Shown here one piece after another: positions 1 to 43,302 of a stretch of 43,302 bases of DNA. The position numbers and the translations under genes are program-made. The notes beneath the pieces are model-generated. The model was not told where the DNA came from. It worked only from the letters and a program-made list of their open reading frames with translations, and made no database searches. Source of the DNA: a virus; the IMG/VR virus record IMGVR_UViG_3300022223_000010, positions 1-43,302 of that record; one strand, given 5' to 3'. Positions within the stretch are counted from its first letter, which is position 1. Each line of letters begins with the position of its first letter.

Positions 1-99
1 AACCGGAAACCGCTCCCGGAGGATGCCGATCCGCCGGTACGAGGGACGGAAGTCGTGCCCCCAGTCGGAGATGCAGTGCGCCTCGTCCACCGCGATGAG
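1..99 (-). pseudogene. recQ: recQ fragment, interrupted by the prophage
   Basis: Read on the minus strand from base 99 to base 1, the sequence gives 33 residues including [15 protein letters not shown], followed by RPSY and an arginine-rich stretch. This is the RecQ-family helicase motif II (Walker B, DEAH) and the conserved WGHDFRP element after it. The gene continues off the left edge. On its 5' side the RecQ reading stops abruptly at 99: upstream bases (100 onward) encode no RecQ motif and begin a repeated sequence found at the ends of the element. Intact RecQ has about 130 residues before this point, carrying motifs 0, I and Ia. I infer that the prophage inserted here and split the gene; the other half should lie beyond 43302. 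Confidence 0.8.
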
Positions 100-247
100 T
101 GTCATGCAATGCGAAAAGGAGAGGGGGCTCAATGCAATCAGGACCCAGGAATCAGGCGATTTCCCCGGACCAGTGTCATGCAATGCGAAAAGGAGGGGGG
201 GCTCAATGCAATCAGGACCCCGGAATCAGGCGATTTCCCCGGACCAG
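99..247. repeat. Tandem duplication of about 74 bp at the prophage left end
   Basis: Bases 99-172 and 173-247 are nearly identical; the second unit has one extra G in a G-run and one C/A difference. Each unit contains one TGTCATGCAATGCG motif and one AATGCAATCAG motif, so the duplication doubles the putative transposase-binding sites. It lies immediately inside the left end. Confidence 0.9.
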
Positions 248-443
248 ATCGGGTACAAAGTGGGTCCAAAACGGACCACCCCCCTCAGCATCCGGTCCGC
301 TACGCTTCCAGATCGGCGCGGTTTCGGCCCAGGCGAGACCGAAATTCGGTGGGCGCTCTTCCGAGCTCCTGGATGTCCAACCTGAGGGCTAGTTGACGTG
401 CGGTGGGCTGTGAGACTCAAATGTCACGCGATGCGAAAGGAAA
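100..443. mobile_element. Left end of the Mu-like prophage (att-L, transposase-binding repeats)
   Basis: The interval starts with TG, as Mu-family ends do, directly at the point where recQ is broken. The motif TGTCAYGCRATGCGAAARG occurs three times (100, 174 and, more diverged, 422). AATGCAATCAG occurs at 131-141 and 205-215 and again, inverted, at 43277-43287. Repeated sites in opposite orientation at two ends are expected for MuA-type transposase binding. An interrupted inverted repeat (GGTCC/GGACC around AAAAC) lies near 260-276. No gene is supported between 100 and 552. The exact end and the 5-bp target duplication cannot be confirmed without the right flank. Confidence 0.65.
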
Positions 444-552
444 GCGACTCGATAACGCGAACGACTCCGCAGTTCTTCTCCGCACTACTCTGCTCGTCGC
501 ACGCGCAGCGCGCCACCCTTTCGTGTGCGGCAACCGTGAGACAGCGGCCACC

Positions 553-963
553 TCAGAAGGGCAGATCCGTTCCCTCGTCTGCATCAACTGCCCCAGGCGG
601 GTCAACCTCGCCCTCGCCTCCAAGCGCCTCGAGGATGCTGTCGAGGGCGGCCTCCACTCCCATTGCCTGCCGGCGAGCGGCTTCATAAAGCCGAACTAGC
701 ACCACGTACGCACCGTTCATCACTCGACTCAGGTCCGAGTCGCTCACTTCTTCGATCAGTGTTCCATCATCGTCGAAGATTCGTACGAAGATATCGGATT
801 CGTTCTGGTAGCTATCACCCGGTCGTTGGTCAATTCTGACGGCGTAGGTTGGGAAGGATGCCTGGAACACACCATCCTCAGAGGTCCGTTCCCAAAGGTC
901 GGTCCGCTGCTCGGTGACATTCGCCAGTCTAGTGACGAGAGCAGCCATCTTTTCGTATGACAT
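553..963 (-). CDS. Cassette protein of unknown function (136 aa)
   Basis: I do not recognise this protein. It is acidic, with a central segment rich in Asp and Glu that looks like alternating strands (residues about 40-75), followed by a helix and an acidic tail. No signal peptide, membrane segment or metal motif is visible. It starts at an ATG only 5 nt after the stop of the upstream gene at 969-1487, so the two are probably translated from one mRNA and form a two-gene unit. It is the last gene of the cassette array before the prophage left end. The downstream side (about 445-550) carries only a weak attC-like sequence. Confidence 0.6.
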   Translation of the reverse strand: MSYEKMAALVTRLANVTEQRTDLWERTSEDGVFQASFPTYAVRIDQRPGDSYQNESDIFVRIFDDDGTLIEEVSDSDLSRVMNGAYVVLVRLYEAARRQAMGVEAALDSILEALGGEGEVDPPGAVDADEGTDLPF

Positions 964-968
964 CGCCT

Positions 969-1487
969 CTAGTCCCCTCTCGCTCGTAGGGCAGACATTA
1001 ACTCGGTCAGCGTATCGAGTTGGGTCGTAATGATCCCATTCATGCGCGGCACGCTAGGCTTTGGGCCATCCGGTGCTGCCAAATACTTCTCCACCTGTTT
1101 CTCCATGCTCGCAAAGTGCTGAATCGCGGATTGAATCTGAGAGAGCTGTACCTCCGTCAGCGACGGTCCTGACGCCTTGATCCGGATCAGGCTGCGCCGC
1201 AGTACGTCATAGCGCTCAGGGAGGAGTTGCCACGTCTCCAGTCGATGGAGCCGCTTGACCTCCGCCATAACGGCAAGAGTCTCGGATAACGCGGTCGATA
1301 CGTCGAACCGTGTGAGCCTACCTCGGAGTTCCGCCGCAGCATCTCTCGCAGCTTCTGCGGCTCCTTTCGACCGAAGCACCGCCGCAATAGTGAACCAGAA
1401 GCCCGCCAAGGACACCCCCAGCCCGACCACGCTGGCGATGTCCCCATAGTTGGTGGGTATCCACTCAGTTATCGCAGGAAGATCCAT
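969..1487 (-). CDS. Single-pass membrane cassette protein, unknown function (172 aa)
   Basis: The protein has one clear hydrophobic segment at about residues 17-38 (GLGVSLAGFWFTIAAVL). A charged, mostly helical cytoplasmic region follows and looks coiled-coil. It resembles, in layout only, small N-terminally anchored proteins in accessory and defence loci; no family is recognised. It begins shortly after the attC-like element at 1505-1609 (in minus-strand order) and is followed after 5 nt by the gene at 553-963. A membrane protein plus a small soluble acidic protein in one cassette suggests a functional pair, but that is inference. Confidence 0.65.
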   Translation of the reverse strand: MDLPAITEWIPTNYGDIASVVGLGVSLAGFWFTIAAVLRSKGAAEAARDAAAELRGRLTRFDVSTALSETLAVMAEVKRLHRLETWQLLPERYDVLRRSLIRIKASGPSLTEVQLSQIQSAIQHFASMEKQVEKYLAAPDGPKPSVPRMNGIITTQLDTLTELMSALRARGD

Positions 1488-1504
1488 GTTCCATCACAGT
1501 GCCG

Positions 1505-1609
1505 GACAAACGGTTCGCAATTCTGCTGCACGGCCTATCAGCATACTGCCCGCGCAGGAGCGCGCACCACCAGTCACCTCGTGACAGCAGGAACTGCTTG
1601 TGATTAGAT
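1505..1609 (-). repeat. attC-like element 1 (after the thermonuclease gene)
   Basis: On the minus strand the element begins with an ATCTAAT core (1609-1603) and ends near GACAAAC (1505-1511). It contains the shared GTGGTGCGCGC centre and the right arm GCCGTGCAGCAGAATTG. The two arms can pair imperfectly (TCCTGCTGTCACG with CGTGCAGCAG), leaving an unpaired base as in integron attC sites. Both cores deviate from GTTRRRY/RYYYAAC. It aligns over its length with the elements at 2615, 3241 and 4103. Confidence 0.65.
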
Positions 1610-1629
1610 GGTAGCCCACGAGTGCACTC

Positions 1630-2478
1630 CTATCTGCAGTTGCCAGCTCGGAACTCCGCAGGTAGGCACGCAAAGGCAGAGACCGACCATAGCCCTGCTC
1701 CGGCGGCCTCGGCTACCTCTGAAGAGCTTCTATACGTCTCTACGTACTTGACGTTCGGCGGGTATACCGACACCACCGCCAACCCCCTTCGCACCATTTC
1801 TTCGTTGATGCTTTGGCCAACTCCATCGTACAGGTAGGCCAGTACCCGCCCATACCGGTCTTCATGCTCCACGTCGAGTTCCACCTGGAGCGTAGAGCCA
1901 ACTTGAGCCATGGACTCAAGCCCTTCCTTCGCAACGGCACCAAACGGGCCCTGCCCCATTTCCGGCGCGTCAATCAACAAGAGTCTGATCCGCCGCCCAT
2001 CTGAGCAGTCTAGCGTGTCACCATCGACGACAGCACTCACGACGCAGCTATTCTCAGACGACGAACCTGAAGCGACGAGGGATTCTTTCGGAACGTTGGA
2101 TGAGTCATTCGATGCTGCTGGCCCGGAGCAGCCCGCACTCTGCGACCGAGTATAGCCTGCCGCATGTGCGTCAGCCCTCGACTGAAAGAACCGGAGATTG
2201 GAGCGGGCGAGACTCCTCCACGCAGAGCAACCGACCCAGTAGTAGACCCGGCCCCGCGAGGAAGCCACATACTGTGCGCCTTCTGGAATTGCGATGGACG
2301 ATTCCGTCGGGGTAGCCGCTCGCGCCGTGCCACTTCCCACGCGACACGTTCGGTTCCGGGCTATGCATGTGTTACCGCAGGGCTTTCCTGTGCGGCACAC
2401 TCGTTGTGCTTCACCGTGGGAAACCGAAATCAAGGAGAGCGTAGCGACGAAGACTGCATATCGGAGTACCCGAATCAT
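1630..2478 (-). CDS. Secreted thermonuclease-family protein (SNase-like, 282 aa)
   Basis: The C-terminal half is a staphylococcal nuclease-like (TNase) domain. It contains VVDGDTLDC, then RIRLLLIDAPE and later EHEDRYGRVLAYLY, which hold the calcium-binding Asp residues, the catalytic Glu in DAPE and both catalytic arginines. The family cleaves DNA and RNA with calcium. The start at 2478 gives a signal peptide (VLRYAVFVATLSLISVSHG) with cleavage before EAQ, and GGAG sits upstream; the longer 2532 start lacks this. A cysteine-rich segment follows (residues about 25-50). The middle has a C-W-R-S...F-F motif resembling metal-binding Ada-like modules often fused to secreted nucleases. It is followed by the attC-like element at 1505-1609, so it is a single-gene cassette. 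It may act in nutrient scavenging or against foreign DNA outside the cytoplasm. Confidence 0.85.
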   Translation of the reverse strand: MIRVLRYAVFVATLSLISVSHGEAQRVCRTGKPCGNTCIARNRTCRVGSGTARAATPTESSIAIPEGAQYVASSRGRVYYWVGCSAWRSLARSNLRFFQSRADAHAAGYTRSQSAGCSGPAASNDSSNVPKESLVASGSSSENSCVVSAVVDGDTLDCSDGRRIRLLLIDAPEMGQGPFGAVAKEGLESMAQVGSTLQVELDVEHEDRYGRVLAYLYDGVGQSINEEMVRRGLAVVSVYPPNVKYVETYRSSSEVAEAAGAGLWSVSAFACLPAEFRAGNCR

Positions 2479-2614
2479 GGCGATCTCCTGGCGGGGGGCT
2501 TCCGAGTCCAACGGACTAGCAACACACAACACTCACATAGACCCACCCGCAAGGGCTTCATGTCGCCACCACACCTGGAAGACGCCATTCGGATGGAGCA
2601 TTGCTATTCACACC

Positions 2615-2716
2615 ATCTATCGGCTCGCGATTCTGCTGCACGGCCTACATGCATATTTCGCACGGATACCGTGCGCCACTACTCCAACCCGTGTCAGCAG
2701 CAATTGCTGGTTAGAG
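2615..2716 (-). repeat. attC-like element 2 (after the 169-aa gene)
   Basis: On the minus strand it opens with CTCTAAC (2716-2710), which also supplies the TAA stop codon of the gene at 2711-3220. The left arm CAATTGCTGCTGACACGGG faces the right arm GCCGTGCAGCAGAATCG; pairing leaves an unpaired base, the hallmark of attC. The outer right core is degenerate (GATAGAT instead of GTTAGAT). Length is about 102 bp. Confidence 0.75.
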
Positions 2717-3220
2717 AGCGCACCCCGGTGTCGCGATCCGTTCTGCAACCACGGGGTGGAGTCGGCAGGTATTTGCTTCTCGGGCGAAGACCTGGAGAAC
2801 GGCGACAAGGTCATTCGCCAGCGCGGGAATGTCCCATCCCCGTCCACCCTGACCTTGGGCGATGCGGCTGGAGGTAAGGTGCGCCAACTCTTTGTTGCTG
2901 CGATGCCGTGCCCGCTTTAGGGCACTTGTTAGGCCGGGCCGAACGGTCGTCCATTTCTCGTCCAGAAAGTCGTCGGCAACGACGTCAGTGCGTTGAGGCT
3001 TCTCGCAGTATAGAAACTCGAGAAGGTTTCTGAGGTGAAGTACCGCGGATTCGAGTACCACGTTGTTGAGGATCCGAGTTGCGTTGGAATCCGATGATCC
3101 GATCCGCCCTTGAGCGATGAGGCCCGTGAGATCAAGAAATAGGTCGACCTCGTAGAAGACGTGATCGCCAGAATAGTTGTAGAGGAACTCGTCCGAGTAT
3201 GGTCGGCTCTCGTTCTCCAA
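2711..3220 (-). CDS. Cassette protein of unknown function (169 aa)
   Basis: I do not recognise this protein. It looks all-helical and soluble, with aromatic residues in the first 30 positions (YNYSGDHVFYEVDLF) and a central segment ESAVLHLRNLLEFLYCE. The composition and the RNLLEF segment recall HEPN-like or other helical-bundle accessory proteins, but no R-x4-6-H motif can be assigned with confidence. The TTG start at 3220 is chosen because a strong purine-rich ribosome-binding site (AGGGAGG) lies just upstream. The stop codon lies inside the core of the attC-like element at 2615-2716, common in integron cassettes where the gene runs right to the recombination site. Confidence 0.65.
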   Translation of the reverse strand: MENESRPYSDEFLYNYSGDHVFYEVDLFLDLTGLIAQGRIGSSDSNATRILNNVVLESAVLHLRNLLEFLYCEKPQRTDVVADDFLDEKWTTVRPGLTSALKRARHRSNKELAHLTSSRIAQGQGGRGWDIPALANDLVAVLQVFAREANTCRLHPVVAERIATPGCAL

Positions 3221-3240
3221 CCCGCCCTCCCTTTTACGCT

Positions 3241-3341
3241 TTCTATTGGTTCGTAATTCTGCTGCACGGGCTACATGAATTCACCGCGCGCTACCGCGCG
3301 CCACATTCTCAACCCGTGTCAGCAGCAATTGCTTGTTGGAC
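3241..3341 (-). repeat. attC-like element 3 (after the lipoprotein gene)
   Basis: On the minus strand the first core is GTCCAAC (3341-3335), a full match to RYYYAAC. The arms AATTGCTGCTGACACGGG and CCCGTGCAGCAGAATT pair except for one extra base in the first arm. A GC-rich internal hairpin (GCGCGCGGTAGCGCGC) sits between them. The far core is degenerate (reads AATAGA). Length is about 101 bp. Confidence 0.8.
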
Positions 3342-3389
3342 AGTGCGTGGAGAATCGACACCATGAATTCCGATGCCTTCACACATTTC

Positions 3390-4064
3390 CTACTGGCCCT
3401 GGCACCGGCCAATCGCTGCCGCATCTCCAGCAAATAAGTCTCTACATCGCTCACGTGGGAACGCTCGTCCCACAAATGAGTCCGTGAACCAGCCGACGGT
3501 CCCATTTACGACCGACTGGACCTGCAGAATCTGCCGCCGATCTCTTTCGACGACATTCCTCAGAGTAACGACGGCACCCTGGCACGAGAGTCCTTGGTCA
3601 GCGCGTCCATCGCCGGACAGGCGGCCAATGACGCGTCTGAAATCGCTGGACTCCCATAGGTTCACGACCGACAACTCGAGACGACCATTCTCACACCCGG
3701 TAACGTGAAACGCGTCCCCGATCCGTATTAGCCGACCGGCCACACGAAACGGAGGCTGCTGATCAGTCAACTCGCCTTGTTGAACGAACCCAAGGGTGTC
3801 GTAGGTCGGTCGCGGATGGTACACAGCCACCCAACCGTCTTTTGCCTCCGTTCCCGCCAAGACCTTCGTTTGACCCCCAAGAGTCTCCATGGTCGCCGAT
3901 GTCGAATCTGGGGCTCCGCGAAGTACGGTCGTGCTGACAGTCCAGCGGGCTCCTCGGGGTGGTAAGGCGATCTCGTGCCCATCGGCGGTGTCATTACGAT
4001 CATCCGCAGACTTGGGGGAACACGCCGCGAGAGCCACGAGCGTCGCCACCATAATGACTCGCAT
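3390..4064 (-). CDS. SH3-like lipoprotein (224 aa)
   Basis: The start at 4064 follows a GGGAGG ribosome-binding site and gives a lipoprotein signal, VIMVATLVALAACS, with the cysteine expected to be lipidated. Two regions (residues about 40-110 and 135-205) have the rhythm of bacterial SH3-like domains, each ending in a DGWVAVYHP- or GTVGWFTDSFV-type segment. Four cysteines in the second half may form disulfides. It is a single-gene cassette between the attC-like elements at 4103-4204 and 3241-3341. A surface or periplasmic role is likely; the ligand is unknown. Confidence 0.75.
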   Translation of the reverse strand: MRVIMVATLVALAACSPKSADDRNDTADGHEIALPPRGARWTVSTTVLRGAPDSTSATMETLGGQTKVLAGTEAKDGWVAVYHPRPTYDTLGFVQQGELTDQQPPFRVAGRLIRIGDAFHVTGCENGRLELSVVNLWESSDFRRVIGRLSGDGRADQGLSCQGAVVTLRNVVERDRRQILQVQSVVNGTVGWFTDSFVGRAFPRERCRDLFAGDAAAIGRCQGQ

Positions 4065-4102
4065 CGGAACCTCCCTGGTTGATACACTCCCACTGAAGCA
4101 CT

Positions 4103-4204
4103 GTCTAACGGCTTTCAATTCAGCTGCGCGGGCTACCAGCTTACACCCGGCGCGAAGCGCAGGCCACCATGTACTTCCGCGTCAGCTGCAATTGAGTGTT
4201 AGGC
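4103..4204 (-). repeat. attC element 4 (after the nuclease gene), best-preserved copy
   Basis: Both outer cores are perfect: GCCTAAC (4204-4198) and GTTAGAC (4109-4103) on the minus strand. The arms CAATTGCAGCTGACGCG and CGCGCAGCTGAATTG are complementary apart from two extra bases in the first arm, the classic attC asymmetry of unpaired bases. It lies 17 nt after the stop of the gene at 4222. Length is 102 bp, typical of chromosomal integron sites. Confidence 0.88.
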
Positions 4205-4221
4205 GGTGCACCTCCCGCACG

Positions 4222-5271
4222 CTACTCGGCGTCGCGGGCCACTCCGTCGAGCTGGTCGAGCATCTCTTTGGGTACCCGAAGACTCAGATCCTCCGGCCGC
4301 ACCACTTCGTCAAGGTCAGGCCGGGGGTCGACTGGCCCGAGCCCCTCAAGGTGGAGTAGGCCGAAAGCCACCTCTCCTGGGCGCAAATCGTGGGTCGTCA
4401 CCCAATCGGGCGCCTGCTCCACGGCCTTTCCGCCGGTGAGGTCCACGCCCTTCAGGTGAAACTGCCCAGATGGGCCAACGCGGACTCGACGCCGAAGCCA
4501 ATCATATGCGCCAGTGGTCGCGTCGAGCTCGATCGGTTGTACATACCAAGAGCCACTTACAGTCACATTGGCGTCGATCTGGGTAACCTCGACCGGCGTC
4601 TCACCAACAACCATCTCGACGGGCCGGACAAGGTGACACGCATCCACAAAACTGCCACTCACTATCGGATTCATTCCCAGCATGGCCATCACGCGATGAC
4701 AGATCCAGTTCCCGATCGGTAGCCCCTGATAAGAGATCGAGTCGAACGGAACACCAAGCTCTATCGGCTCAGGCCCGGTCAATGAGATCGTCAGGTTCTC
4801 GACGGTAAGGCGACGGATGTACTGGTCCTCCTTCACGAGGAAGCGGACGCGTTCGTCACCCTCCTTAAGGACTGACATCATCCCGATTCCCACCCGGGAT
4901 GCTTTCCGGAGCGCGAAGCTCGTGAAGCCTGCATTGCTGCAGATCACGGCCCAATCGACCTCTAAGTCTCGACGTTTGGACTCCAAGGCGTCGACCAAAG
5001 AGATGCCCACCCGACCGGTGGATCGCGGGTTGTAGTCCTTGCACTCCACAAGGACTCGGCGCTGGCGACCATCTACCGTGCCGGTGACATGCACGTCCCT
5101 GTCCCGCCTTCCATCTGGACCCTCGACCCACGTACCCTCGATCACCGTGGCACCTGGGTCCAGGACACGGAGGACCTCAGCTACGACTTGTTGATACGGC
5201 GTCCCAGTTGCCGCTGACTTCTTGCGCTTCTTTCGGCGCCCTTGCTTACGAGAGCTTCGGCGACGGCTCAT
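4222..5271 (-). CDS. Mrr-like restriction endonuclease-fold protein (349 aa)
   Basis: Residues about 15-150 look like a PD-(D/E)XK nuclease of the Mrr_cat/RecB type: a conserved Glu in VIEGTWVEG, the Asp of RRDRDVHV, and the RVLVECKDY strand that supplies the E-x-K pair, followed by a helix. The basic N-terminus (SRRRSSRKQGRRKKRKK) should bind nucleic acid. The rest, about 200 residues, is beta-rich and unassigned. The ATG at 5271 is chosen because the protein becomes coherent there, though no strong ribosome-binding site is visible; a GTG at 5367 would extend it into the recombination core. It is the first gene of the array, right after the half-attC at 5369. A defence role is plausible but not shown. 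Confidence 0.75.
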   Translation of the reverse strand: MSRRRSSRKQGRRKKRKKSAATGTPYQQVVAEVLRVLDPGATVIEGTWVEGPDGRRDRDVHVTGTVDGRQRRVLVECKDYNPRSTGRVGISLVDALESKRRDLEVDWAVICSNAGFTSFALRKASRVGIGMMSVLKEGDERVRFLVKEDQYIRRLTVENLTISLTGPEPIELGVPFDSISYQGLPIGNWICHRVMAMLGMNPIVSGSFVDACHLVRPVEMVVGETPVEVTQIDANVTVSGSWYVQPIELDATTGAYDWLRRRVRVGPSGQFHLKGVDLTGGKAVEQAPDWVTTHDLRPGEVAFGLLHLEGLGPVDPRPDLDEVVRPEDLSLRVPKEMLDQLDGVARDAE

Positions 5272-5368
5272 CGAAATGAACCGGCAGGTAGGTAGCCCCT
5301 GGTGGACGAACGCCTCGCCGCAGAGTGGTTGGCTCCTGCAAACATGATCAGTCCGGTGATGGTGCACC

Positions 5369-5396
5369 GCCTAACTTCTGACTCTACTGCAGCAAT
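5369..5396 (-). repeat. Half attC-like element at the cargo/phage junction
   Basis: A perfect core GTTAGGC (5375-5369, minus strand) is preceded by TGCAGTAGAGTCAGAA. This matches 9 of 11 positions of the TGCAGCAGAAT right arm of the complete attC-like elements. The other arm and core are missing: immediately beyond lies the 3' end of the methyltransferase gene. It marks the boundary between the cassette array and the phage early operon. Confidence 0.55.
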
Positions 5397-5420
5397 CCAC
5401 CGGCCGGTCAACCCCGCTCC

Positions 5421-6203
5421 TCAGCTACGCCGCAGCCGGCCCGCCGTCACCTCACAGTATCCCTCGTCCATCTCAAATCCAACAACTTTCAGCCCGAGCG
5501 ATCGAGCTGCGACCAACGTGGTACCGGATCCCGCGAATGGATCGAGCACCACGCCGCCGGGCTCGACGACGCCGAGCAGCTCGCGCATGAGCTCCGTGGG
5601 TTTCCCGGTGATGTGGTGCTTGTCGTCCTGGGTGACCCGCGCCTGAAACACGCCGGGCAGACAGGGCGCCGCCCGTTCGAGGGGCATGGCGCCGGCGGAC
5701 CCCCAGGCGACGTATTCACACTGGGCCCGGAACCGGCCGCGCTGCGGCCTGGACGCGGTCGTCTTGTCCCACTGCACGATCCCGCGCCACGTCCACCCAC
5801 CGGCCTGCACGGCGTCCGTGAGGGCCGGCAGCTGCCGCCAATCGGAGAACACGAGGATGGGGCTCCCCGGCCGGGAGAGGCGTAGCGCCTGGGCCAGCCA
5901 TACGCTGCACCAGGTGATCCAGGAGCGCTGGTCCCGGTTATCCCCCGCGAACCCGGGCCGCTGCTTCTTCTGCCCGGATTGCACGTACTTCTCTTGGGGG
6001 GTGCGGGTGGTCCTGGACGGCGCATGGGTTCCGCCGCTCGAGTAGGGGGGATCGGTCACGACCGCGTCGAAACACGGCTCGACCATCTTGGTGAGGAGAT
6101 CCAGGACTTCGCCGTGGTAGAGGGCGACCTGGTCGTCAGAGTAGTAGGGATCAACTCCCGGGATCGTCGGGAGGGAGTGTACTGGGGTTGTGAGACTCGG
6201 CAC
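5421..6203 (-). CDS. DNA methyltransferase, N4-cytosine/N6-adenine type (260 aa)
   Basis: The motif order is catalytic TDPPY at residues about 51-54, then the AdoMet-binding DPFAGSGTT at about 221-229, the beta-class arrangement of DNA amino-methyltransferases. The length is usual for phage orphan enzymes. The GTG start at 6203 has GGAG eight bases upstream; the upstream gene (ends 6151) overlaps it. No partner endonuclease is adjacent, so the likely role is modification of phage DNA to avoid host restriction, as Mu does with Mom by other chemistry. It is the last gene of the leftward operon, next to the cassette array. Confidence 0.88.
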   Translation of the reverse strand: MPSLTTPVHSLPTIPGVDPYYSDDQVALYHGEVLDLLTKMVEPCFDAVVTDPPYSSGGTHAPSRTTRTPQEKYVQSGQKKQRPGFAGDNRDQRSWITWCSVWLAQALRLSRPGSPILVFSDWRQLPALTDAVQAGGWTWRGIVQWDKTTASRPQRGRFRAQCEYVAWGSAGAMPLERAAPCLPGVFQARVTQDDKHHITGKPTELMRELLGVVEPGGVVLDPFAGSGTTLVAARSLGLKVVGFEMDEGYCEVTAGRLRRS

Positions 6204-6528
6204 GCTGCAGACTCCGGTTAAGGGCACGAACCAATGCCGTCTCGAGGTCTTCTCGATTCGACACGATTTCCACTCGGTGGTCGTCGCCCTTCGGGTCTGG
6301 CTCCACAATGAGGCGGCACGGCGCACGGCCGCGTCCGGCGTTATGAACGATCGCCACGGGCCCGCTCGTTCGACTGAACGGCTCTCTGATCATGCGCCGA
6401 CACACAGGACACTTGATGTGCGTGATGAGCTCTGATCGTAGGCGCATATAGCAAAGAAGGGCGAGCACTCCTTGACGGAGTGATCGCCCCCGGGCGGTTA
6501 GGCACTTCACAAGTTTTCCGAGCAGCAC
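6151..6528 (-). CDS. Small two-cysteine protein of the early operon (125 aa)
   Basis: I do not recognise the family. The protein contains one CPVCRRM motif (residues about 40-46), half of a zinc ribbon, within an otherwise mixed sequence. The GTG start at 6528 is preceded by GGAGG at ideal spacing. Its end overlaps the start of the methyltransferase gene, consistent with translational coupling in the operon. Confidence 0.5.
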   Translation of the reverse strand: MLLGKLVKCLTARGRSLRQGVLALLCYMRLRSELITHIKCPVCRRMIREPFSRTSGPVAIVHNAGRGRAPCRLIVEPDPKGDDHRVEIVSNREDLETALVRALNRSLQRAESHNPSTLPPDDPGS

Positions 6529-6631
6529 TATGGCCTCCGCCGCGGCGTGCAGCAAGTCGGGGCGTGCGGATCACCGTCATGCGGTCGGCGTCCCAACCAG
6601 CTATCCCCTCCGCGCGCGCCGCGTTGAATAT

Positions 6632-7345
6632 TCAGGGGGAGTGGTCTTCGAGCGAAGGAGATTCGAGATGGGCCTCGTCTATGATCCCTGGTTCTGGCCG
6701 TACCGCCTGGGCGGCGGTATCGGCGAGGGCGCCGACGATGCGCGGGACGTTCCCGATGGGTCGCGTGGGCCCTCCCTGCGCGCGGAGCTGCCGCAGGGCC
6801 CTGCGCACGGCGGGCGCGCCGACCCCGAACTCGGCGGAGAAGTACTCGACGACTCCGTCGACATCACGGAGCTCCCATAGGACGGCCTCCGCCTCGGCGG
6901 ACAGCTGCCCGAGCTTGCGCAGTCCGAGGTGGTGGGTCTTGTCGAAGACGGCCTTCTCGGACACGCCGAGCATCGCCCCGAGTTCGGCTGCGGTCATGGC
7001 CCCGTAGTGCTCCTCGAGGAGCCGCACGCGCTCGGCCGTCCACACGACGGGCCGGCGCGCCCGACGCCGGAGTCCGAGGCGATGGGCCTCGTGCCGCACG
7101 CTCTTCTCCGAGCGCTCGAGGAGCGCGGCGAGCTCGGGATAGGTGAGGTCGTCGATGCGTGCGCGCAGGACCTCGCGCTCGTCCTCGCGCCACCGCGCCT
7201 TGCGGCGTAGCCCCAACTCACTGGCCCGCATGTCGGTGGCGGCGACGGTGCGTCCGAGCTGGTCGGCGATCCAGCTCACGGGCTTCCGGCCGTAGTGCGT
7301 GCGCAGGAAGAACGAGTCACGCGCGGTCCACGCATAGCCGCCCAC
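6632..7345 (-). CDS. Triple Myb/SANT-like repeat DNA-binding protein (237 aa)
   Basis: Three successive repeats of about 45 residues can be aligned: WTARDSFFLRTHYG, then WREDEREVLRARIDDLTYPE, then WTAERVRLLEEHYGAMTAAE. Each is followed by a helix-turn-helix (for example LGAMLGVSEKAVFDKTHHLG) and an LGLRR/LGLRK linker. This is the Myb/SANT-like or tandem HTH plan. A fourth, diverged HTH-like segment follows. The GTG start at 7345 overlaps the preceding gene's stop (7348) closely. Being late in the leftward operon, just before the genes at the left end, it is a candidate regulator, possibly the functional equivalent of the Mor or C activator. That role is inference from position. Confidence 0.7.
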   Translation of the reverse strand: MGGYAWTARDSFFLRTHYGRKPVSWIADQLGRTVAATDMRASELGLRRKARWREDEREVLRARIDDLTYPELAALLERSEKSVRHEAHRLGLRRRARRPVVWTAERVRLLEEHYGAMTAAELGAMLGVSEKAVFDKTHHLGLRKLGQLSAEAEAVLWELRDVDGVVEYFSAEFGVGAPAVRRALRQLRAQGGPTRPIGNVPRIVGALADTAAQAVRPEPGIIDEAHLESPSLEDHSP

Positions 7346-7347
7346 CG

Positions 7348-7935
7348 CTACGCCCTCTTCGCCTTCGCGGCCTGGATCTCGGCGAGCACGCGCGCGGCGA
7401 GCTCGTCGCGTCGCGCGGGCGGCACCAGCGGGAGATCGGCGTACCGGAAGAACTCCTCCTCCGTGGGCGTGGGCATGACATGGCGGTCCGCGATGCGGAA
7501 CACGAGCCCCTGCCGGTGCTTGTAGCCGAACGCGAGCATGCGGCCCATGGCGATCTGCCCGAGGTCGGCCGGGCCGGTGCGGATCGCCAGGATCGAGCCC
7601 CACTGCGCGGGCGGGTGCACCAGGTAGAGCTCGCACTTGAACCCGATGCGGCCGTGCACGTCGCCGACCTGGATCATGCGGTCGCCGTTCTTGAGCAGCG
7701 GCCCCCAGGATCGCGCGATGTAGCGGACCTCGGTGAGATCAGGCTCGAGGCGCCCGAACAGGTCGGCGGCGTAGAGGTGGGGCTCGGCGACGATCTCGAT
7801 GTCGCCCACGTCGGGGCGGCGGCGGCGTAGCGACCCGGCCACCTTGAGCCGCTTGACCGCGGGGCGCAGCTCGTCGACGAGCGCGCCGGCGAGCTCGAGC
7901 GCATCATCGAACGCGAGGCGCACCCCGGTGCTCAC
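7348..7935 (-). CDS. DNA polymerase X-like nucleotidyltransferase (195 aa)
   Basis: Residues 31-50 read KVAGSLRRRRPDVGDIEIV, the GS...RR...GD-x-(D/E)-I nucleotidyltransferase signature of family X polymerases; the metal ligands would be D45, E47 and a third carboxylate in KCELYLVHP. A downstream segment RTGPADLGQIAMGRM matches the TGS-x-x-FN region of Pol X. The N-terminal HhH (8-kDa) domain and the PHP exonuclease domain are absent, so this is a minimal palm/thumb protein. The GTG start at 7935 overlaps the previous stop (GTGA). It may help repair the gaps left at phage ends by transposition; this is inference. Confidence 0.75.
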   Translation of the reverse strand: MSTGVRLAFDDALELAGALVDELRPAVKRLKVAGSLRRRRPDVGDIEIVAEPHLYAADLFGRLEPDLTEVRYIARSWGPLLKNGDRMIQVGDVHGRIGFKCELYLVHPPAQWGSILAIRTGPADLGQIAMGRMLAFGYKHRQGLVFRIADRHVMPTPTEEEFFRYADLPLVPPARRDELAARVLAEIQAAKAKRA

Positions 7936-8132
7936 GCCTCGTCGCGCTCCCGCATGAGGCGCGCCGCCACGTCGGCCTCGCTCCAGAAAAACAGCGCGAC
8001 CAGCGCGGTGATGAGCGAGACGAGGAGTCTCCACAGACAGCCGGTGGGATTCGCGGAGATGGCCTGGATGGCGTAGACGATGGCCGCGGCGGCCCACCCG
8101 CCGCACATGATGCCACACTGGCGCTCAGACAT
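7932..8132 (-). CDS. Small two-TM membrane protein (66 aa)
   Basis: The protein has two hydrophobic segments (residues about 11-27 and 36-50) separated by a short loop with NPTGC, then a charged tail ending RERDEA. The start ATG at 8132 overlaps the end of the previous gene at 8125, and its own stop overlaps the next GTG start, typical of this operon. Size and topology fit a holin-like or membrane-modifying phage protein, but it lies in the early operon far from the endolysin, so a lysis role is uncertain. Confidence 0.6.
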   Translation of the reverse strand: MSERQCGIMCGGWAAAAIVYAIQAISANPTGCLWRLLVSLITALVALFFWSEADVAARLMRERDEA

Positions 8133-8466
8133 GGGCCACCTTCCGCGCCGGGGCCTTGAGCACCATGTACCCGCCGGGCCGCGCCAGGTCGTCGAGCTCA
8201 ACGCCCTCCGGCAGCTGCAGCGAGACGAGCAGTCCGCCGCCGACGCGGTACCAGCTGAGGATGCTGGCCTCGACCTCGAGGCCGGCCTGGAGGATCTCGG
8301 CGTGCGACGGATGAATGGCCGCGGCTTCGACGAGCATGCTGGCGGCGGTGCGGACCACCGAACCGGAGATCCCGGCAACCTCGACGGGCGTACCGGACAC
8401 CGTGGTCGAGCGGTCCAGCAGCTGGCGCGACATGAGCAACAGATCCTCGCGTGAGAACTTCGGCAT
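8125..8466 (-). CDS. Early-operon protein of unknown function (113 aa)
   Basis: No family is recognised. It starts MPKFSREDLLLMSRQLLD, mostly helical, with a beta-rich second half (GGGLLVSLQLPEGVELDD). The start at 8466 is preceded by GGAGGAAGAT, a strong ribosome-binding site, whereas the longer alternative at 8520 lacks one and overlaps its neighbour. It sits between an HTH/zinc-ribbon gene and the two-TM protein gene. Confidence 0.6.
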   Translation of the reverse strand: MPKFSREDLLLMSRQLLDRSTTVSGTPVEVAGISGSVVRTAASMLVEAAAIHPSHAEILQAGLEVEASILSWYRVGGGLLVSLQLPEGVELDDLARPGGYMVLKAPARKVAHV

Positions 8467-8501
8467 ATCTTCCTCCCGGCAGGTGTGAGCAAGTACGGCG
8501 A

Positions 8502-8921
8502 TCATGACGCGGACATCCACGGCCTGGCGCCGCGCTGGATGTGGATGCCGGGTCCCTTCTTCGCGCCCGGCGTATAGAGGCGCTTCAGGTGCAACTGGTA
8601 TTCCCTGCCCTGCCGCTCCTGGCGGCAGAGCGTCTCGGGCGTGCCCGCGCCGCAGCTGTCACACAGGCGGATGCTGCTCAGGGCGCTGCGCTCGAGGCGC
8701 GTGCCGCAGCCCGCACACGGCGCCTCATGGATCTCCCCGGTGGCGAGCACGCCGAACCGGCGGCGCCGGATGTAGGCCACCACGGTGCGCCACTGCACGC
8801 CGGTGCGCGCGACCCATCGCTCGGCGGGCCAGTCGCGGCGGCGCCAGAGTTCGGCATCGCTCGGCGGACGTGCGTTGAACCGCTCGGCCTTCTCGTGCCG
8901 TGTTTCGGTCACTGATCCCAT
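8502..8921 (-). CDS. HTH and zinc-ribbon protein (139 aa)
   Basis: The N-terminal half contains WVARTGVQWRTVVAYIRRRR, an HTH-like segment. The second half has CAGCGTRLE followed about 20 residues later by CDSCGAGTPETLC, a likely four-cysteine zinc ribbon. The start ATG at 8921 lies 9 nt after the stop of the upstream HTH gene (8909-9169). Both are probably DNA-binding accessory proteins of the transposition operon. Confidence 0.6.
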   Translation of the reverse strand: MGSVTETRHEKAERFNARPPSDAELWRRRDWPAERWVARTGVQWRTVVAYIRRRRFGVLATGEIHEAPCAGCGTRLERSALSSIRLCDSCGAGTPETLCRQERQGREYQLHLKRLYTPGAKKGPGIHIQRGARPWMSAS

Positions 8922-9169
8922 AGACCCACCTCCACGTATTGCGGGTACTCGGCCGGCGCGGTGCGACCGATGAGGAACTCGAGGAGACACTCGCGCGGGA
9001 CGCGGGAGTGGTGACGCGTGGTGCGCCCGTTCTGCAGCGCGAGCAGCCGCCCATCCTGGATCCAGCGCTGCACGGAGCGCTGCGACGCGTCGCAGATGCG
9101 CGCCACGTCCTTCGTGCCGAACCAACGGCTCGGGCCCACACGCCGTTCCCAGTACTCGCGTCGCGTCAT
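8909..9169 (-). CDS. Excisionase-like / MerR-type HTH protein (86 aa)
   Basis: The core WFGTKDVARICDASQRSVQRWIQDGRLLALQNGRTTRHHSRV is a winged HTH of the excisionase/MerR type: a helix-turn-helix, then a basic hairpin wing (split here as WFGTKDVARICDASQ, then RSVQRWIQDG). The ATG at 9169 overlaps the stop of the GemA-like gene (ATGA). It probably binds DNA near the phage ends or control region. The partner site is unknown. Confidence 0.7.
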   Translation of the reverse strand: MTRREYWERRVGPSRWFGTKDVARICDASQRSVQRWIQDGRLLALQNGRTTRHHSRVPRECLLEFLIGRTAPAEYPQYVEVGLWDQ

Positions 9170-9597
9170 CGCTGGCCACGACCTTCCTCGTAGGCGACGC
9201 GCTTCTTGAGCATCTCGACGACGCGCGCGCCCTCGGCCGCAGTGCGTGGGCGATCGCGTTTGATGACGCGTCGGCACGCTCCGGCGAAGTAGTTGTCCTG
9301 GAGCCATCGGTCGCCGAGCTGAGCACGGAGCCGCGCGATGTAGTCGCGCACGTCGCCGCTGATGAGCTTCGTCTCGTTGGCCGCGGCGCGGCGGCCCGAC
9401 GGCTTGCGCGTGCCGGGCCCGCGCGAGGCGCCCATACGCACGAGCGCATCGATGAGGTCACGCGCCTGGGCGAACGTCAGGGATCCGATGGAGCGGCGCC
9501 CGGTGAGGTCTTCGACCAGGTCGCGCAACTCCTGCTCCTCGAGCCCGAGCTCACGCGCGGACGCCCACACCTTCTTCAGCTGCGCACCGGATGGCAT
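9166..9597 (-). CDS. GemA/gp16-like regulatory protein (DUF1018, 143 aa)
   Basis: The segment LKKVWASARELGLEEQEL, then RDLVEDLTGRRSIGSLT and FAQARDLIDAL matches the Mu GemA (gp16) family, whose hallmark is the TGK/RxS...L...E/QA pattern in a helical domain. In Mu, GemA affects host gene expression and DNA relaxation. The start at 9597 lies next to the previous stop (9600); the longer reading to 9717 runs over another gene. The protein is a good marker for a transposable phage. Confidence 0.8.
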   Translation of the reverse strand: MPSGAQLKKVWASARELGLEEQELRDLVEDLTGRRSIGSLTFAQARDLIDALVRMGASRGPGTRKPSGRRAAANETKLISGDVRDYIARLRAQLGDRWLQDNYFAGACRRVIKRDRPRTAAEGARVVEMLKKRVAYEEGRGQR

Positions 9598-9599
9598 GA

Positions 9600-9947
9600 C
9601 TAGCGCCTCCGCTTCATGTGCTCGTAGTGGGCCACCTTCCCGTCGGCGATGGCTTCGCCGAGCAGGCAGTCCGGCGCGTGGCGGCCGCCCTCCATGGGAG
9701 CCGCGCACGAGGGACACTGAAGGCGTGCGGAGCCGTCCTCACCGGCTACGACGGCCGACCACTGCACGCCCATGAGCGCACCGAGCAGCGTGCGCAGGAG
9801 GTCGCTGTCGAGGACCGGCATGCTCACCCGCCGACCCGTCGTGCGGTACACGCGCCACGCGTCGTTCAGCCCGTCCTCATAGGCGGCGCGGCGTAGCGCC
9901 CTGCACTCGGGCAGTTCACACGCGACGGTGAGCTGGTCGGTGCTCAT
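9600..9947 (-). CDS. Early-operon zinc-binding protein (115 aa)
   Basis: The N-terminal part has a C-x4-C pair (CELPEC) and the C-terminal half carries CPSCAAPM...CLLG, a probable zinc ribbon. No family name can be given. The start ATG overlaps the stop of the winged-helix gene at 9944 (ATGA). It is adjacent to the GemA-like gene, so it belongs to the transposition/replication operon. Confidence 0.6.
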   Translation of the reverse strand: MSTDQLTVACELPECRALRRAAYEDGLNDAWRVYRTTGRRVSMPVLDSDLLRTLLGALMGVQWSAVVAGEDGSARLQCPSCAAPMEGGRHAPDCLLGEAIADGKVAHYEHMKRRR

Positions 9948-10348
9948 CGGAGATCCTCCAGGTAGAGGTCGAGTTCGGGCTGGATCGTCGCGAGGTACCG
10001 CTTCAGCGACTGCCTACGGAGCCCGCTCGCGCGTGCCAGCGAGTGCAGCCCGCGCCGCGTGAACAGCTGCACCGACCGCGCGAGATCCTCGTCTGTCTCG
10101 ATGAGGTAGTTCCCGTAGGGCGCACGCATCGATGTTCCCACGGGAACCTTGTGGCGGAAGACCAGGTGATCGATGACCTTCTGCACGTCGCGCGCGGAGA
10201 TCCCGGCGCGCACCGAGAGCTCGGTGATCTGAAGCGCCTGCTCGGCACCCCACTCCAGCGCGTGCAGCACGTTGACCTCCCGCAGGTTGCAGAGCGTGCG
10301 GGGATCCACGACGGGGCGGAGCGGCGGGATCACGAGGCCGGGCAGCAT
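9944..10348 (-). CDS. Winged-helix-like DNA-binding protein (134 aa)
   Basis: Residues about 20-80 read as helices ending in VLHALEWGAEQALQITEL, then SVRAGISARDVQKVIDHLV and a beta wing (VPVGTSMRAPYGNYLIE), the layout of a winged helix. A C-terminal helix-turn-helix is also suggested by LARASGLRRQSLKRYLATI. The ATG at 10348 is internal to a longer open frame but lies 10 nt past the previous stop. A regulatory or replication-loader role is possible. Confidence 0.6.
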   Translation of the reverse strand: MLPGLVIPPLRPVVDPRTLCNLREVNVLHALEWGAEQALQITELSVRAGISARDVQKVIDHLVFRHKVPVGTSMRAPYGNYLIETDEDLARSVQLFTRRGLHSLARASGLRRQSLKRYLATIQPELDLYLEDLR

Positions 10349-10358
10349 GGACGTCTCC

Positions 10359-10616
10359 TCACCCAGCGCGGCGCGGGCGGATGGCGATGTCGGCGCTGAA
10401 CCCGCGGTCGGCACCCGTGGAGAACGCCAGGACCCGCACATGGCCGGCCGTGCCGATGACCTCGAGCGTCGACTCGATGTAGCGCATGAGCGCCTCGGGC
10501 ACCTTGCGCTCCGACTCGACCAGGTCGCGCTGGATCACGCTCACGTCGGAACGCAGGTCGTCCAGTACGCTGGGCAGCGCGCCCGACCGGCAGATACTCC
10601 AGCTGATTCTTTTCAC
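10359..10616 (-). CDS. Small early-operon protein (85 aa)
   Basis: Unrecognised. It begins with GTG at 10616, overlapping the stop of the upstream cysteine-rich gene (GTGA). A helical segment (VLDDLRSDVSVIQRDLVESE) is followed by a strand-rich end. The longer frame to 10913 reads through another gene and is not used. Confidence 0.5.
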   Translation of the reverse strand: MKRISWSICRSGALPSVLDDLRSDVSVIQRDLVESERKVPEALMRYIESTLEVIGTAGHVRVLAFSTGADRGFSADIAIRPRRAG

Positions 10617-10837
10617 CCTCGCATCCTCCTCCACAGGTTGGTGATGTGGTGGCGCAGCCACTCGGCCGGCTCGCGCCACGTGGGTTGATAGCTCCGGTAG
10701 AACGGGCAGCTCGTGCGCAGCGGGATCCCGGTGTCGATGACCTGCTGGCGAGCGGCGTGGCAGCGCCGCGCGAACGGGCAGCCCTTGCACACGCCACGCG
10801 GCCGGTACAGCCGCAGCCGTCTCCAGTACCGCGGCAT
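10613..10837 (-). CDS. Small cysteine-rich basic protein (74 aa)
   Basis: The motif GVCKGCPFARRC and a later C in TSCPFYRSY give four cysteines with iron-sulfur or zinc character; the rest is strongly basic and aromatic. No family can be named. It starts 3 nt after the preceding gene and overlaps the next, as elsewhere in the operon. Confidence 0.55.
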   Translation of the reverse strand: MPRYWRRLRLYRPRGVCKGCPFARRCHAARQQVIDTGIPLRTSCPFYRSYQPTWREPAEWLRHHITNLWRRMRG

Positions 10838-10840
10838 CGG

Positions 10841-11065
10841 TCACGACCTCGGCCGCAGCGTCGAGACGAGCGTATGGGGCACGATGTCGAGCCCTGCGCG
10901 GTCCAGCGCGCACATCACGTCGAGGGCGGCGCTGAGCTGGTCCCGCGCTACGGGGCCCTGCTCGGCCACGGCCGCGGCGATGATGCGCTGGATGCGGCGC
11001 GTCTCCGGGGTGCCCGCCCGCCGGATCCGCGGATCCGGTCCGTCCGTGAGTCCGATGACGATCAC
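10841..11065 (-). CDS. Small early-operon protein (74 aa)
   Basis: Unrecognised helical protein. The GTG start at 11065 overlaps the ATPase stop (GTGA), giving a protein beginning VIVIGLTDGPDPRIRRAG. The upstream ATG at 11104 would overlap the ATPase by 40 bases and is less likely. Confidence 0.5.
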   Translation of the reverse strand: MIVIGLTDGPDPRIRRAGTPETRRIQRIIAAAVAEQGPVARDQLSAALDVMCALDRAGLDIVPHTLVSTLRPRS

Positions 11066-12207
11066 AGGCCGAGCTCCTGGAGCTGGTCGGGCGACGACGC
11101 CCATACCGCCTCCACCTCTTCCTCCGACACGCGCTCCGCCCCGCGGCGCGCGGCGATGTTCATCGCGGCCGTCGCGGCGTTCCCGATGAGCACCGGGTAC
11201 TGCTGGTCATGCACGCCGAGGCGGTCCTCGAGCGCCTGGAGGCCGTCGTCCTCGAACACGCTGGCGACCTCGGCGTTGACCCACTCGAAGCGCCGCGCGA
11301 CGTACTGCGCGACGTGCCCCTTCATGGGCCCGAGCGTGATGAGCTGACAGCGGATGATCGCCTCGCGCAGGTTGTAGTTGCGCTCGGCATCGAAGCGCGC
11401 ACGCAACTCCGTTTGCCCGACGAGCACGACACCGAGCAGCTGCGCGTAGCCGTGGCGCAGCTCATGGAACCGCTTGAGGTCCTTGATCGTGTTGTGCGGC
11501 AGCTCGTGGGCTTCGTCGATGACGAGGCAGACGCGCTGCCCCTCTTCGTAGCGGTGCACGAGCACCTGGGCGGCGAGCGAGTCGCGCACGTTGGTCATGC
11601 GCGGCACCGGGTACTCGGAGAGCTGGCGGATGATCTCGGCCGAGATGTGGGCGGCACTGAGCTTTCTGCGCTCCACGTTGGCCGGTGTCACGCGCACGAT
11701 GGATGCCTGGTCGCTCGCGCGGTGCAGCGCGCTGTCGAGCAGCGTGGTCTTCCCGCTGCCCGGCTCGCCGGCGAGCGCGATGAATCCCGACGTGAGACAC
11801 GCCTGGCGGATGCGCTCTTCGATGAAGCGGTGCGACGGCGGCAGGTAGAGCTCGTTCGGTTCCGTGCCGCCGCCCGGGAGCCGACGCATGATCGAATCGG
11901 GAGCGAATGGGTTACGGAACAGCCGGAACCGCTCGCGCGCGATCTCGCTGAGGTTCTGCCCTTGCATGCTTACCTCCGACGGGCTGGGCCCGTCCGCTGA
12001 GTTGTGAGGAATGAACAGGTCGGGAGTGATGGGCAGGCCGCGCTCCTCGAGGACGCGCGAGACGTGGGCCCGCCCGTCCCCATTGCCGAGCTCGCGTTCG
12101 CCCGTGAGGTAGCGCGACCAGCTGGTCTTGCTGTAGCCGAACCGGCGCTCGAGCTCCGCGGGCCCGACGCCGAGAGCCCGGAGCACTGCCATGACGCGCA
12201 GCGCCAT
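11062..12207 (-). CDS. MuB-like AAA+ transposition ATPase with N-terminal HTH (381 aa)
   Basis: An N-terminal HTH region (residues 1-60, LERRFGYSKTSWSRYLTGE) is followed by an AAA+ domain: Walker A GEPGSGKT at 147-154 and Walker B VCLVIDEAHE with D231 and E232, then the GQTEL sensor region. This matches the MuB / ExeA / TniB group, which binds target DNA and activates the transposase. The gene follows the transposase gene in the same operon, as A and B do in Mu. The HTH resembles the non-specific DNA-binding N-terminus of MuB. Confidence 0.9.
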   Translation of the reverse strand: MALRVMAVLRALGVGPAELERRFGYSKTSWSRYLTGERELGNGDGRAHVSRVLEERGLPITPDLFIPHNSADGPSPSEVSMQGQNLSEIARERFRLFRNPFAPDSIMRRLPGGGTEPNELYLPPSHRFIEERIRQACLTSGFIALAGEPGSGKTTLLDSALHRASDQASIVRVTPANVERRKLSAAHISAEIIRQLSEYPVPRMTNVRDSLAAQVLVHRYEEGQRVCLVIDEAHELPHNTIKDLKRFHELRHGYAQLLGVVLVGQTELRARFDAERNYNLREAIIRCQLITLGPMKGHVAQYVARRFEWVNAEVASVFEDDGLQALEDRLGVHDQQYPVLIGNAATAAMNIAARRGAERVSEEEVEAVWASSPDQLQELGL

Positions 12208-12208
12208 T

Positions 12209-12478
12209 TCACCGGGACCTCGGGCGCGATGCCGTCACGGCCACCGCCATCTCGCAGCCGCCGAACGGCGCGTCGCTGAACAGGAGCTGCACGTCGACCC
12301 GCTTCCCCTGCGGCGCGCGCGACACGAGCTTGTTCGCCGCGATGCGCAGCGCCTCGATGCACTCGGTCTCTTCCGGCGTGAGCAGGTCGGCGACCTGGTC
12401 GAGCGTGCGGAGCGTCTCGGTGCGCAGGAGCTTCGGCACCGCCCCCTTGAGACCGCCCACCTGGATGCGGACGCTCAT
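12209..12478 (-). CDS. Small early-operon protein (89 aa)
   Basis: Unrecognised. The ATG at 12478 overlaps the stop of the upstream zinc-ribbon gene (ATGA). The protein starts SVRIQVGGLKGAVPKLLRT and has a helical middle with ETECIEALRIAANKLVS. It is located between the transposase and ATPase genes, so it may take part in transposition, but nothing specific is visible. Confidence 0.55.
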   Translation of the reverse strand: MSVRIQVGGLKGAVPKLLRTETLRTLDQVADLLTPEETECIEALRIAANKLVSRAPQGKRVDVQLLFSDAPFGGCEMAVAVTASRPRSR

Positions 12479-12828
12479 TCGAACCCCCGGTAGAACACGG
12501 GCTCGTCGGCTCCGCCACGCACGTCGAGGACCATCTGACGCACCTGGCCGCGGAACTCCTGCTTCGTGCGCGTCATGGCCGCGTCGAACTCCTCGGCGAG
12601 CCGCTGCGCCGTGCGCCAGCACACGATGCACACGGGCTCCTGGACGAGCACGGAGAACTGGAGCTCCGGCGTCTCGTGATCACAGAGCGGACACACGGGC
12701 GTGGCGGGCGCCTCCTCCACCACGACTACCGCGCCCAGGCCCACGAGCCCCTGGATCACCTGCGCCGCCGCGCCGTCGTCCACCACCTCGAATCGCACCC
12801 GCCCCGGTCCTGCCTGCTGATTGCCCAT
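12475..12828 (-). CDS. Zinc-ribbon protein of the transposition operon (117 aa)
   Basis: Residues about 45-75 contain CPLCDHETPE and then CIVCWRTAQ, a two-CxxC zinc ribbon. The start ATG at 12828 lies 16 nt after the transposase stop. Its end overlaps the next start (ATGA). No family is recognised. Confidence 0.6.
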   Translation of the reverse strand: MGNQQAGPGRVRFEVVDDGAAAQVIQGLVGLGAVVVVEEAPATPVCPLCDHETPELQFSVLVQEPVCIVCWRTAQRLAEEFDAAMTRTKQEFRGQVRQMVLDVRGGADEPVFYRGFE

Positions 12829-12843
12829 GCTCCTCCTCGTTGA

Positions 12844-14499
12844 TTAGGCTCCCTCGACCTGCCTCTGCTCCTCCGGGCCGCGACCCGCGCGGCTCGTGAT
12901 CCAATCGTCGAGCTCGCGCTCGGAGATCTCTTTGCGGCCGGAGAACAGCGCCTTGAGCGCCGTGCGCTCGAAGTCCGTCGGCGGCGTGTGCATCACGCCG
13001 GCGCGCTGCGCGCGGTCCGTGGCCTTGCCGATGCGGATGAGCACCGGCGCGAAGTCGCGCTCGGACACCAGCGCCTCCGTCGTGGTCGGCCGGTACACGT
13101 AGCTCCGCGCGTCGCGCGCCACGCGGTAGTCGTGGACCGCGTGCGTGTCGATGTGGGACAGGTCGCGCTCCTGCAGCTCGCGCTTCTTCGCCACGGCCTG
13201 CGGGACCGGCGGTGTGTGGAAGTCGCCCGCCGTGTCCGGCAGCGCCTCGACCGCGTCGACCTCGTACTCCTCGCCGTCGATCACCACCGTGATCCTGCGC
13301 ATGTCCGCCTCGTGGTAGAGCACGAGGACCTTCTTCTTGATCTGGTCGACGAACGGCGCCTGGCGCGGCAGCTGGTACGTGTTCCCGTCGAGCTGGATCG
13401 AGACGCTGGGACTCACCCGCCGCTCGACCTCGCGCCGCAGCACCTTCGCCATGATCTCCGACGTCGGGAGCACCCGGATGCTCTGCGCGCTCAACCACCG
13501 CTCGAACGGGATCTCGTTCGTCTCCGAGTGGCGTCGGTTGTTCACGTACAGGAGGTGGCGGTACAGCAGCCGGTTGAGCTCGCTGAGGCGCGTCACCCTC
13601 TTCGCGCGCGTCGTCTTCTCGAACCCGTGCAGGATGAGACCCAGGGAACGCTCGACCTTGCCCTTCGCCTGGGCGTTGGTCTCGGCCTCCGTCGAGGGGT
13701 CGGCGAGCATGCGCTTGATCTCCAGGATCTCGAGCATGCGCGTCATCACCGCCGACTTCATCGCCGAGTCCTGGTCCGTGTAGATGCGCTCCGGGATCCC
13801 GAACGCCGGCCACTCGTCAATGCGCGGGCTGAACCCACGCATCGCGCGGATGATCAGGTCGCGCCACGCGAGCGCCGAGTTGCTCGTGTAGAACCGCGCC
13901 CAGCGCACCCGCGTGTGGTCGTCCACAAGACCGAGCAGCCAGATGCGTGGCTTGCCGTTGCCCGCCTTCGTCTTGTTGCGATGGACCGGGGCCTCGTATC
14001 CCACCGTGTCATCGGCGTCGATCCACCACGACTCCGCCGTCGTCGAATCCATCTGCCACAGGTAGCCCGGATACGGAGCCTCCCAGCGACGGTGCACCCG
14101 CAGGTCCTGCGCGTTGTGCCGGCGACTCACGCCCATGCGGCGCAGGTGGCGGCGCAGCGTCTCCGCGTGGACCTCGACCGCTTCGAGCCCCTCGGCCGCG
14201 CGGTTGGCGTTGATCGTGTCGATGGCCAGCTGCGCGTCGTAGTCGTACTGCACCACGAGCCCGGCCATGTCCTCCATCACGTCCCCCTCGAGGACGCGAC
14301 TCGCCCCGGCATCCGCGCGCTTCTGACGACCGCGGCCGACCTCGTCACGGATCGCACGGTAGACCGTGCTCCAGTGGCAGCCGAGCAGCGCGGCATGCTC
14401 CTCGCAGAACGGCCGGTACGACGCGCTCGCGTCGAGGCCCCGGGCCTCGTGCCGGAGCACCTCGCGCTCCTCGTCCGTGAGTTGGCGGCCGCGTGCCAT
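12844..14499 (-). CDS. MuA-like DDE transposase (551 aa)
   Basis: An N-terminal HTH-containing region (1-140) precedes an RNase H-fold integrase core (rve). The catalytic triad is visible: D151 in YLWQMDST, D242 in RIYTDQDSA and E283 in GKVERSL, with the D(40)E spacing. A C-terminal beta-rich region and a helical tail follow, the plan of MuA / TniA-type transposases (MuA 663 aa, TniA about 560 aa). It is followed by small genes and the ATPase. This is the enzyme that would join the phage ends to target DNA, both for integration and replicative transposition. The length is nearer to TniA, but the GemA-like, portal and capsid genes place it in a phage. Confidence 0.93.
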   Translation of the reverse strand: MARGRQLTDEEREVLRHEARGLDASASYRPFCEEHAALLGCHWSTVYRAIRDEVGRGRQKRADAGASRVLEGDVMEDMAGLVVQYDYDAQLAIDTINANRAAEGLEAVEVHAETLRRHLRRMGVSRRHNAQDLRVHRRWEAPYPGYLWQMDSTTAESWWIDADDTVGYEAPVHRNKTKAGNGKPRIWLLGLVDDHTRVRWARFYTSNSALAWRDLIIRAMRGFSPRIDEWPAFGIPERIYTDQDSAMKSAVMTRMLEILEIKRMLADPSTEAETNAQAKGKVERSLGLILHGFEKTTRAKRVTRLSELNRLLYRHLLYVNNRRHSETNEIPFERWLSAQSIRVLPTSEIMAKVLRREVERRVSPSVSIQLDGNTYQLPRQAPFVDQIKKKVLVLYHEADMRRITVVIDGEEYEVDAVEALPDTAGDFHTPPVPQAVAKKRELQERDLSHIDTHAVHDYRVARDARSYVYRPTTTEALVSERDFAPVLIRIGKATDRAQRAGVMHTPPTDFERTALKALFSGRKEISERELDDWITSRAGRGPEEQRQVEGA

Positions 14500-14501
14500 G
14501 A

Positions 14502-15380
14502 TTAGAGGAGCTCGTCCTCGTCACCCCAATCCGCACCGTCCACATCGTCATCGCCCGCGCCCCCGGGCTCCGCGACGCTGACCTCTTCGACCAGCTCCGC
14601 CATGTGACGCTCGAACGCCTCCGGGTCGCGCGCCCAGTCCGGCGTCACGTACTGCCCGCCGTAGTGCACGAGCTCGTCCATCGCCGGACGCATCGCCTGG
14701 TAGTACGCGAGCACCTCGCGCGGGCTCGGGCGCTTGGCTGGATCCGCGTCCGAGAGGAAGTCGGCCGCGCGGCGCAGTAGCCGCAGCACCCGCACCATCT
14801 CCTGGCCGAACTCGCCAATGAGGCGCCCGGCGGAAATGTCGTCGCGCCGCTTCACTTCCCTGCGCAGCTCGCGGACCTCGTTCTCCTTCTCCGTGAGCTG
14901 CGCCTCGCCCTGCTTGATCCGATCACGAAGGCGGTCCTGCCCCGCTACTAGCTCCTCCAGGAGCTCCACCACCTGCTCCCGGTTCGTGATCGGCACGCGC
15001 TCGTCGCCGACCACGATCTCGTCCCCTTCCGCTTTCGGCAGCATGCCCGCCGGTGCTGCGGCCAGCGCGCGGAGGTGGCGGCGACCGAGACCGATGGTTC
15101 CGGCGGCTTGCAGAAACTCGTCCCCGAGCACCTCGAGGAAATGGATGTCCTCGTCCACCGTGCGGCGTGCCCAGGGGAGATGCCTCGCGCAGAACTCCTC
15201 CCAGGTCGGCGCGAGTACCTTATATGTCTCGTTATCCCTGATCTCGAGTAGCACCGCGCTTCGCGTGGCGATGGTCCAGTTCGCCACCATGGTGAGAGCA
15301 CTGATCGCACCCAGCGCAGCGTAGGGGTTCGCTTGGGTCTGACCGGCACCCGGTGCCGGAAGTGATTCCTTAGAAGTCAT
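14502..15380 (-). CDS. Coiled-coil early protein of unknown function (292 aa)
   Basis: No family is assigned. Residues about 45-90 include PTWEEFCARHLPWARRTVDE, similar in feel to HTH/ParB-like phage proteins. Residues about 150-190 form a probable coiled coil (QLTEKENEVRELRREVKRR). The C-terminus is acidic. It starts at ATG 15380 without an evident ribosome-binding site. Two palindromes with the half-site CCGGCACC lie across its start (15343-15359 inside the gene, 15408-15425 upstream), so it is probably regulated there. It directly precedes the transposase gene. Confidence 0.65.
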   Translation of the reverse strand: MTSKESLPAPGAGQTQANPYAALGAISALTMVANWTIATRSAVLLEIRDNETYKVLAPTWEEFCARHLPWARRTVDEDIHFLEVLGDEFLQAAGTIGLGRRHLRALAAAPAGMLPKAEGDEIVVGDERVPITNREQVVELLEELVAGQDRLRDRIKQGEAQLTEKENEVRELRREVKRRDDISAGRLIGEFGQEMVRVLRLLRRAADFLSDADPAKRPSPREVLAYYQAMRPAMDELVHYGGQYVTPDWARDPEAFERHMAELVEEVSVAEPGGAGDDDVDGADWGDEDELL

Positions 15381-15425
15381 GATTTATGCGGGTTGTTGGG
15401 TTGGCGGCCGGCACCGCGGTGCCGG
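15343..15425. promoter_or_regulatory. Pair of CCGGCACC/GGTGCCGG palindromes (candidate operators)
   Basis: Bases 15343-15359 form CCGGCACC-C-GGTGCCGG, and 15408-15425 form CCGGCACCGCGGTGCCGG; both are perfect palindromes, about 65 bp apart centre to centre. They flank the start of the gene at 15380. Two similar palindromes at a start suggest binding by a dimeric regulator with autoregulation or looping. They share the GCACC core with the operator at 16267-16288. Confidence 0.6.
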
Positions 15426-15428
15426 AAT

Positions 15429-15926
15429 TCACGATTCGTCGGCGATGCCAGCGGCATCGACGGCGGCCGCGATCATCACCCGCGCACGCTTCAACTCCCG
15501 CTCCGCGTCCTCGACCTCCCGAAGCAGTGATGAGAGGTCCGCGGTACCACCCATGAGAATCGCCCGGATGGCTCCGGACAGAGCGTGGAGGGCTTCGGCC
15601 GTCTCCTTCTCCGCGGCGGGCTGGAGCGTCGAGAGGAGATCGCGGACAGGCATCGCGGTCGCGCCGCGCCCGATCGAGCGGGCATTGGCCTGGACGATCC
15701 GATGCGTGATGGCGAAGACCACGTGAGGATGGTTCAGGCGTGCGTGGTCCAGGAGCACTTCCAGCTGGTCCAGCGGGTTCGGACGACCCGACCCCTCCGG
15801 GTCCTCACACCACTTGTACATCAGCGATTCGCCCAGCCCGAGAAACTTCGCGAGCCGCTGCTTCTCCTGCCGCGTGGGCATGCACTCCTTCATCAACTCG
15901 TGGGTGGGGAGTTCCGAGGGCACCAT
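15429..15926 (-). CDS. CII-like phage regulatory protein (165 aa)
   Basis: The region LAKFLGLGESLMYKWCEDPE (residues about 24-44) is a helix-turn-helix followed by SGRPNPLDQLEVLLDHAR, typical of phage_CP76/CII-family regulators, which resemble Mu and P2-type early control proteins. The ATG at 15926 follows GGAG at good spacing. It is the first gene of the leftward early operon after the terminator at 15979-16022. Confidence 0.7.
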   Translation of the reverse strand: MVPSELPTHELMKECMPTRQEKQRLAKFLGLGESLMYKWCEDPEGSGRPNPLDQLEVLLDHARLNHPHVVFAITHRIVQANARSIGRGATAMPVRDLLSTLQPAAEKETAEALHALSGAIRAILMGGTADLSSLLREVEDAERELKRARVMIAAAVDAAGIADES

Positions 15927-15978
15927 TTACCGATCTCCAGGAATCGAGGATGGTTGTTTGGACATCAGGTGAGCGGGT

Positions 15979-16022
15979 AAAAAAAGAGAGAGGACGCCAC
16001 GGCCTCAGGCCGCAGCGTCCTC
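15979..16022 (-). terminator. Rho-independent terminator overlapping the end of the 72-aa HTH gene
   Basis: Read on the minus strand, GAGGACGC and GCGTCCTC form a stem, extended by GCGGCC/GGCCG, closed by a TGA loop and followed by CTCTCTTTTTTT. The TGA loop is the stop codon of the gene at 16005-16223, and the left arm is its last coding bases. It separates that gene from the CII-like gene, so the early operon needs its own promoter (15927-15978) or an antitermination event. Confidence 0.8.
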
Positions 16023-16223
16023 CCAGAATCGTGGCAGTTGAATCCCTAGCTTTCCGGCACGGCCCGAGAGCACTCGCTTGAGCCGCGCACGGGTCGTTGT
16101 CGAGCGGAGTTCACCCCGGAAGTAGAGGGTCACCGCCCAGGCTGAAATGCCTACCTCTTCCCCCAGCGAACCCCTCGTGAATTCGAGGTCGATAAGGAGT
16201 TTCTTGAATCCCTTCTCGTCCAT
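16005..16223 (-). CDS. Small HTH protein, Ner/Cro-like candidate (72 aa)
   Basis: Residues about 13-45 contain FTRGSLGEEVGISAWAVTLY followed by a basic segment with TTTRARLKRVL, a helix-turn-helix plan. It starts with ATG at 16223 after AGGA at good spacing; a longer start at 16259 is less likely. It is divergent from the repressor-like gene at 16321 across an operator, the arrangement of a Ner/Cro versus repressor switch. Its mRNA ends at the terminator overlapping its 3' end. Confidence 0.65.
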   Translation of the reverse strand: MDEKGFKKLLIDLEFTRGSLGEEVGISAWAVTLYFRGELRSTTTRARLKRVLSGRAGKLGIQLPRFWEDAAA

Positions 16224-16266
16224 CGGTATCCTGCCGCATACTTGAGTAACACAACCCACGCGACAG

Positions 16267-16288
16267 AATGCACCAGTAGTGGTGCATT
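16267..16288. promoter_or_regulatory. Perfect palindromic operator between divergent HTH genes
   Basis: AATGCACCA (16267-16275), spacer GTAG, TGGTGCATT (16280-16288) is a perfect inverted repeat. It overlaps a candidate rightward promoter: TTGTCA at 16287-16292, an 18-nt spacer, GAATAT at 16311-16316. It lies upstream of both divergent HTH genes. A second perfect palindrome with the same half-site, ATGGTGCA-G-TGCACCAT, lies at 16502-16518 inside the repressor-like gene. Confidence 0.7.
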
Positions 16289-16320
16289 GTCAACCCCCTT
16301 TGGTGCGTTTGAATATTCCA

Positions 16321-16743
16321 GTGTGGCACGATCTGAGAACGGAACTCCGCGGCTACCTCAGTACGCCCGGCGTCTCCGCTCGGCAATTAGCTAAGGAAAT
16401 AGGCATTTCTCACACCACCCTTACCCGCCTGGCACGCGAAGACAGCAAACGGCCCTACGCTCGGACCCTCAACCTCATCACAGATTGGCTCGCACACGCA
16501 GATGGTGCAGTGCACCATTCATCCACTTCAGTTGATGAGCAGTCCCGGGGAAATGGGGATGTTGATCGCCGCACGCTCCTGCGAGCCTTGGCAGCGGTGT
16601 CTGAGCAAGATTTTCGCGCGCGGATCGCGATCATACGCAAGTTTGAGGATGTCTTTGTTGAACAAGGACTACCACCCGGAAGGTGGCCGCCATGGTTCCG
16701 TAGTCTGAGGCGTGACATCTACGAAGAAGGGGAAGTGATCTGA
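16321..16743 (+). CDS. Phage repressor-like HTH protein (140 aa)
   Basis: Residues about 15-40 contain VSARQLAKEIGISHTTLTRL, a typical XRE/Cro-C1 HTH. The rest is a helical domain with YARTLNLITDWLAHADG, and it lacks an S24 (LexA/CI) peptidase, so SOS cleavage is not expected. The start is uncertain: GTG at 16321 fits a near-leaderless mRNA from the promoter at 16287-16316; GTG at 16303 or 16279 would overlap the promoter or operator. Its stop overlaps the start of the membrane protein gene by one base, so both are one operon. It is the best candidate for the lysogenic repressor. Confidence 0.7.
   Translation: MWHDLRTELRGYLSTPGVSARQLAKEIGISHTTLTRLAREDSKRPYARTLNLITDWLAHADGAVHHSSTSVDEQSRGNGDVDRRTLLRALAAVSEQDFRARIAIIRKFEDVFVEQGLPPGRWPPWFRSLRRDIYEEGEVI
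16502..16518. promoter_or_regulatory. Intragenic palindrome ATGGTGCA-G-TGCACCAT
   Basis: This perfect inverted repeat carries the same TGGTGCA/TGCACCA half-sites as the operator at 16267-16288, in the outward order, and lies 235 bp away inside the repressor-like gene. It may be a second repressor site allowing looping. Confidence 0.5.
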
Positions 16744-17951
16744 TGGGTTTTGCTGAGTCTGTTGAACGCTCGCTCGCGCGTCCGCTGATCACGTTTTCCT
16801 TGGCGCTGACTAGCTTGTATCTGGGGTACCTGACCCTCCGAGAACCCCTGCCAGAAATAACGATCGACGTATCCAACGAAGCCAATGTGTTTGATGTCCG
16901 GAGAAGCCTTCCGGAGCTCGAAGTGCTGTTCCGAGGCGAGGACGTTCAAGGCAACAACCTTAACCTTAGGTTGATCACCGTCAGGTTGGAGAACACTGGC
17001 CAGGTAGACCTCCTCCAAGACCACTTTGACCACGCACAACTATGGGGGCTTCAGGTGCTTGGCGGACGGCTGATTGAGGTTAGGCTTCGCACAGCCAGTA
17101 GCGACTACGTAGAGGAACGCCTCAACCCAGTTCTTGTGGCCACCGACAAAGTTCGCTTTGAGCCACTTATATTCGAACGCGGAACTCTGGCCATCGTCGA
17201 GCTACTTGTACTCCATGATCGGGATGAATCCCCGTCAATCAGAGGGATAGGGAAGGTAGCCGGGATACGCGACTTCAATGTCACGAACTCCTGGGAAAGT
17301 GGGCAGAGGCTCAGTCTTGCTGACCAGGCGTTCGCTGGGACTATCTCCATCCACGCTATCCGGCTCGTCGTCTACACACTGGTTGCAGTTATCACAGCAG
17401 TCTCCATTGGATTCATCCTTGCAGGGTTAGCAGAGGCTTTCCGAACGATCCAGCGGAGAGCCCGGCGCCGCCTCGCGGGTGAAATCGTGAGGACCCTCGG
17501 AACGGACGACCGCATACTCCAGGTTCTTGCAGCGCAGTACGAGTTGAACGGCGCCCACCCGATCGTCCGCCTGCTGGACTCGCTCGGCCGTGCTGATGGG
17601 CTTCGTAGCCTCATTCGCAGTACTTCGGCATACATCAAGCACTTGGAGCGAGAGGCGGAAGATCATGGGTCGGACCCGCACGACCTCACGGCCGTACATA
17701 CAATTCGTGGGAGCACCAGACTAGCACTCAACCCCCTCACCTCGCTTATCGAGCAACTGGTCGACGCAGGTGTCTTGAACGCATCTGGTGACGTACCGCC
17801 CGACGCCGCGTCAATGCTCCGCCTAGTCGTTGAGGCATTCGTGCTTCTGCTCCCACATCGCGAAGTCGAGAAGGCGCGTGGCAACGAAGCTGCCTGGGAG
17901 CGACACGTCCTATTCCCAGCTGGGCGGCCTGAAATCGGGCGTCATTTCTGA
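16743..17951 (+). CDS. Two-TM membrane protein co-transcribed with the repressor (402 aa)
   Basis: A membrane segment near residues 15-32 is followed by a periplasmic-like domain of about 170 residues with a strand-rich pattern. A second segment (about 207-232, LVVYTLVAVITAVSIGFIL) leads into a cytoplasmic helical domain. No family is recognised. Its start overlaps the repressor stop by one base, so it is expressed in the lysogen. A superinfection-exclusion or lysogenic-conversion role is inferred from this position. The GC content is lower than in the structural genes, suggesting recent acquisition. Confidence 0.7.
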   Translation: MGFAESVERSLARPLITFSLALTSLYLGYLTLREPLPEITIDVSNEANVFDVRRSLPELEVLFRGEDVQGNNLNLRLITVRLENTGQVDLLQDHFDHAQLWGLQVLGGRLIEVRLRTASSDYVEERLNPVLVATDKVRFEPLIFERGTLAIVELLVLHDRDESPSIRGIGKVAGIRDFNVTNSWESGQRLSLADQAFAGTISIHAIRLVVYTLVAVITAVSIGFILAGLAEAFRTIQRRARRRLAGEIVRTLGTDDRILQVLAAQYELNGAHPIVRLLDSLGRADGLRSLIRSTSAYIKHLEREAEDHGSDPHDLTAVHTIRGSTRLALNPLTSLIEQLVDAGVLNASGDVPPDAASMLRLVVEAFVLLLPHREVEKARGNEAAWERHVLFPAGRPEIGRHF

Positions 17952-18363
17952 TCCCGAGGGGCGGGACGGCAACCGTGGCGGTCACCGTGTGACGGTGCAG
18001 CAATATTTCGACCACTGAGTTCAGGACCGGACGGTCCGAGTGGGTCGATCTGAGAGCCATGTGAGCGTCTCGCGCCCAATGTGGCGACCACCTGCCTTCA
18101 CCGGGTTGCAGGAACCTAGAGCAGTGTTTCGCATCCCGTATCAACTGCTGTTCCGCGCCTTCACGGGATGGCGTTCACATCGAGCAGGGCTTCCTCTCCG
18201 GATTTACTCGGTGGACGCAGCGGACACTCGCTTGGACCTCTCAGACCGGACCGCGTTCACCTAGAGCGATCTTTCACACTCCACAACAACTCGCCCCGGC
18301 AAAGGGCCGCAAGTCAGGTAAACGCACCACCACACCGCGTCTCCGCCTTGGTAAAGAAAAATA
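17952..18363. other. Gene-less stretch with diverged internal repeats
   Basis: No ORF with convincing start, ribosome-binding site or motif is seen on either strand. Two segments (about 18113-18150 and 18260-18297) share ACCTAGAGC...TTTC.CA..CC..A.CAACT and may be remnants of a duplication. Confidence 0.4.
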
Positions 18364-18391
18364 TTGCACAATAAGATGCGTGGCGTATATT
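18364..18391 (+). promoter_or_regulatory. Sigma-70-like promoter for the bacteriocin gene
   Basis: TTGCAC (18364-18369), a 16-nt spacer and TATATT (18386-18391) fit a vegetative promoter. It lies within an AT-rich patch (AAAGAAAAATATTG) unlike the surrounding sequence and about 175 bp upstream of the ATG at 18567. Confidence 0.5.
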
Positions 18392-18566
18392 GCGCCCGTG
18401 ACACCCTGCGCATGCGGTTTACGTGCGCAGCGATCATACCCTCTTGTTAGTTCCTCGCTCGTCTCGCCGCCATCAATGTCCCGTAGATCTTCAGCCTGCT
18501 CTCGGGCGACACCGTTCGCCCACAAAGGGCCCTAGGCCCGCTCTTCACTCCAACCCGGAGGCAGCC

Positions 18567-19169
18567 ATGAAGTTCACTCTCCCGCTACTGGCTCTCAGTG
18601 GCATCGCACTCGCTGCGACGACGCCCCCCCCCTTGGCCGACGACCGACCGCTCTGCGAGATCGCTGACGAGTGGGCCCAGAACAATGTGGGCAACCTGCC
18701 GACCACGCTGGACGGGATCCTGTCCTACGACCGGACCTACCAGAGAGCCATCTTCAACAACTCTCCGAGGTCGACGCAGGTAGGTTTCTGGCGCGAGCAT
18801 CTGGGAAGGTTCGTTGAAACGCACAACGAACTCACTCTTGACCAAGCAAGCTTTCTGACCGGCTTGTCGGAGAACTTGGAGGTGTACTTCGATGCGGGTG
18901 ATGACAGGACCTCAGTGGAGGCATTGGAGGCCGACGCCCGTGAGCTCCTCGGCGACAAACTCGCGGCGGCCGCGATCGCCAACCTTGGCGAATCGAATCA
19001 GCTTTCGGTAGCAGCCGCCCCTGGTGGTTGTAGTTGTTCAGTAGGATCCGACTGGTGCACCGGTATCAATACTGACTGTCTGGCAGGGGGGTGCGATCGC
19101 ACCAGTAGTGGCTGTGGGACTCTGTGGCTGTTCAACTGCGACGGCAATTGCAAGTTGAATCCCACGTGA
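18567..19169 (+). CDS. Fulvocin C-like bacteriocin precursor (200 aa)
   Basis: The last 45 residues carry eight cysteines in the pattern CSCSVGSDWC...CLAGGC...SGCGTLW...CDGNC, close to fulvocin C from Myxococcus fulvus (CSCSxxSDxC ... GCGTxW). The start ATG at 18567 follows GGAGG; a signal peptide FTLPLLALSGIALAATT leads to a helical pro-domain (residues about 25-150). The cysteine-rich C-terminus is probably released as the active, disulfide-bonded peptide. It is an unusual cargo for a phage. The gene is followed by a 34-bp palindrome and a beta-propeller gene. Confidence 0.85.
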   Translation: MKFTLPLLALSGIALAATTPPPLADDRPLCEIADEWAQNNVGNLPTTLDGILSYDRTYQRAIFNNSPRSTQVGFWREHLGRFVETHNELTLDQASFLTGLSENLEVYFDAGDDRTSVEALEADARELLGDKLAAAAIANLGESNQLSVAAAPGGCSCSVGSDWCTGINTDCLAGGCDRTSSGCGTLWLFNCDGNCKLNPT

Positions 19170-19176
19170 TGTATAG

Positions 19177-19210
19177 TGAATGGAGGGAGGGGATCCCCTC
19201 CCTCCATTCA
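19177..19210. terminator. 34-bp perfect palindrome between bacteriocin and propeller genes
   Basis: TGAATGGAGGGAGGGGA is followed directly by its exact complement in reverse (17-bp arms, no spacer). It starts 8 bases after the bacteriocin stop codon and ends 18 bases before the GTG at 19228. It would form a very stable hairpin in RNA, without a T-run. It may stop or attenuate transcription into the next gene or protect the bacteriocin mRNA. Confidence 0.65.
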
Positions 19211-19227
19211 CCCAGCCGAGTTACCAT

Positions 19228-20247
19228 GTGAACAACGCTCTATTGGTCTTGATCACCGCTATTCAGGTCTGTCCACCTTGTACCGTGGAGTTCGCTCCGA
19301 GCGACACTCTCGGAAGCTTGGATGACCCGGCATCCGTAGGTCCACTTGCGGAAGTATTCCGGTTTGAGGACGGTCGCATCTTGATATCCTCGGAAACCTG
19401 GGGATCGATGGTGTTGACCTACGATGCGAACGGACATTATTCAGGTACGCTTGGCCGGGATGGGCAAGGTCCTGGGGAATTCTCCACAGCAGTTCGGTTC
19501 GTGCCCAGCCAGCGGGGTGTCGCAGTCCATGAACTTCGAACCCCTCGGGTTCACGAGTTTTCCGCCGACCTTGCGTTCCTTGATTCATTTTGGCTTCCCG
19601 GCGTCGGATGGAGTTTGGCACAGAAGTCCGACGGAGAGTGGTTGTCCGTGGCGTCACGGGTCCGTGGAGACTCAGTGGAGGTCGTGCATGTATTGTCCGA
19701 GGATGGGGAAGTGCAGTCCAGCTTCTATCATGTCCCCGCTGACGGAGGACTCGCGGAACTAGTGCACCGTGTCGCGGTAGACGACAAATCGCACGTGTGG
19801 CTGACGAGCCTGAACGGTGTCGTTCGAGTGTTCTCGGAGAGCGGCGTACTTATCGCAGATCATCTACTTCCAAGCCAAGACCTAGGGAAGCCGCTCCCTT
19901 TGCAGCTGGCTCCGGACCAGAGGCCCCCAGGGCAGATCATGGGTGTGGAAACCCATGGCGATGGAACCATATGGGTCTTCTCAGCTGAGCCAGACGCCGA
20001 CTGGAAGAAACCTCGGCTGGGAGGCCTGTTCGGAGTCCCATCACCTGAGGAGATTCACGACACTATTTTGTATGTGCTCCGCCTAACGGACGGTGGCGTC
20101 GAGGAAGTGGCCACTCAACGGTTCGACACCTTACTTCGCGGGCTCGGGAACGGTTGGGCCTACGACTTAGTCGACACGCCCGACGGTGACCGCAGAGTGC
20201 GCATCGGGAGCCTGACGTTGAAGCCATCATCCCTGTCATCCGGATGA
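19228..20247 (+). CDS. Secreted 6-bladed beta-propeller protein (339 aa)
   Basis: Repeating blades are visible, with the GRDGQGPGEF motif (residues about 75-84) that is characteristic of 6-bladed NHL-type propellers in several Gram-negative phyla, and later VGVETHGDGTIWVFSAE-like turns. The GTG start at 19228 gives a short hydrophobic leader (ALLVLITAIQVCPPC) with a cysteine suitable for lipid attachment. An ATG at 19180 lies inside the palindrome and is unlikely to be used. It directly follows the bacteriocin gene, so immunity, export or binding of the bacteriocin is possible, but this is inference. Confidence 0.7.
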   Translation: MNNALLVLITAIQVCPPCTVEFAPSDTLGSLDDPASVGPLAEVFRFEDGRILISSETWGSMVLTYDANGHYSGTLGRDGQGPGEFSTAVRFVPSQRGVAVHELRTPRVHEFSADLAFLDSFWLPGVGWSLAQKSDGEWLSVASRVRGDSVEVVHVLSEDGEVQSSFYHVPADGGLAELVHRVAVDDKSHVWLTSLNGVVRVFSESGVLIADHLLPSQDLGKPLPLQLAPDQRPPGQIMGVETHGDGTIWVFSAEPDADWKKPRLGGLFGVPSPEEIHDTILYVLRLTDGGVEEVATQRFDTLLRGLGNGWAYDLVDTPDGDRRVRIGSLTLKPSSLSSG

Positions 20248-20293
20248 CACCCTCCCCAGAGTAGTAGATGTTCCTGACGGATCAGCGTCGTAA

Positions 20294-20750
20294 TTGATGC
20301 GTCACATGGCGGACACATATGCCGCTACAACCGGACCGGATTGGTTGTCCCCAAACCGTAGGCGGCGGCGGAAGTCCGACGGTGTCGATCGTGGGCCCAG
20401 TGAGGTGCCACCGGACGCGATCTGCGAGTGGCAGGCACAGGTTAGTGGTGGGACTCCCCCCCATTCCTTTGCCTGGTCAGGACTGCTTTACGGATCGACA
20501 GCCACCGTGTTCGGGTCGGTACCCGTACATCGTGACGAACCCAGGAGGGGATTTCTTTTGGGTTCTCGTGATGCCGCAACACCCACCGTTTCGCGCCTGC
20601 ATCGTCATGGTTACGACGCCGCCTGTTGGAAGTGGCCTTGCGGTGGACTCACTTGAAGACATCTTGATCAACTTCAAATTCGAGATCCACTTCGCTGACA
20701 CTGCCACTATCAGGATGGTCCTCCCTCCCTTGGATGGCGCACTTCCGTGA
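20294..20750 (+). pseudogene. Frameshifted remnant of a secreted Ig/PKD-like protein
   Basis: Two overlapping frames carry complementary pieces: GGGGSPTVSIVGP in one, then SEVPPDAICEWQAQVSGG and TPPHSFAWSGLLYGS in the other, then RYPYIVTNPGGDFFWVLV back in the first. Joined, these read like the Ig/PKD-type domain often found at the end of secreted proteins in Gemmatimonadota and Bacteroidota. Frameshifts near 20400 and 20515 separate them. No start with a ribosome-binding site is visible, so it is considered a remnant. Confidence 0.55.
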
Positions 20751-20833
20751 CGGTCCTATTGCGTTGACGCTCTGACGGCGAATCCGTGCCTCACGTAACA
20801 ACTCAATGGATGAGTTCTTACTGAGATATGGAT

Positions 20834-20875
20834 AGCGAGGTGCCGGTTTGGACTCCCGACACCTCGCTTATTTCT
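20834..20875 (+). terminator. Hairpin terminator before the late operon
   Basis: AGCGAGGTGCCGG and CCCGACACCTCGCT pair with one mismatch around TTTGGACT, followed by TATTTCT. This separates the moron region from the late operon. Confidence 0.6.
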
Positions 20876-20942
20876 ATCGTCACCTACCTCATCCCCGCCA
20901 AACCCGCCAAACGCGCCACCTGAGCTCTCCGTGCTGATGTAG

Positions 20943-20976
20943 CGTGGAGGCCGTAAGCAGGACCACGGCCTCCACG
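20943..20976 (+). promoter_or_regulatory. Perfect 12-bp inverted repeat just upstream of the late operon
   Basis: CGTGGAGGCCGT, a 10-nt loop and ACGGCCTCCACG lie 13 bp upstream of the first late gene's start. There is no T-run. It could be an activator site for late transcription or a 5' hairpin controlling translation of the endolysin gene. Confidence 0.55.
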
Positions 20977-20989
20977 GACCGGCACGGAT

Positions 20990-21475
20990 GTGAGCGACCC
21001 TCAGCGCACCGACCGCACGATTGAGCACCTTCACCCGGAGCTGCGGCTCCGCCTCCTGACGTTCTATCAGGAGACGGGGCGTCGGCGCCTGGGCGTGTTC
21101 ATCACCGAGGGCTACCGCACGCTGGAGCGCCAGGCGTGGCTCCACGCCTCGGGCCGCACGCGCCCGGGCCCGATCCTCACCTACGCCGCGCCGGGCACGT
21201 CCTACCACAACCTGATGATCCACGGCGTGCCGTGTTCGGCCGCGGTGGACGTCGCGGTGTGGGACGAGGACACGCCCTGGTCGAAGTCGCTGGAATGGAA
21301 CGGCTCGGCGTCGGAGTGGGAGATCGTGCACGCGGCGGCGCAGAAGGCCGGGCTACAGACGCTCAAGTTCGAGCGCCCCCACCTGCAGCTCCCGTTCCCG
21401 CTGGCCGACCTCGCCGCCGGACGGCACTGGCCGGAGTTCTGGACCCCGATCCCCTCAGTACCCGAGGAGGCATGA
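20990..21475 (+). CDS. Endolysin, peptidase M15-like (161 aa)
   Basis: The N-terminal part (ITEGYRTLERQAWLHASGR) followed by TYAAPGTSYHN and later AVDVAVWD matches the M15/VanY-type L-alanyl-D-glutamate or D-Ala-D-Ala peptidases; the zinc ligands would be the His in SYHN, the Asp in AVDVAVWD and the final His in RPHLQ. It is a single-domain lysin of usual length. GTG at 20990 is the start; the hairpin at 20943-20976 lies upstream. It opens the late operon and its stop overlaps the next start. Confidence 0.85.
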   Translation: MSDPQRTDRTIEHLHPELRLRLLTFYQETGRRRLGVFITEGYRTLERQAWLHASGRTRPGPILTYAAPGTSYHNLMIHGVPCSAAVDVAVWDEDTPWSKSLEWNGSASEWEIVHAAAQKAGLQTLKFERPHLQLPFPLADLAAGRHWPEFWTPIPSVPEEA

Positions 21476-21939
21476 TGCTCGCCGATCAGCTCCCGCTCGC
21501 GCACCAACCTTATCTGTCCGTGGACGAGCCAGTCGCGTCCATCCATGATCGCCTGGTCGGCGACCTCCACGTCCTCTATGGGCGCATCACGGACCTGCGC
21601 GACATCACGGCGAAGGACGTGTGGTTCCTGGCGCGCGACCTGGTCATGGCGCTGGATCGTTGGAGCGGCCCACTCAAGCAGCTGCCGGGCGCCCAAAAGA
21701 TGGACATCGCCGTGGACGTGGCCTGGGAGTTCGTGCAGGGCCGCGGCGGTCTCCGGGCGGTGCGCGATGTACTGGCGCACCATGTTCCGGTGCTCCCGGC
21801 GTTCGCCACGCGGTGGCTGATCAAGCGCGTGGTCAACGAGGGCGTGGCGCGCAAGCTCATCCGGTTCGTGCTCGAGCTGGCGGTGCGCGAGATGCGCGAC
21901 CTCAGCGGCAAGCTCCTGGACCGCGGCACCGATGCCTGA
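21472..21939 (+). CDS. Late-operon protein of unknown function (155 aa)
   Basis: Unrecognised and mostly helical, with amphipathic segments (DVWFLARDLVMALDRW and RKLIRFVLELAVREMRDL) but no clear membrane helix. ATG at 21472 overlaps the endolysin stop and follows GAGGAGG. Its place between endolysin and terminase genes suggests lysis or packaging. Confidence 0.55.
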   Translation: MMLADQLPLAHQPYLSVDEPVASIHDRLVGDLHVLYGRITDLRDITAKDVWFLARDLVMALDRWSGPLKQLPGAQKMDIAVDVAWEFVQGRGGLRAVRDVLAHHVPVLPAFATRWLIKRVVNEGVARKLIRFVLELAVREMRDLSGKLLDRGTDA

Positions 21940-22321
21940 GGCCGACCGCATCCGCGAGATGCTGCAGGACAAGCTCGAGCGATACGAGGCCGGGCTGTAC
22001 GGGCTGATCCGCGACATCCGCAAGCTGCTCCCGCACATCGGGCGCGACGAAGTGAAGATGGCGCTGGCCAAGGTGGACATGGCCGCGTCGGCGATCGACG
22101 CGCTGATCCGATCGGATCCGAGCGACCAGGACACGGAGCTGCGCGGCGTGTACGCGGCAAGCGACCAGCTCCTGCTCCTCCGCGCCGACCTGGAGCGCAA
22201 GACGCGCGCGGCGGTCCACAAGGAAGAGCACCTGGAGCACGAGGGTCGCCAGGTGCGCGCGCGCCACGTGCGCGAAGAGCTGGAGCGCGAGCTGGGTCAC
22301 GGGCTCGGCGGGGAGGATTGA
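21932..22321 (+). CDS. Small helical late protein (129 aa)
   Basis: Unrecognised. Charged, highly helical, with a coiled-coil-like C-terminus rich in Glu, Arg and His (ARHVREELERELGHG). The start overlaps the previous gene. Small helical proteins occupy this place in other Mu-like phages. Confidence 0.55.
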   Translation: MPEADRIREMLQDKLERYEAGLYGLIRDIRKLLPHIGRDEVKMALAKVDMAASAIDALIRSDPSDQDTELRGVYAASDQLLLLRADLERKTRAAVHKEEHLEHEGRQVRARHVREELERELGHGLGGED

Positions 22322-22322
22322 T

Positions 22323-22706
22323 GTGGGCGCCGACCAACTCCAGGCGTGGGAGCGCATCCTCCAGTCACCCGTCGCGGCCTCTCTCCTCCTCCTCGGCGCC
22401 GTTGTCGTCCTCGCCGGGATCGTGCTCGCCTGGGCCGGGCGCCTGTACGAGGAGAACCGCGAGCTCAACCTCTGGATCCGCGAGCACCTCGAGGCCGAGG
22501 GCAGGCTCGGCAGCGTCCTCGAAGACATCCGTCCCCTGCTGGAGCTGGTAAATGGACGACGTCCGGCGGTGGATCGAGATCTGGTGGTTGCGGATCAAGG
22601 CGGCGCGGCTGGAGCGTCGCGCGCGCCTGCTCATCCCTCAGTTGCGCGCGGCGCGGCTGCGGCAGGAGACCCAGAGCCGGATGCGTCTCCTGGAGGTGGC
22701 TCGTGA
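22323..22706 (+). CDS. Membrane-anchored coiled-coil protein (127 aa)
   Basis: A membrane segment at about residues 15-38 (SPVAASLLLLGAVVVLAGIV) is followed by a charged helical region (RLYEENRELNLWIREHLEAE). It resembles the short TM-plus-coil proteins (DUF2730-like) of Mu-like phages or an inner-membrane spanin. GTG at 22323 is the start. The last 50 residues run over the gene at 22552 in another frame; whether they are translated is uncertain. Confidence 0.55.
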   Translation: MGADQLQAWERILQSPVAASLLLLGAVVVLAGIVLAWAGRLYEENRELNLWIREHLEAEGRLGSVLEDIRPLLELVNGRRPAVDRDLVVADQGGAAGASRAPAHPSVARGAAAAGDPEPDASPGGGS

Positions 22707-22725
22707 TGCGGGCTTCCAGGGGTGA
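22552..22725 (+). CDS. Short Trp/Arg-rich protein nested in the preceding gene (57 aa)
   Basis: ATG at 22552 is preceded by GGAG at good spacing. The product starts MDDVRRWIEIWWLRIKAARL and is strongly basic and helical. It overlaps the gene at 22323-22706 in a different frame, an arrangement seen with spanin pairs, but no lipobox is present. No family is recognised. Confidence 0.5.
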   Translation: MDDVRRWIEIWWLRIKAARLERRARLLIPQLRAARLRQETQSRMRLLEVARDAGFQG

Positions 22726-22731
22726 GGCGAC

Positions 22732-23184
22732 ATGGCTCATTCACGCGACCTGCGCGGCCGCGCTCGTGCTCTCTATATCAAAGGATGGAGCTACCGCCAG
22801 ATCGCCGAGGATCTGGAGGTGGGCAAGACGACACTGCTGCGCTGGTGCGACCAGGAGGGCTGGGACGAACTGCGCGCCCAGGACCGCGCCATCGAGCGGG
22901 AGAGCCGAGCGCTGCTGCTCCGCATGCTCGGCGCGGCCCAGGAGTCAGGCGACGCCCAGGCCACGTATGCCGCGGTCAAGGCGGCGAAGCTCGCCGGCAT
23001 CGAACTCGGCGCGCCGGAGCCCACGGGCCCGAGCCCGAAAGAGTGTGCGGTCATCTTCATCGACACGCTCGCCCGTCATCCGGACATCGGGCCGGTGGTC
23101 CGCAAGTACCGGAACGAGGTCATCCGGCTCTTCCTGCAGGACGTGGAGCGCATGGAGCCGCGCGTCGCGGAGCCCGCGCGATGA
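22732..23184 (+). CDS. Terminase small subunit, DUF1804-like (150 aa)
   Basis: An N-terminal HTH (LYIKGWSYRQIAEDLEVGKT, followed by TLLRWCDQEGW) fits the DUF1804 and gp27-type small terminase proteins of Mu-like phages. The remainder is helical. It directly precedes the large terminase gene, the normal order. It should recognise packaging-site DNA at the left end of the phage. Confidence 0.75.
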   Translation: MAHSRDLRGRARALYIKGWSYRQIAEDLEVGKTTLLRWCDQEGWDELRAQDRAIERESRALLLRMLGAAQESGDAQATYAAVKAAKLAGIELGAPEPTGPSPKECAVIFIDTLARHPDIGPVVRKYRNEVIRLFLQDVERMEPRVAEPAR

Positions 23185-23286
23185 ATTCGGCCGCAAACCC
23201 GTTGCGCAACGGGGTAGCAGCCGCGAGGCGGACGCAAGGCGCCTCCTACCGCCCCCCGCAGGGTCGCGGGGCATACAGGGCGATGT

Positions 23287-25071
23287 ATGAGCCCGGCCGA
23301 TGACCTCGAACGCGCGCTCGCCGCGGCGCTTCCCGACGCCGAGCCCGACGAGGCGGCGGAGCTCGAGGCGGAGCTCGAGGAGATCCGGGCCGCGGCGCGC
23401 GCATACCTCGGACTCGCGGCCGGCACACCGCTCGGGGAGATCCAGGCCAGGTTCGCGCGGAGCCTGTGGGACTTCTGGATGTTCTTCTTCCCCGACTACC
23501 GCACGGACGAGCGGGGCGTCGAGGTCCCGGGCGCCGCGTTCCATGAGGAGCTCGCCGCCGAGCTCCAGCGCATCGTGCTCGACGGCCGGCCGGGTGAGGA
23601 GTTCGCGGCCGCGTATCCCCGTGAGCACGCCAAGAGCGTGTTCGCCTCGTTGGTCGACCACCTCTGGGCTCACGCGAATGCGCTCCGCCGCTTCGGGATC
23701 ATCTTCAGCGACACCGACTCCCAGGCGCGCGAGTTCCTCGACGACACGCGCGTCGAGGTCGAGACGAACGAGCGCCTCCAGGCGATCTACCCCGAGTTCT
23801 GCGAGTGGGCGCGCGAGCCGCGTGCGAACCGTCTCGCGTTCGGGAACGGGACCATCCTCATGTGCGCCGGCTCCGGCAAGTCGGTGCGTGGCGCGCGCAA
23901 GGGCAAGCAGCGACCGGACATGATCACGCTCGATGACATCGAGAACGACGAAGAGGTCGAGAACCCCAACCGGAGGAAGAAGAAGATGCGATGGTACAAC
24001 CGGGTCGTGAAGAAGCTCGGGCGCGCGGCGGTGCTGGTGATCGTCGGCACGATCCTGCACGCCGAGAGCTTCCTGGCCCAGAAGGTTCCGGACGACTCGT
24101 CGACCTATGCGGCGCTCGTCACCGAGCCCGTGAACCAGGAGCTGTGGAACGAGTGGGAGCGCGTCTTCCACGACCGTTCGCTCGCGGATTCCGAGGCGGC
24201 GGCGCGCGCGTTCTACGCCACGCACCAGGTCGCGATGGACGCGGGCGCCGAGGTGCTGTGGCCCGCGCGGTTCAGCCTGTACGAGCTCATGGTGGAGCGC
24301 GCCGAGGATCTCGCGTCGTTTCTCAGTGAGCGTCAGAACAAGCCGTTCGACCCGAGCGCATCGTGGTTCCCGGAAGACCGCATCACATGGAGGGCGCTTC
24401 GTCCGAAGTCTCCCGACATCGAGGAACTCCCGCCGGAGAGCGACATCATATTCTCGGTCGCGTTCTGGGACCCGTCGCGCGGCACATCCAAGGGGGACAC
24501 CAGCTCGCTCGTCCGACTGGATTGCTATGCTGACGGCAGCCGGCATGTCCGTGAGTCGGAGACCGACCGGATCCCGCCCGAGGCGGTGATGGAGTACGGG
24601 ATCGGCCTGCACAAGCGCCGTCCCTTCAACGTGTGGGGCGTCGAGAAGGTGGGCCTCAGCTCCTACGACGAGACGCTGCAGAAGCTCGGCACGCAACTCG
24701 GGCTCATGCTGCCCATCGTGCCGCACACGCCGACAGGCAACAAGGATCTCCGGATCCGCTCGATGCGTCCGGCGATCGTGGCGGGCCAGCTCACGTTCGA
24801 CGACGGGCTCCCGCTCGAGGCGAAGCGCCAGCTGAAGTTCTACGGCGCGGGTCACCCGAACGACGATTTCCCCGACGCGGTCGACGCGGCGAACAAGGTG
24901 GCCGACGAGTACCTGGCCGACGTGACGGCGGCGTCCGCGTCGCGCGACGCCACGGACGAGGAGCTCGCCCAGGACCGCTCCACCCTGCTGGGCCGCGCCT
25001 CGCTGCGGGACGAAGAGCCCGACTGGCCGCACCGCATGGCCGACCGCGTCGGCGCACTTCGCGCGCTCTGA
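23287..25071 (+). CDS. Terminase large subunit (TerL, Mu gp28-like, 594 aa)
   Basis: An ATPase domain with the unorthodox Walker A of Mu-like TerL (AYPREHAKSVFASLVDHL), a Walker B-like MITLDDIENDEEV, then a RNase H-type nuclease domain starting SVAFWDPSRGTSKGDTSS (first catalytic Asp) and ending in DDFPDAVDAAN. Length is usual. It cuts phage DNA during headful packaging and drives it into the procapsid. ATG at 23287 follows a GC-rich stretch of about 100 bp with a CCCGTTGCGCAACGGG palindrome. Confidence 0.9.
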   Translation: MSPADDLERALAAALPDAEPDEAAELEAELEEIRAAARAYLGLAAGTPLGEIQARFARSLWDFWMFFFPDYRTDERGVEVPGAAFHEELAAELQRIVLDGRPGEEFAAAYPREHAKSVFASLVDHLWAHANALRRFGIIFSDTDSQAREFLDDTRVEVETNERLQAIYPEFCEWAREPRANRLAFGNGTILMCAGSGKSVRGARKGKQRPDMITLDDIENDEEVENPNRRKKKMRWYNRVVKKLGRAAVLVIVGTILHAESFLAQKVPDDSSTYAALVTEPVNQELWNEWERVFHDRSLADSEAAARAFYATHQVAMDAGAEVLWPARFSLYELMVERAEDLASFLSERQNKPFDPSASWFPEDRITWRALRPKSPDIEELPPESDIIFSVAFWDPSRGTSKGDTSSLVRLDCYADGSRHVRESETDRIPPEAVMEYGIGLHKRRPFNVWGVEKVGLSSYDETLQKLGTQLGLMLPIVPHTPTGNKDLRIRSMRPAIVAGQLTFDDGLPLEAKRQLKFYGAGHPNDDFPDAVDAANKVADEYLADVTAASASRDATDEELAQDRSTLLGRASLRDEEPDWPHRMADRVGALRAL

Positions 25072-25093
25072 CCCGCGGGACGAGGACGACGGC

Positions 25094-26521
25094 ATGAGCC
25101 TGCGCGAGCAGCTGGCGGACCGGTTCTTCGGCGACGTACTGGATCGGCGTGTGGAGGCACGCGTCGAAGCCCTGCGCGGCGCATCGAATCGCTCGCGGCA
25201 GGTCGAAGGGTTCCGCCGTCTCACGGACGTGAACCGCGACCTCAATCCGGTGACGCACGATCGCCAGCGCGAGATCGCTGTCTATCTATACACGTACAAC
25301 CCGCTGGCGCGCCGCATGCTCGAGACGATCCGCGAGTGGATCCTCGGCGAGGGCGCGACGGTCACGTCGCCGCATCCGCGCACGCAGGACTACCTCGACG
25401 GATTCTGGACGGACCGCGTGAACCGCTGGCCGATCCGGCTCTGGGAGCAAACGCTCGAGTTGTTCCTGATGGGCGAGCGGTTCTGGCCCGTGTTCACCAA
25501 CCAGTTCAGCGGGCTCATGCGCTTCGGCGTGACGGATCCGGCATCGGTCAAGGAAGTGGTGCTGGACCCGGACAACGTAGAGGTCGCCCTGGGCGTCGTG
25601 CTCAAGAGTCGCCCCGGCGTACCGGAGCGCCGCTACCGCGCCGTGCTCACCGCGGCCGAGACGGATGTGCTCACAGGACCCGGGCTGCGCGAATGGGAAG
25701 CGCTCACCGACGGCGAGTTGTTCATCTCGCGCATCAATCGGCTCTCGACGCAGAGCCGCGGGATCAGCGAGATCTTCAGCCTCGCCGACTGGCTCGACGG
25801 CTACGAGCAGCTGCTGTTCAGCATCCTGCAGCGCGAGCAGGCGAACGCCCAGGTGATGTGGGACGTCGAGCTCCAGGGCATGAGCGACGAGGACATCCAG
25901 AAGTGGCTCGAGACGCAGAGCTATCCGAAGCCGCTCTCGATCCGTGCGCACAACGAGAAGGTGAAGTGGGAGCTTCAGGGCCCCGCGTTCGGCTCGAGCT
26001 CGAACAACGTGGAGCACGCGCGCCTGTTCCGGAATCACCTGCTCGGCGGGATCGGCATCCCCGAGCACTGGTTCGGCGGTGGCGGCGACGTGAACCGCGC
26101 GACGGCGGCCGAGATGGGCACGCCCACCGAGAAGAGCCTGACGGCGAAGCAGCGCCTCGTGAAGAACATCATCGAGGAGGTCATCGAGGCCCAGGTCGCG
26201 CGCGGCATCGAGTACGGCGCGATCCCCGACGATGACGAGGCACGCGAGTTCCAGCTCGAGTTCCCCGAGCCGTCGACGAAGGATCTGACGAAGATCAGCT
26301 CGTCGCTGCAGCAGTTCGCCACCGGACTGTCCATCGCCGCCCAGGAGGGGTGGGTCGATGACGCGACCGCGGTGCGCGTCATGACGAGCCTGCTCCAGCA
26401 GACCGGCGTCGAGGCGGATCCGGAGGAGATGCTCGCGCGCGCCCAGGAGCAGAAGAAGGAGCGGCTCGCCGATGAGGCCGCGGCGGCCATGGACCGCCGT
26501 CTGCGCGTGGTGGGCACCTGA
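25094..26521 (+). CDS. Portal protein (DUF935, Mu gp29-like, 475 aa)
   Basis: The N-terminal VTHDRQREIAVYLYTYNPLARRM-like region, the central ISEIFSLADWLDGYEQLLFS (split as ISEIFSLADW and LDGYEQLLFS) and the C-terminal helical tail fit Mu-like portal proteins. The gene lies in the TerL-portal-F order of Mu-like phages. It forms the dodecameric channel through which DNA enters and leaves the head. Confidence 0.88.
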   Translation: MSLREQLADRFFGDVLDRRVEARVEALRGASNRSRQVEGFRRLTDVNRDLNPVTHDRQREIAVYLYTYNPLARRMLETIREWILGEGATVTSPHPRTQDYLDGFWTDRVNRWPIRLWEQTLELFLMGERFWPVFTNQFSGLMRFGVTDPASVKEVVLDPDNVEVALGVVLKSRPGVPERRYRAVLTAAETDVLTGPGLREWEALTDGELFISRINRLSTQSRGISEIFSLADWLDGYEQLLFSILQREQANAQVMWDVELQGMSDEDIQKWLETQSYPKPLSIRAHNEKVKWELQGPAFGSSSNNVEHARLFRNHLLGGIGIPEHWFGGGGDVNRATAAEMGTPTEKSLTAKQRLVKNIIEEVIEAQVARGIEYGAIPDDDEAREFQLEFPEPSTKDLTKISSSLQQFATGLSIAAQEGWVDDATAVRVMTSLLQQTGVEADPEEMLARAQEQKKERLADEAAAAMDRRLRVVGT

Positions 26522-26523
26522 CC

Positions 26524-27339
26524 ATGGCCATGTCTCCCGCGGAACGTCGGCGCCGTGCCGTGCGCGCGATCCAGAACGCACGCCGCCGCCGTGGGCTCCA
26601 GCGCGACGAGCACGTGGAGCGCGTCGTCGGCTCGCTCGCCGAGTTGCAGCAGAAGATCCGGATCACGCTCGCCGGGCAGCCGTCGGAGTTCGACGCTGCG
26701 CACCTGCCGGCGCTGCTCCGCGAGGTCGACGCGCACCTCGAGCGCTGGGAGCGCGTCGCGCGCGGTGAGGTCGCCGACGCCCTCGGCGCCGCCTGGGATC
26801 TCGGCGGCGAGATCGTGGACGCCCCGTTCGCCGCGGTCGGCACGGCGCTGCCCGGCGTGCTGCTGCCGCCCCACCTCCTCGACGAGCTCGTGGCCGACGG
26901 CGTGGCGCTCATGGACGGCGTCGGCGTGGTCGCACGCAAGCGCATCCACCAGGCGCTCGAGCGCGGACTGCTGGGTGGTGCCACGCCGCACCAGGTCATG
27001 GAGGACATCACCGCGACGCTGAAGGGTCCGGGCCCGTTCCGCTACGTGACGTTCCGGGCCGAGGTCGTGGTGCGCACCGAGATGGGGCGCGTCCAGTCGA
27101 AGGCCGGGCACCGCAGGCTCGAAGACGCGGCGGCCGTCGTCGACGGGCTCCAGAAGGAATGGGTCTGGAGCGGCAAGACGCGCATCAAGCATCAGGCGGT
27201 CAACGGTCAACGCCGCGCCGTCAGCAAGCCGTTCTCCGTGGGCGGCGAGGAGCTCATGTACCCGCGCGACCCGGCCGGATCCGCGGCGAACACGGTGATG
27301 TGCGGATGTGAATCCGTCCCCTGGATGGACAGTTGGTAG
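26524..27339 (+). CDS. Minor head protein, Mu F (gp30)-like (271 aa)
   Basis: The C-terminal half contains EVVVRTEMGRVQSKAGHRRL, then KEWVWSGKTRIKHQAVNGQ and FSVGGEELMYPRDPAGSAAN, then CGCESV, the signature of the SPP1 gp7 / Mu F head-morphogenesis family. It begins 2 nt after the portal stop. A few copies are thought to sit inside the procapsid and be ejected with DNA. Confidence 0.88.
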   Translation: MAMSPAERRRRAVRAIQNARRRRGLQRDEHVERVVGSLAELQQKIRITLAGQPSEFDAAHLPALLREVDAHLERWERVARGEVADALGAAWDLGGEIVDAPFAAVGTALPGVLLPPHLLDELVADGVALMDGVGVVARKRIHQALERGLLGGATPHQVMEDITATLKGPGPFRYVTFRAEVVVRTEMGRVQSKAGHRRLEDAAAVVDGLQKEWVWSGKTRIKHQAVNGQRRAVSKPFSVGGEELMYPRDPAGSAANTVMCGCESVPWMDSW

Positions 27340-27365
27340 TCGAACCCGAACCGAAGGAGAGCAAC

Positions 27366-27632
27366 ATGGCACCGTCAACACAGCCGATCCCGCCCGAGCT
27401 GCTCAAGCACGTGGAGTGCCCGGCGCTCAAGAACGGCAAGCCCGTGATGGAGACGAAGAAGCGGCGCGGCGAAGACATCGAGGTCGAGGTCACGCGCAAC
27501 GTCGAGCCGAGCGAAGTGGTGCGCTGGGTCGTGCGCGACGACGTGGTGCACGTCGTCACCGATCAGGGCCGCAAGTACTCGGGCCGCGCGCCGAAGGGCT
27601 GGACGCCCCCGGCCGACGAGGCCGCGGCGTAG
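27366..27632 (+). CDS. Small structural-operon protein (88 aa)
   Basis: Unrecognised; the protein starts APSTQPIPPELLKHVECPAL and is basic with a beta-rich middle. ATG at 27366 follows GGAG at good spacing. It sits between the head-morphogenesis and capsid genes. Confidence 0.65.
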   Translation: MAPSTQPIPPELLKHVECPALKNGKPVMETKKRRGEDIEVEVTRNVEPSEVVRWVVRDDVVHVVTDQGRKYSGRAPKGWTPPADEAAA

Positions 27633-27671
27633 CGCGCCCGGCACCCTCTGAGCACGAGCCAGGAGAGCACC

Positions 27672-29996
27672 ATGCCCAGCCCACTCTCGAAGGACAGCCT
27701 CGAAGCGCGCGTCGACGCGGTGCGCCGCTCGATCTGGAGCCGGAACGACAAGGTCTCGGACGAGGCCGTGTCGTGGATGATCCTCGATATCTATGACGAC
27801 TTCGCGGTCGTGCGGCAGGGCCGCGATCTGCTGAAGGTCCCCTACGCGTTCGACGCGAATGGGGTGGCCGTGCTCAGCGAGCCCGAGGAGGTCACGCTCG
27901 AGCTCGTGCCGGTCAAGGCGAGCATGGTGGGCGACGCCGTACTCGTGGCGGCCGAAGGCGAGAAAGAAGGGTGGACGTGGGAGGTCGTGGTCATCGAGCC
28001 CGGCCGGGCGCTGCACAATGACTACTACCCGGCCGAGGTGCTGGCGGCCGCGGTCGAGCTGTTCGCCGACTGCAAGGTCTATGCGTTCCCGGAGACGCGG
28101 CTCAGTCACCACAAGAACCCGCTCGACAAGAAGTGGGACCGCCAGGTCGCCTGGCTCGAGAACCCGCGCATCGGCGAGCACGGAGAGATCCGCGCCACCA
28201 TGCACTTCCTGCGCACCCCCGCAGGCACGTTGGCCGAGCGCACGCGCAAGGCGCTCGTCGCGGGGTGGGAGCGCAACGACGCGCACCTGCTCGGCCTCTC
28301 CATCGACGCGCGCGGCACGGTCATCCCCGTCCAAACCGATGCAGGCGCCGGACGCCTCATCGCATCCATCACCGAGGTGCTCAGCACCGACATCGTCGTG
28401 AACCCCGCCGCCGGCGGGAAACTCACCCAGTTGGTGGCGTCTGCCACCGCAACCGAGGAGGAACCGATGGATCCGCAGATCAAGAGACTGTGGGATCTCC
28501 TCCAGGCCCGCCGGCCGGAAGCCCTGCATGGCCTGGACGAGAAGACGGTGACCGCCGAGCAACTGCTCGCGGCCATCCCCGACGACATCGCACTCGCGCC
28601 GGTGCGCGAAGGCGAGGAGACGAAGAAAGAACAGCCCGGCGCGCAGCCGGTACAGGCCGCGGCCGACGGACCGAACGCGACGGACATCAAGCTCACCGCC
28701 TTCCTGGTGCGCGACCTGGTGCAGGCATCGAAGCTGCCCGACCTCGCGCAGAAGCGGCTGCGCAAGCGGTTCGCCGGGCTGGTCGCCGAGGAGTCGGAGA
28801 TCCAGGCGGCCATCGACGCGGAGCGCGACTACCTCGCCGAACTCGCGCCCGCCCGTGTGGCCGGGCTCGGCGGCGAGCGCCAGGGCGCCGGTATCCAGGT
28901 GGGTGCCGAGACCATCGACCGCTTGCAGGCGGCCATGGATCGCGCGTTCGGGCTCGTGCCGGAGAACGAGAGCCTGCGCACCATCGCGCCGCTCGGGTTC
29001 CGTGCGCTCTACGCGGAGATCACCGCCGGGCAGGATCCGGACGTGACCGGCATCCTCTCGCCGACCGCGCAGCAGGCGATGCTGCAGGCTGCCTTCACCA
29101 ACGCGACGCTGCCCCAGGTCGTGGCGAACTCGATGCACCGCCGCCTCACGCGCGACTACCGGGAGCTCGACTACCGGGAGCGCGAGATCATCAACGTGGT
29201 GCCGGCCGCGGACTTCAAGCAGCGGCAGGTGCAGCGCATCGGGTACTTCGGCGATCTGCCGAATGTCGATCCCGAGACCGCGGACTACGCGGAGCTCGCG
29301 GCCTACGGCGAGGAGTTCGAGAACTACGCCGTCGGCCAGAAGGGTGCCGTCGTGACCATCACGCGCAAGCACATCATCAATGATGACGTGGGCGCGTTCG
29401 CGAAGGTCGCCGGCCGCCTCGGCCGCTCCGCGCGCCGCACGTTCGCGAAGTTCGTGTGGGACTTCGTCGTGTCGAACCCGGCGATGCAGGACGCCAACGC
29501 GTGGGCGAGCGTCGCCCACAGCAACCTGGTGACCACGGCGCTGTCGCTCGCCAACCTCACGGCGATCCGCGGGCTGCTGTACAACCAGACCGAGCTCACC
29601 TCGGCCGAGAAGCTCGGACTCGAGCCCTATCTCCTGGCCGTGCCCATCAACCTCGAGGACCTCGCGATCCAGATCAACCAGACGGATCGCGTGCCCGGTT
29701 CGGCCAACAACGACGCGAACCGCTGGTACCACAAGTTCGGCCAGAACAACGAGCGCATCGTCGTCGTGCCGTTCTTCGCGGACGCGAACGACTACGCCGT
29801 GTTCGCCAACCCCGCGGACGTCGACATCATCGAGGTCGCGTTCCTCAACGGGCAGGAGGAGCCGGAGCTCTGGGTCGCCGACATGCCCACCGTCGGCCAG
29901 ATGTTCACCGCCGACAAGCTCCAGTACAAGATCCGCCACGAGTACGGCGGCGTGCCCGTGGACTTCCGCGGGTTCGTGAAGGGCGTCGTCCTCTAG
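27672..29996 (+). CDS. Prohead protease / scaffold / major capsid fusion (774 aa)
   Basis: Residues 1-265 look like a prohead protease-type domain (EPGRALHNDYYPAEVLAAAV, later FPETRLSHHKNPLDKKW). About 266-420 is a charged helical region expected of a scaffold. About 420-774 resembles an HK97-type major capsid protein, with DYRELDYREREIINV and later SLANLTAIRGLLY. The fusion is continuous, with no frameshift. An internal ATG at 28467 (codon 266) has GAGGAGG five bases upstream, so a shorter scaffold-capsid product could be made from the same mRNA. This combines in one gene what Mu does with I/Z/T. Confidence 0.8.
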   Translation: MPSPLSKDSLEARVDAVRRSIWSRNDKVSDEAVSWMILDIYDDFAVVRQGRDLLKVPYAFDANGVAVLSEPEEVTLELVPVKASMVGDAVLVAAEGEKEGWTWEVVVIEPGRALHNDYYPAEVLAAAVELFADCKVYAFPETRLSHHKNPLDKKWDRQVAWLENPRIGEHGEIRATMHFLRTPAGTLAERTRKALVAGWERNDAHLLGLSIDARGTVIPVQTDAGAGRLIASITEVLSTDIVVNPAAGGKLTQLVASATATEEEPMDPQIKRLWDLLQARRPEALHGLDEKTVTAEQLLAAIPDDIALAPVREGEETKKEQPGAQPVQAAADGPNATDIKLTAFLVRDLVQASKLPDLAQKRLRKRFAGLVAEESEIQAAIDAERDYLAELAPARVAGLGGERQGAGIQVGAETIDRLQAAMDRAFGLVPENESLRTIAPLGFRALYAEITAGQDPDVTGILSPTAQQAMLQAAFTNATLPQVVANSMHRRLTRDYRELDYREREIINVVPAADFKQRQVQRIGYFGDLPNVDPETADYAELAAYGEEFENYAVGQKGAVVTITRKHIINDDVGAFAKVAGRLGRSARRTFAKFVWDFVVSNPAMQDANAWASVAHSNLVTTALSLANLTAIRGLLYNQTELTSAEKLGLEPYLLAVPINLEDLAIQINQTDRVPGSANNDANRWYHKFGQNNERIVVVPFFADANDYAVFANPADVDIIEVAFLNGQEEPELWVADMPTVGQMFTADKLQYKIRHEYGGVPVDFRGFVKGVVL
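28455..28469 (+). promoter_or_regulatory. Internal ribosome-binding site and start in the capsid fusion gene
   Basis: GAGGAGG (28455-28461), AACCG and ATG (28467-28469) in the frame of the fusion gene form a strong translation start exactly at the border of the protease-like and scaffold-like regions. Confidence 0.6.
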
Positions 29997-30010
29997 CGGG
30001 TGACGGCGTA

Positions 30011-30029
30011 GCGGCTCGGGGGGAGCCGC
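30011..30029 (+). other. GC-rich hairpin after the capsid gene
   Basis: GCGGCTC, five G and GAGCCGC form a perfect 7-bp stem 14 nt after the capsid stop, without a T-run. It could stabilise the capsid mRNA or attenuate downstream transcription. The rest of 29997-30207 holds no gene that I can support. Confidence 0.45.
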
Positions 30030-30207
30030 GGGCGGGAGTGCGGCGCCGTGGATGGGCGGCGCCCCTCCCCCCGAATCCCCCCACCCCTGCGGGATGATGG
30101 CCAATGGAGAGCGATGGGGAACGCCCTTGCCCCGTCGTCCGGTGCGATGAACACCGGGCCCCGGTTCGACTCCGGCATCTCGCACTACACCACGACGCGG
30201 AGCACGC

Positions 30208-30882
30208 ATGCCACTCAACAACCTCTCCGAGTTCCAGGCTGCGGTGGAACGGCACGTCCAGGACGACGCGAACGTCCTCGACGCCGCCGACTACCAGCAG
30301 CACCTCGAGGACGCCGCGCGCCGCCTCTCGCGCATCGAGCCGCGTGAGGTCGTCCTCGACATCGCCGGTGACGGCGGGTTCGACTATGCGCTGCCCGCGC
30401 CGTTCGATCCGGATTTCTCGCGCGTGCTCCAGGTCGAATACCCCGCCGGGCGCCGCGAGCCCGAGTACGTCGATCATCTCGACTGGACGCTGTACACGGA
30501 TCCGGCCGGCACGGCGCTGCGGTTCCGATACGCGTCACCCGCGGCCGCGGAGGTGATCCGCGTCACCGTCACCGCGAGTCACGAGATCACGGCCGTGAGT
30601 ACGACGGTGCCGGTGGCGCGCCAGGACGCCGTGGTGCTCATCGGCGCCGCGCTCAGCTGCGAGGCGATCGCGTCGCATTACTCGAACACCGGCGACGCGA
30701 CGATCCTCGCCGACTCGGTGGATCACAAGAGCAAGGCGGGCGACTACGCGAAGCGCGCGAAGCGCTACATGGAGCTCGCCACGGAGCTGCTGCCCGTCGC
30801 GGTACAGGGCGAGGTGCAGGCCGGCAGTGGCACGACCTCACTGGCCGAGTCGCGCAACTTCCTCACGCATCCGGAGCGCTGA
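30208..30882 (+). CDS. Head-tail connector candidate (224 aa)
   Basis: The position after the capsid gene and the layout (N-terminal helices, about 80 residues of strands, then a C-terminal helical region with DYAKRAKRYMELATELLP) fit head completion / connector proteins such as Mu gp36-like or HK97 gp6-like adaptors. No single motif proves it. Confidence 0.6.
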   Translation: MPLNNLSEFQAAVERHVQDDANVLDAADYQQHLEDAARRLSRIEPREVVLDIAGDGGFDYALPAPFDPDFSRVLQVEYPAGRREPEYVDHLDWTLYTDPAGTALRFRYASPAAAEVIRVTVTASHEITAVSTTVPVARQDAVVLIGAALSCEAIASHYSNTGDATILADSVDHKSKAGDYAKRAKRYMELATELLPVAVQGEVQAGSGTTSLAESRNFLTHPER

Positions 30883-30883
30883 C

Positions 30884-31390
30884 ATGGGCGCCCTGGTCCA
30901 CGCGCGCCTCGAGGGCGCCGACCTGCCGGATCCGGACGGCATCATCCGCGCGCAGCTGCTCCGTGCGATCACCGAGTCCGCGCTCCTGGTCGAGCGGCGC
31001 GTGAAGCTCAAGACGCCCATCGGCGTGACCGAAGTCGCGCGCGGCAGCATCGGCCACCGGATCCGCACGGGCCACGGCGTGGGACGCGGGATCAGCGTGC
31101 GCGCCGAACTCGGCTCGCCTGCGCGCCATGTGCCCGTGCTCGAGCGTGGACGCCGGCCGGGCCGCCGGCCACCGTCGCGCGCCCTGGAGCTGTGGGTGCG
31201 CCGCAAGCTCGGGATCCGCGACCCGAAGGAGGCGCGCGGCGTCGCGTTCGTCATCGCGCGCAAGATCGGCGACCGCGGCACCGACGCCGTGCGGATGTTC
31301 GAGAAGACGGCCGAGGAGAGCCAGGCCGACATCCAGCGCATCTTCGAACGCGCGGGGCTGAACATCGCCGTGCGTATCGCGAGTACGTGA
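30884..31390 (+). CDS. HK97 gp10-like tail completion protein (168 aa)
   Basis: The region LVERRVKLKTPIGVTEVARG, then SIGHRIRTGHGVGRGISVRA, PARHVPVLERG and a C-terminal ending in GLNIAVRI fits the HK97 gp10 / minor tail family, small proteins with a beta-barrel at the head-tail interface. ATG at 30884 directly follows the upstream stop. Confidence 0.7.
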   Translation: MGALVHARLEGADLPDPDGIIRAQLLRAITESALLVERRVKLKTPIGVTEVARGSIGHRIRTGHGVGRGISVRAELGSPARHVPVLERGRRPGRRPPSRALELWVRRKLGIRDPKEARGVAFVIARKIGDRGTDAVRMFEKTAEESQADIQRIFERAGLNIAVRIAST

Positions 31391-31393
31391 TCC

Positions 31394-31834
31394 ATGACGT
31401 ACACCGCGCGCGCAGACGAGCTCAAGGCCGCCATGGCCACCGTCGCCGGATCCGGCATCGTGCACAACCGCGGGCGCCTCGCGGCGAAGTGGGAGCTGTT
31501 CCTCGCGCTGTTCCAGGACCCGACGGCCGGGGGGCGCGTGCTGGGCTGGGAGATCACGCGCAAAGCGGGCACACCCGAGGAAGATCCCGACTGGCTCGAG
31601 CACTGGGAGCTGCGCCACTACCGGAGCTACGAGGACGCCGCGGCCAGCGAGCTCGCGTTCCAGGAGCACCTCGACGCCATGGTCCGCTACTTCCGCGACA
31701 ACCCGCGCCTGACGTGGGGCGTCGTGCCGCTCGGCATGGAAATCACCCTCGTTGACGAACGGAGTTTCGGCGGGGTCCTCGTCCACTACGCCGAATGTCG
31801 GCTCAACGTGACCTGTCAGTACGACCAGCTCTGA
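31394..31834 (+). CDS. Tail terminator-like protein (146 aa)
   Basis: Size, position between the gp10-like gene and the tail tube gene, and a central strand-rich region fit a tail terminator or completion protein; the end LNVTCQYDQL is typical of a beta strand. No motif is decisive. Confidence 0.5.
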   Translation: MTYTARADELKAAMATVAGSGIVHNRGRLAAKWELFLALFQDPTAGGRVLGWEITRKAGTPEEDPDWLEHWELRHYRSYEDAAASELAFQEHLDAMVRYFRDNPRLTWGVVPLGMEITLVDERSFGGVLVHYAECRLNVTCQYDQL

Positions 31835-31843
31835 GGAGGAGTC

Positions 31844-32017
31844 ATGGCCAAGAAGAAGAAGGAACCGCAGCGGCGCCGCGCGACGCCGAGCGAGCCCGAG
31901 ATCGTGCGCACCCGTGAGGCCGGCACCTACCCAGAGGGGAGGCGCGTCGAGCCCATCCGCGCGAAGTCGAACGACAGCCCCGCGGCAGCCGGGGAGGAGC
32001 TGAGCACCGATGCCTAA
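31844..32017 (+). CDS. Very small basic protein (57 aa)
   Basis: The product begins MAKKKKEPQRRRATPSEP and is basic and probably disordered. GAGGAGG precedes the ATG at 31844, and the stop overlaps the start of the tail tube gene (32010). It is too short for many ORF callers. A DNA- or capsid-binding role is conceivable. Confidence 0.55.
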   Translation: MAKKKKEPQRRRATPSEPEIVRTREAGTYPEGRRVEPIRAKSNDSPAAAGEELSTDA

Positions 32018-32987
32018 GACCCTACCGCTGACTCGCGCGTTCGCGTTCGCCGCCAAGGCCCAGGCGGCCCGCGGCGTGGACGCGGCACCGACCATGGCCG
32101 CCAACGCCATCCGCCTCGCGTCGTCCTTCGACGTGCGCGAGTCCTGGCTGAGCGACAACCTCGCCGACGGCGAGCAGACCGGCGGCAAGGGCACGTATCC
32201 GCCCGGCGAGAAGGCCGGCCGCGTGTACACGTTCCCGATCCGGCGACGCATGCGCGGACCCGGCGTCGCATACTCGGCCGCGGCCCTGCCCGCCGAGGAC
32301 GCGCTGCTCATGGCGCTCCTCGGCGTGCGCACCGACGACTTCACGCTCGGTACCGAGTCCGTGGAGTACTCCGGCACCGACGGCGCGGAAGCGCTGCTCA
32401 GCGTGCTCGCTCAGGACATGGGCCAGCAGTTCAAGGCCACCGACTGCGTGCCTGTGTCCGCATCGATCCAATGGGAAGCGGGCAAGTTCCTCGACCTCAT
32501 CGTCGAGCTCGAGGGCGTCGGCAGCGCGCCCACGCAGCAGGCGCTCGAGGCCGCCACGCTCGACACCATCAAGCCACCGATCTTCCGCGGCGGCGTGTTC
32601 TCGCTCGGCGGCGTCGCGCTCGCGCCCATCAAGGGCACGCTCGACTTCGGCATCGAGAAGTCCGACCCGACGCTCGACGGCACCGCGGGCGACGCGTGGG
32701 AGGGCTACCGCATCACCGACCGCACCCCCAAAGGCACCATGGAGGTGCAGGTCGTCGACCTCGCCACCTTCGACCCCTACGCGCTGGCGGCCGCGGGCAC
32801 CACGATGCCCTGGATCTACGACCTCGGTGACGAGCAGTACCGCAACGTGCGCATCGAGGCCGACCGGCTGAGCATCATGAAGGTCACCCCGGTCAACCGC
32901 GGGGGCGTCAAGGCGTGGAGCTTCGAGTACATGATCCACCGCGCCATCGCACCGTCCACGAAGGACCCCGTCATCAAGTACAACTGA
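32010..32987 (+). CDS. Major tail tube protein (325 aa)
   Basis: Beta-rich with repeated strands, with a central insert (SASIQWEAGKFLDLIVELEG), the pattern and size of siphovirus/Mu-like tail tube proteins. It lies between head-tail connector genes and the tail chaperone, the universal place for the tube gene in long-tailed phages. Confidence 0.7.
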   Translation: MPKTLPLTRAFAFAAKAQAARGVDAAPTMAANAIRLASSFDVRESWLSDNLADGEQTGGKGTYPPGEKAGRVYTFPIRRRMRGPGVAYSAAALPAEDALLMALLGVRTDDFTLGTESVEYSGTDGAEALLSVLAQDMGQQFKATDCVPVSASIQWEAGKFLDLIVELEGVGSAPTQQALEAATLDTIKPPIFRGGVFSLGGVALAPIKGTLDFGIEKSDPTLDGTAGDAWEGYRITDRTPKGTMEVQVVDLATFDPYALAAAGTTMPWIYDLGDEQYRNVRIEADRLSIMKVTPVNRGGVKAWSFEYMIHRAIAPSTKDPVIKYN

Positions 32988-33025
32988 CCCCGACCCCCAA
33001 CCCCACTGATCACGCGAGGGCATCC

Positions 33026-33553
33026 ATGCGCATCCCCACCCGACCCACCGAACTCCGCACCACGCTGCGCGACCACACCGGCCAGGACGACGCCCCGGTG
33101 TTCGTCTATCGGTTCCCCACGCCCGCGGAGGAGGCCGAGCTGCTCGTCACCTCCGTGAGCTCACTGAAGGCGGACCCCGCCGTATCCGAGCACCTCGCTC
33201 AGATCGAGGACCGCGCGGCGAAGGCCGCCGAGATCCAGCGCCTCTATCTCGAGGGCGAAGTCTCGACCAACGGTCAGTTCGGGCGGTACCTCTGTGAGTT
33301 GTTCGATCACTACATCCTGCGCATCGAGCACCTCGTCATCGGCGACGTACCGTTCCACCGCGACCGCCACCTCGAGGACATCCCGGGCGCGTGGAAGATC
33401 GAGGTCGCCCGCGAGATCCAGCAGCGCGTCGGCGGCTACCTCACGGAGCCCGAAGAGGGAAACTCATCCTCGCCGTCGAGCTCGGGCGTTCCGACGACTC
33501 CGGCGGCGCCGACCTCGGCCACGGGCGCTGCGGTGGAGGACGATGCCGGCTAG
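33026..33553 (+). CDS. Tail assembly chaperone, frame-0 product (gpG-like, 175 aa)
   Basis: A helical protein of typical chaperone length, starting at ATG 33026, which precedes the tape measure gene by one overlapping gene. A GGGAAAC heptamer at 33457-33463 is positioned in the right frame (G GGA AAC) for a programmed -1 frameshift, leading into the next frame. Confidence 0.75.
   Translation: MRIPTRPTELRTTLRDHTGQDDAPVFVYRFPTPAEEAELLVTSVSSLKADPAVSEHLAQIEDRAAKAAEIQRLYLEGEVSTNGQFGRYLCELFDHYILRIEHLVIGDVPFHRDRHLEDIPGAWKIEVAREIQQRVGGYLTEPEEGNSSSPSSSGVPTTPAAPTSATGAAVEDDAG
33457..33463 (+). promoter_or_regulatory. Programmed -1 frameshift site GGGAAAC
   Basis: The heptamer matches X XXY YYZ with the frame-0 codons GGA and AAC. 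Slippage joins frame 0 (146 codons) to the -1 frame (134 codons), producing a fusion of about 280 residues. GGGAAAC is a well-known slippery heptamer in tail chaperone genes. Confidence 0.85.
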
Positions 33554-33867
33554 GACCCGCACCGGCCATGGGGTGGCCCGTCGGCCTGCCCGATGCAGCG
33601 CTCCCGCTCATGGAGCGCGCGGGGTTCCGTGTGACCGGCGACGTCGCCTGGATGCCGCGGTGCCCGGCATCCTATATCTCGCCGTTCACCACGCTCATGC
33701 TGCACTGGTACCTGTGGCTCGAGCAGTGGCATCGCACGCCGCTCGACATGGGACTCACCGATCCGGCGCTCCTCGATCCGCGGTACCACGCGGCCATGGT
33801 CGTGCTCAAGCGCGAGACCATGCGCGTCGAGCGCGAGGAGCTCGAGCGGCTGCGCGCCGGGAAATGA
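33463..33867 (+). CDS. Tail assembly chaperone, frameshifted T-like extension
   Basis: The -1 frame reads LILAVELGRSDDSGG, then later a chaperone C-terminal domain with LMLHWYLWLEQWHRTPLD and AMVVLKRETMRVEREELERL. It lacks a strong own start, although ATG at 33568 is possible. It ends just before the tape measure gene, as gpT does. Together with the upstream frame it gives a gpG-T-like fusion. Confidence 0.75.
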   Translation, partial: LILAVELGRSDDSGGADLGHGRCGGGRCRLGPAPAMGWPVGLPDAALPLMERAGFRVTGDVAWMPRCPASYISPFTTLMLHWYLWLEQWHRTPLDMGLTDPALLDPRYHAAMVVLKRETMRVEREELERLRAGK

Positions 33868-33871
33868 CGCC

Positions 33872-35875
33872 ATGAGCGCGCGCACCATCGAGCTCATCCT
33901 CGAGGCCACCGACCGCGGCGCCGCGAACGCGGTCCACAAGGTGCGCACCGAGACCTCGGGTCTGAATACCGACCTGAACAGCATGAAAGGGTTCGCGGTC
34001 AAAGCGGCCGGCGCGCTCGGCATCGCGTTCGGCGCGCGCGAGGTGCTCTCGTTCCTGTTCGATACGAACCGCGAGACCGAGAAGCTGCAGGCACGGCTGC
34101 GCACGTTCGATGGCGAGCGCGCCGGCGCTGTCTTCGCCGACATCGAGCGGTTCGCCTCGAGCACGCCGTTCCAGATCGGCGAGATCACCGACGCCTACGT
34201 GCGGCTGCGCGCCATCGGCATCAACCCGACCGAGGAGACGCTCACGGCGTTCGGGGACACCGCGGCCTCCATGGGCAAAGACTTCGTGCAGTACGCCGAG
34301 GCCGTCGCCGACGCGTCGACCGGCGAGTTCGAGCGCCTGAAGGAGTTCGGCATCAAGGCCAACAGCCAGGGCGACCAGGTCGTGCTGCAGTTCCGCGGCC
34401 GCAGCCTCAAGGTGAAGAAGGACGCCGAGTCCATCGTTGACGCGCTCGAAGAGATCGGGAACACCGAGTTCGCCGGCGGTATGGCCGAGCAGATGGGCAC
34501 CATCGACGGGGTCATCTCGAACCTCATGGACAACCTCAGCACGCTGGCGCGCACCATCGGCGAGGCCGGGCTCAATGACCTCATCAAAGGGATCATCGGC
34601 GAGGTGCGCGATTTCACGGGGAGCGTCGCCAAGAACAAGGCCGAGATCGGCGCGTGGATGCAGTTCGTGATCAAGGCGATGAGCTGGGCCTGGGACATCA
34701 TCAAGCTCATCAAGGCCGGACTGACCGCGGCCATCGAAGCCGTGGGCGTGTTCTGGGCCATCGAGACGAACGCCATCCTCAAGCTCCTCAACAAGATCGC
34801 CGACGGCGTCAACTGGCTGCTCGACGGGTTCGACAAGATCCCCGGCATCGATATCGACTTCCGCATCGGCGGGTTCCAGACCATCGAGTGGGAGCACCTC
34901 CTCGCCGGCGCCGCCGACGAGCTCGGCAGCTCGTGGAACGGCGTGACGCGCGCGGTGGACGACACCACGCGCTCATACTGGCAGCTCGCGTTGGCCGGCA
35001 TCGCCGCCGCGGACGCGCAGACGGTCGCGGTATCGGCGGCCGGCGACGGACTCGGCGGCGGCAGCACGGCGCGCGGCGCGGCGCGCGGCACGGGCGGACT
35101 GACCAACAACAAGGCCGCGGTCAGCGCGATCTTCGGCGTCGACGCCGCCACGCCGAACTTCTCCGCGCCGCTGTTCGGCGAAGCGAAGGCCGCGCCGTTC
35201 AGCGCCGCGGGCGGAGCTGCCGCGGTACTCGGCGCCGACGCCATGAATCCGCTGGCGCTGCAGCACGCACAGATGCTCCTCCAGGTCGGCGAGACCTCGC
35301 GCTTGGTCGCGGCGGGCTATGCCCAGGACATGGAGCAGATGCGCGCGGCCACCGAGACGTTCGCCGACTCCGTGACCGGCTCCATCCAGGGCGGCGTCAT
35401 CGAGATCTTCACCGCGATGGGCCCGGCACTGCTCGGCAGCCTCGGGATCCTCGAGGGCGGCATGGGACAGCTCGGCGCGGCCGTGGCCAGCACGCTCGGC
35501 GACATCCTCGTCAATGCGGGCACCACCATCATCCTCACCGACAAGGGATTCATGGCGCTCAAGTCGTCGCTGCTCTCGCTGGGCGGCGGCGGCGGCATCG
35601 TGGCCGGTGCGCTGCTCATCGCCGCCGGCTCGGCCATGCGCTCGGCCGTCTCGGGGTTCGTGTCGAACCCGACCGGCGGCGGCGGCGGATCCGGACTCTC
35701 GTTTTCCGACCACGGACGCCTCTCGCGCGGATCCGCGCCGCAGGGGCGCGTCGAGGTGCATTTCCCCGCGGGACCTGCGCTCTACGACCCGACCGACTTC
35801 CGCCAGCGCGCCGAGTTCACGCGGTTCCTCCAGGACATCGCGGGCGACCGCGAAATCGTGTTCACGGGAGCGTGA
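33872..35875 (+). CDS. Tail tape measure protein (667 aa)
   Basis: Helical coiled-coil regions at the N-terminus (ATDRGAANAVHKVRTETSGL), hydrophobic segments in the second half (GIVAGALLIAAGSAMRSAVS) and the place after the tail chaperone identify a tape measure. By the usual 1.5 angstrom per residue the tail would be about 100 nm, in the siphovirus range. ATG at 33872 follows the chaperone stop by 4 nt. Confidence 0.85.
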   Translation: MSARTIELILEATDRGAANAVHKVRTETSGLNTDLNSMKGFAVKAAGALGIAFGAREVLSFLFDTNRETEKLQARLRTFDGERAGAVFADIERFASSTPFQIGEITDAYVRLRAIGINPTEETLTAFGDTAASMGKDFVQYAEAVADASTGEFERLKEFGIKANSQGDQVVLQFRGRSLKVKKDAESIVDALEEIGNTEFAGGMAEQMGTIDGVISNLMDNLSTLARTIGEAGLNDLIKGIIGEVRDFTGSVAKNKAEIGAWMQFVIKAMSWAWDIIKLIKAGLTAAIEAVGVFWAIETNAILKLLNKIADGVNWLLDGFDKIPGIDIDFRIGGFQTIEWEHLLAGAADELGSSWNGVTRAVDDTTRSYWQLALAGIAAADAQTVAVSAAGDGLGGGSTARGAARGTGGLTNNKAAVSAIFGVDAATPNFSAPLFGEAKAAPFSAAGGAAAVLGADAMNPLALQHAQMLLQVGETSRLVAAGYAQDMEQMRAATETFADSVTGSIQGGVIEIFTAMGPALLGSLGILEGGMGQLGAAVASTLGDILVNAGTTIILTDKGFMALKSSLLSLGGGGGIVAGALLIAAGSAMRSAVSGFVSNPTGGGGGSGLSFSDHGRLSRGSAPQGRVEVHFPAGPALYDPTDFRQRAEFTRFLQDIAGDREIVFTGA

Positions 35876-35878
35876 CCG

Positions 35879-36307
35879 ATGCCGCCTCGCTTCATGAAGA
35901 TCCTGTGGCCCGATCCGGGCTACGCCAACACCGCGGACTTCGTGTATCCGCTGCATCGGCCCATGCCGCGCAGCCGCTGGATCGGCGAGCGCGCCGAGGC
36001 GAAGTCCGGGGTCATCGACACCTGGGAGGAAGCCACCTACGAGGAGCTCGAAGGCGAGTTCCGGTACATCCCCGCCCAGGCCGAGGCGGGCGCCACCGGA
36101 TACCACGGCGCGGCCGGCATCAAGGCACTCTTCGCCTACGCCCAGGCGGGCGGCGTCTTCCAGCTCTGGACCGACCGGACCGACATCGGCACCGCGCATA
36201 CCTGTCAGCTCGTCGAGGGCACGCTCGAGCGCGGTGACTCGAAGCTGCAGATGTACACGCTCACGCTGCGCGTGCGCGATATCGACGGCACGGAGTTCGT
36301 CATCTGA
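35879..36307 (+). CDS. Distal tail-like protein (142 aa)
   Basis: A small beta-rich protein (FRYIPAQAEAGATGYHG, FQLWTDRTDIGTAHTCQLVE) between the tape measure and the giant tip gene, the place of distal tail / baseplate hub proteins. The stop overlaps the next start. Confidence 0.6.
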   Translation: MPPRFMKILWPDPGYANTADFVYPLHRPMPRSRWIGERAEAKSGVIDTWEEATYEELEGEFRYIPAQAEAGATGYHGAAGIKALFAYAQAGGVFQLWTDRTDIGTAHTCQLVEGTLERGDSKLQMYTLTLRVRDIDGTEFVI

Positions 36308-39300
36308 TGCCGCCGCTCGCCAAGGCCACGCGCTATGAGCTCACGCTCTTCAAGCCTCGCAGTGAGGACCCCACCGAGACGCAGCCCCTCGCGCAGCTCG
36401 AGGACGCGGCCCAGACGTTCGTCGTCACCACCGACCCGGCCGACGATCACCCGTATCTAGATCGCCCGAGCTGGCGCGGCGGTGAGATCAAGGTGCCGCA
36501 GCGCACCGTCGAGGTCGGCAGCGCGACCGTGCGCATCCTCGACGCGCGCGTGACCAGCAACCTCGATCGCTGGCTCACCCGGTTCCTCGGCGACGCGCGC
36601 GGCATGAACCGCCTCAAGGGGCTCAAGGCGCGGCTGCGCGAGTGGGACTCCGACAGCTCGAGCTGGGTCACCCTCTACACGCTGCGCGTGAACTCCGTGC
36701 GCATGGCCGGCTCGAAGTTGTGGGTCGACCTCGCGCTGAAGGATCTCGTGAAGGACCTCGAGACCGACGTGTTCGTCGGGCCCGGGCACGGGAGCCTGAG
36801 CTACGTGTCGCGCGGCGCGCTGCTCCCCGCCGGCCTCATCACACCGTGGGCCGGGATGCCCGCGCGCGTCGCACCGCTGCGCGGCGTCATGGTCGGCACG
36901 AACCGGATCCGCATCGATACCACTCGCGTGTCCGGGGGGCGCGACATCATCATCACGCCGCTGCGCGCCATGCTCTTCGATCCCGGGCTCACCGCGCAGC
37001 CCGTGCTCATGTCGTACCTGCCCGAGTACATCCGCACGGCGCGCGTGCACGTGAAGATCATCCAGAGCACGGCCAACCCGTTGCGCGTGGGCGAGGAAGG
37101 CGAGCTCTGGCTCGCGAAGACCATCCCGTGGGCGAGCGGCGGGTTCATTCCCACCGTCGTCGCCGTCGGGTTCGCCCTGGACGACAAGTTGCGCTGGCGC
37201 GCCCGCGACGTCGGCGTCCAGGAGCTCATTCCCGAGGACCCGAACTACATCGCCGCGCCCGCTGCCGACGACGTCGTCGAGTTCCACATCAAGGGCTACG
37301 GACCCGCGTCCCCCGGCGACCCCCTGCTCATCGGGCCCGTGCACCCGGCCGCGTTCGTCGAGGACATGCTCGCGGGCAAGTTCGGCCCGCTCATCGAGAA
37401 GCCGTGGGACGGCACCGTGGGCGAGCCCATGCTCACGTTCCCCAGCGACGCCGCCGCGTTCGCCACGCTCAAGGCGGACCCGTCGTTCGGTGAACTCTAT
37501 ATGGTCGCCACCGAGCCGGCCGAGTTGCGCGAGGTCGTCGAGAAGAACATCAATCTGCCCCACGGCCTGGGATATCGCATCGACGCCGACGGGCAGTATG
37601 TGCCCATCGACTGGCGCCTCACCGCCGCGCACGTCGCCGGTGTGCTCACCATCACCGACGAGGACCTCGCCGCCGGAGACGCCGAGGCGTTCGAGTGGGA
37701 GGACACGCAGGAGGGCGCCGTCACGCGCGTCGCCGTCAAGTACTACACGGACATCCTGCAGCCGTCCATCGACCTGGAGGCCGAGGAGGGCGCGGTGGAC
37801 GTGCCGTCCGTGCGATTCGAGACCCAGCAGCACGTCTCGCATTTCATCCTCAGCCGCTTCGGTCAGCTGCGCGATAGCGTCATCGAGGTCGACGCGCTCG
37901 GGATCCGTGACATCGCACTCGGCCAGCAGGACGGCGCATCGCAGCGCGTGAAGACTCAGGTCGCACGCGTGCCCGAGGGGTTCCGCTCCGCGTTCGGCAA
38001 CGGACCGGGGACGTTCTCGCTCCGGCTGCGGCGCACCGCGAACGTCGTGAGCTGCGTGGAAGGGTCGCTCCGCAAGATCGCCCTCTCGGTCATGCCCGAC
38101 CCGATCACACGCCGCCGCGGCGGCCCGCGACTCGCGCGCTGCTTGCAGCGCATCGCCGAAGGCCCGTACATCCGCCTGCGGTTCCTCGATCTCGGGTCCG
38201 ATACCGTTTCCGCACCGCCCGCGCTCGGCGTCGTCGTCAAGAACGCCACCGACCCGGAACACGCCGTCGATGTGCCCGTGACGCTCAACGCCAGCGTTGA
38301 GCCCGCCGTGGTCGAGTACGCGCTGACGGCGACCAGCGTGGTGGTGCGGCCCGCCGAGGACGACGCGGCATGGCGCTACGCCGGACGACTCGTGGCCACC
38401 GGAACCCTCGTGGCGCGGACCGTGCCCAGCGGCATGCGCGTGTGGCTGCGCGGTCGCACCGAGACGGCCGACATCGAGGACGCCAAGGTCCCGTCGGCCT
38501 GGGTGTTCCCCGCGGCGAGTTACGTCGACGTCGACACGTTGCCCGCGCCCACCGGGCTCGCCGTCGTCGCCGTCGGGCAGGCGCTCGTGGCCACGTGGAC
38601 GCCGGGACGCGCCGATCTGCCCGTGATGCCCGTGATCGCCCTCAACCCCGGTCCTGCCGTCAACGCCCTCGACGCACCACTACCGCTCGGATCCGAGCGC
38701 TACGTGTTCGATCAGCTCGCGGCCGGCACCTACATCGCGGGCATCAAACACGTCGACGGCGTCGGAGGCGAGTCCGCCGCCGCCACCGCCGTCGTCGCCA
38801 CCGCGGCACCCGCCCTGGCGACCGAGCCCACCCGCGTGCAGATCCGGCAGGGGCGCGGCGCCACCGGAGCTCAGGCCGGCTCGCCCACCAACTCCATCGG
38901 CTACGGACTCTGGGTCGGGTTCCAGCCCGCCGACGCCTACGCATCGCACCGCCTCGAGGTGTCCACCGACAGCCTGTTCAGCACGCTCGAGGTCGAGGTC
39001 GTACTCGATCCCGGCGTCACGCTCCACCCCGCGATCGTGCAGCGCGACGCCGCCGACGCCGTGCGCTACGTGAGAGTGCGCGCCGAGCGCGACGGCTACA
39101 CCCCCAGCATCTGGAGCGATATCGTCTCGGCCTGGCCCACCGAGCTGCTCCCCACGCCCGGTATCGATCAGTTCCCCGGCGGAAACGCCGATATCCGTGA
39201 GGGCGCCGGAGGGAAGATTGAGCTGCGCATCGGGCACGGCGGAGACACCGACACCGAGCGCGCGTACTTCGCCATCGTCAAGAACCCGGCGCTGCCCACC

Positions 39301-42027
39301 GACTATCCCGATGTCGATGAGACCAGCGACTTCGTCGCGCGCGTCGACATGCCCTATGACGGGCCCGTCGACGACGGCGGCGGCGGAGACCTCGCCGGGG
39401 TGCCCGGCGATCTCTTCCTCGGACGCGTGAGGTTCTGGAATCCCGTCTCCGGGTTCGGCCAGGAGACACTGCTCAAGCTCACGTTCGACGGACTGCAGGA
39501 CGGGCTGTGGGCGCGGGTAACCGACGTGCGCTACCGCACCGTTCAGGACCTCGGCATGACCCGCTTCATGGTCGATCTCAAGTTCGAGGTCGGGCCCGCC
39601 GTCAAGAGCTTGCACCTCAAGCACGATGTCCATAACTACGGCGGGGGATTCGGATACTACGAGTACTATCTCAATGTCCCCGCCAGTGGTGACCTAGAGT
39701 TCATTCACACGCTCAAGTACAACTACCCCTCGAAGGTCGACCCAACCATCGATCGGTCGTTTCATCCCGGTGACGAGTTCGCAACCGGGGGCGGGGACGC
39801 GTGGGGCGCTTGGGTCAAACCCTACGACTCGCCCGCCGCCGATCCGCCGGTCGGCACCGCTGGCGAAAAGGCGCTCATACTCCCGAACACCCCACTGCCC
39901 AAAGAAGACCGCCGCACCCACGAGATCTGGGATGGACCTACCCAGTACCTCGGTTCCGGACTCGTCGCGGGCACCGCCCTGAACATCACCACGGACGCCG
40001 ATGGCCGGCCCGTTCTCAATGTGACGGCCGGAGGCGGCGGAGATCTCAACGACCTCGGGGATGTCGCGATCTCACTGCCCGCCAATCGCCACGCGCTGCT
40101 CTACAACTCCGGCTCCGCGTTGTGGGAGAATCGCGCGATTACCGCGGCCGATATCGGTGCCGGAACGTTCGGCGCCGGCAACTTCGCGTTCCCGGCCGAC
40201 CTCGCCGTATCGGGCACACTCACCCTCGGCGGGGACGCCCTGTTCGCCGGAACTCGGTACGTGCGTGCGTCCACCGCGGACGGCGCGGACACGGCGCGCC
40301 TCATCTTGGCGGGTGGCGGGTCCGCCGCCATGAGCCGCGGTGCGTACATCGCACTCTCGGGCAATGAGGAAGCCGGTTCCCCTGGCCACGCCTACCTGGC
40401 CGCTGGGAGTCTCGGGAACGTGTACATCTACTCCCAGAACGAACTCACCGCCTCGTTCGGAAACGACACCGTCACTCACTACGGCATCACCGTCACCGGC
40501 GGCAAGGCGGGGACCGATGCCCGCTACCAGTGGAATCGGCCCTCTACGGGTGCGAACCTCGGGTGGATCGGGGTGCCGAGCTGGCTGGATACGCACTTGC
40601 ACCTCTACGCGCCGAACCTCACCGCGACGGGATCCGACCTCGCCGCACGATACGGTGCCGAGGCGTGGAACTTCTATACCGCGGGGTCGCCGCGCCTCAC
40701 CATCGACAACGTCGGGCGAACCACGTCCGCTGGAGCCGCCAGCGAGCACCTCTTCACTCTTGATGGTGCGAATACCGCCTATCTCGTCGCCGACAAGGGC
40801 GCGACCGCGAACTACGCCGGCGTCTGGTTCAAGCGGGCGGGCTCAGGCGAATGGTTGATCCGCACCGAGACAGGCACGAATCCCAACCTCGCCTTCTACT
40901 CCTACGGCAAGCTCGGCAACGCCCTGATCCTGAGCCACCTCACGGGGGACGCAACCTTCGGTGGCCACCTCACCGTCAACGCGGGGAATATCTACAACTC
41001 CACTGGGATCTACGTCGCGTCCGCCACCAATAACCGCACGAAGATACAGGTGTGGTCCACCAGCCTGTACGGCATCGGCATGACCAACGGGGTGTCCTAC
41101 GGCGGCATCGGTAGCGGGGCTTCCGACTTCGCGATGACGTTCCAGATGAACAACTCCAATTCGCGCGGCTTCTGGTGGGGTGACGACATCCACACTGGGG
41201 CCCAAGGGGCGATGGCGCTCACCACCGATGGCAAGCTCACCGTCGCCCATTCGATCCGCATCGGATACGGGGAGGCGGATGTCGTCACGCCGGGGGGCAC
41301 GTACCCGCTCGACGTGAGCGGGTCGATCCGGGTCACCAGCGCGTACTATTCGAATGCCGCCACTTCGGATTGGGTCCTGGCTTGGACGAGTACCACCGGG
41401 ACCTACGGGATAAAGAAGCTCACCGATCAGGGTGGCATCCGCCTCGGCGCAGACTCCTCAATCTTCATCCATGCAGGAGACTCGACGGACTCCCACGCGG
41501 CCGCCGCGGGGCTCGTCGCAGCGTACACCGGGGAAGTCCTCTGGCTCGCCTCTGACTATCATGTGACGATCGCCACCAACCTTCAGTCGGGTTGGCCGTC
41601 ACGCCATCAATTCGTCTTTGACGCCGGGGTCCTGAACGCCCCCGTCAACCTGACGGTAGCTGGCGACGCAGTCGCCGTTCTGGCCCGCAACGAATCCATT
41701 TCAGGCGTGTGGGGCCACCAGGTCTATGACTACGGGTCGAAGACCACCGCGACCAACATCGATGCGCTCAACGGGAATATTCAACGCATCACTCTCGGCG
41801 CCTCGATCACGTTGAGTCCGACCAACTTCACGGCGGGTCGCACCGTGCGGCTCTATATCGAGTACGGCGGCGCATTCACGCCGACGCTCTCAGGCGTCGA
41901 CTGGGGCGACTTCGGCGTGCCGGCGTGGTCGTCCAGTGGCCCACGGGCCGACGTGGTCACCCTCGAAAAGGTCGGGAGCATCATCTTCGCCTACCCCAAC
42001 GGCACCGGATTCACCAACCCGACATGA
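36307..42027 (+). CDS. Giant tail-tip and receptor-binding protein (1906 aa)
   Basis: Residues about 1-600 fit a baseplate hub-like tail-tip protein. About 600-950 has Ig/fibronectin-like strands (VTLNASVEPAVVEYALTA, VDTLPAPTGLAVVAVGQ). About 1250-1906 is Gly/Ser/Ala/Thr-rich, with tail-fibre-like repeats of short segments such as YVRASTADGADTARLILAGG and YGITVTGGKAGTDARYQWN. One polypeptide thus combines hub, linkers and fibre, which Mu splits over several genes. Its C-terminal region probably decides host range. Confidence 0.7.
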   Translation: MPPLAKATRYELTLFKPRSEDPTETQPLAQLEDAAQTFVVTTDPADDHPYLDRPSWRGGEIKVPQRTVEVGSATVRILDARVTSNLDRWLTRFLGDARGMNRLKGLKARLREWDSDSSSWVTLYTLRVNSVRMAGSKLWVDLALKDLVKDLETDVFVGPGHGSLSYVSRGALLPAGLITPWAGMPARVAPLRGVMVGTNRIRIDTTRVSGGRDIIITPLRAMLFDPGLTAQPVLMSYLPEYIRTARVHVKIIQSTANPLRVGEEGELWLAKTIPWASGGFIPTVVAVGFALDDKLRWRARDVGVQELIPEDPNYIAAPAADDVVEFHIKGYGPASPGDPLLIGPVHPAAFVEDMLAGKFGPLIEKPWDGTVGEPMLTFPSDAAAFATLKADPSFGELYMVATEPAELREVVEKNINLPHGLGYRIDADGQYVPIDWRLTAAHVAGVLTITDEDLAAGDAEAFEWEDTQEGAVTRVAVKYYTDILQPSIDLEAEEGAVDVPSVRFETQQHVSHFILSRFGQLRDSVIEVDALGIRDIALGQQDGASQRVKTQVARVPEGFRSAFGNGPGTFSLRLRRTANVVSCVEGSLRKIALSVMPDPITRRRGGPRLARCLQRIAEGPYIRLRFLDLGSDTVSAPPALGVVVKNATDPEHAVDVPVTLNASVEPAVVEYALTATSVVVRPAEDDAAWRYAGRLVATGTLVARTVPSGMRVWLRGRTETADIEDAKVPSAWVFPAASYVDVDTLPAPTGLAVVAVGQALVATWTPGRADLPVMPVIALNPGPAVNALDAPLPLGSERYVFDQLAAGTYIAGIKHVDGVGGESAAATAVVATAAPALATEPTRVQIRQGRGATGAQAGSPTNSIGYGLWVGFQPADAYASHRLEVSTDSLFSTLEVEVVLDPGVTLHPAIVQRDAADAVRYVRVRAERDGYTPSIWSDIVSAWPTELLPTPGIDQFPGGNADIREGAGGKIELRIGHGGDTDTERAYFAIVKNPALPTDYPDVDETSDFVARVDMPYDGPVDDGGGGDLAGVPGDLFLGRVRFWNPVSGFGQETLLKLTFDGLQDGLWARVTDVRYRTVQDLGMTRFMVDLKFEVGPAVKSLHLKHDVHNYGGGFGYYEYYLNVPASGDLEFIHTLKYNYPSKVDPTIDRSFHPGDEFATGGGDAWGAWVKPYDSPAADPPVGTAGEKALILPNTPLPKEDRRTHEIWDGPTQYLGSGLVAGTALNITTDADGRPVLNVTAGGGGDLNDLGDVAISLPANRHALLYNSGSALWENRAITAADIGAGTFGAGNFAFPADLAVSGTLTLGGDALFAGTRYVRASTADGADTARLILAGGGSAAMSRGAYIALSGNEEAGSPGHAYLAAGSLGNVYIYSQNELTASFGNDTVTHYGITVTGGKAGTDARYQWNRPSTGANLGWIGVPSWLDTHLHLYAPNLTATGSDLAARYGAEAWNFYTAGSPRLTIDNVGRTTSAGAASEHLFTLDGANTAYLVADKGATANYAGVWFKRAGSGEWLIRTETGTNPNLAFYSYGKLGNALILSHLTGDATFGGHLTVNAGNIYNSTGIYVASATNNRTKIQVWSTSLYGIGMTNGVSYGGIGSGASDFAMTFQMNNSNSRGFWWGDDIHTGAQGAMALTTDGKLTVAHSIRIGYGEADVVTPGGTYPLDVSGSIRVTSAYYSNAATSDWVLAWTSTTGTYGIKKLTDQGGIRLGADSSIFIHAGDSTDSHAAAAGLVAAYTGEVLWLASDYHVTIATNLQSGWPSRHQFVFDAGVLNAPVNLTVAGDAVAVLARNESISGVWGHQVYDYGSKTTATNIDALNGNIQRITLGASITLSPTNFTAGRTVRLYIEYGGAFTPTLSGVDWGDFGVPAWSSSGPRADVVTLEKVGSIIFAYPNGTGFTNPT

Positions 42028-42455
42028 TCCCTGTTGCGCTCGGTCTCCCGGTTCTTCCTCCGCCATGCACAGGCGCCCCCACGATCGCGTCCGTGACGGC
42101 GACGGATGCGCTGGACGTGTGCCTCGGCGACGGGTGGACCGTGGATGTCACCGTCGCCTTGTCCGGAAGTCTCGGATCCCGCTTCGAAATCGAAGTCTGG
42201 AGAAAGGCGTGGACCGACCCTGCAGCCGAACCGGGTGCCTACTCATTCTTCCTTCGACGCACCACGGCAGGGACCTACGCCGCCATCGATGGTGACTTCC
42301 TTTTCGGATCGTCTGGGACCGGCGCAACCGAAACCAGGCGCAGGAAGTACATGGCTCGCATTGTCCCAGCCGGATCCGCGAACGGGACTGGACCGTTCTG
42401 CGACGACAAGGAATCCGCTCAACTGTCCCGCACAGGGAAACTGTGCACCCTTTGA
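42024..42455 (+). CDS. Fibre-associated protein, unknown (143 aa)
   Basis: Starts at ATG 42024, overlapping the giant gene's stop (ATGA). Beta-rich with SVTATDALDVCLGDGWTVDV and SRFEIEVWRKAW, resembling an Ig-like fold; five cysteines in the mature length. A tail-fibre cap or attachment role is plausible; no family is recognised. Confidence 0.55.
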   Translation: MIPVALGLPVLPPPCTGAPTIASVTATDALDVCLGDGWTVDVTVALSGSLGSRFEIEVWRKAWTDPAAEPGAYSFFLRRTTAGTYAAIDGDFLFGSSGTGATETRRRKYMARIVPAGSANGTGPFCDDKESAQLSRTGKLCTL

Positions 42456-42470
42456 ACCCAGGAGATCACT

Positions 42471-42761
42471 ATGGGATTCGCAGACATGGCGACCACAACG
42501 CCAAAGGTCCGCAGGCTGGATATCAATCTGCACGTGGAGAGCGTCGCTGACGGCGCGGGGGGCGACCTCACCCAGTACGGCGGGCACTACCGCCTCCAGC
42601 TGATCGACACCACGACGGGTGCCGAGATCCCCGCCGCCGCCGCGGCCGGGGGCATCCTCGAGCACCTGTCGCCCCAAGAGATGGCTGGTGCCAAGGCGCT
42701 GTTGGATCGCCTCTTCGAACTCGCGAAGTCCAAGATCGAGCCCGCCGCTCCGCCGGCATAA
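42471..42761 (+). CDS. Small late-operon protein (96 aa)
   Basis: Unrecognised. Starts GFADMATTTPKVRRLDINLH, followed by a helical C-terminal end (EHLSPQEMAGAKALLDRLF). GGAG precedes the ATG at 42471. It is between the fibre-associated gene and the last gene. Confidence 0.55.
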   Translation: MGFADMATTTPKVRRLDINLHVESVADGAGGDLTQYGGHYRLQLIDTTTGAEIPAAAAAGGILEHLSPQEMAGAKALLDRLFELAKSKIEPAAPPA

Positions 42762-42773
42762 GGAGATCTGCAC

Positions 42774-43208
42774 ATGCGCACGAATTCCGCACCCCCACTC
42801 GTCGACGTGAAGATCCCCGGCTCAAAGCTCCCCGCCGCCTACGACGCGATCATGCAGCTCAGCTCGAACGACGTGCCGGTGACGCTCACCGTGAAGATCC
42901 GGCGACTCCGCGAGGCTGTGACAGAGTTCTTCGAGCCGTTCTCGAAGCAGTGGAACGCCCTCGTCGCTGAGTTCTCCGACAACGGGATCATCCTCGAGTC
43001 CCATCCCCGTTTCGCCGAGTGGGCCGAGCGGTCGAGGCCCTTCCGGGAGGAGGAGTTCACGCTTGAGGTCGTGCCGCTCCTGCTGAGTGACATCACGGAC
43101 ACTCCGCCTCATCTCCCGGCGGTCGTCATCAGCGATCGGAGGCTGGATGTGCTGCTGGACCTCGGACTGGTCGTCGAGAACGACCGTGACCAGCCGGCAG
43201 CCGAGTGA
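42774..43208 (+). CDS. Last late-operon protein, unknown (144 aa)
   Basis: Unrecognised; helical, charged, with SKQWNALVAEFSDNGIILE and REEEFTLEVVPLLLSD. GGAG lies just before the ATG at 42774. It is the last gene before the right end of the prophage. Confidence 0.55.
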   Translation: MRTNSAPPLVDVKIPGSKLPAAYDAIMQLSSNDVPVTLTVKIRRLREAVTEFFEPFSKQWNALVAEFSDNGIILESHPRFAEWAERSRPFREEEFTLEVVPLLLSDITDTPPHLPAVVISDRRLDVLLDLGLVVENDRDQPAAE

Positions 43209-43302
43209 ATTGACCTGATCCGGAAAACGGACCGGCCGAGGATTCGGTCAGCCTAATTCAATGCAACAACGGATAGCTGATTGCATTCGCGCAGATGGAA
43301 TT
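43209..43302. mobile_element. Right end of the Mu-like prophage (partial)
   Basis: Non-coding. Contains TTCAATGCAAC (43257-43267) and CTGATTGCATT (43277-43287), the inverted copy of AATGCAATCAG found twice at the left end. A stem GACCG...CGGTC (43230-43249) may end late transcription. The terminal CA and the target duplication lie at or beyond the window edge. Confidence 0.6.

Follow-up and report, generated by a model that had tools for sequence, protein, structure and literature searches.

An attC cassette cluster without integrase as likely cargo of a Mu-like phage of Gemmatimonadota

The window analyzed here, a single metagenome contig of 43,302 nucleotides, harbors four integron attC sites that lie inside a Mu-like phage. 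We consider it highly probable that this feature is a CALIN (an attC cluster without integrase) that a Mu-like siphophage, lysogenic in a Gemmatimonadota species represented by the MAG JAOUPR01 (G001), carries as cargo. This reading is based on four attC sites, four cassettes with matching ends, the location of the array between phage terminus and early operon, a host species with an integron integrase and many near-identical attC sites, and a sibling prophage that has other cargo at the corresponding place. A CALIN has two or more attC sites no more than a few kb apart and lacks a nearby integrase; here, four sites were found in 2.7 kb. In agreement with the first-pass annotation, neither an integrase nor an integrase remnant was detected by an integrase search of the window, which hence does not contain the intI gene with adjacent attI that makes up a complete integron.

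Table 1 Features of the window. R1, attC covariance model (see text).
Feature	Position	Strand	Description
Host recQ fragment	1-99	minus	99/99 identical to G001:C120:10123-10221 (33 residues)
Phage left terminus, TGTCATGCAATGCG...	100-284		Homologous to sibling left end G254:C85:14912-15025
Third, diverged terminus-like motif (TGTCACGCGATGCGAAAGG...)	422-470		Sequence comparison
Sub-threshold attC-like stretch	457-545	minus	R1 9.5 bits, E 0.45 in 7 kb; not counted
136-aa ORF	553-963	minus	3' of last attC; no family
172-aa ORF	969-1487	minus	3' of last attC; no convincing family
attC4	1505-1609	minus	R1 67.6 bits; R' GTTTGTC, R'' ATCTAAT, diverged
Cassette 4	1511-2620	minus	CDS 1630-2478, SNase-type nuclease, N-terminal signal-like segment; Pfam PF00565 7e-19
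attC3	2615-2716	minus	R1 85.5 bits; R' GATAGAT, R'' CTCTAAC
Cassette 3	2621-3246	minus	CDS 2711-3220 (169 aa); candidate HEPN-like RxxxxxxH motif, by eye
attC2	3241-3341	minus	R1 79.6 bits; R' AATAGAA, R'' GTCCAAC
Cassette 2	3247-4108	minus	CDS 3390-4064, putative lipoprotein; ribosome-binding site upstream of ATG
attC1	4103-4204	minus	R1 100.1 bits; R' GTTAGAC, R'' GCCTAAC, fully canonical
Cassette 1	4109-5374	minus	CDS 4222-5271, Mrr_cat-type restriction endonuclease-like protein; Pfam PF04471 4e-5, above cut-off
Array 5' junction, R box GTTAGGC	5369-5375	minus	No attC half-site upstream
DNA methyltransferase	5421-6326	minus	Last early gene ahead of array; PF01555 4e-27; phrog_67 3e-58
MuB-like transposition ATPase	11062-12207	minus	phrog_296 1e-38; 63% identity to sibling
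MuA-like DDE transposase	12844-14499	minus	phrog_310 4e-33; rve domain; 68% identity to sibling
Large terminase	23287-25071	plus	phrog_38 1e-68
Portal protein	25094-26521	plus	phrog_10963 2e-35
Protease and major head protein	27672-29996	plus	phrog_4523 1e-51
Tape measure protein	33872-35875	plus	phrog_1716 6e-50
Right-end region	43220-43302		Terminal boxes AATGCAATC, TTGCATTGA

attC sites and their cassettes

Four elements of 101-105 nt, located on the minus (gene) strand and repeating each other (repeat families D1 and D2), had been described as having attC architecture. This proved to be real: a covariance model (R1) built independently on 17 attC sites, all from other genomes that have integron integrases and none from the window, scored all four well above background at 67.6-100.1 bits (E 1e-15 to 1e-24), and found no further site in a scan of the window. 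Bottom-strand folding of attC1 to attC4, which had been proposed as a check along with the covariance scoring, yielded z-scores of -2.7, -2.7, -2.5 and -0.2, values that are moderately unusual at most. The identification as integron attC sites is therefore decided by the model scores, as single-sequence folding alone provides weak support. An Rfam scan at gathering cut-offs gave no match. The elements display an L''/L' stem with extrahelical bases on one arm (L''), where three of the four share the two unpaired bases in AATT-G-C(T/A)GCTG-A-C and attC4 carries C and T at these positions. Stem covariation across 27 sites revealed 8 of 21 pairs changed on both sides, a value reached in none of 500 shuffles, and slid controls failed in the attC pair-count test. 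The outer boxes are only partly as the first-pass annotation had them, close to RYYYAAC/GTTRRRY: attC1 alone matches this consensus fully, whereas the R' boxes of attC2 and attC3 lack GTT and attC4 is diverged. Loss of GTT from two R' boxes out of four may have left some cassettes unable to move. R' decay is equally present in the host contig C122 of G001, so that the place where it arose cannot be told from it, and it was given up as a marker of how long the cassettes have been in the phage. A fifth attC following the gene at 553-963 was not substantiated, the stretch at 457-545 having a low R1 score and an unconvincing alignment; judged by its sequence, this stretch is possibly a decayed site.

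Each element had been proposed to separate single or paired genes. This is correct for the single-gene cassettes, but the one pair (969-1487 and 553-963) follows the last attC. The 5' start of each cassette is matched by its own R'' flank, with a 1-nt shift in cassette 4. Counted over 18 cassettes at positions 8-13 from the crossover, own-end complementarity comes to 84 matches, whereas 20,000 permutations averaged 48 and never exceeded 69; for the window set taken by itself, the actual pairing ranks first among the 24 permutations. The cassettes have a GC content of 0.59 and a GC3 of 0.62-0.69, whereas most phage core genes have values of about 0.69 and 0.83-0.94. No homolog of the cassette 1 protein was detected among 298 Gemmatimonadota genomes in a search run without a positive control.

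The carrier phage and its integron-bearing host

The window encodes a DDE transposase, a MuB-type ATPase and phage late genes, as expected for a Mu-like phage. Identity to the G001 genome, in which recQ is uninterrupted, ends exactly at base 99, placing the junction between host and phage at base 100. Given this exact junction, a left terminus shared with a sibling prophage and phage genes beyond the array, the array is located inside the phage. Its presumed position between the left end and the early operon was thus borne out, the array being found at the end of this operon, whose last gene ahead of it is the methyltransferase at 5421, and the concern that it might lie outside the prophage was not realised. 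Left-end repeats annotated at 100-443 do exist, but consist of a 74-bp tandem duplication (98-171 and 172-245) plus the third motif starting at 422, which resembles the terminus in sequence and is possibly a transposase-binding site. Alignment with the sibling suggests that the right terminus is cut off, probably lying about 17 nt past the contig end; a target duplication was sought at the right end of the window and not found. The window accordingly contains the left terminus only, and neither the right terminus nor the target duplication of this copy.

The sibling prophage resides in another Gemmatimonadota genome (G254). Its ends read TG...CA and are flanked on both sides by a perfect 6-bp target duplication, CCTACT. 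Insertion sites differ, with the window copy in recQ and the sibling flanked by a peptidase and an ABC-transporter-like gene. Searching related prophages for other cassettes at the same position, as had been recommended, revealed differing cargo in the left-end zone of the sibling, a CBASS-type phospholipase, but neither attC nor integron. Scans of the viral collection using MuA (alone and as alignment), the terminase and left-end patterns identified no close relative; a MuB scan returned a relative at 49%, L032, whose available stretch contains no attC. Searching viral contigs for attC with two patterns, a strict and a relaxed one, brought up only L011, a chance match.

A search for intI in the host genome, likewise recommended, was successful: G001 contains an integron integrase (329 bits, above the family cut-off) and about 40 attC sites in long arrays across several contigs, with a GC content of 0.60-0.63 in the array contigs. 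Its closest attC is 93% identical to attC1. The four cassette genes have no copy in G001 at the DNA level; the attC sites alone match. Given 100% identity of the host flank to this integrase-bearing MAG and attC identity of up to 93%, sequence comparison strongly supports the earlier suggestion that the cassettes derive from the host integron.

Entry of the array and alternative explanations

We propose that the cassettes stem from the chromosomal integron of the host. The integrase of the host would have placed them in the phage, one at a time or as one block, using a secondary, attG-like GTT site directly downstream of the methyltransferase gene. The array begins exactly at a recombination point. 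No attC half-site precedes it, nor does any recognisable attI, which suggests integrase-mediated insertion at a non-attI site. If insertion was indeed this precise, an empty relative would have ...GTCAGAAG joined directly to TTTGTCCGG...; no relative with an empty version of the site was found in the relative searches. Because the cassettes lie on the early-operon strand and no promoter of their own was seen, they might be read from the phage early operon; no terminator-like site was seen between methyltransferase and array. Each time the phage transposes replicatively, the cassettes would then be copied and packaged along with it. Our confidence in these steps, all of which we infer, decreases from the host-integron origin via integrase insertion at a GTT site to early-operon expression and co-transposition.

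It is possible, though less probable, that the array entered not through integrase activity but by recombination, illegitimate or homologous, between the phage and a cassette array of the host, as could happen with a phage inserted in or near the integron. Mu-like phages use many insertion sites, the host arrays are long and spread over several contigs, block transfer would fit the internal R' decay, and motif-guided illegitimate recombination has been proposed for other phage CALINs (PMC9892861). A random break would rarely fall exactly on an R box, however, and the 5' edge of the array does so, with a 15-nt match of cassette 1 to its own R'' and no attC half-site beyond; this disfavors recombination as compared with integrase insertion. 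It is considerably less likely that the array is the remnant of a complete phage-borne integron. Loss of intI can give rise to CALINs (PMC8618304), but the window preserves no trace of an integrase, the sibling zone is free of attC and integron, and the flank ahead of cassette 1 is unlike Gemmatimonadota attI ends (mostly ...TAGTTAGG), for which reason a link of this flank to attI was dropped. Misassembly of host integron contigs with a phage appears highly improbable: attC arrays are repetitive and those of G001 break at contig ends, yet true phage sequence on both flanks of the array would demand two independent false joins, the cassette ends are intact and precise, and the G001 array contigs contain none of the cassette genes. 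An interpretation as regulatory hairpins or terminators of the phage, to which the moderate single-sequence folding z-scores could lend themselves, is in practice refuted by the R1 scores, the host attC arrays being of the same family by sequence, structure, covariation and spacing and the sibling phage having no such elements.

Comparison with known systems

With cassettes of the host-integron type as its cargo, the phage could move them between cells. Sedentary chromosomal integrons are large cassette reservoirs, and since a single contig names carrier, cargo and integron-bearing host species, an exit route for cassettes from such integrons becomes testable. The left-end zone of the phage is a variable cargo site, with restriction-like and nuclease cassettes here and a CBASS-type phospholipase in the sibling. 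That transposable phages of Gemmatimonadota are regular cassette shuttles, in which the region from left terminus to early operon would serve as landing place for the host integrase, with expression from the early promoter and multiplication and packaging at each transposition, we regard as rather unlikely.

The array resembles the sedentary chromosomal integron of G001 in attC sequence types, cassette end matching and GC content; the integron differs in having an integrase, about 40 attC sites and other cassette genes. With Mu, BcepMu and MuM16-1 the phage shares the DDE transposase and MuB-like ATPase, differing insertion sites and a short target duplication, here seen in the sibling. Early genes are located on the strand opposite to the late genes, as in BcepMu, where both sets likewise occupy opposite strands. 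It differs from these phages in its Gemmatimonadota lineage, the 6-bp duplication and the integron cassettes as cargo, and even the nearest phage records share only about 24% identity with its transposase. Genomic insertion of cassettes at non-attI GTT sites (attG) is attributed to Loot et al. 2024 in citing papers (PMC11023631, PMC12901181); here, such an event would have taken place in a phage and is deduced from sequence only. CALINs in phage genomes have already been published by Qi et al. 2023 (PMC9892861), who describe attC cassette clusters without integrase, mostly in one orientation, some of whose attC sites were active with IntI1 when tested. None of the carriers is called a transposable Mu-like phage in the available part of that report; Shewanella M16-3, although stemming from a Mu-like prophage paper, has a phage integrase (PMC8541194). 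As a further difference from the phage CALINs of Qi et al., the host integron is also identified here. Phage CALINs as such being known, what is new is a Mu-like, transposing phage as their carrier, which brings transposable phages, and Gemmatimonadota, into the known range of phage-borne cassette clusters.

Phage ends and carrier

Bases 1–99 of the window match the recQ gene of G001 (Gemmatimonadota MAG JAOUPR01), which is uninterrupted there, at 100% identity, and the identity stops exactly at base 99. One of 346 Gemmatimonadota genomes, G254, carries a sibling prophage whose MuA is 68% identical and whose structural genes are nearly all collinear with the window; its left terminus, TGTCATGCAATGCG, matches the window at 100 and 174. 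Junction and terminus match therefore place the phage left end at base 100. The array (1511–5375) sits between this end and the early operon, inside the prophage as the first-pass annotation had proposed. The left-end repeats claimed at 100–443 stand in part: the terminus is repeated, with a 74-bp tandem duplication at 98–245, and 422–470 holds only a third, diverged terminus-like motif. The sibling prophage (L029 14912 to L031 16368, G254:C85) starts with TG, ends with CA, and is flanked by a 6-bp target duplication, CCTACT, whereas Mu duplicates 5 bp of its target. Alignment with the sibling suggests that the right terminus lies ~17 nt past the contig end, so that the target duplication of the window copy would fall outside the contig.

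The 43,302 bases of the window are the entire virus record. Terminase, portal, capsid, and tape-measure genes lie on the plus strand, and the transposase shares only ~24% identity with the nearest transposases of named phage records. A tRNA with a 4-nt anticodon that ARAGORN calls in the gap separating the capsid gene from the following ORF is probably a false positive.

Features of the window and of the sibling prophage (window positions unless stated; bits are covariance-model scores)
Feature	Position	Strand	Setting or score
attC1	4103–4204	minus	100.1 bits
attC2	3241–3341	minus	79.6 bits
attC3	2615–2716	minus	85.5 bits
attC4	1505–1609	minus	67.6 bits
Cassette 3 protein	2711–3220	minus	array
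MuB-like ATPase	11062–12207	minus	early operon
MuA-like DDE transposase	12844–14499	minus	early operon
Genes of second cargo zone	18423–20247	plus	zone at ~15.9–20.9 kb
ARAGORN tRNA call	30089–30185	plus	probable false positive
Patatin-like phospholipase, CBASS effector type	L029 17466–18545		left-end cargo zone, G254 sibling prophage

At the equivalent left-end place the sibling prophage has no attC and carries other genes, including the phospholipase (PADLOC 4e-69). The left-end zone is therefore a cargo site that varies between relatives. In a second low-GC cargo zone, one protein is assigned to a bacteriocin family related to fulvocin C (NF033852; its 93 bits exceed the cut-off), and its neighbor weakly matches ScyF/NHL repeats (E 0.002); here too, the sibling has other genes.

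attC sites and cassettes

The four elements are repeats of one another. Three share the arm AATT-G-C(A/T)GCTG-A-C, with two extrahelical bases, opposite CAGC(A/T)GAAT(T/C); attC4 is diverged at this place. This exact arm-pair pattern matched entire arrays in G001 and in an alphaproteobacterial MAG (G002), each with an integron integrase scoring over the family cut-off. A covariance model built from 17 sites of these arrays, with no window sequence in training, recovered all four elements and no further attC site in the whole window. Compensatory changes occur in 8 of 21 stem pairs across 27 sites, a count reached in none of 500 shuffles, and with slid pairings of the same sites paired cells fall to 23–34%. 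The attC architecture first read from the sequence was thus confirmed.

In integrons, the R'' box of a cassette is expected to pair with the 5' end of its own cassette. Across 18 cassettes of the window-type attC family, the own-end match extends past this box (84 matches at positions 8–13, where 20,000 permutations averaged 48 and never exceeded 69). All four window cassettes follow the rule, with 15/15 matches in cassette 1, 11/12 in cassette 2, and weaker matching in cassettes 3 and 4, where R' boxes are decayed. In the L004, L002, and L006 arrays, the R'' flank is complementary to the cassette's own 5' start over 12–13 nt, clearly past the 7-nt box.

Cassette 1 encodes a restriction protein of the Mrr-like type, cassette 2 a putative lipoprotein, and cassette 4 an SNase-type nuclease. 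The cassette 3 protein matches no family and has an RxxxxxxH motif resembling HEPN domains. GC3 is 0.62–0.69 in the cassettes versus 0.83–0.94 in most phage core genes.

The array starts exactly at a GTTAGGC box (5369–5375), ~46 nt past the methyltransferase stop codon; no attC half-site was found upstream of it, and the flank before the first cassette does not resemble attI ends of related integrons. The last attC terminates in GTTTGTC, and no R'' fitting the sequence that follows it was found. Both ends fit a proposed integrase-mediated insertion of the cassettes into a GTT site of the phage (...AGAAG / cassettes / TTTGTC...). The cassettes are co-directional with the early operon, and nothing terminator-like was seen between the two, so that read-through expression from the operon is likely. 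GTT is lost from two window R' boxes, and similar decay on host contig C122 means that it may predate the move into the phage.

Host, probable source integron, and known phage arrays

The 99-base recQ flank names the species of G001 as the host; the next best matches reach 86–92% and are mostly shorter. G001 holds an integron integrase and a large chromosomal integron of ~40 attC sites, up to 93% identical to attC1, in strong support of the suggested origin of the cassettes in a host integron. These sites, on several contigs (L081, L082 (C122), L004, L002, L072), are well kept on C15, C94, and C119 and decayed on C122. The four cassette genes were not found in G001, as array turnover or an incomplete bin would lead one to expect. 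Sites of the window-type family occur in 70 of 298 Gemmatimonadota genomes, and G254 has an integrase with adjacent attC. In L012 (G002) and L066 (G254), the integrase gene and the cassettes are co-directional and the array lies beyond the 3' end of that gene, unlike the orientation in class 1 integrons.

Gemmatimonadota integrons have been noted before, as has off-target insertion as one way in which CALINs (attC clusters without integrase) arise (PMC8618304). Of 10,705 phage genomes surveyed by Qi et al., 21 held integrons or CALINs, and several phage attC sites were shown to recombine (PMC9892861). The prophage Shewanella M16-3 in their set originates in a paper about Mu-like phages and carries a gene for a phage integrase (PMC8541194). 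Phage-borne CALINs are therefore already known; the window adds an identified host species together with that species' integron, a precise anatomy and, as the new element, a transposable phage as carrier.
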